A DNA stretch of 41,979 nt from Salinivirgaceae bacterium. GTDB taxonomy: Bacteria; Bacteroidota; Bacteroidia; Bacteroidales; SZUA-534. Below the pieces are notes generated by a model. The model ran no database searches, was not told the origin of the DNA, and saw only the letters and a program-made list of their open reading frames with translations. Numbering within the stretch: the stretch's first letter is position 1; every line of letters starts with the position of its first letter. Below, one piece after another: positions 1 through 41,979 of the stretch. The position numbers were made by a program, and so were the translations under genes. The stretch is taken from NCBI GenBank assembly GCA_017617355.1, contig JAFZWI010000007.1, forward strand, positions 1-41,979. The letters run 5' to 3'.

Positions 1-1170
1 GTGCACTCATCGCTCGACCACCTGTTCAAGCTCATCGACATTGCCAAGGTTTACGGCATCCAAAACACTTTCGTTCACTGCTTTATGGACGGCCGCGACA
101 CTGACCCGAAGAGCGGCAAGGGCTTTATTGCCGACCTTCAGAAGCATTGCGACGCCAACATCGGCCACATTGCAAGCATCATCGGCCGTTTCTACGCAAT
201 GGACCGCGACAAACGCTGGAACCGCATCAAAATAGCTTACGACCAATTGGTTAATGGCATCGGCCGCAAGGTTACCGATATGGTTGAAGGCGTGCAGAGC
301 TGCTACGACACCGACTCAGAGGAGCACAAGAATACCGACGAGTTTATGGAGCCGCTCATCAACGCTAATGTTGACGGCCGCATCAAAGACGGCGATGTTG
401 TAATCTTCTTCAACTACCGCAACGACCGCGCCAAAGAGCTCACCATCGTGCTGACACAGAAAGATATGCCGGAAGAGGGAATGAATACCATCCCGAATCT
501 GCAGTACTACTGTATGACACCGTACGACGCCACTTTCACCGGAGTGCACATTCTGTTCCCGAAAGAGAACGTGAACAACACTTTGGGCGAATATTTGAGC
601 AGCAAAGGTTTGAAGCAGCTGCACACTGCCGAAACAGAGAAGTACGCTCACGTAACGTTCTTCTTCAACGGCGGTCGCGAGGCACCGTATGACGGCGAGG
701 AGCGTACACTGGTGGCATCGCCGAAGGTTGCAACCTACGACTTGCAACCCGAAATGAGCGCTTACGAGGTGAAGGACAAATTGATTGCAAGCATCAATAC
801 CAATAAGTTCGACTTTATTGTGGTGAACTTCGCCAATGGCGATATGGTTGGCCACACTGGTGTTTACGAAGCCATCTGCAAAGCCGTTAAGGCTGTCGAT
901 TCTTGTGTTGGTGAGGTTGTTGAGGCCGCCAAAAAGAACGGCTACGACACCGTTATCATTGCCGACCACGGCAACGCTGACAATGCCATCAACCCTGACG
1001 GCACACCAAACACAGCACACTCGCTCAACCCTGTTCCAATCATTGTTGTATCGGACGAGGTGAAGAAGGTGAAAAACGGCCGTCTGGCCGACGTGGCACC
1101 AACCGTCTTGACTCTTATGGGTCTTGATATCCCTGCCGAGATGGATGGTAACGTGCTGGTTGAATATTGA
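1..1170 (+). CDS. gpmI: 2,3-bisphosphoglycerate-independent phosphoglycerate mutase, 5'-truncated by window edge
   Basis: This is the C-terminal 389 residues of the glycolytic/gluconeogenic enzyme that interconverts 3- and 2-phosphoglycerate in the cytoplasm. Visible family motifs are [13 protein letters not shown] near the start, NGDMVGHTG (about residue 278), and the metal-binding IADHGNADN and [10 protein letters not shown] near the end. Family members are about 505-515 residues, so roughly the first 120, including the active-site Ser region, lie upstream of the window. The GTG at base 1 is just an in-frame codon, not the true start. The gene ends with TGA at 1168-1170 and is followed by a strong terminator hairpin. 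Identification is from conserved motifs and is secure. Confidence 0.96.
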
Positions 1171-1192
1171 TTATATAGTTTATAACACTGAC

Positions 1193-1227
1193 AAATGCCG
1201 TTTCGGTTTTCCGGGACGGCATTTTTT
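1193..1227 (+). terminator. Rho-independent terminator after gpmI
   Basis: A stem of ATGCCGT (1195-1201) pairs with ACGGCAT (1216-1222), extended by flanking A/T pairs, with a 14-base loop and a run of Ts after it. It lies about 25 bases past the gpmI stop and before the promoter of the next gene. Confidence 0.85.
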
Positions 1228-1269
1228 ATGTCGCTTTGAAAAGTGTCGCACCAATGTCTGAATACAACC

Positions 1270-1300
1270 TTTGAAACGATAAATATTCGATGTAGTTTTG
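1270..1300 (+). promoter_or_regulatory. Bacteroidota-type promoter for the oxoamine-synthase-like gene
   Basis: TTTG at 1270-1273 and TAGTTTTG (TAnnTTTG) at 1293-1300 are separated by 19 bases, matching the Bacteroides -33/-7 consensus. Transcription would start near 1307, giving a leader of about 14 bases before the ATG at 1321. This position argues against the longer in-frame start at 1243. Confidence 0.7.
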
Positions 1301-1320
1301 CCCCGCGAAACAGCAAAACA

Positions 1321-2442
1321 ATGTACACCGACTTTCAGAATCAACTCCTGAGCAAACTGGCCGCCATCAACGATGCGGGGCTCTTCAATGAGTGCGGCAC
1401 AACTATGTCGGGTGAGGCCGTAATCAATTCCGACAACGGTCCTATGCTGAATTTTCGCAACCCCTACCCTTTTCATCTAAACATCTGCCCGTCAGAACAA
1501 TCGGTTAAGAACGCCTCTATCAGCTCGCTTGAGAAGAAAATCGCAAACCTGCTTGATGCCGAAAGCTGCATTCTCTATAACTCACCAGCCGATGCCAGTT
1601 GTGCACTTGCAAACCATCTGCTCGACCGCACCGATGCGCTAATTTACAACTCATTAGGTCAGTTCTCGATGAACGGCGGGGCAACTTTCTGCCGCCCTAC
1701 CAAATACAAGTACCACGGTTTCGACACTCTTGACATTGAAAAACAACTGAAACTGGCTCAAGCGCAACAAAACCGGCTTCTGATAATTGACGCCGTTGAT
1801 ATTGCAACGGGCAATATCGCACCGCTGAACTCCACTTTTGAACTTACTGCCAAATACTACGCCATTGTGGCTATCGACCAGACGCTTTCGGCTGGAATAA
1901 TAGGCAACGGCGGTCGTGGCATCTGCACCCTTTTCGACACCAACAGCACTGCCGAAATCCAAATTGGCTCGCTGCAAAACCTTGGAATCAACAGCGGAGC
2001 CTACATTGCCGGACGACGCGAGATTATAGACCTTCTGCGCCAACGGACCTCAAGCATCCCGGCATCGGCACCTATCACAACGCGCGACATTGCCGCCGCT
2101 GATGCCTCAATCGACGCCATTGCCGGAATGAACACCGAACGTCAATACATATTGCAGATTACCAACTATTTCATAAAGAAGCTTTACTGCCTCGGGCTTG
2201 AAATTCCGCCAACTTTATCATCGCGTTTTGCGGTGATGACAGGCGACAGTAGCACAACCGAAGCCATTGCCGAAACACTGGCGAAAAAAGGTGTGCTTGT
2301 AACGGCACTCATCGCTCCACACGTCAGCAAAGACCAATGCCGGCTTATTATAAGCCTTTCGGCTAGCCACACAAAAGAAGATGTGGAAAAAGCGGCAAGT
2401 GTTTTCGAGTCAATTACCGCAATGTTCCCCGCGAGAGAATAG
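1321..2442 (+). CDS. Degenerate alpha-oxoamine synthase-like protein (AONS/KBL/SPT fold) lacking the PLP lysine
   Basis: This 373-residue protein has the fold-type I layout of 8-amino-7-oxononanoate synthase, 2-amino-3-ketobutyrate CoA ligase and serine palmitoyltransferase, for example SSLEKKIANLLDAESCILYN (69-88) and SGAYIAGRREIIDLLRQR. The three hallmark residues are replaced: the ring-stacking His of NHAS is Gln114 (LGQFS), the His of D-[DE]-[SA]-H is Leu189 (DQTLSAG), and the Schiff-base Lys of the GTLGKALG-type motif falls in GSLQNLG (216-222), which has no Lys. The reading frame is otherwise intact over the full length. By analogy with the LCB1/SPTLC1 subunit it may be a non-catalytic partner of an active paralogue; that is inference. 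The start at 1321 is chosen because a promoter sits just upstream. Confidence 0.85.
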   Translation: MYTDFQNQLLSKLAAINDAGLFNECGTTMSGEAVINSDNGPMLNFRNPYPFHLNICPSEQSVKNASISSLEKKIANLLDAESCILYNSPADASCALANHLLDRTDALIYNSLGQFSMNGGATFCRPTKYKYHGFDTLDIEKQLKLAQAQQNRLLIIDAVDIATGNIAPLNSTFELTAKYYAIVAIDQTLSAGIIGNGGRGICTLFDTNSTAEIQIGSLQNLGINSGAYIAGRREIIDLLRQRTSSIPASAPITTRDIAAADASIDAIAGMNTERQYILQITNYFIKKLYCLGLEIPPTLSSRFAVMTGDSSTTEAIAETLAKKGVLVTALIAPHVSKDQCRLIISLSASHTKEDVEKAASVFESITAMFPARE

Positions 2443-2526
2443 CTTTCTTGCAACATTCTGTATACCAAAATATTACGCGGTTCAGTTTCGCCGTCCACTT
2501 TTTTAGTCAGCCACCAAACAAAACTC

Positions 2527-2556
2527 TTGCACTTACAAAAACTTGCATTACTTTTG
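2527..2556 (+). promoter_or_regulatory. Promoter of tRNA-Gln
   Basis: TTG at 2527-2529 and TACTTTTG at 2549-2556 are 19 bases apart, a full match to the Bacteroidota consensus. Transcription would begin around 2563, about 11 bases before the tRNA. Confidence 0.7.
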
Positions 2557-2573
2557 CACCCGCGTAAAAGCAC

Positions 2574-2644
2574 TGGCGTATGGTGTAATGGTAGCACATC
2601 AGATTTTGGTTCTGCCAGTCAAGGTTCGAGTCCTTGTACGCCAA
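2574..2644 (+). tRNA. tRNA-Gln(TTG)
   Basis: The cloverleaf folds with a perfect 7-bp acceptor (2574-2580 with 2637-2643), a D arm, an anticodon stem (2599-2603 with 2611-2615, outermost T-C pair mismatched), a loop TTTTGGT with anticodon TTG at 2606-2608, and a perfect 5-bp T stem around TTCGAGT. The discriminator base is A2644 and CCA is not encoded. A promoter lies directly upstream and a terminator directly downstream, so this is a single-gene unit. Confidence 0.96.
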
Positions 2645-2657
2645 CAGTCTTCAAAAG

Positions 2658-2693
2658 AAAAGCCTTGTAGGTAAAAACCTACAAGGCTTTATT
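2658..2693 (+). terminator. Terminator after tRNA-Gln
   Basis: A perfect 12-bp stem, AGCCTTGTAGGT (2661-2672) with ACCTACAAGGCT (2677-2688), with an AAAA loop, flanking A run upstream and T-rich tail downstream. Confidence 0.93.
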
Positions 2694-2776
2694 GTTTAAT
2701 ACAAATATCAAAGTTTTCTAATAGATAAAATTCAAAATAGTACTACTTGAAATAGTTTACATACGATAAGATTACA

Positions 2777-4087
2777 TTACCCTATGTAATGATAATGCGG
2801 ACCAAAGCGCTCAAAAGCGGCGCGGTCCAATTCCTCGCGTACACTCGGGTGTGCGATGCTTGTTATTAGCTTTGCGCGCTCCTGCATGGTGCGGCCGTAG
2901 AGGTTGACGGCTCCGTATTCGGTAACAAACCAATGAATGTGGAAACGTGTTGTTACCACGCTAGCGCCGGGTGTCAGTGTCGGCACAATCTTGCTAACAC
3001 CTTTCTTTGTGATTGACGGCATTGCAATTATCGCTTTGCCCTCTTTGGCGCGCGAAGCACCATAGATGAAGTCAATCTGACCGCCGGCGCCTGAAAATTG
3101 CTTTGTGCCAATGGAGTCAGCGCAAACCTGACCGGTAAGGTCAATTTCAATGGCGGAGTTGATAGCCGTCATTTTTGGTTGCTGAGCAATGATGAACGGG
3201 TCGTTAGTGTAGGCCACATCCTGCATCAGAACCTGCGGGTTGTTGTTGACAAAGTTGTATACCTTGTTGGTCCCCAACAGGAATGTAGATACTATTTTGC
3301 CGCGGTCGAGGGCTTTGTTGGCGCCGTTGATGACTCCTTTCTCAACCAGATTCAGAACACCGTCGGCAAACATCTCGGTGTGCAAACCAAGGTTTTTGTG
3401 ATTGCCTAGACAAGCCAGCGTTGCATTTGGCAACGAGCCGATGCCCAATTGCAGGCAGGCGCCGTCGTCAATCAGTTCGGCGCAGTGGCGGCCAATGGCA
3501 AGGTCGGTCTCGCTTGGTTCTTCGTAAAATTTCTCAATAAGCGGGGAGTCGTCCTCGACAAAAATGTTGATGCGGCTCATGTGTATCATGGCGTGTCCGA
3601 AAGCACGCGGCGCGTTCTTGTTGACAACAGCTATCACATAATCGGCAACTTCCATTGCGGCAAGGCAGGCATCGACCGATGTGCCGAGCGACACAAAGCC
3701 GTGCTCGTCGGGAGGGCAGACCTGAATCATTGCCACGTTGCATGGCAGATAGCCTTCGCGATAGAGCCTTGCGGCCTCGCCAAGAAAGACCGGAATGTAA
3801 TCGGCGTAGCCTGATTGCACGTTTTTGCGCGTGTTGGCTCCTACAAAAAATGCATCGTGTTGGAATACTCCTTCAAACTCGGGTGCGGAGTAGGGGGCGT
3901 CGCCTTCGGTATGGAAGTGGTGGATGTGAACATTTTTCAGTTCGCCGCTGCGGCCGCGGTCGCACATGGCCTTAATCAGCACTTGCGGTGCGTTGCCTAT
4001 GGCGCTCAAATGCACATGATCGCCCGATTTTATAACCTTGACAGCCTCAGCCGCCGACACGAATTTAATAGAAGTATTCTTATTCAT
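2777..4087 (-). CDS. Acetyl-CoA hydrolase/transferase family protein (4-hydroxybutyrate or acetate CoA-transferase type)
   Basis: The product, about 436 residues, belongs to the Cat1/Cat2/AbfT CoA-transferase family, which moves CoA between acyl groups and acetate or another short carboxylate through a glutamyl-CoA intermediate. Visible signatures are LQLGIGSLPNATL, LHTEMFADGVLNLVEKG (containing the likely catalytic Glu), and the C-terminal YGAVNLYGRTMQERAKLI and SIAHPSVREEL typical of the family. The length matches the family. The start MNKNTSIKF at 4087 is preferred; an in-frame ATG seven codons earlier (4108) is possible. The gene stands alone with its own promoter-like element. Substrate (acetate/butyrate/4-hydroxybutyrate/succinate) cannot be decided from sequence; a role in fermentative acyl-CoA interchange is likely. 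Confidence 0.9.
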   Translation of the reverse strand: MNKNTSIKFVSAAEAVKVIKSGDHVHLSAIGNAPQVLIKAMCDRGRSGELKNVHIHHFHTEGDAPYSAPEFEGVFQHDAFFVGANTRKNVQSGYADYIPVFLGEAARLYREGYLPCNVAMIQVCPPDEHGFVSLGTSVDACLAAMEVADYVIAVVNKNAPRAFGHAMIHMSRINIFVEDDSPLIEKFYEEPSETDLAIGRHCAELIDDGACLQLGIGSLPNATLACLGNHKNLGLHTEMFADGVLNLVEKGVINGANKALDRGKIVSTFLLGTNKVYNFVNNNPQVLMQDVAYTNDPFIIAQQPKMTAINSAIEIDLTGQVCADSIGTKQFSGAGGQIDFIYGASRAKEGKAIIAMPSITKKGVSKIVPTLTPGASVVTTRFHIHWFVTEYGAVNLYGRTMQERAKLITSIAHPSVREELDRAAFERFGPHYHYIG

Positions 4088-4121
4088 TTTTATTGCATTA
4101 TTATACAATTATAACGGAGCG

Positions 4122-4153
4122 CAAAAATATACATTTCTTTTATACTGATACAA
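4122..4153 (-). promoter_or_regulatory. Candidate promoter of the CoA-transferase gene
   Basis: On the minus strand TTG (4153-4151) is followed after 21 bases by TATTTTTG (4129-4122), fitting the Bacteroidota promoter form. The predicted leader is about 28 bases to the ATG at 4087. Confidence 0.5.
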
Positions 4154-4241
4154 TAAAATGCAATTTTATTAGGCTTGCGTTAAATATTTGCAAATTGCAT
4201 ATATATGCAGAAAATATGCATATTCTTGAGACGGAAGCCAG

Positions 4242-5666
4242 CTATTTGCCGCTGCCCTCAAACACTATTTTAACGGTGTAGATGAGAATTTTTATGTCGA
4301 GATAGAGCGACATGTTTTCGAGGTAGATGATGTCGTATTTCAGGCGGTCGACCATTTCGTCGACGTTCTCGGCATAGCCGTATTTTACTTGTCCCCACGA
4401 TGTTATTCCCGGGCGAACCTTGAAAACAGAATAGTAGTGTGGAGCCCGCTGTACAATCTGTTCAATGTAGAACTCGCGCTCCGGACGTGGTCCCACAAGC
4501 GACATATCACCTTTAAGCACATTGACAAACTGCGGAAGCTCGTCGAAGCGGACTTTGCGCATGAACCGGCCAAGCGGAGTTATACGTGGGTCGTTGTCGC
4601 TCGAAAGAGCCGGACCGTCTTTCTCGGCATCGACATACATTGTGCGGAACTTTATGATTTTGAAAGGCTTTGCGTATCTTCCTAACCGTTCCTGACAATA
4701 GAAAATAGGTCCTTTAGATGAGAATTTAACGCAAATGGCAAGAACAATGTAAGTCGGAATGAGCAATATAATAGCCATAAGTGACACCACAATATCGATT
4801 AGCCGTTTGACATTAATCTGCCATGCTGGCATTGTGTCGTGCGACATCTCAATGAGCGGAACGCCAAAGATTGACGACATTTTCACGTTACCCGAAATGA
4901 TATCCAGAATGTCGGGGACGGCGCGGATTTGGACGTTGGTCGATTTCACCTTGACCACAATCTCTTGAATCTTAGAGCGTTCGTGCGACTCAATGGCGAT
5001 TATCACCTCCTCAATCTTCTCGTCGTTGATAACCGAAATAAGGTTATCGATGTTGCCCATATTCGGCAGTGAGGAGGCCAACTCGGCGCTGCGGCTGCCG
5101 TTGATTGTGATGTAACCCACAAAATACTCGCCCGCCGACTTTGGTTTGTTGCTCAAGTCGTGATAGAGCTTGTAGGCCTGGTCGCCGCTGCCGATGATAA
5201 GCGTGCGGAAACCTATCTGACGGTTCCTGATTTTCCGCACCACTGCGTTCGTCAGGAAAAGACGGAACGTGTAGGTTGTGCCGAATTGACAACCAAGCAG
5301 ATATACAAACGAGGTGTAATAATCATGATTGGCTATCGTCTCATCGCCGAGAATAAGGGCGAAGAACAGCATAACCACACCTAGGACGCAGATGAAAGCT
5401 GTGTTGCCAAGTTCCTTCAACCTCGACTTTTGGTAAATATTGTCGTAGTGACCGGCAATGTAATAGAGCAGAATCCAGAAAAGCGGAATGAATACGAAAC
5501 CAAGTTGCATGGTGCGTCCGCCGTTGGCAATGGACTCCATGTTGATTGATTGGCCAGCCACTATATGGATGCGATAGACAAAAAACAACGCCCACGACAG
5601 CAGAGCCGCCAGATAGTCGGCAGTAAGATATTTAATAACCTGCAAGCAAGGTCGTTTTGCCTCCAT
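4242..5666 (-). CDS. Polyprenyl-phosphate hexose-1-phosphate transferase (WcaJ-type initiating sugar transferase)
   Basis: This 474-residue membrane enzyme starts synthesis of a surface polysaccharide by moving a sugar-1-phosphate from a UDP-sugar onto undecaprenyl phosphate. The N-terminal third is a multi-span membrane region; a soluble CoA_binding_3-like segment follows (FRTLIIGSGDQAYKLYHDL). The C-terminal Bac_transf catalytic domain is clear: KRLIDIVVSL, YCQERLGR, FKIIKFRTMY, VRFDELPQ (Asp-Glu catalytic pair), DMSLVGPRPEREFY and KVRPGITSWGQVKYGYAENVD. The architecture and length match the 'exopolysaccharide biosynthesis polyprenyl glycosylphosphotransferase' family. Acyltransferase and oxidoreductase genes lie upstream on the same strand, consistent with a glycan locus. 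The exact sugar is not predictable. Confidence 0.94.
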   Translation of the reverse strand: MEAKRPCLQVIKYLTADYLAALLSWALFFVYRIHIVAGQSINMESIANGGRTMQLGFVFIPLFWILLYYIAGHYDNIYQKSRLKELGNTAFICVLGVVMLFFALILGDETIANHDYYTSFVYLLGCQFGTTYTFRLFLTNAVVRKIRNRQIGFRTLIIGSGDQAYKLYHDLSNKPKSAGEYFVGYITINGSRSAELASSLPNMGNIDNLISVINDEKIEEVIIAIESHERSKIQEIVVKVKSTNVQIRAVPDILDIISGNVKMSSIFGVPLIEMSHDTMPAWQINVKRLIDIVVSLMAIILLIPTYIVLAICVKFSSKGPIFYCQERLGRYAKPFKIIKFRTMYVDAEKDGPALSSDNDPRITPLGRFMRKVRFDELPQFVNVLKGDMSLVGPRPEREFYIEQIVQRAPHYYSVFKVRPGITSWGQVKYGYAENVDEMVDRLKYDIIYLENMSLYLDIKILIYTVKIVFEGSGK

Positions 5667-5842
5667 AAGTGTTTTGTTAGTTGCTCAATCACAATGACGA
5701 ATGTTGGAAACGGATTCTAAATCAGCTTCTTACATTCGTGCCGCGCGGCCAGTTTATGGCTCGGAAAAATAAAACGATTTGCTGATAGTTTTATTGTAAT
5801 CTGATAAAAGAAAACTAGAAAATTGCATACAGCCGATTGTTG

Positions 5843-5923
5843 TCAGAACATATTGAAATTAATCCGCATTTTGGCGCGAATTTGCTCACAGGCTATGTGA
5901 GTGCGGATTTTCGTTTCGATGCT
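5843..5923 (-). pseudogene. Remnant of the 3' end of a Gfo/Idh gene (direct repeat of 8480-8560)
   Basis: These 81 bases match 8480-8560 at 73 of 81 positions with no gaps. Translated on the minus strand they read IETKIRTHIACEQIRAKMR then INFNMF and a stop, nearly the same as the last 25 residues of the intact oxidoreductase at 8480-9379. Homology stops at about 5923, just before the end of the AlgX-like gene. The rest of the gene is missing, so it cannot be functional. The substitutions largely keep the protein sequence, suggesting this copy was once translated or diverged as part of a real gene. Confidence 0.88.
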
Positions 5924-5958
5924 TTATCATTCTTTCGATAACCATTTTCCCAATACTA

Positions 5959-7044
5959 TTATTCCGCGACAATCGACCATGAATATCTCTCAACGGCCTC
6001 AAAAATCACAATGTCAGGTTTGCTTTGAAGAACATATTCTTTGTCGTCATCACGGAATTGTTTCCAATTATAATCGGCATTTGCGAACAACGTGGAAAGA
6101 TAAGGTACAAGTGCTGAGCCAAACGAATCCCGAAAAACAATAGCAGTTGGCAGTTTCTTGTTTCCCGTATGTGTTTGAAAACGGCCTTCAACATCACTTT
6201 CAACACGCTCATAATAATCTGTAAATAAATTTGCTCCGTCCTTTACAATTGGGCGGGTGCTTTTTGCTTTTTTCAGATTGAGCAAGGGCATAATATCACC
6301 TTCCGTATTGCTGTATCCAACTTCAACATTCTTGTTCCATTCGGGAAACTCAATATCCGGAAATAGTTTTTCAATGGCAGCTTTAATCATCTGTGCGGCA
6401 TAGTATGCGCCTACTGGATTCCAATGTGTGTCAGTTTCATAATAAAGAGGCAGTTTTTCCCTGTTTTTCAAGCAAATAAGTGTATCGCAAGGATTGACAT
6501 ACACAACGCCAAGGCTGCGGAAAACCGAATCAATCTGGAACAATCGTGTTTTCCCGGCTGGCCGACTGTAAGGATAGTTCTCCGGGTAAACCGAGTGCTT
6601 GTTGGGGCATATCAAAAACAGATATTTCAAATTGTTTGCATTGCACCATTCCACAACCGATTGAATATTAGACTCTAATTGCTCAAGTTGGTCATTATTG
6701 AGCAAGTTTTTCTTGTTGAAATCGGCAAGGTTGTCACCATCATCAGCATCAGTGTAGAACAACCAACCATGACGGCCACCAATGGCCAAATTGTTATGCA
6801 AACTACGGTGAAGTATTTCATAATCAAACCAATTTGCCAGTTCAACCAAACTCTCGCGTCCGCCAAAACGGTCCTGAAAATATGAATCGTAAGGCACAAA
6901 ACTTTTCCAACTGAATTTCGGTTTCTCAGCCAATTTGCGATTTTCAAGTTCCGAGACTTCACCCTTTCCATTAAATCCGATTATTGGGAAAAGCAATATC
7001 AGGCACACAACCGTCACAAATACTATTTGAATTGCTTTTTTCAT
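5959..7044 (-). CDS. AlgJ/AlgX-like SGNH-type acetyltransferase partner (DHHW family)
   Basis: This 361-residue protein has one N-terminal membrane anchor (MKKAIQIVFVTVVCLILLFP) followed by an exported SGNH-hydrolase-like domain. It carries the family motif ETDTHWNPVGAYYAAQMI (Asp-His pair) and FRDSFGSALVPYLS with the nucleophile Ser, and ends with DIVIFEAVERYSW typical of AlgJ/AlgX. It begins one base after the stop of the MBOAT gene, so the two are probably translationally coupled and form an acyl-transfer pair: the MBOAT protein brings an acyl group across the membrane and this protein passes it to a polysaccharide. The start at 7044 rather than 7089 is chosen because of the coupling and the clear signal anchor. 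Base composition is AT-richer than neighbouring genes. Confidence 0.87.
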   Translation of the reverse strand: MKKAIQIVFVTVVCLILLFPIIGFNGKGEVSELENRKLAEKPKFSWKSFVPYDSYFQDRFGGRESLVELANWFDYEILHRSLHNNLAIGGRHGWLFYTDADDGDNLADFNKKNLLNNDQLEQLESNIQSVVEWCNANNLKYLFLICPNKHSVYPENYPYSRPAGKTRLFQIDSVFRSLGVVYVNPCDTLICLKNREKLPLYYETDTHWNPVGAYYAAQMIKAAIEKLFPDIEFPEWNKNVEVGYSNTEGDIMPLLNLKKAKSTRPIVKDGANLFTDYYERVESDVEGRFQTHTGNKKLPTAIVFRDSFGSALVPYLSTLFANADYNWKQFRDDDKEYVLQSKPDIVIFEAVERYSWSIVAE

Positions 7045-7045
7045 A

Positions 7046-8458
7046 TCAGAATCGGAAGTAAATGAACGGATTATATGTTCCATTGGCAAGATTGGCCATG
7101 CAAAGCAGAAGAAGGAGTATCAGCGCGACATTTTTCAAAACTGACACTATCACCGACATGGTGGCACTCATAGTTGTTTTGATGCCGCGCCACCAAGGAA
7201 ATGACAAGAATAACGCGACAGCAAGGACAATGTAAAATTTGCAATCAACAAAAAACAACCACAAATTGGTATCGGAAGTATTCAAATGGCTGAGGCCTAA
7301 CATCTTCTGCCATAAATTAAATCCGTTAATTGTACCATTGCGAAACAGAACCCAAAGAAAAACTATCACCAAAAGTGTGACAACACGATATAACTGACGG
7401 CCAACAACATTCTTTATATCATTCAGTTTCAAGGTTCTTTCAATTGTCATTGCCACACCGTGCAGTATGCCCCACAAAATAAAATTGAATGCCGCGCCGT
7501 GCCACAAACCTGTCAGAAAAAAGACGGAGCCACGATTGACGGCTGTCCGCAGCCCACCGCACCGGTTTCCGCCAAGAGGAATATAAACATAGTCGCGGAA
7601 AAAACTGGTGAGCGAGATGTGCCAGCGCCGCCAAAAATCGGTCACCGAAGAAGCGGCGTATGGGTAGTTGAAATTCTCCAACAAATTGAATCCGAATATT
7701 TTGGCAAGACCGATTGCCATATCGGAATATCCTGAAAAATCGAAGAAAATCTGCAAAGAATAAGCAATGGCGGCTATCCATGCGGCAGCAGCTCCATACG
7801 ATAGCGGGTCGGCACCATAAATGGTATCGCAGACCAAAGCCATATTATTGGCTATCAGCACTTTTTTGGCAAGGCCAATAATAAACCGCTGAAATCCCTG
7901 ACACACACCATCAAGCGACTCTCTCCTTTCGCCGATTTGCAGCCGGATATCGTGGTAACGCACAATAGGACCCGCTATCAGCTGCGGAAAGAAAACTATG
8001 TAAAGACCGAGATTCAGGATATTGCGCTGCACAAGTTGCGGATCCCGATAGACATCGACCAAATAGGTGATTTGCTGGAATGTGTAAAACGAAATTCCTA
8101 TCGGCAGCACCAAATCGACCACAGTAACTGGATTCAGATGCAGAAACGACATCAGATGATTGACAATTATGCACGAAAATCCGAGATATTTGAATGTGAA
8201 CAAAATACCGACATCAACTGCAACGGCAAGAAAAAGAAAGATTTTCATCGGACGGTTGGCTATCAGAATGCCCATCGCATAATTAAACAGAACCGATGCC
8301 ATCATTAGAAAAACAAATTTCGGTTCGCCCCACATGTAAAACAGCAGACTGGCTATCAACAAAATAGCATTCCGGCAAGTCCGTTGCGGAATAATGAAAT
8401 ACAGGAAAAGAACAATTGGCAGGAAAAAACCGATAAATGTTATTGAACTGAAAAGCAT
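7046..8458 (-). CDS. MBOAT family membrane O-acyltransferase (AlgI/DltB-like)
   Basis: A 470-residue polytopic membrane protein matching AlgI, which feeds acetyl groups to surface polysaccharide. Family signatures include DLVLPIGISFYTFQQITYLVD, the SVTDFWRRWHISLTSFFRDY segment followed by YIPLGGNR, and GLWHGAAFNFILWGILHG with the conserved active-site His. It is followed at one base by the AlgJ/AlgX-like gene, the usual partner. The pair is flanked by direct repeats derived from the neighbouring oxidoreductase gene (5843-5923 and 8480-8560) and is AT-richer than its surroundings, suggesting it arrived as a unit. The acyl group and acceptor glycan are unknown. Confidence 0.93.
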   Translation of the reverse strand: MLFSSITFIGFFLPIVLFLYFIIPQRTCRNAILLIASLLFYMWGEPKFVFLMMASVLFNYAMGILIANRPMKIFLFLAVAVDVGILFTFKYLGFSCIIVNHLMSFLHLNPVTVVDLVLPIGISFYTFQQITYLVDVYRDPQLVQRNILNLGLYIVFFPQLIAGPIVRYHDIRLQIGERRESLDGVCQGFQRFIIGLAKKVLIANNMALVCDTIYGADPLSYGAAAAWIAAIAYSLQIFFDFSGYSDMAIGLAKIFGFNLLENFNYPYAASSVTDFWRRWHISLTSFFRDYVYIPLGGNRCGGLRTAVNRGSVFFLTGLWHGAAFNFILWGILHGVAMTIERTLKLNDIKNVVGRQLYRVVTLLVIVFLWVLFRNGTINGFNLWQKMLGLSHLNTSDTNLWLFFVDCKFYIVLAVALFLSFPWWRGIKTTMSATMSVIVSVLKNVALILLLLLCMANLANGTYNPFIYFRF

Positions 8459-8479
8459 AATTCAAGTTCCTTTATGCCT

Positions 8480-9379
8480 TCAGAATACATTGAAATTGAT
8501 ACGCATTTTGGCGCGAATCTGCTCACAGGCTATGTGAGTGCGGATTTCATTTTCGATGCTATTACCAATGCTACCGCCCCCCATAATCGACGAATAGAAA
8601 GCGTTCAATTGCCGCGCTTTGCTTGTGGCATCGGTGGTGCTACCGGTCCACAGTGCTGGTTGGTCGGTGTTGGTGCTGCATATACTTGTTATGGTCGATT
8701 TAAGCATATCGGCCATTGCCATATTGTTGTAGTTAAGCACTTTAATGCTGTGCGACGATGCTATTCCGTATTTGTCGATGATAATGTTGCCAATGGTTCC
8801 GTTGTCAAAATCGAGGCGAACGCGCAACGCATCAGGCAGGGTGCTGAAACTTGAAAACACATTAACGGCTACACGGTGGATGTCGGAATGCAGAAGTGTG
8901 AGCATCAGGCTTATCTCATTGTGCGCCAGCAACATCAAATTATCGTTGCTTGTGCGCGAAATGTTGCATTGTATGTCGAGCGGTTGCCGACAGTGTTCAC
9001 GCAGCTGTTTATAAACATCGGAATAGATGAACGGATGCCCGACAAGTATTGTGGTGTCGGCCTCGTCGCGCAGACGCATCAACGAGCGCAACTCATCGGC
9101 GGTAAAATTGTAAGTGCCGTCGAGATAGACATCAAGCGAGTGGCGCACAGCCTCCGCCACAAGCGGCATGTATAGGTTGTCGTCGATGGAGAAAACTACA
9201 GCCTGACAGTTGTCACACAAGTCGGTAAACGACTGGAAAACATTGTATTCGCTACACTGGTGGCGGTCAAACAGAAGGCTGGGGTCGTAAATGCCGCAGA
9301 AGTCGAAAGCGGGTGTCTGCGCCAGAGTTTTCATATAGACATCGGCGTTGCGCAAACCTACTATTCCAATCTTCAGCAT
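8480..9379 (-). CDS. Gfo/Idh/MocA-family NAD(P)-dependent oxidoreductase-like protein
   Basis: About 299 residues starting MLKIGIVGLRNADVYMKTL, a Rossmann-type beta-strand but with GLRNAD rather than the canonical GxGxxG loop. FSIDDNLYMPLVAEAVRHSLDVYLD and a middle segment HPFIYSDVYKQLREH resemble the nucleotide-binding and hinge regions of the family, in which the position of the usual EKP motif reads YLDGTYN. The Lys of EKP is therefore absent, so dehydrogenase activity is doubtful. The start at 9379 is preferred over 9394 because the Rossmann strand begins there. It precedes the MBOAT/AlgX-like pair by 21 bases and could act on sugar precursors of the same glycan; that is inference. Its 3' end is duplicated at 5843-5923. 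Confidence 0.72.
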   Translation of the reverse strand: MLKIGIVGLRNADVYMKTLAQTPAFDFCGIYDPSLLFDRHQCSEYNVFQSFTDLCDNCQAVVFSIDDNLYMPLVAEAVRHSLDVYLDGTYNFTADELRSLMRLRDEADTTILVGHPFIYSDVYKQLREHCRQPLDIQCNISRTSNDNLMLLAHNEISLMLTLLHSDIHRVAVNVFSSFSTLPDALRVRLDFDNGTIGNIIIDKYGIASSHSIKVLNYNNMAMADMLKSTITSICSTNTDQPALWTGSTTDATSKARQLNAFYSSIMGGGSIGNSIENEIRTHIACEQIRAKMRINFNVF

Positions 9380-9463
9380 ATTATTGATAAGCATTTACGC
9401 AAATCTATACCTAAAAAATCCAGACGTACGGGCGTTTGCGCGTTTGTTATCAACGCAACAATG

Positions 9464-9757
9464 TTAATAAGGAGCCTGATTTTGAGGCTCTGCGAGGGTG
9501 TCGGTTTGGGTTTTTTTCTTCCACCAATGCCGAGGCGGAACGGGGTCGTATCCATGACCGCCCCAAGGGTTGCAGCGCACTATCCGCCGCAGCGTCAGCC
9601 ATAAGCCTATTATCGGGCCATGCACACGCAGCGCCTCTACCGCATAAGCCGAGCAAGTAGGCGTAAACCGACAGCTGTTGGGCAACAATGGTGAAATTAA
9701 CAGCTGGTAGAGCCTAATAGGTATTGTCAACAATATGACGAAAAATCTGCCAATCAT
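9464..9757 (-). CDS. yidD: Membrane protein insertion efficiency factor YidD
   Basis: A 97-residue protein with the unmistakable YidD core: [20 protein letters not shown] followed by [12 protein letters not shown] and [13 protein letters not shown]. YidD is a small peripheral inner-membrane protein that assists YidC-mediated insertion. Its usual rnpA/yidC neighbours are not in the window, which is common in Bacteroidota. The C-terminal extension after residue 80 is short and hydrophilic. Confidence 0.95.
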
Positions 9758-9761
9758 GATA

Positions 9762-9769
9762 CAAAAGTA
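9762..9769 (-). promoter_or_regulatory. Candidate -7 element upstream of yidD
   Basis: TACTTTTG on the minus strand matches TAnnTTTG exactly but ends only four bases before the yidD ATG and has no clear TTG at the usual distance. If used, the transcript would be nearly leaderless. Low certainty. Confidence 0.3.
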
Positions 9770-9818
9770 GTTTTAAGTTCTGAGTTATAAGTGATAAGTT
9801 AAAAGTTTAACAAGTTGA
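9770..9818. repeat. AT-rich dispersed intergenic repeat (AGTTATAAGT type)
   Basis: The divergent gap between yidD and porZ holds repeated GAGTTATAAGTGATAAGTTAA-type units closely resembling the tract at 29424-29456. Such tracts are non-coding and confined to gaps between genes here. Confidence 0.5.
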
Positions 9819-9917
9819 GACCTTACACTTTTTAATCATGGTCATCGTTATTTGATTTAGTTTAAGTTTTCCGTTTTACGTTTACGTTTTTATCTTTACC
9901 ACCTCAACAAAACCGAT

Positions 9918-12188
9918 ATGTCACGATTCCGTTTTCTTAGTCTGATTCTGACAATGCTGAGTGTCAATGCCATGGCGCAGCTGTCGGCCAACTCGTGGCG
10001 CGACCACCTTAGCTATCGCGACGGGCGCATAGTGGCTGTGAGCGACTCAAAGGTTTACTGCGCCACCGACCTCAGCCTCTTCTATCTCGACAAAGACGAC
10101 CACTCGCTCAACCACTTGTCGCCCATTGAAGGAATGACTGAAACGGGTGCTGGTTACATTGCCTATTGCGACAAGCTGCACTTGCTTGTGGTGGCCTACA
10201 ACAGCGGCAACATCGACCTTGTGTACGACAACGGCAAGATAATCAACTTGTCTGGACTTAAAGACGCACAATTCACCACTGACAAACGAACAAACCACAT
10301 CTGCATCGACGGCCACATGGCCTATCTGTCATGCAACTTCGGCATAACAGCTGTCAATCTTGAAAAACGCGAGTTTGCCGACACATACATTCTTGGCAAA
10401 GGCGGCAACCTGTTAAAAATAAACTGCACAGCGGTTTGCGGCGACTATCTTTACGCCTTCACCAATTCAGGACTGATGCGCGGCCGGCTCGACAACCCGT
10501 TCCTCAGCGACCTGAAAAACTGGGAGCTGGTGCCGGGATGCGACCTCACACATTTCTACAACACAGGTTGCGTGTTCAACGGCCAGCTGATTGTGGGCGA
10601 GCGTTTCGCCAATGACTCAACATCGCGCGTGTCGGTCTTCGACGGCGAAAAGATGACTGTGCTGTGGGACAGCCTGCCTATGCTGAAATCGCTGACAAGC
10701 CGCGGAGACTACCTTGTGCGTACCACATACGCCGACATCGACTTGTTCGATACCAAAATGCAAAGCCGAAGCCATTACAGCGACGTTCTGATACAAATGG
10801 GCATAGCCGACGGCGCGGATAGAATATGGTTCGCTCACTCGTATGACGGACTTGCCTGCATCAACAAAGGACAACACGATTATTACACTCCATTGGGACC
10901 AGCGCGTAACCGTTTCTTCAAAATAAGCTACAATGCCGGCGACATTCTTCTGGCACCCGGTGGAAAAAAAGATATTGGCACAGGCGAGAACAAATGGCTA
11001 CCAGCCAACATTTACCGATTTACAGACGGACAATGGACCAGCATCAGCTATTCGGAATATCCTGAAATAGCCAAATGCTTTGATGTGTGCGATTTTATCA
11101 CGCACGGCAACCGCAATCATTTTCTTGCGTCGGCTTGGTTTTCAGGACTGATAGAGTACAACAACGGCACCTACCGCTACATCGACTCCACAACGGCTGG
11201 CGTCAACATCTACCGCGTGAGTTCAGGCTGTTACGACTCAAAAGGCAATCTTTGGGTTAATTGTTCACACACAAGCAATTACATTGCCGTCCGCAAACCC
11301 GACGGTCAATGGTTCAGCTATGCCTACGACCCAAAACTGTCGAACGAGAACCTGGGCAAGATGCTGCGCACCTACAAAGGCGACTTCTGGATAACAACAC
11401 CCAAGGGCACCGGCATCCTTGTCTTCAACACAAACGATACGCCAGAAACCAAAGCCGACGACAACTACACTTATTTTATGCCGACCGACGAGAACGGAAA
11501 CGCCTTCAACGCCTACATCAACGATATTGTGGAGGACAACAACGGTCAGCTGTGGGTAGCTTCCGACGAAGGCGTTTATGTGTTCGACCACCCCGAACAG
11601 GCTCTTGACGGCGAGACAGACGCACGCCGTCCGCAGATGATTGTCGAGGGTTTCTACCAGCCGTTACTCTCAACCGAGCGCGTGACATCAATTGTAATTG
11701 ACGGCGGCAACCGCAAATGGTTCGGCACCGATGGCGGCGGCATCTTCCTTATATCGCCCGATGGCACCAAGCAATTAGCCGAGTACAACACCTCCAATTC
11801 ACCGCTTTTCTCAAACAATGTGCAGTCGATGACACTAGACTATGACAAAGGCATTCTTTACATAATAACTGACATGGGATTGCAGTCGGCCATGATATCA
11901 TCATCAATACCAAAATCAACGTTTTCAGATATTTACGCCTACCCCAATCCTGTTGAGCCCGACTATCAGGGCGATGTGCATATACACGGCCTGATGAACA
12001 ATACCACTGTGCGCATAACCGACCTTTACGGCAATCTGGTGTTCGAAACGATGAGCAACGGCGGCGGCGCAACCTGGAACCTGCGCAACATGAGCAATCG
12101 CCCGGTGGTTACAGGTATCTACCTGATACACTGCGTAACCAAAAATGGTGAAAACCGCGAGGCTGGGACAATTCATGTAGTAAGATAA
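9918..12188 (+). CDS. porZ: PorZ-like T9SS attachment-complex protein with C-terminal sorting domain
   Basis: A 756-residue exported protein. A signal peptide (first 20 residues, ending NAMAQ) is followed by the PorZ-type opening NSWRDHLSYRDGRIVAVS and two beta-propeller-like regions with repeated blades (for example KGNLWVNCS, KGDFWITTPKGTGILVF, NGQLWVASDEGVYVF, NRKWFGTDGGGIFLI). The last ~85 residues form a type A sorting domain (IYAYPNPVEP through a terminal IHVVR). PorZ belongs to the T9SS surface complex (PorU, PorV, PorQ, PorZ) that attaches cargo to anionic lipopolysaccharide. Other two-component-regulator-like propeller proteins share the fold, but the N-terminal motif favours PorZ. 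recO follows 101 bases downstream. This implies the organism has a T9SS. Confidence 0.85.
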   Translation: MSRFRFLSLILTMLSVNAMAQLSANSWRDHLSYRDGRIVAVSDSKVYCATDLSLFYLDKDDHSLNHLSPIEGMTETGAGYIAYCDKLHLLVVAYNSGNIDLVYDNGKIINLSGLKDAQFTTDKRTNHICIDGHMAYLSCNFGITAVNLEKREFADTYILGKGGNLLKINCTAVCGDYLYAFTNSGLMRGRLDNPFLSDLKNWELVPGCDLTHFYNTGCVFNGQLIVGERFANDSTSRVSVFDGEKMTVLWDSLPMLKSLTSRGDYLVRTTYADIDLFDTKMQSRSHYSDVLIQMGIADGADRIWFAHSYDGLACINKGQHDYYTPLGPARNRFFKISYNAGDILLAPGGKKDIGTGENKWLPANIYRFTDGQWTSISYSEYPEIAKCFDVCDFITHGNRNHFLASAWFSGLIEYNNGTYRYIDSTTAGVNIYRVSSGCYDSKGNLWVNCSHTSNYIAVRKPDGQWFSYAYDPKLSNENLGKMLRTYKGDFWITTPKGTGILVFNTNDTPETKADDNYTYFMPTDENGNAFNAYINDIVEDNNGQLWVASDEGVYVFDHPEQALDGETDARRPQMIVEGFYQPLLSTERVTSIVIDGGNRKWFGTDGGGIFLISPDGTKQLAEYNTSNSPLFSNNVQSMTLDYDKGILYIITDMGLQSAMISSSIPKSTFSDIYAYPNPVEPDYQGDVHIHGLMNNTTVRITDLYGNLVFETMSNGGGATWNLRNMSNRPVVTGIYLIHCVTKNGENREAGTIHVVR

Positions 12189-12266
12189 GTGAGTAGAGTG
12201 TAAGGTTGAGAGTTAAATAATTAATGTTTTGTAGGGACACGGTATTGCCATTTTCGCAATATTTTC

Positions 12267-12284
12267 ATTCGTAATTCATAATTC
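12267..12284. repeat. ATTCGTAATTCATAATTC dispersed repeat
   Basis: This 18-base tract sits just before recO and matches, in reverse complement, the GAATTACGAATTATGAATTAC tract at 29475-29495. It is one of several AT-rich intergenic repeats in the window. Confidence 0.45.
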
Positions 12285-12289
12285 AAAAG

Positions 12290-13009
12290 ATGCTCTGCAC
12301 CGACCGCATAATAGTCCTATCACACACACGATACACCGACACATCGGTTATTGTGCAGGCGCTGTCGGAGCAACATGGCCGCATATCGCTGATGGTTCGC
12401 GGCTTTGGCGGAAAAAGCCGGTCGAAGTTGGGTATGTTCCACCCTATGGCGCTGCTCGATGCGGTTTACAGCTACCGCGAGGAACGGCAGGTGCAGCAGC
12501 TGACTGAATACAAACCGTCGCCAGCACTACCCAACTGTACCACCGACCTGCGCAAAAGCACCTTGCTGATGTTTCTGGCCGAGGTTGTCAGCAAAAGCAT
12601 CCGCGAGGAGACAGCCGACCCGTCGCAGTTCACATTTATCGGCACCGCCGTTCAGATTTTGGAGCAGATACAGGCCGGAATACAGAATTTTCATATCGCT
12701 TTTCTGTTGAAACTGAGCCGGCATCTGGGTTTCAACCTTAATCCGCTTGAGACCGGTCAGCAATTTTTCGACCTCGAGTCGGGGTTAGGAACCGTGGCGC
12801 GGCCCATGCACCGCAATTTCATCACCAGCGAGCAGTTTGCGCAGCTATACCAGTTTGCCGACTGTCCGTTCGACCAACTCAACCAAATTCCGCTAAACCG
12901 CACCAACCGCGATTTTCTATTGACAACCACACTGTTATGGTACGGCTTCCGCATTCCGACAATGAAAGGCGTCAATTCGTATAGCATTCTGCACGAAGTG
13001 TTTAACTGA
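12290..13009 (+). CDS. recO: DNA repair protein RecO
   Basis: The 239-residue product begins MLCTDRIIVLSHTRYTDTS and continues with an N-terminal OB fold (VQALSEQHGRISLMVRGFGG), then a helical domain containing FLAEVVSKSIREE and LLKLSRHLGFNLN, all typical of RecO. RecO anneals complementary strands and loads RecA in the RecFOR pathway. No zinc-binding Cys cluster is visible, as is usual in Bacteroidota. It probably shares a transcript with porZ although the 101-base gap contains a dispersed repeat. Confidence 0.94.
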   Translation: MLCTDRIIVLSHTRYTDTSVIVQALSEQHGRISLMVRGFGGKSRSKLGMFHPMALLDAVYSYREERQVQQLTEYKPSPALPNCTTDLRKSTLLMFLAEVVSKSIREETADPSQFTFIGTAVQILEQIQAGIQNFHIAFLLKLSRHLGFNLNPLETGQQFFDLESGLGTVARPMHRNFITSEQFAQLYQFADCPFDQLNQIPLNRTNRDFLLTTTLLWYGFRIPTMKGVNSYSILHEVFN

Positions 13010-13097
13010 CATTCAAGACATTGTGCCGGACTGCAGTCACAAAATATTGCATTGTAATTTTTTCTTTTATAATATTGTACTTCAATAAAAAACGACG

Positions 13098-13406
13098 ATG
13101 GGCAAAATAGCGATGGTCATATTATCCGCAGTCGCAATCTTTAGCTGCTCGGCCGAAGATGCCGACATAAATAGCGCCGTATTCTCGGAAACGGGAATCA
13201 TGGTCGATATGTCGAAGTTTGACGGTTGCGGTTGGGTTTTCAAGTATGATGACACATCTCTTGAGCCGGCCAATCTGTCCGATTTCCACATATCTCTTGT
13301 CGACAGCATGCCCGTCGGCATCCGCTACCTTAAAGCCGACAATCAGAACTCGACATGCATGCTTGGCACAGTCGTAACTCTTGTCGATATTTGGAGTCTT
13401 GAATAA
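13098..13406 (+). CDS. Small predicted lipoprotein, unknown function
   Basis: 102 residues with a lipoprotein signal (MGKIAMVILSAVAIFSC, cleavage before Cys17). The mature part contains KFDGCGWVFKYDDTSLEPAN and ends TVVTLVDIWSLE, a compact beta-rich pattern. I do not recognise a named family, although small Bacteroidota lipoproteins with a 'DGCGW' segment followed by a tail resembling an inhibitor or lysozyme-binding fold exist; the function remains unassigned. A terminator-like hairpin follows at 13466, making it a single-gene unit. Confidence 0.68.
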   Translation: MGKIAMVILSAVAIFSCSAEDADINSAVFSETGIMVDMSKFDGCGWVFKYDDTSLEPANLSDFHISLVDSMPVGIRYLKADNQNSTCMLGTVVTLVDIWSLE

Positions 13407-13465
13407 TACTGTACTGAGAAATCAGAAGGCTATCTTTTTGAAAGTAAGTGTTTATGAGCATACGA

Positions 13466-13492
13466 CTTCAGATTTTTTCTGAAGGTTTTTTT
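13466..13492 (+). terminator. Terminator after small lipoprotein
   Basis: CTTCAGA (13466-13472) pairs with TCTGAAG (13478-13484), a T5 loop, then a G followed by seven Ts. It lies 60 bases past the stop and 15 bases before the next ATG. Confidence 0.75.
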
Positions 13493-13506
13493 ATTTTTAC
13501 ACCGAT

Positions 13507-14079
13507 ATGAGACATTTTCCGACAATATTACTCGCGCTTACAGCAATTGCTTGCTCGTCAGGCAATTATTACCAGTCTCAAATTGCAGATTATGAATTGC
13601 AGGCGCACCATATAATAATTGACAGAATTGACTCTATCGCAAGCGAAACGCCTTTCACCGCCGCCGACAGCATAGCATTGTGTCAATCGGAGCTGGAACG
13701 CGCCAAAGCCGGCCTGATTGCCATCCAGCAAAGCAACATCGACACGCTGATTGTGAAGATTGCAAAAAGCAAGGACGACATGCAAAAGACTCAAAGCGAG
13801 GCAATGCGTAACATGATTCAGAAAGGCATCAAATCAATGGAAAACAAATGCGAGCTGTCACGGAAAATAATCGACTTGTACGAAAATCATCCCGAGCAAA
13901 CAAGTTTGAATAAGATTGTCAGCAAGATAGACGCATACAAGCAATACCCCGACTCGGTGCTTGCGCGCACAATAAAATGCACCTTCAGCGGCCGTCAGGG
14001 ACAGCTCCCGACTGAAAAATTCGCACGCCGCTACATAATAACCGACGGCAAAATCAGCGGCGAGATTACGGAACCTTGA
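13507..14079 (+). CDS. Predicted lipoprotein with helical domain, unknown function
   Basis: 190 residues. The signal MRHFPTILLALTAIAC gives a good lipobox (AIAC, Cys16). Residues 25-125 are strongly helical and charged (ELERAKAGLIAIQQSNIDTL and KIAKSKDDMQKTQSEAMRNM), suggestive of a coiled coil. The final 40 residues contain CTFSGRQGQLPTEKFARRYI. No family is recognised. The stop overlaps the 3' end of the convergent serpin gene by 14 bases. Confidence 0.68.
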   Translation: MRHFPTILLALTAIACSSGNYYQSQIADYELQAHHIIIDRIDSIASETPFTAADSIALCQSELERAKAGLIAIQQSNIDTLIVKIAKSKDDMQKTQSEAMRNMIQKGIKSMENKCELSRKIIDLYENHPEQTSLNKIVSKIDAYKQYPDSVLARTIKCTFSGRQGQLPTEKFARRYIITDGKISGEITEP

Positions 14080-15250
14080 CGTAGCGGCCTGCAAAAAGCA
14101 TCAGTTCGTTTTCCGAATCCCAAATAAAATATATGAACGGGTGGTCGGCAAAGAACCGCTTTAATTGTGGCATATGTGCTGATTTCAAGCCCATTATAAC
14201 AGCCGTGGCGGCTGCAGCCTCAGTCCCTTTCTCCTCCACTTCGATAACCGCCTTATGAAGCACCTGCGTAATCTTCAAATCGTTTTTCTTGGTCATTGCC
14301 GTAAAATCCGCATTATTGCCAAATGCCTCAACCACACCCATTTGCTGCAAAAGCGAGGTAAAATCGACATCAGTTTCCATTTTGAATTTCGGAATTGTAA
14401 CCGAAACCTGCTCCTCCTCCATTTTCGACATGGCATCTTTCAGAAAATCAACATTTATCGATGATTCAATGCTGTCAAAACATTGTGCCGCAGGCATCAT
14501 GAAAACCATTTGAAACCTGTCGGTTGAATACGGCAGGCTGATAATCTGATAATCAGCACATTCGAAGTATTTATAATGCTCCGTCTGCTTCATATAAGTT
14601 GTCTCGACGGCTTTGCCATCAATCTGTTTGAACTTTAGCGTCACATTGTTGCTGCTACGGAACTGACTCTGCCAGTTGCACTTAAAATAAATGGCATTGG
14701 TAAGCACCAGGCGGGTTGTGCAGCTGAGCGACTCGTCGCTGACAAGCTGTTTAATCATCCCGTTGGTCGACTGCGAAACCCATTTATTTATGGCTAAAAC
14801 TGCCTTTTTACGGTTTTTGTTTTTCACAAAATCGACATTCCGTACATCTGCTCCGAATTTGTTCCTGACAATGTCAACATAATCCGACCTCAAGTTGTAT
14901 TTCTGCTGAAGCCAGGCGGCGTTGACAAGCTTCAGCTTGTAATCGCCCTCATCGGCAAAGCTTGACATCAGACGCGCAATATTCTCATTGGCAGCCGATT
15001 GCGACTCATACCGACTCACCACTGCAGCCATCTCCTCAAGCGTTTTACCTTGCGCACCCGCCTCGGCCATTCGCATGGCCATATTGACGCTCAACGGCGA
15101 GAAGATAAAATTAGCGCCGCTTTTTACTGCCGCCACCTGCCGGTAAGCTGAGAGCGAAAAATCATTCATACTCTGCGACAACAAACTGTCAGTCTGTGCG
15201 TTAGCAGCACAAGCCGCACAAACGGCTATAATGGAAATCAATCTTTTCAT
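14066..15250 (-). CDS. Secreted serpin (serine/cysteine protease inhibitor)
   Basis: 394 residues with a signal peptide (MKRLISIIAVCAACAANAQ), so it acts outside the cytoplasm. The serpin fold is clear: ANFIFSPLSVNMAMRMAEAG, ATRLVLTNAIYFKCNWQSQF-like segment (reads TTRLVLTNAIYFKCNWQSQF), FQMVFMMPA, and the reactive-centre hinge EEKGTEAAAATAVIM with small residues at P12-P9, the signature of inhibitory serpins. Counting from the hinge Gly (P15) puts P1-P1' at Lys-Ser in GLKSAHM, suggesting trypsin-like targets, although the loop is about four residues longer than in antitrypsin. It starts inside the stop of the upstream peptidase (ATGA), so the two are co-expressed. Such serpins may protect the cell against host or microbial proteases. 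Confidence 0.93.
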   Translation of the reverse strand: MKRLISIIAVCAACAANAQTDSLLSQSMNDFSLSAYRQVAAVKSGANFIFSPLSVNMAMRMAEAGAQGKTLEEMAAVVSRYESQSAANENIARLMSSFADEGDYKLKLVNAAWLQQKYNLRSDYVDIVRNKFGADVRNVDFVKNKNRKKAVLAINKWVSQSTNGMIKQLVSDESLSCTTRLVLTNAIYFKCNWQSQFRSSNNVTLKFKQIDGKAVETTYMKQTEHYKYFECADYQIISLPYSTDRFQMVFMMPAAQCFDSIESSINVDFLKDAMSKMEEEQVSVTIPKFKMETDVDFTSLLQQMGVVEAFGNNADFTAMTKKNDLKITQVLHKAVIEVEEKGTEAAAATAVIMGLKSAHMPQLKRFFADHPFIYFIWDSENELMLFAGRYVKVP

Positions 15251-16656
15251 AACGAGAATGTTTTTTGCATTTCGGCCTCAACGTCGGCAATCTCTGCAGG
15301 AATGCGCCGTTCGCCCAATCGGCGTGCACCGTTGGCGGTTATCAGCAGGTCGTCTTCGATACGAATGCCGCCGAAATCGAGATATTTAGCCACCTCGGCA
15401 TAGTTGATAAACTGCTCGTGAAGGTGCTCTCCGCGCCATTTTTCGAACAATTCGGGAATGAAATAAATTCCAGGCTCGTCGGTCACCACAAAGCCTGGCT
15501 GCAACTTGCGGCCCATCCGCAGCGACTTTGTGCCGAACTGCTCAATCGGCTGCGTTTCAGCATTATAGCCAACGTAAATCTGTCCCAGATTTTCCATATC
15601 GTGAACATCAAGTCCCATCATATGACCGATTCCGTGCGGCATAAACAACGCGTGAGCACCAGCAGCCACAGCCTCGTCAACATCGCCGCGCATCAGCCCC
15701 AAAGCCTTCAACCCTGCAGCCAGCACCTTGCAGCACTCCAAATGCACGGTCTGATAAGTGACACCAGGCTTTGAAAGTTCAAGCGCACGGTGGTTGGCAT
15801 CGAGCACAATCTGATATATATTGCGCTGACGTTGAGTGAATTGTCCGCTGACGGGGAACGTTCGCGTGAAGTCCGATGCATAGCCCATAGGCGTTTCGGC
15901 GCCAGCATCGACAAGCATCAGGCGACCAGGCGTTATAGGTTTGTCGTGCAAATGGTTATGCAGTGTTTGACCGTTCTGCGTCAGAATGGTAGTGAACGAC
16001 GTTGTGCCGCCGTATTTGAGCGGAATACTATCAACAATGCTGTGAATAGCGCGCTCATTGGCTGCCGTCCGCACAAGGCGCATTGCGGCAGTGTGCATCT
16101 CGTAGCCAATAGCGCTCGCACGCTCAATTTCGGCAATCTCCTCATCCGACTTCACCGCCCGCAGGTCAATTACGGCTTTTATCAGCTCGAGCGAGCATTG
16201 GCTGCGCATTTCGGCCATCGACACTTCCAAATCCGACGACAACGCAAGTGCCACGCTTGCTGTGTATGGCGGCAGATAATGGACTTTTCGGCCTTTGCGT
16301 TTCGCTTCCATAATGACGGGCCGAAGGGCGCTCATCGGTGCCGAATGCTCAACTCCGCACATAGCCGCAAAATCGGCAATGGTCGGCAGCGGGCCAGTCC
16401 ACACCACATCGTCAATGTCGACATCGTCGCCATAAAGGCACTCCTTACCCGACTCAAAATCGATAACCGCAACCAGATTCGGCTTGCTGATACCGAAGAA
16501 ATAAAGGAATGTGCTGTCCTGACGGAACGGATAGGTGTTATCGGCATAGTTGATTGACGACTCAGGGTTGCCGTGGAACACCCCGATTCCATTACCCACG
16601 GCCGCTTTCAACTTCGTGCGACGGGCTATATAGGTTTCTTTCGAAAACATTTCCAT
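15247..16656 (-). CDS. Xaa-Pro aminopeptidase (aminopeptidase P, M24B)
   Basis: 469 residues; cleaves the N-terminal residue preceding proline. The pita-bread metal site is complete: MLVDAGAE and YASDFTRTFPVSG (two Asp), PHGIGHMMGLDVHDM (His), VVTDEPGIYF (Glu) and GGIRIEDDLLIT (Glu). The N-terminal creatinase-like domain contains DSTFLYFFGISKPNLVAVID. No signal peptide is visible, so it is cytoplasmic. The ORF begins MEMFSKETYIARR; MFSKE two codons later is an equally plausible start. The gene overlaps the downstream serpin by 4 bases, pairing a cytoplasmic peptidase with an exported protease inhibitor. Confidence 0.94.
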   Translation of the reverse strand: MEMFSKETYIARRTKLKAAVGNGIGVFHGNPESSINYADNTYPFRQDSTFLYFFGISKPNLVAVIDFESGKECLYGDDVDIDDVVWTGPLPTIADFAAMCGVEHSAPMSALRPVIMEAKRKGRKVHYLPPYTASVALALSSDLEVSMAEMRSQCSLELIKAVIDLRAVKSDEEIAEIERASAIGYEMHTAAMRLVRTAANERAIHSIVDSIPLKYGGTTSFTTILTQNGQTLHNHLHDKPITPGRLMLVDAGAETPMGYASDFTRTFPVSGQFTQRQRNIYQIVLDANHRALELSKPGVTYQTVHLECCKVLAAGLKALGLMRGDVDEAVAAGAHALFMPHGIGHMMGLDVHDMENLGQIYVGYNAETQPIEQFGTKSLRMGRKLQPGFVVTDEPGIYFIPELFEKWRGEHLHEQFINYAEVAKYLDFGGIRIEDDLLITANGARRLGERRIPAEIADVEAEMQKTFSL

Positions 16657-16685
16657 AATTGTATCAAGTTTTGTTTAATAAAATG

Positions 16686-17024
16686 TCACATTTCGTAAGC
16701 TCTAATAATATGCTCTTTTAGTGCCTGATTGTCAAATCTTTCAAGATAAAACTTAATTGTATCTCTGTAGCCATAAGGGTCCCACGTCCCTACGTGTGCA
16801 GCAATAAAACTCACAAATTCTGTTTCTGTATTTATATCTGTTTCTGAATTTCCACCGTCATTTGACAACCCGCATACAATTGACTCTGAAAACCATAATT
16901 CTCCTTCCATCTTTCCTTCATATTCTTTAGGACATTCCTTCTCACCCTTATAGAATTTGCAGAAATTCAATAAATCTTTTCCAAGCATACATATATGTTT
17001 GATAACAAATATAATCATTTCCAT
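16686..17024 (-). CDS. Small acidic protein of unknown function
   Basis: About 112 residues from MEMIIFVIKHICMLGKDLLN to a terminal KEHIIRAYEM. Upstream in-frame ATGs exist (17039, 17117), but the longest would overlap the divergent SemiSWEET gene and its -7 element, so 17024 is preferred. The middle is acidic (CPKEYEGKMEGELWFSES), and the end carries FVSFIAAHVGTWDPYG then RDTIKFYLERF. No family recognised. Codon usage is AT-rich (AAA, ATA, TTT preferred) compared with the GC-richer neighbours, which may mark recent acquisition. Confidence 0.55.
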   Translation of the reverse strand: MEMIIFVIKHICMLGKDLLNFCKFYKGEKECPKEYEGKMEGELWFSESIVCGLSNDGGNSETDINTETEFVSFIAAHVGTWDPYGYRDTIKFYLERFDNQALKEHIIRAYEM

Positions 17025-17077
17025 ACTACGCAACACCATATTTGATATAAATACCCCGCCGCCTTGGCAATAATGTT

Positions 17078-17085
17078 TACTTTTG
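17078..17085 (+). promoter_or_regulatory. -7 element upstream of SemiSWEET gene
   Basis: TACTTTTG matches TAnnTTTG; transcription would start near 17092, 16 bases before the ATG. No TTG is found at the proper distance upstream. Confidence 0.4.
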
Positions 17086-17107
17086 CGGCCGTTTAAAAAG
17101 AAGGAAA

Positions 17108-17362
17108 ATGGAACCAATAGAAATTGTCGGCTACGCGGCCGCCGTGCTCACAACCATATCGTTTGTGCCGCAAGCCGCAAAAATCATCAAGACGAAAGAC
17201 ACCAAAAGCATCTCGCTCGGAATGTATGCGCTGTTCTCAATCGGAGTGCTCGGGTGGCTCATCTACGGTATTGTAACTCGCACATTACCTGTGGTTTTAG
17301 CCAACGGTGTCACACTTTGTTTCGCAAGCGTCATCCTGACATACAAAATCAAATACAAATGA
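17108..17362 (+). CDS. SemiSWEET-type sugar transporter
   Basis: 84 residues with three transmembrane helices in the PQ-loop arrangement: EIVGYAAAVLTTISFVPQAA (with the PQ motif in helix 1), SLGMYALFSIGVLGWLIYGI, and LPVVLANGVTLCFASVILTY. SemiSWEETs form dimers that move mono- or disaccharides down a gradient across the cytoplasmic membrane. The length and motif fit the family precisely. Its stop overlaps the start of a lipoprotein gene by ATGA, so the two are coupled. Confidence 0.94.
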   Translation: MEPIEIVGYAAAVLTTISFVPQAAKIIKTKDTKSISLGMYALFSIGVLGWLIYGIVTRTLPVVLANGVTLCFASVILTYKIKYK

Positions 17363-17916
17363 GGCTGCACCTTATAATATTATTGGCAATACTGTTGGTT
17401 GTCGGATGCTCGCAAAACCGCAAACCCAAGGCCGACCCGTCAATTCCGCCCGCTTTTGTCAAACAGAAACGCACGTTTGAGTCTAACGCACAACTGTTTT
17501 TCGGAACACCGGACCGAAAGCTGAAACTCAGCATGTTGGATGTAATGCACGTACGGGTTGCCGACAACACACGGCTGGCCGACATCTGCAGCGCAATCGG
17601 CCCCGGACAGGCCATAATTGCTGAATACGACAGCGAGCTGCGCCGCACATTGTCAATGGCCGATGTTGAACAACCGCTCGACTTGATGTTTGTCAACTCA
17701 GCAAAAATGATTGTAGGTACAATCACCAACCTGCAGGCCTACTCCACTGAGAAGTTCACATCGTTCGAGTACGCACAATATATAATAGTGTCGCCGGCCG
17801 GTTTTTGCGCCGAAAACAACATAGCCGAGGGCGACTTTATTGATTTTGGGCAACGAAAAACAATCAGCTTATCAGATTCGGCAATGGCGCGTCCGGGCTA
17901 TCAGACTGAGAGATAG
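17359..17916 (+). CDS. Predicted lipoprotein coupled to SemiSWEET
   Basis: 185 residues from MRLHLIILLAILLVVGC, a strong lipobox (VVGC, Cys17). The mature protein has no recognised domain: PSIPPAFVKQKRTFESNAQ, DNTRLADICSAIGPGQAIIA and VSPAGFCAENNIAEGDFIDF are the most distinctive stretches. The start is fixed by the ATGA overlap with the preceding gene; the frame stays open further upstream but those codons lie within the SemiSWEET gene. A link between the lipoprotein and sugar uptake is suggested only by the coupling. Confidence 0.78.
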   Translation: MRLHLIILLAILLVVGCSQNRKPKADPSIPPAFVKQKRTFESNAQLFFGTPDRKLKLSMLDVMHVRVADNTRLADICSAIGPGQAIIAEYDSELRRTLSMADVEQPLDLMFVNSAKMIVGTITNLQAYSTEKFTSFEYAQYIIVSPAGFCAENNIAEGDFIDFGQRKTISLSDSAMARPGYQTER

Positions 17917-18011
17917 CGAATAACAGAAATCAGGAATGATGACGCCACAAAATGGAAGGCAAAAACACATTAAATAATTTCAGACAGAATGTTTTTATTT
18001 GCAAAAATTAC

Positions 18012-18019
18012 TACTTTTG
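18012..18019 (+). promoter_or_regulatory. -7 element of the CheR-SiaBC-ABCG operon
   Basis: TACTTTTG matches TAnnTTTG 56 bases before the cheR ATG. A good -33 TTG at 19-21 bases is not evident (a TTTG at 17998-18001 is too close), so the element may need an activator. It is the only clear promoter-like motif in front of the ten-gene block. Confidence 0.5.
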
Positions 18020-18075
18020 AAATTATAGGTCAACGCAAAAAAGATGTTGCTGTAAAGGATTAGAAAGAAAATTGT

Positions 18076-18918
18076 ATGGTTACAAACGAAGATGCAGCGA
18101 GGTTAATTACAGCCATCAAGACGTCGTCGACGTACGATTTCACCGACTACTCCGACAAGTCATTCTGTCGGCGAATCGAGAAAATCCTGCTCGACAACAA
18201 CATGGATTTAAACCAATTAATCCTGAAAATAAGCAAAGACAAGGCTTTCCTGGAGCAAACTGTAAAAGACATCACTGTAAATACAACCGAACTTTTCCGC
18301 AATCCGGAGATGTGGCAGACACTGCGCTACCACATTCTTCCAAAGCTAAGGAAAAACAAATCGATATTCATCTGGCACGCTGGCTGCTCAAGCGGACAGG
18401 AGATATACTCGATGCTCATCCTGCTTAATGAAATGGGATTGTTCGACCAGGCCAAAGTGTTCGCCACCGACATCAACACCGATATGCTTGAGGCAGCCAA
18501 AGCTGGCACCTATAAATATAGGTTCAACCTCGGCTATCTTGACAATTTCGACAAGGTTATCAAAGAGAATCCTTACAACTTCGAGGAGAAAATTGATGTG
18601 CCGTACGAGAAATATTTCGACATCGACAAGGTGAAAGACACCATACAGATGAAACCGTTCCTGCGCGAGAAGGCCGTTTTCCGCAAACACGACCTAGTGA
18701 AGGACGGCAACGTCTTCTACTCAAAATTCGACCTGATATTGTGCCGTAACGTGATTATCTATTTCAACAACAGGCTGCAGAGCCGTGTCATCGACATGTT
18801 CAACAACAGCTTGAGCCACGACGGCTACCTTATCTTAGGCTCGCATGAGAGCATTCTTGGCTCATCGGCCAACAATTTTGAGCGTTCAAAAAGTTTCTAC
18901 AAGAAAAAAACGATATAG
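18076..18918 (+). CDS. cheR: CheR-type protein-glutamate methyltransferase (apparently intact)
   Basis: 280 residues with the CheR N-terminal helical domain (DYSDKSFCRRIEKILLDNNM), DITVNTTELFRNPEMWQTLR (the usual 'T-x-FFR' segment), then the SAM-binding domain: IWHAGCSSGQEIYSM (99-113), FATDINTDMLEAAKAG with the ribose-binding Asp132, and LILCRNVIIYFN (220-231). These match catalytic CheR enzymes, which methylate glutamates on chemoreceptors using SAM. No receptor (MCP), CheA or CheW is nearby. It is the first gene of a tightly packed cluster; the next gene, a diverged copy, begins two bases after its stop. The substrate is unknown; the GAF/PAS membrane proteins in the same operon are the obvious candidates. 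Confidence 0.92.
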   Translation: MVTNEDAARLITAIKTSSTYDFTDYSDKSFCRRIEKILLDNNMDLNQLILKISKDKAFLEQTVKDITVNTTELFRNPEMWQTLRYHILPKLRKNKSIFIWHAGCSSGQEIYSMLILLNEMGLFDQAKVFATDINTDMLEAAKAGTYKYRFNLGYLDNFDKVIKENPYNFEEKIDVPYEKYFDIDKVKDTIQMKPFLREKAVFRKHDLVKDGNVFYSKFDLILCRNVIIYFNNRLQSRVIDMFNNSLSHDGYLILGSHESILGSSANNFERSKSFYKKKTI

Positions 18919-18920
18919 TT

Positions 18921-19748
18921 ATGGTAGATAATATAGGAATAGTAGATACAAGGAACATTATCAGTGCCATAGCTGAGAAATTTGGCATCGACATGTCCGA
19001 CTATGCCTCTACCATACTGCGTAGAAGGCTGGTTCACACAATAAACGCATACACTTGCCACTCGGCCGACGATTTCATCGACAAGGTGAAACGTGGCGCA
19101 ATCGACGTTGACGACTTCCTTTATGAAATGGCAGTTGAAACGACCGAGATTTTCCGCGACCCGTCGCTGTGGCGCGAGCTGCGCGACCGCTACCTGCCCG
19201 AAGTTTGCCGCACCCCCGACTGCCAGATTTGGATGCCAGGAATAACAACAGGCGACGAACTATACACACTGGAGATAGTGCTTGCAGAATCGGGATTGCA
19301 AAACAAGGCCAAAGTGGTTGCCGGATGCCCGTCGAACAAGCACATCGAAAACATCAAGAACGGCGGACTGTACGACCCGAAGAAAATCGAGGTTAGCGAG
19401 GCTAACTACACACGCTACGTGGGCAAGTCGCAGTTCAACTCGTACTACACCATGGTCGACAATCACGCCAAAATGAAGAACGAGCTGCTGGCAAACGCCA
19501 CAATATATCAGAAAGACATATTGAAAACCGAAGCCAACAAGCAATACCGGATGATTATCTACCGCAACACACTGCTGCAATTCAACATACCGCTCTACGA
19601 GAAGGTCATCCGCAAGCTGACCGAAAGCCTCGCCATTGGCGGATATCTGATTATCGGCAACATGGAGACGCTGGAATATTCAGAGACCGGTAAGAAGATG
19701 CAAGTTGTTAACGAGAATGAGAAAATTTATAAAAAACGAATAGACTGA
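18921..19748 (+). CDS. CheR-like protein with a degenerate SAM site
   Basis: 275 residues aligning end to end with the preceding CheR: same N-terminal domain (SDYASTILRRRLVHTINAYT) and AVETTEIFRDPSLWRELRD. The SAM-binding motif AGCSSG is PGITTG (107-111 region), the ribose-binding Asp of ATDIN is lost (AGCPSN, 134-139), and CRNVIIYFN reads YRNTLLQFN. The reading frame is intact and the C-terminal strand GGYLIIGNMETLEYS is retained. It likely arose by tandem duplication and now acts as a non-catalytic partner, receptor-binding adaptor or regulator. Its stop overlaps the next start by one base (TGATG), so it is translated with CheB. Activity loss is inferred, not shown. Confidence 0.85.
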   Translation: MVDNIGIVDTRNIISAIAEKFGIDMSDYASTILRRRLVHTINAYTCHSADDFIDKVKRGAIDVDDFLYEMAVETTEIFRDPSLWRELRDRYLPEVCRTPDCQIWMPGITTGDELYTLEIVLAESGLQNKAKVVAGCPSNKHIENIKNGGLYDPKKIEVSEANYTRYVGKSQFNSYYTMVDNHAKMKNELLANATIYQKDILKTEANKQYRMIIYRNTLLQFNIPLYEKVIRKLTESLAIGGYLIIGNMETLEYSETGKKMQVVNENEKIYKKRID

Positions 19749-20311
19749 TGAGCGATTACAAAGCCATAATGATAGGAGGTTCGGCGGGCAGCTTTCAGGT
19801 TGTTTCGCACATAATTGCCGCGCTGCCGGCAAATTATCCGCTGCCAATACTGATGTGTCTGCACCGGCTCAAACACATACGCTCAGGCTTTGTCGAGGCC
19901 CTGTCGATTAAATCGAAGCTGCCGATAATCGAGCCTCATGACAAGGAGCCGCTCAAACCGGGCCGCATCTATCTGGCTCCGGCCAACTATCACATGTACA
20001 TCGAGCTTGGCAACCGCTTTGCGCTGTCAACAGAAGATGTCATCAACCACTCGCGTCCGTCTATCGACCTGTCGTTCTTCTCCGCCTCGTACAATTTCAA
20101 GAAGAAACTTGTGGGCATCATCCTGAGCGGAGCCAACAAAGACGGCGCAATGGGACTTAAGAGTGTGACCGACAACGGCGGACTGACAATTGTCCAGGAC
20201 CCGAAAGAGTGCCAGGTGCCGACAATGACACAGGCATCGCTCAACGCAACAAAAGTGGATTATGTGTTCAGCACAAAACAGATTATAGATTTTTTACTTA
20301 AATTAGCCTAA
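19748..20311 (+). CDS. cheB: CheB-type methylesterase without receiver domain
   Basis: 187 residues comprising only the CheB catalytic domain. The Ser-His-Asp triad is present: Ser12 in MIGGSAGSF, His39 in MCLHRLKHIRSGF, and Asp132 in ILSGANKDGAMGL. The typical LTIVQDPKECQVPTMTQASL follows. CheB removes methyl esters from (or deamidates) chemoreceptor glutamates. Normal CheB carries an N-terminal receiver phosphorylated by CheA; here it starts directly at the catalytic domain, so regulation must come from elsewhere, consistent with the lack of CheA in the cluster. It follows two CheR genes and is translationally coupled to the second. Confidence 0.92.
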   Translation: MSDYKAIMIGGSAGSFQVVSHIIAALPANYPLPILMCLHRLKHIRSGFVEALSIKSKLPIIEPHDKEPLKPGRIYLAPANYHMYIELGNRFALSTEDVINHSRPSIDLSFFSASYNFKKKLVGIILSGANKDGAMGLKSVTDNGGLTIVQDPKECQVPTMTQASLNATKVDYVFSTKQIIDFLLKLA

Positions 20312-20314
20312 TCT

Positions 20315-21067
20315 ATGAACGAGTTGCTCAAATACAGAAAAGGGATTATAAGGCTGACCATTATATTAATATTGGTAGAGGTTGCCGCTGTCGGCCTTCT
20401 GCTTGCGGCCTCCCCAAGTTTCGAACGCGGATACATCTCGCTTATCCTGCTGATTGTCATTCTTGTACAGATACTGCTGACCGCACGGCTCGGAATGGCT
20501 GGCAACAAGACTGCCGTAATCTTGATACAAGAGGAACAGGAGCGCGCTATGGCCGCATCCGATGAGCAACAGATTGAGCATGCCGCACAAAGCGCTAACG
20601 ACATTGTCGAGACAAAATTCGACATCAACGACATCACCAAGCTGATAAAGAAAGCCGACAACTGGAAAGATTATGGCGACTCAATCCTATACTCACTGTC
20701 GAAACAGATAGACATTGCTGTGGGCATGGTTTACCATTACGCCAACGAGGAGTTCTACGCAGCCGCCACATTCGCCTACTACAACGACGAGGCGCCCCGA
20801 AACTTCAAGATTGGCGAAGGCATATCGGGACAGGTTGCCAAAGACAAAAAAGCCATGTTCCTGAACGACTTACCGAGCAAAAGTCTGATGATAGTTTCGG
20901 GTCTGGGACAGATTGAAGTGAACAATTTAGCAATTATTCCAATTTTAAAGGATGATAATGTACTTGGATTAATAGAAATAGCTACCTTTAAGCCCTTTGA
21001 TAATTGGTTTATAAACAAGATAGACGAAATTTCAAACGCTATAGGTGGCATGGCACCAACACTATAA
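20315..21067 (+). CDS. Two-TM membrane protein with cytoplasmic GAF domain
   Basis: 250 residues. Two transmembrane helices (about 11-33, LTIILILVEVAAVGLLLAAS, and 39-57, YISLILLIVILVQILLTAR) precede a Glu/Gln-rich helix (QEEQERAMAASDEQQIEHAA) and a GAF domain (about 112-245) containing IGEGISGQVAKDKKAMFLND and LAIIPILKDDNVLGLIEIAT. GAF domains bind small ligands or mediate dimerisation. The helix segment AASDEQ matches the first half of the methylation-site consensus of chemoreceptors ([ASTG]2-x2-[EQ]2), so this could be the CheR/CheB substrate; inference only. The GAF domain is closely similar to that of the next gene product, suggesting paired sensors. It starts three bases after cheB. Confidence 0.82.
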   Translation: MNELLKYRKGIIRLTIILILVEVAAVGLLLAASPSFERGYISLILLIVILVQILLTARLGMAGNKTAVILIQEEQERAMAASDEQQIEHAAQSANDIVETKFDINDITKLIKKADNWKDYGDSILYSLSKQIDIAVGMVYHYANEEFYAAATFAYYNDEAPRNFKIGEGISGQVAKDKKAMFLNDLPSKSLMIVSGLGQIEVNNLAIIPILKDDNVLGLIEIATFKPFDNWFINKIDEISNAIGGMAPTL

Positions 21068-21079
21068 TACGGAAGCGAA

Positions 21080-23707
21080 ATGGATACATTTATTGAAAAA
21101 ATAAAGAAATTGTTCGTTTACAAGGTCGGCGAGAAAATCAACTACACTCCCGCCCTTATAAGCGTTGGTGTCGTTCTGCTCATCTTATCGTGGGTGCTGG
21201 GATTCATGAAAGCCGACGCCACAGTATCGCTGAGCGGACTGGCCGAATTGCACAAAAACGCTCCGTCGTACTATCTGATTGACCTTCTGCCGATAATACT
21301 TGGCATTTTGGGCTACGCCTTCACCAGCTCGCATCAGGAGACAATACAACAGCTCGAAGACCAGATTACACAGAAAGACAGCGTCATAAACAAAAACGCG
21401 CACTTTGCAAAGAAAATCGGTGAGGGTGACTTCTCGGCAAACGACGAGGAGATTGACGACAACGACATTCTGGGACACTCGCTGAAAAAGATGCGTGAGA
21501 ACCTTGCAATGACCAACGAAAAAGAAAAGGAACTCAACTGGATAGCCAAAGGAAAGGATAACATCTCGAACATCCTCCGTTTGCAGAACGACCTTGGCAA
21601 TCTGTCGTACCTGACACTTGTTGAGCTGATTAAATACATTGATGTTATCCAAGGCGCGTTCTACATCTACAACGAGACCGACAACACTTTGGAGAACACA
21701 GCCACTTACGCCTACAACCGCCGCAAATATCTCGATACAAAATTCCAGATTGGCGAAGGTCTTGTTGGTCAGTGCGCCTACGAAATGGATGTGATATTCC
21801 GCCGCGAGATACCGGAGGATTTCATCACCATTACCAGCGGCATATTGGGTGACCAAAAACCGACATCGTTGCTGCTTGTTCCACTCATCACCGATGAGAA
21901 GCTGCAAGGCGTACTTGAATTCGCATCGCTGAAAGACGATATCAATGAGCTGAAAATCAGATTTATCAAAGAACTTAGCGACATTATAGCCCGCACAATC
22001 TTCAACCTGAAAGTCAACACACGGACAGAGAAACTGCTGAAAGACGCTCAGGAGATGACCGAGGAGCTTCAGGAGAATGAAGAGCAACTGCGCCAGAACG
22101 CCGAGGAGATGCGCGCCACACACGAGGAACTGGAGAAAACCAACTCGAACCTGCAGACACAAATCCGCGAGGTTGAGAACGCGCAGAAACGTCAGCACGC
22201 ATTGTTGGAGAATGCATCCGAAATCATCTCGATTTATGACGAAGAGATGAAACTGAAATACATAAGTCCGTCGGTAACAAACATCTACGGTTACACCATA
22301 CAGGAGATGATTGAAGGTAAAGACCTTGACCGACTGACCGCCAAAGACGCCAAAGAATATACCGAAACATTCGGCAAGCTGGCCGAGAAAGCCAATTCGT
22401 CGGCAACCATACAGTACACCTACATGCGTAAGGACGGCCAGAAAATCTACATCGAATCGACTGGCCGCAACCTACTCGATGACCCTGCAATCAACGGTAT
22501 CATCATCAACTCGCGCGATATTACCGAACGCAAACGCGCCGAGAAAGAGGAGCGCATGAAGAGTAAGATGCAGTCGCTGTCGGAGAATTCACTCGATATG
22601 ATTCTGCGTATCGGCACCAACGGACAATTCTTCTACGCCAACCCAATGGTGAAGACGTTCACCGAGAACGAACCGAGTGAGCTGATAAACAAAAACTTAA
22701 GCGAAGCCAAATTCAACGAGACAATCAAGAATTTCTTTGTTGAAGCTGTCAAAACCGTCAACTCGACAAAAGAGAAACACGACGCCGAGGTTACATTCCC
22801 GACGCACTTTGGCGACCGAATAATGCAGGTGAACGCCATTCCTGAATTCAGCGACGACGGCAAAGAACTGGAAACCATTCTGTTTGTCGCTCACGACATC
22901 ACCGAGCAGAAAATGGTGGAAATGGAGATTCAGGAGAAGAACAAGGCTATTACCGAGAGTATCAACTATGCAAAACGCATACAGACAGCCATACTTCCGA
23001 ATACGAAATTTGTGCAGGAATTCCTGCCCAACTCGTTCATCTTCTACCGTCCGAAGGATGTGGTCAGCGGTGACTTCCCGTGGTTCTTCAAAAAAGGCGA
23101 CGACATCTTCATTGCTGCCGTCGATTGCACCGGCCACGGCGTTCCTGGTGCGTTGCTGTCGTTCATCGGCTACTTCACGCTGAACAATGTTGTCGACCAC
23201 TACGACAACCTGAATGCCGGCGAGGTTCTTGACAAGCTGCACGAAGGCGTGCGCACCACACTGAAACAGGACCGCATCGACACCGATGCCCGCGACGGTA
23301 TGGACATTGCATTGTGCAAAATAAACTTGCAGAAAAATATACTTGAATTTGCAGGTGCTCACAGACCTCTTTATTTACTGAGAGGCAATGAGTTAACTCA
23401 ATACAAGGGCAGTCACAAGGCCATTGGTGGCATACCATTAGGCAAAAAACCTGAAGCGGATTTTGAAAATCATTTAATAAATTTGCAAGCTAAAGACAGA
23501 GTATTCTTCTTCTCTGACGGCCTGCCAGACCAGGTTAGCGGCGAGACGGGCAGAAAATATCAGGCGAGCAGAATACGCGACTTGCTTGTTGAGCACTATG
23601 ACGTAGAGATTTTCGATTATGAGAACATAATCTACGAAGACTTTATGGCATATAAAGGTGATTACAAGCAAGTTGACGACATACTATTAATTGGAATTGA
23701 ATTTTAA
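21080..23707 (+). CDS. Membrane sensor phosphatase: 2 TM - GAF - PAS - PAS - PP2C (SpoIIE/SiaA type)
   Basis: 875 residues. Two TM helices (about 25-45 and 66-86) are followed by a GAF domain (about 165-312: FQIGEGLVGQCAYEMDVIF), a long coiled coil (about 315-378: EELQENEEQLRQNAEEMRAT), two PAS domains (about 378-490 with YISPSVTNIYGYTIQEMIEG; about 495-615 with FFYANPMVKTFTENEPSEL), and a C-terminal PP2C phosphatase (about 635-875). The phosphatase metal Asp residues are seen in VVSGDFPWFF, AAVDCTGHGVPGALLS, RDGMDIALC and VFFFSDGLPDQ. By position beside SiaB/SiaC-type genes it would dephosphorylate the SiaC-like protein, as SiaA does in Pseudomonas. GDFPW in place of the more usual GDFYW is a small oddity. 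Confidence 0.93.
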   Translation: MDTFIEKIKKLFVYKVGEKINYTPALISVGVVLLILSWVLGFMKADATVSLSGLAELHKNAPSYYLIDLLPIILGILGYAFTSSHQETIQQLEDQITQKDSVINKNAHFAKKIGEGDFSANDEEIDDNDILGHSLKKMRENLAMTNEKEKELNWIAKGKDNISNILRLQNDLGNLSYLTLVELIKYIDVIQGAFYIYNETDNTLENTATYAYNRRKYLDTKFQIGEGLVGQCAYEMDVIFRREIPEDFITITSGILGDQKPTSLLLVPLITDEKLQGVLEFASLKDDINELKIRFIKELSDIIARTIFNLKVNTRTEKLLKDAQEMTEELQENEEQLRQNAEEMRATHEELEKTNSNLQTQIREVENAQKRQHALLENASEIISIYDEEMKLKYISPSVTNIYGYTIQEMIEGKDLDRLTAKDAKEYTETFGKLAEKANSSATIQYTYMRKDGQKIYIESTGRNLLDDPAINGIIINSRDITERKRAEKEERMKSKMQSLSENSLDMILRIGTNGQFFYANPMVKTFTENEPSELINKNLSEAKFNETIKNFFVEAVKTVNSTKEKHDAEVTFPTHFGDRIMQVNAIPEFSDDGKELETILFVAHDITEQKMVEMEIQEKNKAITESINYAKRIQTAILPNTKFVQEFLPNSFIFYRPKDVVSGDFPWFFKKGDDIFIAAVDCTGHGVPGALLSFIGYFTLNNVVDHYDNLNAGEVLDKLHEGVRTTLKQDRIDTDARDGMDIALCKINLQKNILEFAGAHRPLYLLRGNELTQYKGSHKAIGGIPLGKKPEADFENHLINLQAKDRVFFFSDGLPDQVSGETGRKYQASRIRDLLVEHYDVEIFDYENIIYEDFMAYKGDYKQVDDILLIGIEF

Positions 23708-23727
23708 CTAAAAAAAGATATACAGCT

Positions 23728-24303
23728 ATGGATGGAAATACCTTTTTAGAATTTGTCTATAGTTTTAACGATTCGATGGAAAGTAATGATGTGAAACTCG
23801 TTTACAAAGGCGAGATAACGCATCAGGTTACGAAAGCTTTCACCTCGCTTACCGAGACCAACATGATGGTCGACGAAGAGCCTAACTCGGTGCAGAAGAA
23901 GGTTTTCCATGTGATTGTGGAGTTCCTTCAGAACATAAGCAAGCATGCTGACCACTTACCGGAAGAGGCTGAAAAAGAGGAAGGAAGCGGGGTATTTCTG
24001 CTATGCCGCAACGACAGCAACTACATTATAACAACCGGAAACGTGCTGCAAAAAAGCAAAGAGCCTGTTATCAGCGAAATATTAGACCGCATCAACGTGC
24101 TGGACAAAGACGGGCTGAAGGAGTTGTACAAACAGCAAATAAAAGAAGGTAAGCTGTCGGATAAGGGCGGAGCCGGACTGGGATTCATTGATATTGCCAA
24201 GAAGACTGGTAATCCGCTGAATTACAAATTTATACCTATCGCCGATGATTATTCATTCTTTATGATATCATCAACTATTTCAAGAACTCAAAATTTCGAA
24301 TAA
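23728..24303 (+). CDS. siaB: SiaB-family protein kinase (DUF6272)
   Basis: 191 residues of the GHKL-like SiaB family. The N-box helix (FHVIVEFLQNISKHADHL, Glu65 and Asn69) and the Gly-rich lid segment DKGGAGLGFIDIAKKTGNPL (145-164) are clear; the end SFFMISSTI fits the family. In Pseudomonas SiaB phosphorylates a Thr on SiaC, opposed by the PP2C phosphatase SiaA. Here the gene lies between a PP2C phosphatase and a SiaC-like gene, with 20-base and 18-base gaps, an arrangement that keeps phosphatase, kinase and substrate together. The biochemistry is inferred from the family. Confidence 0.88.
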   Translation: MDGNTFLEFVYSFNDSMESNDVKLVYKGEITHQVTKAFTSLTETNMMVDEEPNSVQKKVFHVIVEFLQNISKHADHLPEEAEKEEGSGVFLLCRNDSNYIITTGNVLQKSKEPVISEILDRINVLDKDGLKELYKQQIKEGKLSDKGGAGLGFIDIAKKTGNPLNYKFIPIADDYSFFMISSTISRTQNFE

Positions 24304-24321
24304 ACATAATTCTTATTTACT

Positions 24322-24705
24322 ATGGAGGTTATTAAAATTGTTGGAACAGACGACACCCCGAGTGTAACTTTAGATGTTGCAAATGAGATATTTGAAATAT
24401 CAGGGCGCTCATTGCCTGAAGATGTTGCAGTATTCTATGAACCAATTCTCGACTGGATTGACCGCTACTCGGAAGAAGCAACCGGAAAAACCATATTCAA
24501 TTTCAAACTGGTTTACTTCAACACCGCCTCGTCGAAAATGATTCTCGACATCCTTCTGAAACTGGAAGAGATGCACGAAGCAGGAAAAGATGTGCTTATC
24601 AGATGGCACTATCCTGAAGACGACGAAGATATGGAAGAGGCAGGCGAAGAATATGCTGACATTGTTGATGTTCCGTTCGAACAGATAAGCTATTCGCTGG
24701 ATTAA
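24322..24705 (+). CDS. siaC: SiaC-family regulatory phosphoprotein (DUF1987)
   Basis: 127 residues, acidic. The family core FNFKLVYFNTASSKMILDIL is at 59-78, and Thr68 in NTASSK falls at the same residue number as the phosphosite Thr68 described for Pseudomonas SiaC. DTPSVTLDVANEIFEISGRS (11-30) and PILDWIDRYSEE (41-52) are also typical. In Pseudomonas, unphosphorylated SiaC activates the diguanylate cyclase SiaD; no GGDEF gene occurs here. The next gene, a TerB-like/ABCG transporter, is the natural candidate for the regulated partner. The tail (DDEDMEEAGEEYADIVDVPF) is strongly acidic. Confidence 0.9.
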   Translation: MEVIKIVGTDDTPSVTLDVANEIFEISGRSLPEDVAVFYEPILDWIDRYSEEATGKTIFNFKLVYFNTASSKMILDILLKLEEMHEAGKDVLIRWHYPEDDEDMEEAGEEYADIVDVPFEQISYSLD

Positions 24706-24736
24706 TCAGAAAATCAGCAAGAAAACACTACTGTAG

Positions 24737-27700
24737 ATGAGTGAAGAGATTCTAAAAGCCTTAATGCAACTGTTTGCGATTATCGCAAAACAGGACGGGG
24801 GCGTAAAAGATAGCGAGATTGATTTTGTTGAGAACTTCCTGACTTCGCAACTTAGTTCCGATTTCGTGGAGGAGTATCTCGCATTGTTTTACAAACATGT
24901 CGGCATTACAGACCGCAATTCTCTGCATGAACATTCGGACGAGGAAGTCAAACTGACTTCGGTAAAGGACTCAGTTAAGATTCTTGGCATCTGCAAGAAA
25001 ATCAACAAGACACTGACCCAACAGCAGAAAGTTGTCGTTTTGGTGCGCTTGTTTGAGTTGGTGGCAGCCGACAAGCAGTTCACCGACCAGCGTATGGCCA
25101 TTATCAACACTGCGGCTGAGGTGTTCAACATATCGGCCGAAGAGTTCAAGAGCACCGAGACATTCGTTGTCAAAGAGACAGTTGAGGAACTTGACAATCC
25201 GAGCGTCCTCATCATTAACGACCACGAAACCAAACTCGAACAAGCCAAGCACATTCAGATTGAAGACCTTGACAAAGAGCTCATCATACTACAGATAAAG
25301 AGTGTTGACCTTTACTTTACGAAGTATCTCGGCTCGCACGAACTGGTGCTGAACGGACTGCCAATAAAGAGCAACAAAATCTATTTGTTCGCCAATGGTA
25401 GCGCCATTCGTTTCCCCAAAGGCAAGCCGGTGTACTATAGCGATGTTGTGTCGAAATACCTGTCGGACATTACATCGGCAAAAATCACATACAACGTCAA
25501 CGACCTTGAGTTCAAATTCAAAAACGGAAGCATCGGACTTCGCAACATCAACATGTCGGAAGAACAAGGCAAGTTGGTGGGCATTATGGGAGCCAGCGGC
25601 GCCGGCAAGACAACATTGCTGAACGTTCTGACAGGCAACGAGTGCCCGTCGCAAGGCGAAGTGCTGATAAACGGCATCAACCTTCACACCGAGAAAGACA
25701 AGATGGAAGGTGTGATTGGCTATATTCCGCAAGACGACCTTTTGATAGAGGAACTGACTGTGTATCAAAACCTTTACTTCAACGCCAAGTTATGTTTCAA
25801 GAACATGACCGACGAGGAGATAAAGGAACGCTGCGAGAAGACTCTCGCAAACCTTGGCCTGCTCGACCGTAAAGATTTGAAAGTAGGCTCACCGCTGCAC
25901 AAAACAATCAGTGGCGGTCAGCGCAAACGACTTAACATTGCGCTGGAACTTATCCGCGAACCGCCAATCCTGTTTGTCGATGAGCCGACATCGGGTTTGT
26001 CGTCGCGCGACTCAGAAAACGTGATGGACTTGCTCCGCGAGCTTGCAATGAAGGGCAAACTCGTATTTGTGGTTATCCACCAGCCGTCGTCGGAAATCTA
26101 CAAGATGTTCGATAAGATGGTAATTCTGGATACCGGTGGATACCTTATATATTATGGTAACCCGGTTGACGCCGTTTCGTACTTCAAGAAGATTGACGGA
26201 CAGCTGAACGCCGACATGGGCGAATGCCCCACTTGCGGTAACGTCAATCCGGAGTTGATATTCAACATTATCGACGCGCAGGTTGTCGATGAGTTTGGTA
26301 AATACACCAACAAGCGTAAGATAACCCCGCCCGAATGGGAGAAGAAACGCGAGTTGAGCATCATAACTCAGGTAAGCCCCGAGTTTTTGGATAAATACGC
26401 TGAGGAACAGACAAAAATCGCCAAAAGCGAAGATGACCCGCAAGAGAAGGCGCGCGAGCTTGAAAAGCTGGAAGTGAAATTCCACAAGAAATACAAGGAG
26501 TGCATTGACAAGACCAAAAGTCCCGACCTGCATGAGACTCCTCCAAAATCGTTGGACATCCCGGGCTGGTTCCAACAGGCGGCCATATATTTCCGCCGCG
26601 ATTTCCTTGCCAAGATAAGCAACACACAATATATAGTGTTGAACTTACTTGAGGCGCCAGTGTTAGGTTTAATTCTCTCATTCCTAATTAGATACATTGC
26701 CGACCCCAACTCAAAAGTCTACATATTCCGTGAGAATGCAAATATTCCAATTTACATTTTCATGAGTTTGATTGTGGCAATGTTCCTAGGCTTGATGTGC
26801 AGCGGCGAAGAAATTTTCAAAGACCAGAAGATTCTGAAGCGCGAGAAGTTCCTCAACTTGAGCCGCTCAACATATTTGGTTTCTAAAATTACCATTCTGT
26901 TCATACTGTCAGCCATACAGTCGCTTTTGTTTGTGGCTGTAGCCAATTTGATATTGGGTGTCAAGGGATTGTGGTTTGAATACTGGTGGGCGATGTTCAC
27001 CATTGCCACTTTCTCGAATATGGTCGGCTTGAACCTGTCATCAGCATTTAACTCGGCGGTAACCATTTACATTATGATTCCGTTGGTCATGATTCCGCAG
27101 ATGGCATTGGGTGGTGCCATGTTCAGCTTCGACAAACTGAACCGCGCCATAGGCAGTATTGAAGGTGTTCCGCCTGTCTGCGAATTCATAGCGACACGCT
27201 GGGTTTACGAAGGCTTGGTTGTGCGCCAGTTCAAAGACAACAAATTTGAGAAAAACTTCTACAATATTGAACAAGCCATTTACGAGGCCGATTTCAAAAA
27301 CGTTTACTACCTGCCCGAGCTGAAAGAACGCGTTGACTATTGTTCGTCGGTAGATATCAAAGACTTGCAGACAAAAGAAGACATTGAAGACTACAAATGG
27401 AAAATGGCTCTGCTGAAGAACGAGCTCTCGAAAGAGATGAAGCGCGTTCCGGGTATCGAGTTCAACTATCTTGACGAGCTTACGGTTGACAAATTCACGC
27501 CTAACATCGGCATGGAGACCAAAGAGTACATAAGCAAACTCGACAGATACTATACCGAGTTATCGACCAACGCAAGCGCTCGTAAAGAGGCTATTATCAA
27601 CTATTGGGACAGCAAGAGCGACGGCTCGTACCAACGTTTCCGCCAGGAGTATCACAACGAGGCCACAACTGACATTGTCCGCAACATCTACGAGAAAAAC

Positions 27701-27940
27701 AAGATAAAATCGTACAAGGACCACCTGATTCAACAGGTTGACCCGATATTTGAGAAACCATGGGTTAGAAACGTCTTCGACTACCGCGCGCAATTCTTTG
27801 CCCCGACGAAGCATTTCCTCGGCCACACATTCGACACTTTCTGGTTCAATATGTGGGTGGTATGGCTGATGACAGCGTTCTGCTACGTAGCACTATATTA
27901 CGATTGGTTGAAGCGTTTTATGGATTTATTCCAGAAATAA
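24737..27940 (+). CDS. TerB-like/ABCG-type ABC transporter fusion with large extracytoplasmic loop
   Basis: 1067 residues. Residues 1-135 resemble a TerB-like helical domain (MQLFAIIAKQDGGVKDSEID; VRLFELVAADKQFTDQRMA). A beta-rich segment (about 185-240) follows. The ATPase (about 250-470) has Walker A GASGAGKTT, signature ISGGQRKRLNIALEL, Walker B ILFVDEPTSGL and H-loop VVIHQPSSEIYKMF; it is most like the ABCG/White group. A CPTCG motif and a charged linker (about 495-615) precede ABC2-type membrane helices (from about 633). An unusually long loop (about 860-1030) separates the fifth-to-last part from the final helix near 1036-1055. FHA-ABCG fusions such as Mycobacterium Rv1747 show that this transporter class can carry regulatory N-terminal domains. 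Export substrate unknown. Confidence 0.9.
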   Translation: MSEEILKALMQLFAIIAKQDGGVKDSEIDFVENFLTSQLSSDFVEEYLALFYKHVGITDRNSLHEHSDEEVKLTSVKDSVKILGICKKINKTLTQQQKVVVLVRLFELVAADKQFTDQRMAIINTAAEVFNISAEEFKSTETFVVKETVEELDNPSVLIINDHETKLEQAKHIQIEDLDKELIILQIKSVDLYFTKYLGSHELVLNGLPIKSNKIYLFANGSAIRFPKGKPVYYSDVVSKYLSDITSAKITYNVNDLEFKFKNGSIGLRNINMSEEQGKLVGIMGASGAGKTTLLNVLTGNECPSQGEVLINGINLHTEKDKMEGVIGYIPQDDLLIEELTVYQNLYFNAKLCFKNMTDEEIKERCEKTLANLGLLDRKDLKVGSPLHKTISGGQRKRLNIALELIREPPILFVDEPTSGLSSRDSENVMDLLRELAMKGKLVFVVIHQPSSEIYKMFDKMVILDTGGYLIYYGNPVDAVSYFKKIDGQLNADMGECPTCGNVNPELIFNIIDAQVVDEFGKYTNKRKITPPEWEKKRELSIITQVSPEFLDKYAEEQTKIAKSEDDPQEKARELEKLEVKFHKKYKECIDKTKSPDLHETPPKSLDIPGWFQQAAIYFRRDFLAKISNTQYIVLNLLEAPVLGLILSFLIRYIADPNSKVYIFRENANIPIYIFMSLIVAMFLGLMCSGEEIFKDQKILKREKFLNLSRSTYLVSKITILFILSAIQSLLFVAVANLILGVKGLWFEYWWAMFTIATFSNMVGLNLSSAFNSAVTIYIMIPLVMIPQMALGGAMFSFDKLNRAIGSIEGVPPVCEFIATRWVYEGLVVRQFKDNKFEKNFYNIEQAIYEADFKNVYYLPELKERVDYCSSVDIKDLQTKEDIEDYKWKMALLKNELSKEMKRVPGIEFNYLDELTVDKFTPNIGMETKEYISKLDRYYTELSTNASARKEAIINYWDSKSDGSYQRFRQEYHNEATTDIVRNIYEKNKIKSYKDHLIQQVDPIFEKPWVRNVFDYRAQFFAPTKHFLGHTFDTFWFNMWVVWLMTAFCYVALYYDWLKRFMDLFQK

Positions 27941-28003
27941 CACAAAACATATAATTGAATAGCAAAAAAGATTATTTTTATCGCACAAAAAAAACGTTTG
28001 TTC

Positions 28004-28921
28004 ATGAATAGAAAAATCACAACTCTGTTGTCAATCTTAATAGCAGGAAGCTCTCTATTAATGATTGATTGTAGCGGAAACGGAAGCAAAAAAACTGACG
28101 ATATGTCAATTCCTGATTCGATTTTTGAAAACAAGCCATTGCTTATTTCAAAAGAGGCAATGAACGATATCATCGACAACATATCGTCGCCGGTGGAAAT
28201 GGCCGCACTGATAAAATCGGCCGGCGCACCGTTCAACCAGAAGTATTTAGCGCAGACAAACAATGTTGACAACCTCAACACCAACTTCAAACAGGCTTTG
28301 AACCTTGGCGTTTACGGTTGCGACCTTGGTTATTTGAACATGTACGAGAAAACAGGCTCAATTATGGTGAGCATGACAGCCATAAAGAAACTTGCCGACG
28401 AGCTGCGCATAGGCCAGTTCTTCGATTTCAACACCATTAAACGTCTGGCTACAAACAATGAGAACCTTGACTCGCTGATGTACATATCGGTAGCAAGTTT
28501 CAACAACATGGACGAATTCCTGCGCGAAAGCAACCGCAGCAACATCAGCGCACTACTTGTAACAGGCATGTGGATTGAAGGTATGTATCTTGCCTGCCAA
28601 GTGGTTAAAGAGAATCCGGAGCGCACCGTTATTGAGCGTATCGGTGACTCAAAAATGGTGCTTAACAGCTTGATTCTTATCTTGAGAAACTACAAGAGTG
28701 ACCCCGCTTTCGCAAATCTTGTAAAAGAAATTGAGAAGATTAAGAAAGAGTACGAGGCTGTAACGGTAAGATACGAAGCCGGTGAGCCTGAGGCGAAAGA
28801 AGTTGACGGCATGCTTATCATCATTCAGAATGACAAACAGATAGTAGATATTTCTGACGAGACTTTGGCTAACATTACCGTTGCCATTGAAAATGCCCGT
28901 AACATGATAATCAATTTGTAG
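28004..28921 (+). CDS. Exported (probable lipo-) protein of the CheR-Sia-ABCG cluster, unknown function
   Basis: 305 residues from MNRKITTLLSILIAGSSLL with a Cys at about 23 (LLMIDCSGNGSKK); Asp before the Cys is atypical, so lipidation is uncertain. The mature protein is mostly helical, with SSPVEMAALIKSAGAPFNQKYL-type and NLGVYGCDLGYLNMYEKTG segments, VTGMWIEGMYLACQVV and a helical C-terminus. No family name recalled. An alternative ATG lies two codons upstream (27998). It follows the transporter by 63 bases and is separated from the next exported protein by one base, which argues that both work with the transporter at the envelope. Confidence 0.78.
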   Translation: MNRKITTLLSILIAGSSLLMIDCSGNGSKKTDDMSIPDSIFENKPLLISKEAMNDIIDNISSPVEMAALIKSAGAPFNQKYLAQTNNVDNLNTNFKQALNLGVYGCDLGYLNMYEKTGSIMVSMTAIKKLADELRIGQFFDFNTIKRLATNNENLDSLMYISVASFNNMDEFLRESNRSNISALLVTGMWIEGMYLACQVVKENPERTVIERIGDSKMVLNSLILILRNYKSDPAFANLVKEIEKIKKEYEAVTVRYEAGEPEAKEVDGMLIIIQNDKQIVDISDETLANITVAIENARNMIINL

Positions 28922-28922
28922 T

Positions 28923-29351
28923 ATGAAGAAATTAGTCAGCATAATATCTGTAATACTTTTGTCGCTTAGCTTCTACCACGCATCAGCGCAATCTGACGAC
29001 TTGGTGAACGTATGCGCCTTAGGTATCGGCAATGCCACCTATCTGAAGGATTTCAAGGTGAAACTTCCGGCAAGCGTGGCAAACGCCCCGTCGACAAAAT
29101 TCAATGTAATTTTGAACAAAGGCACATTGTACAAATTCACTGTCTGCAACGCCGAAGGTTATGAGGGAAAGGCTGTTATAAAGCTTACTGAAGGCCCAAA
29201 CGTGCTGGGTACCAACCTTAAACCCGACGGCTCGTTCCAGGATGCTGTAGGTTTCCAATGCAACAAAACCGGAATGTATATTCTGACCTGCGGTTTTAAA
29301 GGAGGCAAAGAAGGGGCCGCAGTAGTGATTATGTCGTATATGAATAAATAA
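28923..29351 (+). CDS. Small secreted protein, last gene of the cluster
   Basis: 142 residues. A signal peptide (MKKLVSIISVILLSLSFYHA, cleaved near ASAQ) leads a mature beta-rich domain of about 118 residues (KFNVILNKGTLYKFTVCNAE, GKAVIKLTEGPNVLGTNL, MYILTCGFKGGKEGAAVVIM) that looks like a small jelly-roll or immunoglobulin-like fold. No known family. It starts one base after the preceding stop and is followed by a terminator, so it closes the operon. Confidence 0.78.
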   Translation: MKKLVSIISVILLSLSFYHASAQSDDLVNVCALGIGNATYLKDFKVKLPASVANAPSTKFNVILNKGTLYKFTVCNAEGYEGKAVIKLTEGPNVLGTNLKPDGSFQDAVGFQCNKTGMYILTCGFKGGKEGAAVVIMSYMNK

Positions 29352-29372
29352 TTAAAATTTTTCATAGTGATG

Positions 29373-29407
29373 AGAGGATGTTTTTCGAAAGGAAGGCATC
29401 CTTTTTT
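29373..29407 (+). terminator. Terminator at the end of the cluster
   Basis: AGGATG (29375-29380) pairs with CATCCT (29397-29402), a 16-base internal part with TTTCGAAA, then a T6 run. It lies 20 bases past the last stop of the operon. Confidence 0.75.
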
Positions 29408-29423
29408 GTTTGGCAACTAGTTA

Positions 29424-29498
29424 GTTACAAGTGACAAGTTATAAGTTATAAGTTGCAAGACATAAGGCAAAAGTGAATTACGAATTATGAATTACGAG
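29424..29498. repeat. AT-rich dispersed intergenic repeats
   Basis: Two motifs occur side by side: GTTACAAGTGACAAGTTATAAGTTATAAGTT-like units (29424-29456, similar to 9770-9818) and GAATTACGAATTATGAATTAC (29475-29495, the reverse complement of the tract before recO). Nothing else is seen in the 218-base gap except the terminator. Confidence 0.5.
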
Positions 29499-29569
29499 AA
29501 ATGGTATTGTGCGGATATGGTACTCACTGCGGCTAAACATCTAAACATTTCACTTTCAACACAAGAATT

Positions 29570-30106
29570 ATGGAGATTTTCTGCAAACTGAATCCAGGTT
29601 TTGACTCTGAAATAATTCGCAACGCTATGGAGTATGCGGCAAAATGCCACATTGGCACAAACCACATCTACGACGGCCACCCATACACCATACATCTAAA
29701 AATGGTTTACGATTTCGGTTGCAAGTTTGCCTATCTGCTAAAAAAAGAGGAGATTGACACAGCGCTTGCCGCCTGCTGGACACATGACACCATTGAAGAC
29801 ACGCGCCAGACCTACAACGATGTGAAAAAGCAATGCGGCACCGACATTGCCGAGGTGGTTTACGCTTTAACCAACGAGAAAGGCCGCACCCGCGCCGAAC
29901 GCGCCAACGAGAAATACTACCAAGGCATACGCGAAAACGAGGTGGCAACATTTGTTAAACTCTGCGACCGCCTTGCCAACACCTCATACTCCGCCGCCCA
30001 TAACCAGAAAATGATTGAAACCTACCGAAACGAGATGCCGCACTTCTGCCAGACAATCTACAACGCGCGGTTTGAACCGATGTTTGAGGAGCTGAAACGG
30101 CTATAG
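29570..30106 (+). CDS. RelA/SpoT-like HD-domain hydrolase (small alarmone-hydrolase type)
   Basis: 178 residues with an HD-type metal site: AAKCHIGTNHIYDGHPYTIH (first His region), CWTHDTIEDTRQTYNDVKKQ (HD pair and Glu-Asp), and KLCDRLANTSYS (final Asp). This order matches the hydrolase domain of SpoT/RelA and metazoan MESH1, which remove pyrophosphate from (p)ppGpp. No synthetase or TGS/ACT domains are present. The length fits a stand-alone hydrolase. Substrate could be another nucleotide, since many HD proteins have diverged. It is a single gene followed by a small terminator. Confidence 0.83.
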   Translation: MEIFCKLNPGFDSEIIRNAMEYAAKCHIGTNHIYDGHPYTIHLKMVYDFGCKFAYLLKKEEIDTALAACWTHDTIEDTRQTYNDVKKQCGTDIAEVVYALTNEKGRTRAERANEKYYQGIRENEVATFVKLCDRLANTSYSAAHNQKMIETYRNEMPHFCQTIYNARFEPMFEELKRL

Positions 30107-30146
30107 CGCGCCATTATTCCGCAAAGAGTTAAGTGTTAATTTTCAG

Positions 30147-30167
30147 CGGAAAAATTCCGTTTTTTTC
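30147..30167 (+). terminator. Short terminator after HD hydrolase
   Basis: CGGAA (30147-30151) pairs with TTCCG (30155-30159) and is followed by eight Ts, 40 bases past the stop. Confidence 0.6.
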
Positions 30168-30180
30168 TCACCTCTCCCCT

Positions 30181-30204
30181 ATAGCCAATCCATATTTTGG
30201 CTAT
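30181..30204. promoter_or_regulatory. Perfect 8-bp inverted repeat upstream of the large secreted protein
   Basis: ATAGCCAA (30181-30188) and TTGGCTAT (30197-30204) flank an 8-base spacer, 78 bases before the ATG at 30282. It could be an operator or a leader hairpin; no T run follows, so it is not a terminator. Confidence 0.4.
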
Positions 30205-30281
30205 CTTGTGTAGTTGTTTTTCGCACACACTAACACAACTATATTATCACTAAACTAAACTTAAATTAAAATTTTACGAGT

Positions 30282-33200
30282 ATGAAAACCAAACATTTAC
30301 TTAAAAGGACATGCCTAAGCTTGGCGCTTTTGATTGGAGCTGGAACGGCTTGGGGAGCGGTGGGAACAAAAACCGAAGGTTTTGAAACAGCTACTGCAGG
30401 AAGTGCTTATCAAGGAACAGTAACTGTTACTACTGACAAAAGTGACTGTGGAATTGGTTGGGAAATTTATTATGGATGCGTTAGCACAAGTAGCAAGATT
30501 AGTGGGATTAATTCCGCTGCTATTAGGTTATATAAAAGTGACAAAGACAATGATTATGGTTACATAAAAACAACCACAGCAATAGATGGGTTGTCAAAAG
30601 TAACCTTCAATGCAAAATCTGCAACTTCAGGTGACGCAAAAATAAAAGTCCACATATTGTATTCAGCAAACAATACAGTTTGGGACACAATAAAAAGTGA
30701 TACGACATTCGCATCGTCAAGCAAAAGCTATTCTTTTAATATTCCAAATGGTGGCAAATACTTTCAGATAGCCATTTCAAAAAATTCAATAAAGCCTTCA
30801 AAAAACATACAATTAACTATTGATGATGTTGTATTCACATACACATACACAGACGAAACCGACCCTGAATTAAGCATTGCTTCTGAACCTTTAGCTATAA
30901 AAGGTAAAAGCATAGATTTTTCAGTTACGGCAACTGAAGATTGCAAAGTTTATTATAAAGCTGTTGCACATGAAACGGAAGTCCCAAGTGCTGATGATGT
31001 TATTGCGACAAACACATATACACAATGTGCCGAAAATGAAGCAACCACTGTGACTGTAAGTGGATTAACAAAAGCCACAACTTACAATATTTATTTTGTA
31101 GCAGTTGATGATGCTGGCAACTACAAAGAAGTTCCATACTCAAAAACAAATGTTACAACACTTTCTACATGGTCCGAGGTAACAACTGTTTCGTCAAACA
31201 AACTATACAGTGGCGAATCGGCCACCATTGAATGGACAACTGAGGATATTGCTGCCGATGCTAATGTTAAGATTGAATTGTATAATGGCACAGAATGGAG
31301 CACACTTGTTGCCTCAACAGCCAACGATGGCTCGGAAAACATTACAATAGATGCCAACACTGCATATGGAACAAAATACAAACTGCGTGTTTCTCTTGTA
31401 AGCGATGAAACCATATCTGCTGAAAGTGAGGAATTTAGCATTATCCCGAGCATTACCATAAATGAACTGCTAACTAACATTGGTAGCAATGGTGAATCGA
31501 ACTACAAAAGCAAAGTTGTAAGGGTTAAAGGATTGGTAACGGGCATAAAAAACAATTCATACCGTAACATTATATTACAAAATGGGAATTCTGCTATTTA
31601 CGTTCAATATTGCGACAAATACAATGACACACACGTTTCAATAGGCGATAGTGTTTATGTCGAAGGCAAAGTTTTGTATTACAATAATGGTAAATTCTTA
31701 GCTATTGGAACGAACAGCAGCCATGCTCAAGTAACAATTATCAATCATGACAATAACTTACCAGAACCAACAATTGTATCCTTAGCAGATGTTCACTCAA
31801 CCGCATTTTTAGGCAAAATTGTTAAATTACAAGGTGTTACTTATAATGGAACAAAAAAATATTTACAAAACAGCACTGATACAATTGGATTTTATAGCAA
31901 TATGTGCCAAAATAATGTAACACTATTATCTAATAGGAAATACGATATTATTGGTGCAATAGGATATTATAGTGATTATCAAATTTGGCCCAGGTCATTT
32001 GACACCGCCGCAGTAAGCTACACTGGCAAAGACAGAACCTACACAATTGACGACATCTACTTATATAGCAATGACACAACATTGTCTGCATTGACAATAG
32101 GAGGAAAATCTGTAAATATGGATTTCCAAAAGAAAGCAGATACTGTATTTTTTGTCAACTTCAACAACTGCAAAGGCATTGCAGCCACTGCTAACCACGC
32201 CAAAGCAAGAATACTTACTGTTAAGGTGAACGGCAATGCAGTCGCTACAGCCGACTTGGCAACCAAAACTCTTAAGGAAAACGACATTGTTTCAATAACC
32301 GTAGAAGCTGAGGACGGCACTGTAGGAACCCGCGACATAAGGATATTGAAAGATTTGCGTTCGTTTAGTTTTGCCGAATTGCAAAACAGCACATTCAACA
32401 CCAACAACACAATCAGTCTCAGCTGGACACAACAAAAAGTGGACAATTTCGACTTGTATTTTACAGCCGGTGAAATCAGCGTGAAACTTAATGACAATGT
32501 GCTTACCTCAACAAATACAACATTAAACTACACTGTATCCAATGGTATTTACGGGACAGGTTACATAAAAGCCGTGGCCACTGCCGACAACGAGGCACTT
32601 GACAGTCTTGCCGTAACAATTAATGACACTCAAGCTCCAGCGGCTTTGAAACTCGCCCCAGCAAATGCAGCGACAAATGTTGCGACAAATGTCAATCTTA
32701 TTATCAGCTTTGACGAGGCCGTTAAAGTAGCCGAAGAAGCAAAAATGAAAGCCAACACTGTTGAAGCCAAGATTGTTGTCATAAACGACACCGCTATAAA
32801 GGCATACTTCGAGAAGTTGGATTATGCAACTGAATACACCGTAACACTTCCGGCTGGCTCTGTTACCGATGCCGCAGGCAACACTCCGACACTGAACTGG
32901 AAGTTCACAACCAGACCACAACCTGTTCCGGAATTGTTCTTCAGCGAGTATTGCTCTGGTTCTGGACAAAATAAATACTACGAGATTTACAATCCGAAAG
33001 ATGAAGATGTTGATTTAAGCGAATACTTAATAATGATAGAAAAAGATGGTAAGGGAAAATGGGAAAAAGGCTTATTGAATCTACAAGGTATTATACTATC
33101 AGAAAATGTATATATAGTGGCTATTAAAGATAACCGAACTGATTCATTGATAAAAGCAAATGCAGATATATTGACTAGCAACACCACAAGCTTCAGCGGC

Positions 33201-34883
33201 AATGATGCTCTTGGGTTATTCAAGATTACAAATGAAGACACTGTGCTTATTGATATGTTTGGTAATTATTTAGAAGACCCAGGAACGGCATGGACAGTTG
33301 CAGGAATTGCTAATGCCACAAAATATCACACCCTCATTCGCAAAGACGGAATCATCTGTGGTTCAACCGATTGGTCGGAACAAGCAGGAACCGACTCGCT
33401 TGACAGCCAATGGATTGTGAAAGAGTGCGACGATTTCAGCAGCATTAGACAACACGGTGTGGGACGCTATGCCAAGATAATGAGTTTCAATATCGAAGCA
33501 GCCGACAACGCCACTATCGACAATCAAAACAAGACAATAAGCATTGAAGCAGTTTACGGCACTGATGTTACCGCCATTGCTCCAAAAATGACATTCTCGC
33601 GTGGCGCAACCGCAACAATTGGCGGAGCTGAAATTCCAGCAACAATTGATTTTAGCAATCCGGTAGTAATAACAGTAACCTCGGAAGACGGCCTCACCAC
33701 AACAGAGTGGACAATAACCATTACCGTTGCGGCTCTGCCTTCAACTGCTGCCGAGATTCGCACATTCAGTTTTGCCAATGTCAAACCTTTGAGCGTCAAC
33801 ATAGATACTGCGGCAGCCAGCGTAAATGCGCTCTTTGACTACGGAATCGACCTTACCGCGTTGACACCTGTATTCACCATATCGGCCGCCGCATCGGTTT
33901 CTGAGACAACACTGAAAATAGATAGCTTGCAGCAATACACCTCGGTTAAGCCTATCGACTTCAGCTCTCCATGGACCGTGAAAGTGCAGGCTCAAGACCC
34001 GAAGGTTTCAAAACTTTGGACCATTAGCGCAAGCACCCTACAGCCTGAGTCTCTAACAATCTATCAGATACAATATACTGACAAAGACGCAAGTGCGTAT
34101 GTCGGCAAATTTGTTGCAACCATAGGCGTTATAACATCAATAAACGGCAAGGAGATATACATTCAAGATAGCGCAAGCGCATGGAACGGAATCCTTGTTT
34201 ACGATGCTAAGGAGGTTGTCAAAGACGCCAAAGTTGGTGACAAGGTTAAAGTTATAGGAACTGTAACCGAATACAGCACAATAACCGAAATTGAGCTTGC
34301 TAACATCGAGGTCATGAGCTCGGGCAACAGCGTTGAGCCAATAGTGATGACTATCGAAGACTCTGAGTTAGAGGCTTACGAAGCCGTGCTTGTCACCTTT
34401 AAGAACGTAACTTGCAAGCGCATCGACCAAAAGAACGATTACAACAATTACATTATCGAAGACGCAACCGACACTCTGACTGTCTACAACAAGTACAGAT
34501 TAGACATCCAAATGATTGTCGATTCGATTTACGATGTAACCGGCATAATGCACTACTACCCTGCCGGTAAAGTTTACGAGATTATTCCGCGCACACCAGC
34601 CGATATTGTCAAGATTGAGAAGGAATACAACGGCGGCAACGAAAATGGCGGCAACAATAATCCGAACGCCATAAGCAATGCAGTGGCAAACATCAGCATC
34701 TATGCCTACAACCGCACTGTTGTTGTTGAGAATGCCAACGCCGACATTGCCATATTCGACGTCAACGGTCGAATGGTTGCCAAACGCACGGCTAACAACA
34801 GCCGCATCGAGATGCAACTGCCAAAGAACGGACTGTACATTGTGAAGGTTGGCTCAACAAGCCAAAAAGTTATTCTGAAATAG
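30282..34883 (+). CDS. Large secreted multidomain protein: jelly-roll, Ig-like, OB-fold, lamin-tail domains with T9SS sorting tail
   Basis: 1533 residues. After a signal peptide (to about residue 25, ending TAWGA) come a jelly-roll-like domain (about 30-195), an Fn3-like domain, an OB-fold (about 385-500: VVRVKGLVTGIKN; IGDSVYVEGKVLYY), Ig-like domains including a Big_5-like one (APANAATNVATNVNLIISFD), a lamin-tail-like domain (about 885-1050: ELFFSEYCSGSGQNKYYEIY), further Ig-like repeats (two TTEWTITITVAALPS/LWTISAST-type ends), a second OB-fold (about 1265-1350: VGKFVATIGVITSINGKEIY), and a T9SS type A tail (VFDVNGRMVAKR-like; ends GLYIVKVGSTSQKVILK). No nuclease domain is present although OB and lamin-tail domains often accompany secreted nucleases. 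The first two thirds are clearly AT-richer than the last third, suggesting a mosaic. Confidence 0.88.
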   Translation: MKTKHLLKRTCLSLALLIGAGTAWGAVGTKTEGFETATAGSAYQGTVTVTTDKSDCGIGWEIYYGCVSTSSKISGINSAAIRLYKSDKDNDYGYIKTTTAIDGLSKVTFNAKSATSGDAKIKVHILYSANNTVWDTIKSDTTFASSSKSYSFNIPNGGKYFQIAISKNSIKPSKNIQLTIDDVVFTYTYTDETDPELSIASEPLAIKGKSIDFSVTATEDCKVYYKAVAHETEVPSADDVIATNTYTQCAENEATTVTVSGLTKATTYNIYFVAVDDAGNYKEVPYSKTNVTTLSTWSEVTTVSSNKLYSGESATIEWTTEDIAADANVKIELYNGTEWSTLVASTANDGSENITIDANTAYGTKYKLRVSLVSDETISAESEEFSIIPSITINELLTNIGSNGESNYKSKVVRVKGLVTGIKNNSYRNIILQNGNSAIYVQYCDKYNDTHVSIGDSVYVEGKVLYYNNGKFLAIGTNSSHAQVTIINHDNNLPEPTIVSLADVHSTAFLGKIVKLQGVTYNGTKKYLQNSTDTIGFYSNMCQNNVTLLSNRKYDIIGAIGYYSDYQIWPRSFDTAAVSYTGKDRTYTIDDIYLYSNDTTLSALTIGGKSVNMDFQKKADTVFFVNFNNCKGIAATANHAKARILTVKVNGNAVATADLATKTLKENDIVSITVEAEDGTVGTRDIRILKDLRSFSFAELQNSTFNTNNTISLSWTQQKVDNFDLYFTAGEISVKLNDNVLTSTNTTLNYTVSNGIYGTGYIKAVATADNEALDSLAVTINDTQAPAALKLAPANAATNVATNVNLIISFDEAVKVAEEAKMKANTVEAKIVVINDTAIKAYFEKLDYATEYTVTLPAGSVTDAAGNTPTLNWKFTTRPQPVPELFFSEYCSGSGQNKYYEIYNPKDEDVDLSEYLIMIEKDGKGKWEKGLLNLQGIILSENVYIVAIKDNRTDSLIKANADILTSNTTSFSGNDALGLFKITNEDTVLIDMFGNYLEDPGTAWTVAGIANATKYHTLIRKDGIICGSTDWSEQAGTDSLDSQWIVKECDDFSSIRQHGVGRYAKIMSFNIEAADNATIDNQNKTISIEAVYGTDVTAIAPKMTFSRGATATIGGAEIPATIDFSNPVVITVTSEDGLTTTEWTITITVAALPSTAAEIRTFSFANVKPLSVNIDTAAASVNALFDYGIDLTALTPVFTISAAASVSETTLKIDSLQQYTSVKPIDFSSPWTVKVQAQDPKVSKLWTISASTLQPESLTIYQIQYTDKDASAYVGKFVATIGVITSINGKEIYIQDSASAWNGILVYDAKEVVKDAKVGDKVKVIGTVTEYSTITEIELANIEVMSSGNSVEPIVMTIEDSELEAYEAVLVTFKNVTCKRIDQKNDYNNYIIEDATDTLTVYNKYRLDIQMIVDSIYDVTGIMHYYPAGKVYEIIPRTPADIVKIEKEYNGGNENGGNNNPNAISNAVANISIYAYNRTVVVENANADIAIFDVNGRMVAKRTANNSRIEMQLPKNGLYIVKVGSTSQKVILK

Positions 34884-34900
34884 ACAGATAACGAGCTCTG

Positions 34901-34938
34901 AAAAGCCGCGGTTCAACATTGAGCCGCGGCTTTTTTTT
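34901..34938 (+). terminator. Strong terminator after the large secreted protein
   Basis: AAGCCGCGG pairs with CCGCGGCTT around the loop TTCAACATTGAG, followed by eight Ts (34931-34938). It lies 18 bases past the stop. Confidence 0.93.
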
Positions 34939-35104
34939 GTGGCAGAGAATTGTGAAAAGGTTAAAGATTAATGATTAGAGGTTAATGATTAATGTGTAAA
35001 GAAGGCATAAAGCAAATGTAGGGACTCACTGAATGCGTCAGCAAACTGATGCCAAATATCCATTCAATCATTCAGTTAATCAATTATTCAATCCTTCAAT
35101 CCAT

Positions 35105-35145
35105 AAAAAACAACAAGCGCGATGGGAGTCTTGCCCGCATCGCGC
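35105..35145 (-). terminator. Terminator of the TlpA-like gene
   Basis: GCGCGATG (35117-35124) pairs with CATCGCGC (35138-35145). On the minus strand the hairpin is followed by TTGTTGTTTTTT, fitting termination of the gene ending at 35173; the other side also has CTTTTG, so it may work both ways. Confidence 0.8.
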
Positions 35146-35172
35146 CTTTTGTTTATGGTTTAAAGTTATGTT

Positions 35173-36321
35173 TTACAATCCCAAATGTTGTTTTACAGCC
35201 GCTTCAATCATTTCGCCGCGAAGGTCACGAGCAAGAATTGTACCGTCGGGACCAAAAAGAATAATGTGCGGAATGCCCAATACTCCGTATGCGTCGGCGC
35301 CAACACTGCTTTGCTCGGCCATAATCTGCGGATAGTTGATTCCCAACTCTTCAATGGCACGTTTGGTGTCTTCAACCCTATCGCTTACAGTGACACCCAA
35401 AACGTTGAGGTTCTTATCTTTATAACTATTGTAAACGTTGATTAAATTTGGTATTTCCTGACGGCACGGACCGCACCAGCTTGCCCAAAAATCAACCAGC
35501 ACATATTGTCCTTTGCCAACATAATCAGACAATTTCTGTGTCTTACCGTCATATTCAACCTCAAAATCAGTGAACATTGCGCCAACGGCAGTGGCTTTTT
35601 GTTTTTCGGCTGCTTCAGCCTGGCGTTTTATGGATTCGGCTTCGGATTCCAATAGCATGTTGACATAATTTTTAAACACTCCATTTTTTATTACGGGGTC
35701 CGCAATTGAGTCGAACAAGACGTTATAGCGGACAAATCCCCTCATTGAGGCGTAAATAACGGCGCCTTCCTCGTTGTTATGCTGCTTTACATAACCCATA
35801 AGATTATCCAGCGCCGAATCGCGAACAGCGAAATACTCTTTAAGAAGCTCTTCGTCGGGAGTTTCCTGACTTTGAAGCTGACGGCTCAACTCGCTGATAC
35901 GCACCGTGCTTTGGTCATAGAACTCGTCGAATTGATGCCACGATTGGTAAAATTCGCTGCCTTCGAGGTCGAAATAACCGTTGTGAACCGTCACTTTGGC
36001 CGTCTCGCCCGGAACCAGAATAAAATTGACATACGCCTGGCACGGAATGTTGCCCGGGAAAATAGCTTGAAGATAAATGTAGGTGGGATAGTCGGCTTTT
36101 GTCTCAAAATGGAACTTCTTGTCTTTCACGACAACCACCTCAACAGGTTTTTCCATACTGATGTTGAATTTCTCATTACCGATAAAAACGTTGTAAGCCG
36201 AATCGGTAATCGCCTCATCTACAAACCCTTCAACAACAAAAGTTTTGGATTTTTGGGTGCACGATGCCAGCAACCCAGCCGACAACGCACCACACATCAA
36301 ATAATTAAAAAGTTTGTTCAT
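35173..36321 (-). CDS. TlpA-like thioredoxin lipoprotein with N-terminal DUF4369-like domain
   Basis: 382 residues. A lipoprotein signal (MNKLFNYLMCGALSAGLLASC, lipobox LASC) is followed by a DUF4369-like beta domain (about 28-135: FVVEGFVDEAI; KVTVHNGYFDLEGSEFYQSW), a helical linker, and a TlpA/ResA thioredoxin domain (about 245-382) with VLVDFWASWCGPCRQEIPNL (WCGPC active site), and LGIPHIILFGPDG with the cis-Pro. Such proteins reduce disulfides in envelope proteins and are abundant in Bacteroidota, where an anchored lipoprotein faces the periplasm. The gene stands alone with its own terminator. Confidence 0.93.
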   Translation of the reverse strand: MNKLFNYLMCGALSAGLLASCTQKSKTFVVEGFVDEAITDSAYNVFIGNEKFNISMEKPVEVVVVKDKKFHFETKADYPTYIYLQAIFPGNIPCQAYVNFILVPGETAKVTVHNGYFDLEGSEFYQSWHQFDEFYDQSTVRISELSRQLQSQETPDEELLKEYFAVRDSALDNLMGYVKQHNNEEGAVIYASMRGFVRYNVLFDSIADPVIKNGVFKNYVNMLLESEAESIKRQAEAAEKQKATAVGAMFTDFEVEYDGKTQKLSDYVGKGQYVLVDFWASWCGPCRQEIPNLINVYNSYKDKNLNVLGVTVSDRVEDTKRAIEELGINYPQIMAEQSSVGADAYGVLGIPHIILFGPDGTILARDLRGEMIEAAVKQHLGL

Positions 36322-36453
36322 AATAAAAAGTGTTTGAGTTGTTTAACAATGAACAAACTTAAAAAGATATGACAGAAAAAGCAAAAAAAACATAACTCTT
36401 TCCGCCGATGCCGAAAATAAGATGTGACGAGTAAAGAGTAATAAAATTAACTC

Positions 36454-37560
36454 TTACACATTAAAGCGGAAGTGCATGATGTCGCCGTCCTCTGGCTCGT
36501 AGTCCTTTCCCTCGATGCCGATTTTTCCGGCGTCGCGGCAGGCCGATTCAGAGCCAAGCGTAACATAATCGATATATTTAATAACCTCGGCGCGGATAAA
36601 GCCCTTCTCAAAATCGGTATGGATGATACCGGCGCACTGCGGTGCTTTCATTCCGGCTTTGAATGTCCAGGCACGAGTCTCGTCAGGTCCTGTAGTGAAA
36701 TATGTCTTAAGATTTAATAGTTTGTAGGCAGCTTTAATCAGTTTCGCCACACCCGGCTCCTCAAGTCCCAAATCGTTCAGGAACATCTGACGTTCGTCGT
36801 AGCTTTCGAGTTCGGCAATGTCCGACTCAATGGCGGCACCTATAATCAGCACATCGGCGTTCTCGCCCTCAACGGCTTTTATTACTTTTTCTGTATAAGC
36901 GTTTCCGTTTTTCACCGATGATTCATCGACATTGCAGACATATAGCACAGGCTTGTCGGTGAGCAGATTAAGGTCGGTGAGCAACTCTTTTTTCACGGCG
37001 GCGTCAATTTCAACGGTGCGTGCCGACCTGCCCTGCATAAGAGCCTCGCGATATTGGGTGAGCAACTCAAGTTGCTTCTGCGCTTTCTTGTCATTGCCAA
37101 CTTTGGCAATTTTCTCAACCTTCTGAATGCGGCTCTCAACTGTCTCAAGGTCTTTGAGTTGAAGCTCGGTGTCGATGATTTCCTTGTCGGAAATTGGGTC
37201 AACCGGAGCACCACCCTCACGGACGATGTTGTTGTTATCGAAACAGCGCAGAACGTGGATTATGGCGTCGGTCTCGCGAATGTTTGCCAGGAACTTGTTG
37301 CCAAGCCCCTCACCTTTGCTGGCGCCCTTCACCAGTCCGGCAATGTCAACAATCTCGATGGTTGTTGGGATGATGCGTTTCGGATTGTCGATGGCTGCAA
37401 GTTTGTTCAGACGCTCATCAGGCACGGTTATGACGCCCAGGTTAGGTTCGATGGTGCAGAACGGAAAGTTGGCCGCTTGCGCCTTGGCGTTCGACAAACA
37501 ATTGAAAAGTGTTGATTTGCCTACATTTGGCAATCCTACAATACCGCATTGAAGTCCCAT
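36454..37560 (-). CDS. ychF: Redox-regulated ATPase YchF (Obg-family)
   Basis: 368 residues, full length for the family. The G1 motif is GLPNVGKSTLFNCLS, G3 is DIAGLVKGASKGEGLGNKFL, and the position of the usual NKxD reads YVCNVDESSV, the NxxE type that gives YchF its ATP preference. The C-terminal TGS domain includes TFKAGMKAPQCAGIIHTDFE, GFIRAEVIKYIDYV and the ending GDIMHFRFNV. YchF binds ribosomes and is implicated in stress responses and translation control. The start MGLQCGIVGLPN is standard. Confidence 0.97.
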   Translation of the reverse strand: MGLQCGIVGLPNVGKSTLFNCLSNAKAQAANFPFCTIEPNLGVITVPDERLNKLAAIDNPKRIIPTTIEIVDIAGLVKGASKGEGLGNKFLANIRETDAIIHVLRCFDNNNIVREGGAPVDPISDKEIIDTELQLKDLETVESRIQKVEKIAKVGNDKKAQKQLELLTQYREALMQGRSARTVEIDAAVKKELLTDLNLLTDKPVLYVCNVDESSVKNGNAYTEKVIKAVEGENADVLIIGAAIESDIAELESYDERQMFLNDLGLEEPGVAKLIKAAYKLLNLKTYFTTGPDETRAWTFKAGMKAPQCAGIIHTDFEKGFIRAEVIKYIDYVTLGSESACRDAGKIGIEGKDYEPEDGDIMHFRFNV

Positions 37561-37648
37561 TTCGTGTTATTTTAAAATTTGCCGCGAAAGTAGTAAAAAA
37601 GAGTAAAGACGAAAGTGTAATGAGTAAAGTCATAAAACGCAAGAGACA

Positions 37649-37677
37649 GGGGGTGAACAATACTTTTGTTCACCCCC
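37649..37677 (-). terminator. 12-bp perfect hairpin between prolyl oligopeptidase and ychF
   Basis: GGGGGTGAACAA (37649-37660) and TTGTTCACCCCC (37666-37677) form a perfect stem with a five-base loop, 16 bases past the peptidase stop on the minus strand. There is no good T run on that side, so it may act as an RNA 3'-end stabiliser rather than an intrinsic terminator. Confidence 0.55.
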
Positions 37678-37692
37678 ACCCCTTACAATTTC

Positions 37693-39804
37693 TCAATACT
37701 TCGGCGTCATCTTCAAATTGTAGAACGCAAACGAAAGTTGGTCGGCGCGTTCTTCAATTATCTTCGATGTCGGTTTGCCGGCACCATGACCAGCGTTGGT
37801 CTCGATGCGGATAAGCACTGGTGCAGCGCCCTGCTGATGCTCTTGCAGCGTGGCTGCAAACTTGAACGAGTGTGCCGGGACAACGCGGTCGTCATGGTCG
37901 CCGGTGGTGACGAGCGTTGCCGGATAAGCTTTGTTGGCAATGGTGTGCAACGGAGAATAACCCAGAAGATACTGGAACATTTCGGCACTGTCCTCGCTGG
38001 TGCCATAATCGATTGCCCAATGGCGGCCAATGGTAAACTTATGATAACGAAGCATATCCATTACGCCCACCGCCGGTAGCGAAACACCATATAAATCAGG
38101 CCGTTGGTTGACAACCGCGCCCACCAGCAAGCCTCCGTTCGAGCCACCTTGCAGCACAATGTTTCCGGCCTTGGTGTATCCTTCGGCAATCATATACTCG
38201 GCCGCAGCAATGCAGTCGTCGAACACATTCTGCTTGTTCATCAGCGTTCCGGCACGGTGCCATTCCTCGCCATACTCGCCGCCACCGCGAAGGTTCATCT
38301 GGCAATAGATGCCGCCCTGCTCAAGCCACACAGACTGCAAAATGCCGAAACCTGGCGTCAGCGTGATGTTGAAACCTCCATAGCCGTACATCCAAACCTT
38401 GTGGCTGCCGTCGAGTTTAATTCCCTCTTTATGAACGATGAACATCGGAATCTGAGAGCCGTCTTTGCTTGTGTAGAACACCTGTTTGGTCACGTAGCCG
38501 CTACCGTCGAAATCGATGTCGGTCTGGAGGTAAAGTTCTGATTTATTTGTATTAACATCGTATTTATAGATGGTCGATGGCGATGTGAACGTTTCCATAG
38601 TGTAGAAGGTGATGTTGTCATCCTTGTCGTCGTCGAAGCCATAGGCAGTGCCGATTTGCGGCAACTCAACATCGTGCAGATACTCACCCTTGAGCGAATA
38701 AACCTCGAAATGGCTCTGCGCGTCTTTGACGTATTCAGCAATCAGTTTGCCAGCCTTCACGCTCACCGACGCCAGCACATTTTCCTTCTCGGGAATCACC
38801 ACAGTCCAGTTTTTGCTGTCGGTTTTTGCCGGGTCGATGGCTACAAGACGATATTTAGGCGCGCCAAAGTCGGTCAGAACCAGCATTTTACCTTCACAAT
38901 TATCGACAACCGAATAGTTGTTGTCGAAATTCTCAACAATTCGTTTTATCGGCCCATTATTTTTCAAATCTTTGATATACAAAGCGTTGCCCGATGTTGA
39001 TTCAGCCACAGAAATGAGCATAATCGTCTCATCGTCAGAAACACCTACTGAAAACATCCACTCCGGATGCTGCGGGTCTTCGTAAATCAGTTTGTCATTT
39101 GCCTGAGTATCACCAATTTTATGATAATAAATCTTGCTGTTGACATTCTCGCCTGTCAGTGCGTCGCCGCCAGTAGGCTCGGGGAAACGTGTGTAGAAGA
39201 AGCCGTCTTTATACCACGCAATTCCCGAAAATTTAACCCATTGGATATGGTCGTCGAGAGTTTTGCCGGTGGCAATCTCTTTGACATACAGTTCGTTCCA
39301 ATCGGAACCCGCACGGGCAATACCATAGCCAAGGTAGCGGCCGTCGTGCGACACCGACACCGTCGAAAGCGCCACAGTGCCGTCATCCGACAGAGTGTTC
39401 GGGTCGAGTAGCTCAATCTCTTTGCCGCCCAAAGTATCGCTATAGTACATCACCGATTGGTTCTGCAATCCGTCCTTTTTATACCAGAAATAGTGCCCGT
39501 TCCACTTACGAGGCCTCGTGATTTTCTGATAGTTATAAATCTGCTCAAGCCGTTTTTTCACCTGCTCGCGGAATGGAATTTTCTCTAAATAGCCGAAAGT
39601 CAGTTTGTTCTGTTCGGCAACCCATTGCGCCGTCTCGTCGGAATTGTCATCTTCAAGCCAACGGTAAGGGTCGGCCACCTGTTGACCGAAATAAACGTCA
39701 ACAGTATCAACTTTTTTTGTCATTGGATAAGTGATTTTGTCGTTTTGGCAGCCTTGGGCTATCAGCACCAATAACGCTGCCGGAATAATAAGTTTGCCGT
39801 TCAT
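37693..39804 (-). CDS. Prolyl oligopeptidase family serine peptidase (S9A), lipoprotein
   Basis: 703 residues. A lipoprotein signal (MNGKLIIPAALLVLIAQGC) anchors the enzyme at the membrane. An N-terminal strand (KVDTVDVYFGQQVADPYRWL, the typical DPYRWLED motif) and a seven-bladed propeller precede the alpha/beta-hydrolase domain with Ser in LQGGSNGGLLVGAV, Asp in TTGDHDDRVVPAHSFKF and His in ETNAGHGAGKPT. Prolyl oligopeptidases cleave short peptides after proline. A second proline-specific peptidase gene occurs at 15247-16656. The promoter-like element lies just upstream; gene is probably monocistronic. Confidence 0.96.
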   Translation of the reverse strand: MNGKLIIPAALLVLIAQGCQNDKITYPMTKKVDTVDVYFGQQVADPYRWLEDDNSDETAQWVAEQNKLTFGYLEKIPFREQVKKRLEQIYNYQKITRPRKWNGHYFWYKKDGLQNQSVMYYSDTLGGKEIELLDPNTLSDDGTVALSTVSVSHDGRYLGYGIARAGSDWNELYVKEIATGKTLDDHIQWVKFSGIAWYKDGFFYTRFPEPTGGDALTGENVNSKIYYHKIGDTQANDKLIYEDPQHPEWMFSVGVSDDETIMLISVAESTSGNALYIKDLKNNGPIKRIVENFDNNYSVVDNCEGKMLVLTDFGAPKYRLVAIDPAKTDSKNWTVVIPEKENVLASVSVKAGKLIAEYVKDAQSHFEVYSLKGEYLHDVELPQIGTAYGFDDDKDDNITFYTMETFTSPSTIYKYDVNTNKSELYLQTDIDFDGSGYVTKQVFYTSKDGSQIPMFIVHKEGIKLDGSHKVWMYGYGGFNITLTPGFGILQSVWLEQGGIYCQMNLRGGGEYGEEWHRAGTLMNKQNVFDDCIAAAEYMIAEGYTKAGNIVLQGGSNGGLLVGAVVNQRPDLYGVSLPAVGVMDMLRYHKFTIGRHWAIDYGTSEDSAEMFQYLLGYSPLHTIANKAYPATLVTTGDHDDRVVPAHSFKFAATLQEHQQGAAPVLIRIETNAGHGAGKPTSKIIEERADQLSFAFYNLKMTPKY

Positions 39805-39822
39805 AATAAATGTTTTGCTATG

Positions 39823-39853
39823 CGAAAGTAGAAAGATAAAACATTATGCTCAA
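39823..39853 (-). promoter_or_regulatory. Promoter of the prolyl oligopeptidase gene
   Basis: On the minus strand TTG (39853-39851), 20 bases, then TACTTTCG (39830-39823), one mismatch to TAnnTTTG. The leader would be about 12 bases. A similar TACTTTCG lies before ychF at 37592-37585 but without an evident TTG. Confidence 0.5.
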
Positions 39854-39909
39854 AAAAATCTTATAACTTAAAACTTTAAAATCTGTATTTTTCGGCGCAA
39901 TAATCAGTT

Positions 39910-40143
39910 ATGCAACAGGCAATAAATCTATACGCCAACCACAAGCCCACCGACTGGCTTCCGACATCGGTGAAAGAGATGGCTGCGTGCGGCTGGGACC
40001 AGCCCGATGTGGTGCTGTTCAGCGGCGACACATGGATTTCAACCGCCGAACTCAAGGCCGGCACATATCTTGTCCGTTGCGGAACACAAGTGAGGACACT
40101 TGCTAAAATAATCGAGTATAGTAAACTGTTAAATTTAGTATAG
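39910..40143 (+). pseudogene. Truncated duplicate of the start of ygiQ fused to an unrelated tail
   Basis: 77 codons. The first 40 (MQQAINLYANHKPTDWLPTS to FSGD) are 36/40 identical to the start of the intact ygiQ at 41453; at the DNA level 39910-40029 matches 41453-41572 at 111 of 120 positions. After that the match stops abruptly and the frame reads TWISTAELKAGTYLVRCGTQ and a stop at 40143; AELKAGTYLVRCG resembles the end of a T9SS sorting domain, but this is weak. Radical-SAM cysteines are absent, so the product cannot be functional YgiQ. Best explained as the left-hand remnant of a duplication around the next two genes. Confidence 0.8.
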
Positions 40144-40173
40144 TTAAATTTATCATTAGAGAACCATACAACC

Positions 40174-40962
40174 ATGTTTACCAACCACGTAGAATACGAC
40201 GAACCCGATGACGGCGATAAAATATTAGGTTGCACATACTTGATTTTCGGCATTCTGGGAGCAATTATGCTCATAATTATGCTGTGCCTTGTTCCGGGGA
40301 AAGTGAAATATTTCAAGAGTGCCAAACGAATAATGGCTGAAGCCGTTTCGTTTTCGTTGTACGACTCCGTCTATTATTCTGGAACTTACACTTTCGCCTT
40401 TAAAGACGAAAACGATTCCACCATATATTTTTCAGAGGTAAAGGACAAATACGTCTATCGTATAGGGAAAAAATACGAATTTTTCTACACAAACAACGAG
40501 CCCCCCACAATCCAGACGCGCGAACCGCTGATTTTCCCGATAGTTTTTCTGGCACTGATGGGCGGAACGTTTGCGGGCATTGGCTTTATCCCGTTCTTGT
40601 ATCGGGCACGTAACCGGCGGCAGAACCGACGCTATTTCAGCGAATTTCCGCCGGTTAAGATTCTCGGGAGCCATGCCGAACCCGTTGCGGCGGTAATAAC
40701 CCGAATAAAAAAGAACGATTTGCCGCGGTCGAGTATGTTCTATCCAAAGTGGAAATCGTACTACACGCTGGAATGTGCCATGCCCGACCATAGCCGCACG
40801 TTCGAGAGCCGCCCCTTCTGGCTCGACCCCGAAGGCGTCTTCTGTGTGGGTGACGAGGTTACGGTGGTTATCGACAAATCGAAACCGGAGTGCTACATTG
40901 TTGATGTCACCGGTCTTTTTAATCATAAAGCGGAAGGAGGCGATTATGGACTTTCTGAATAG
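40174..40962 (+). CDS. Membrane protein with two TM helices and DUF3592-like domains, unknown function
   Basis: 262 residues. TM helices at about 18-42 (LGCTYLIFGILGAIMLIIML) and 118-142 (LIFPIVFLALMGGTFAGIGF) frame a small extracytoplasmic domain (SVYYSGTYTFAFKDENDST); a cytoplasmic domain follows (PVAAVITRIKKNDLPRSS; CVGDEVTVVIDKSKPECYIV). The pattern of a 'request' domain with conversion from property to Val-Asp-x-x-x-P resembles DUF3592, but assignment is tentative. It overlaps the next gene by 17 bases, and both lie between the two ygiQ start copies. Confidence 0.72.
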   Translation: MFTNHVEYDEPDDGDKILGCTYLIFGILGAIMLIIMLCLVPGKVKYFKSAKRIMAEAVSFSLYDSVYYSGTYTFAFKDENDSTIYFSEVKDKYVYRIGKKYEFFYTNNEPPTIQTREPLIFPIVFLALMGGTFAGIGFIPFLYRARNRRQNRRYFSEFPPVKILGSHAEPVAAVITRIKKNDLPRSSMFYPKWKSYYTLECAMPDHSRTFESRPFWLDPEGVFCVGDEVTVVIDKSKPECYIVDVTGLFNHKAEGGDYGLSE

Positions 40963-41416
40963 TTTCATTGATTACTATCGCGATGCGTTCACCTACGGCA
41001 ACTTGGCTGTACAGTTTGGCTTGTTTCTGGTTTTTATCGGCTTTCTATTTGAATTAAAACTGCTTGGAATAGGTTCGGTAAAGGTCTATGCCGAACTGTT
41101 CAACGTCAAGGACAGTGAAATTCGCGCAAGCGGATGCGGCTGGGAAGGCAACACCTACTATCCTGTCATTCATACCTATATGCCCGGAATAAAAACCCCG
41201 CTGTACCGCTACAAATACAAGGGAAAACTATATGTGAGCGCACCCAAACTAATCTCGAACCGCGCAAGTTACAATCCGCTGCCTGGGCCTTGTTATATCT
41301 ATATCAACCGAAGAAATCCGAAGCGCATCTATTCGCCCGAACTCAAAGGTGTGTTTCATATTATTTCCGGTATGGGATTGGCCACTATGCTGCTGCCGTT
41401 TATTTTAAACGTATGA
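40946..41416 (+). CDS. Small membrane protein coupled to the preceding gene, unknown function
   Basis: 156 residues from MDFLNSFIDYYRDAFTYGNL. TM helices at about 21-42 (VQFGLFLVFIGFLFELKLLG) and at the C-terminus (FHIISGMGLATMLLPFIL) flank a beta-rich domain with YPVIHTYMPGIKTPLYRYKY and GPCYIYINRRNPKRIYSPEL, similar in layout to the previous protein, so they may be paralogous DUF3592-like partners. The start is supported by an AAGGAGG five bases before the ATG (unusual for this phylum) and by the 17-base overlap with the upstream gene; the longer frame from 40775 lies inside that gene. Confidence 0.72.
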   Translation: MDFLNSFIDYYRDAFTYGNLAVQFGLFLVFIGFLFELKLLGIGSVKVYAELFNVKDSEIRASGCGWEGNTYYPVIHTYMPGIKTPLYRYKYKGKLYVSAPKLISNRASYNPLPGPCYIYINRRNPKRIYSPELKGVFHIISGMGLATMLLPFILNV

Positions 41417-41452
41417 TAATATTATAGCTATTTATTTAGTCGACAAACAATT

Positions 41453-41979
41453 ATGCAACAGACCGTAAATCTATACGCCAACCACAAGCCCACCGACTGG
41501 CTTCCGACATCGGTGAAAGAGATGGCCATGCACGGATGGGACCAGCCCGATGTGGTGCTGTTCAGCGGCGACGCCTACGTTGACCACCCGTCGTTTGGGG
41601 CGGCTGTGATTGGGCGCGTGCTCGAATCGCAGGGGTTGAAAGTGGCCATTGTGCCGCAGCCCAACTGGCGCGACGACCTGCGCGACTTCCGCAAATTCGG
41701 ACGTCCGCGGATGTTTTTCGGCGTGTCGGCTGGCGCGATGGACTCGATGGTGAACCACTACACCGCCAACAAACGCCGCCGCTCCGATGATGCCTATACC
41801 GCCGGTGGAATTGCCGGCCAACGGCCTGATTATGCGTCGGTTGTATATTGCAACATTCTGAAAGAACTATACCCCGATGTACCAATTGTTTTGGGCGGAA
41901 TTGAGGCGTCGCTGCGGCGATTTGTGCATTACGATTATTGGGCCGACGAGTTGAAACCCAGCATTTTAGTCGATACAAA
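41453..41979 (+). CDS. ygiQ: YgiQ-family radical SAM protein, N-terminal part (runs off window)
   Basis: 175 codons are visible of a family normally over 600 residues. The start MQQTVNLYANHKPTDWLPTS, GWDQPDVVLFSGDAYVDHPS, FFGVSAGAMDSMVNHYTANK, and VLGGIEASLRRFVHYDYWAD are typical of the YgiQ N-terminal domain (UPF0313). The radical-SAM CxxxCxxC lies beyond the window. Function of YgiQ is not established. The first 120 bases are duplicated at 39910-40029. Confidence 0.94.
   Translation, partial: MQQTVNLYANHKPTDWLPTSVKEMAMHGWDQPDVVLFSGDAYVDHPSFGAAVIGRVLESQGLKVAIVPQPNWRDDLRDFRKFGRPRMFFGVSAGAMDSMVNHYTANKRRRSDDAYTAGGIAGQRPDYASVVYCNILKELYPDVPIVLGGIEASLRRFVHYDYWADELKPSILVDT

Follow-up and report, generated by a model that had tools for sequence, protein, structure and literature searches.

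The ten co-directional open reading frames at 18076-29351 (+) of the window (the whole stretch of 41,979 nucleotides that was analysed) encode, according to a reading to which we give slightly better than even chances, one envelope-signalling pathway in which CheR and CheB tune a PP2C/SiaB/SiaC switch that controls a TerB-ABCG exporter. Such a pathway would borrow the adaptation enzymes of chemotaxis, not its kinase. The signal would be read by membrane sensors, namely protein A here and, in relatives, also a further protein, S. The methyltransferase R1 would methylate glutamates in the GAF-PAS coil of these sensors, perhaps with the degenerate R2 as its scaffold, and CheB would strip the methyl groups, so that the sensor would adapt. 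The state of the sensor would set the PP2C activity of A, which would dephosphorylate SiaC in opposition to the SiaB-type kinase K; unphosphorylated SiaC would then bind and switch the exporter T, which would work with the lipoprotein X and the exported protein Y. The inferred elements of this scheme are methylation and the protein it acts on, which way the switch works, the SiaC-T contact, and the substrate of the exporter.

The original prediction of a single cluster of ten co-directional genes agrees with the open reading frames found and with the families matched by profile search. The successive gaps between the genes are 2, -1, 3, 12, 20, 18, 31, 57, and 1 bases; the close packing that had been claimed, with gaps of at most 63 bases, stands. 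For comparison, we considered 80 GTDB loci whose SiaC is related to this one, which are the best 80 of 191 confirmed and hence close SiaC relatives; the profile alignments cover 69 to 80 of these loci per protein, shorter (cut) copies being left out. The complete ten-gene set is present in the same order in 63 of the 80 loci, the missing genes fall beyond contig ends in 15, and the gene set differs in two. Within the operon, the only conserved genes are the ten and S, while the neighbours of the operon in the window recur in at most one of 70 loci outside the ten nearest (0-5 kb of flank per locus). When scattering of the genes was looked for, relatives were thus found to keep them together and not their neighbours, in line with the single-system view. 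Outside the order of the source bacterium, two genomes of one family carry a nine-gene version (one CheR, CheB, GAF, HAMP-GAF-PAS-PAS-PP2C, SiaB, SiaC, T, X, and Y), and the genes of this set are spread over two overlapping loci in a third genome. The row, carried by many relatives in a fixed gene order, appears to connect CheR/CheB with an on/off protein switch and an exporter in the membrane. The cultured Perlabentimonas gracilis (L065) is one of the carriers of the operon. No published description of the ten-gene combination was found in the open-licence PMC literature, and the excerpts of PMC9239204 name SiaABCD only as a Pseudomonas pathway.

R1 (18076-18918, +) is a CheR methyltransferase (CheR family, 141 bits) with an intact SAM-binding motif (HAGCSSGQE, D132). 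R2 (18921-19748, +) matches CheR with 72 bits and, judged from its residues, is a degenerate CheR whose SAM-binding residues are lost in all 70 sequences compared; the aspartate aligned to D132 of R1 is present in 70/70 R1 and absent in 70/70 R2. The third gene, B (19748-20311, +), encodes a receiver-less CheB methylesterase made of the catalytic domain only (162 bits), in which S12, H39, and D132, which we take to be the catalytic triad, are kept in 71/71 sequences. Both the degenerate second CheR and the CheB lacking a receiver had been anticipated. The absence of GGDEF, CheW, and MCP, originally read from the window, extends to the source assembly (82% complete), where CheA was probed only via its CheW-like domain; GGDEF likewise gave no match in G229 or G018 (99% complete). 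The MCP domain is present in 8 of the 14 genomes examined, and the CheW-type domain in 8 of 14 as well. Six genomes (G000, G229, G018, G343, G440, and G480), five of them 99-100% complete, have the operon CheB as their sole CheB and gave no match to the MCP signalling domain, to the CheW-type domain (CheW, CheA, CheV), or to GGDEF. Since the only CheB of these six genomes lies in the operon and neither MCP nor CheW was matched, it cannot serve MCPs there.

The next two genes encode the membrane proteins G (20315-21067, +), with two TM-like stretches and a GAF domain matched by profile, and A (21080-23707, +), a SiaA-like sensor phosphatase with two TM-like stretches followed by GAF, coil, PAS, PAS, and SpoIIE PP2C; the architectures first read for both were recovered. 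The best NCBIfam match of A is SiaA NF038263, at 171 of 700 bits, which is below the cut-off and covers the PP2C part only. A methylation-type motif was looked for in G and not found. In A, the coil between GAF and PAS contains EEMRAT (residues 342-347; 22103-22120, +), a candidate methylation site at the second glutamate, E343. S is an extra GAF-PAS sensor without an output domain, located inside the operon in 33 of the 80 loci; HAMP was matched in 3 of 6 S proteins, and Cache fell below the cut-off in two. The source genome has its S homologue away from the operon, and at one locus (L184), two ORFs take the place of S and another two that of T. It is worth noting that neither this sensor in the operons of relatives nor the loss of SAM residues in R2 is visible from the window alone.

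A and S share a conserved GAF-PAS coil with the MCP methylation consensus EExxA[ST], and all 108 ORFs of at least 300 amino acids that hold the motif in its coil form are A or S. The coil of A has a conservation of 0.80, compared to 0.67-0.78 for its folded domains, and the motif is retained by S at 32 of its 33 loci. The motif was found in 0/6 histidine kinases, a small control, and the pattern occurred in 1 of 25 PP2C paralogue loci, in a different context, a weak control with about 1,500 bases read on each side. A quite unlikely explanation is that CheR and CheB modify no sensor of the operon, being a remnant or acting on an unrelated target, and that the coil is a generic signalling helix. 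Glutamate-rich coils are common in GAF/PAS sensors. Some A proteins are without the motif although CheB is present: those of f29 have lost it (2/2), as has A in the L052/G018 lineage, where CheR and CheB are both present (the A of G018 that lacks the motif is L156). Family f8 has an operon without CheB and R2, and there R1 retains its SAM motif despite the loss of both the operon CheB and the motif in the sensors. Against this explanation stand the six genomes without an MCP or CheW match that retain exactly the operon CheB, and the distribution of the motif in S, which is also kept in 2/2 loci of f29, where CheB is present, and is absent in its strict form in 3/3 f8 loci, as it is in 3/3 A of that family. 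Two of the three f8 genomes carry CheB elsewhere, and these losses concern one family and hence perhaps one event. In G228 (80% complete, contig cut), no CheB was found, and A has EEMRVT, a near miss of the motif.

The switch proper would consist of K and C. K (23728-24303, +; 163 bits) is a SiaB-family (DUF6272) kinase that scores 162.5 bits with NF038262, above the cut-off of 85, but falls short of the narrower equivalog NF038264 (83 of 225 bits); residues conserved in its alignment presumably belong to the ATP site. C (24322-24705, +) is a SiaC-family phosphoprotein with 141 bits for PF09345, over a cut-off of 24.5, and 90 of 150 bits for the narrower equivalog NF038265, which is below the cut-off. 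Its T68, encoded at 24523-24525, corresponds in the alignment to T68 of SiaC from Pseudomonas aeruginosa and is kept in 80/81 sequences; Y65 and N67 are kept in 81/81. The predicted kinase and phosphoprotein are borne out at the level of these two broader families. According to the excerpts of PMC8457831, phosphorylation of SiaC T68 governs partner binding in P. aeruginosa, and SiaC works on a downstream partner.

For the output, we propose T (24737-27940, +), in which TerB is followed by a domain without a family (residues 151-262), an ABC ATPase, a CPxCG motif (C497, C500), and an ABC-2 membrane domain whose last TM-like segment follows a long stretch. The matched TerB, ABC, and ABC-2 domains confirm the TerB-like/ABCG transporter; PF00005 precedes PF01061 in one chain, and TIGR00955 reaches 261 of the 736 bits that its cut-off requires. 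Residues 151-262 gave no Pfam match at E up to 5 and no credible PDB sequence match. X (27998-28921, +), lipoprotein-like by eye, has an invariant Cys25 in 18 sequences and a predicted structure that is mostly helical, with no known family or clear fold. Y (28923-29351, +), exported by eye, is predicted to adopt a jelly-roll fold similar to those of PliG, subtilase C-terminal, and GOLD domains. X and Y are both family-less, with one N-terminal hydrophobic stretch each.

SiaC and X occur together in 111 of 295 genomes, with 6 having X only, 11 SiaC only, and 167 neither (SiaC is listed in 122 genomes and X in 117); the Fisher value of 9e-60 ignores kinship. The two genes are spaced by about the length of T in either of two orientations, sharing a strand in at least 32 genomes and facing opposite ways in at least 20; both counts are lower bounds, drawn from 107 places of X and 77 of SiaC among the matches listed. 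Two other readings bear on these data. One, which we consider unlikely, is that T-X-Y is the input: in the manner of flux-sensing ABC transporters, it would detect a compound or lipid of the envelope and drive SiaABC, with the output elsewhere. It would fit the occurrence of T-X-Y (f112: L188, L189) or T-X (L147) without an adjacent SiaC, and the at least five X copies in the source assembly, where the module may serve several pathways; it fits poorly with the sensory domains already carried by A and S, with the absence of any conserved gene within the operon beyond the ten and S, and with the downstream action of Pseudomonas SiaC in the excerpts of PMC8457831. The other, also improbable in our judgement, holds that the targets of SiaC are encoded elsewhere and that T-X-Y is merely co-transcribed. 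The source assembly has eight SiaC matches, one of them followed by a PAS-histidine kinase-receiver protein; a hybrid histidine kinase, a possible target of this kind, adjoins another SiaB-SiaC pair at L116. The strong SiaC-X co-occurrence, which ignores kinship, and the two different SiaC/T arrangements speak for the exporter as the output instead.

In weighing the proposed pathway, we count in its favour the joint absence of the operon CheB and the motif in f8, the six MCP-less genomes, and the confinement of the coil motif to A and S; we count against it the intact R1 of f8, the motif loss in A of f29 and L052/G018, T-X-Y without SiaC, and the lack of any known match for the T domain at which SiaC might dock. 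The methylation of sensors and the exporter as output, both part of the original prediction, find partial support, the former in genomes with one operon CheB and no MCP/CheW match and in a conserved MCP-type motif, the latter in SiaC-X co-occurrence and two gene arrangements.

Three known systems were compared, each as described in excerpts of the sources cited. SiaABCD of P. aeruginosa (PMC8457831) likewise has a PP2C sensor, the SiaB kinase, and SiaC together, with N67 and T68 of SiaC conserved, but it includes the SiaD diguanylate cyclase, whereas here the assembly (82% complete) gave no GGDEF match and the operon has a GAF/PAS sensor, CheR/CheB, and an ABCG-type exporter. Chemosensory (Che) pathways, including those of alternative function (PMC3447774), share CheR, CheB, and the coil methylation consensus in a membrane sensor; in contrast, six carrier genomes here are without an MCP or CheW-type domain, CheB is receiver-less, and the enzyme at the end of the sensor is a PP2C phosphatase. 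Rv1747/Rv2623/PknF of Mycobacterium tuberculosis (PMC5549992, PMC3908365) resembles the present case in its fused-domain ABC exporter and threonine-dependent partner control; it has FHA domains, whereas T has TerB and a family-less domain with no FHA match, and CheR/CheB and PP2C-SiaB-SiaC are absent from its description in these excerpts.

Somewhat short of even chances, this would be a new architecture in Bacteroidia, in which CheR/CheB methylation acts on GAF-PAS sensors that feed PP2C/SiaB/SiaC instead of CheA, with adaptation and an exporter gated by partner binding; with the same reserve, the CheA-free arrangement is proposed also for genomes without MCP or CheW-type domains. Adaptation of sensory receptors through methylation is a known feature of MCP-CheA pathways. 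In CheB-CheR-PAS fusion sensor kinases, CheR/CheB are tied to PAS sensors rather than to MCPs, but these are one fused polypeptide, whereas here the enzymes are separate and the output is a PP2C. Should PP2C sensors be the targets of the enzymes here, methylation would be a module portable between unrelated signalling outputs, which genomes with one CheB and no MCP/CheW-type domain make directly testable. SiaC, which many Bacteroidales carry in several copies and beside which no GGDEF protein was found here, would gain a new and concrete type of partner, and a role would be assigned to two unnamed exported families (X and Y).

The boundaries of the operon agree in part with those first proposed. 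An exact TAnnTTTG element, TACTTTTG, of the type that we take to be the Bacteroidota -7 consensus, precedes the operon at 18012-18019 (+), and 31/67 relatives have such an exact element in the 150 bases that precede the first gene, compared to 38/392 stretches before internal genes; the window as a whole has no excess of it (28 found versus 33 expected), and no TTTG was found 17-21 bases before this site. In keeping with the terminator that had been claimed, a terminator-like site with a stem of 15 pairs and a run of T lies at 29372-29405 (+), although the whole scan yielded 12 such sites versus 13.0 in shuffles, with no surplus. The nearest relatives of the source bacterium are dwellers of ruminant stomachs.

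Ten open reading frames (ORFs) were called on the + strand of the window (18076-29351), with intergenic gaps of -1 to 57 bases, as expected from the original prediction of ten co-directional genes. According to the domain search, the row encodes R1, a CheR protein; R2, a weaker CheR match; B, consisting of the CheB catalytic domain only; G, a GAF protein; A, with a GAF-PAS-PAS-SpoIIE PP2C arrangement; K, a SiaB-family kinase; C, a SiaC protein; T, a TerB-ABC-ABC2 transporter; and X and Y, for which no family was found. G and A each have two TM-like stretches, while X and Y each have a single one at the N-terminus. The predicted terminator closes the row with a 15-pair stem. The exact TAnnTTTG element proposed as promoter starts 64 bases 5' of R1, and 31 of 67 relatives have such an element no more than 150 bases from R1, compared with 38 of 392 stretches preceding internal genes; however, no -33 TTTG was found upstream of it at the tested spacing, and its role as the operon promoter is only moderately supported.

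Of 191 GTDB loci with a related SiaC, the best 80 were scored with profiles of all ten proteins. The complete set in the same order is present in 63 of these 80 loci, one of which (L056) has an additional T fragment upstream, and the genes absent from 15 of the 17 incomplete loci lie beyond contig ends. Loci L091 and L093 keep A-K-C, with other genes at the places of G and CheB; L091 also lacks T-X-Y, and the contig of L093 stops too early to show that region. The SiaC proteins of the ten nearest loci, mostly in records named Salinivirgaceae and several from ruminant stomachs, are 98-100% identical to that of the window. The flanks serve as background: beyond these ten, none of six genes neighbouring the operon in the window has homologues in more than 1 of the other 70 loci, and the commonest flanking family is found in 30 of the 63 complete loci. 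The ten genes form a conserved unit. In the phylum sample of 395 genomes, including our own, X matches were found in seven, five of them strong. Family f128, from the same class and a different order, has CheR-CheB-G-A-K-C-T-X-Y at two loci (L145 and L146), and the same nine genes are seen across L144 and L153 in a further f128 genome, G440. The f128 CheR has an intact SAM motif, and its A protein is longer, with a HAMP domain ahead of GAF-PAS-PAS-PP2C.

Some observations concern individual records and flanks. The records of L054, L055 and L056, labelled Chlorobiota and Kosmotogales, hold the Bacteroidales operon, which may reflect mislabelling or faulty binning. At L184 (G125:C1), S (an extra GAF-PAS sensor described below) and T are both split into two ORFs and there is no K match at the place of K, indicating assembly errors or operon decay. 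By eye, window 14066-15250 encodes an exported serpin-like protein that 8 of the 10 nearest loci have beside the operon, and 30282-34883 a 1533-aa exported protein whose C-terminus resembles a type IX secretion sorting domain.

MCP, CheW-type and GGDEF matches were sought in 14 genomes. No MCP signalling domain, CheW-type domain or GGDEF was matched in six of them (our own assembly, G000, and G229, G018, G343, G440 and G480), five of which are 99-100% complete; the remaining eight have MCP and CheW matches, and two of these also GGDEF. The predicted lack of these domains is thus borne out over our own assembly (2.56 Mb, 82% complete, with the window as contig C134). Each of the six has exactly one CheB, at the operon coordinates, so that the operon CheB has no MCP substrate there. 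CheB S12, H39 and D132 are kept in 71 of 71 sequences. R1 keeps the motif H-A/P/S-GCS-x-G-x-E and D132, which we take to bind SAM, in 70 of 70, while R2 keeps neither the motif nor the aligned Asp in any of 70. R2 retains the other CheR residues E72, R75, R224 and N225 in 69 or 70 of 70 and, taken together, is a conserved, probably inactive CheR. A weak CheR match also lies within a 1286-aa ORF at G000:C97:72908-73102. Directly 5' of the operon in family f29 (L191:1690-3275 and L192:17653-19269) lie CheD-like genes (by eye) and CheB genes encoding 362 and 373 aa, a receiver-compatible length, which places two methylation systems side by side in this family.

A candidate methylation site, EEMRAT, is located at residues 342-347 of A, in the coil between GAF and PAS, whose mean conservation is 0.80 versus 0.67-0.78 in the folded domains. 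It fits the Tsr-type consensus of E. coli, in which, according to excerpts of PMC1079850, the second Glu is usually the methylated one. The motif stands at the aligned position in 68 of 78 A proteins, in all three A of f128 and in 32 of 33 S. G proteins match it in 1 of 73, and shuffled sequences match it anywhere in 8-10%. Among all fetched ORFs of at least 300 aa, its coil form occurs in 108 (73 A and 35 S), and in none of six histidine kinases.

Family f8 (L184-L186) offers a natural test of a link between motif and CheB. Its operon contains R1, S, G and A without CheB or R2, and all three S and all three A proteins lack the strict motif, with a near miss, EEMQST, in the A of G223. Against such a link, f8 is one family in which R1 remains intact and two of three genomes have CheB elsewhere; the L052/G018 lineage has CheB and an A without the motif; and the A of L093, a locus without CheB, carries the near motif EEMRST. 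In f29 (L191 and L192), where CheB and R2 are present, the motif is kept in 2 of 2 S and lost in 2 of 2 A.

Of the 80 loci, 33 carry the S gene between R1 and R2, and 29 of these are among the 63 complete ones. Six S proteins were scanned: all have GAF and PAS, three a HAMP match (two above cut-off) and two a sub-cut-off Cache-like match, and no kinase, GGDEF, MCP or PP2C domain was found at E up to 0.001. S is missing from the window operon, but our assembly has a homologue on contig C118 (L121:11269-13257) that scores 519 bits against the S profile and 239 against the A profile and carries EELQAT. It adjoins a YfiR-like gene (DUF4154), and another SiaC-SiaB pair is found a few kb away; the pair, the YfiR-like gene and the displaced S together span about 8 kb (L121:5243-13257) and are possibly a second half of the operon's pathway.

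K and C belong to the SiaB and SiaC families. The window SiaC aligned to the Pseudomonas aeruginosa SiaC structure chain (E 1e-18); in that organism, excerpts of PMC8457831 state, SiaB phosphorylates SiaC T68, which blocks SiaD binding. Y65 and N67 are kept in 81 of 81 sequences and T68 in 80. The operon core can be likened to the SiaABC switch, its proposed adaptation part to chemotaxis and its proposed phospho-controlled partner of an exporter to Rv1747/Rv2623 (excerpts of PMC5549992). Nevertheless, it is not a SiaABCD system, because no SiaD was found, nor a Che pathway, because the six carriers showed no MCP or CheW-type domain. Every part is a known module; in line with the original remark that no named system with this set was known, no description of the combination was found in the open-licence PMC literature. 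Our small assembly also has 8 SiaC matches beside 16 SpoIIE-type PP2C matches (up to 19 in one relative), a large PP2C/SiaC network.

Among 295 genomes from the order, 122 have SiaC and 117 have X: both in 111, X only in 6, SiaC only in 11 and neither in 167. At least 32 genomes have the two genes on one strand with a spacing of 3.1-3.6 kb, roughly one T length, and at least 20 have them on opposite strands, 3.6-4.4 kb apart. In the latter layout, seen directly in our own L115 and in L143 of G339, SiaC faces T, a small exported protein and X, with no Che genes; the small protein of L143 did not match the Y profile. As counter-examples, L147, L188 and L189 have T-X or T-X-Y without an adjoining SiaC. 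T combines a conserved TerB domain with a domain without assignment and a CPxCG motif (C497, C500), and its last TM-like segment is preceded by a long stretch. The X model is mostly helical (pLDDT 77) without a credible PDB match, and Cys25 is invariant in 18 sequences. By Foldseek (E from 2e-4), the Y model, a jelly roll with pLDDT 88, resembles the PliG lysozyme inhibitor as well as subtilase C-terminal and GOLD domains. Our assembly holds two more X-Y-T modules with weak Y matches, at L115:5205-9593 (G000:C156), which faces a SiaC gene, and L139:6234-10651 (G000:C139), and another copy of X, with a small exported protein after it but no T, at L141:9782-11139 (G000:C97).
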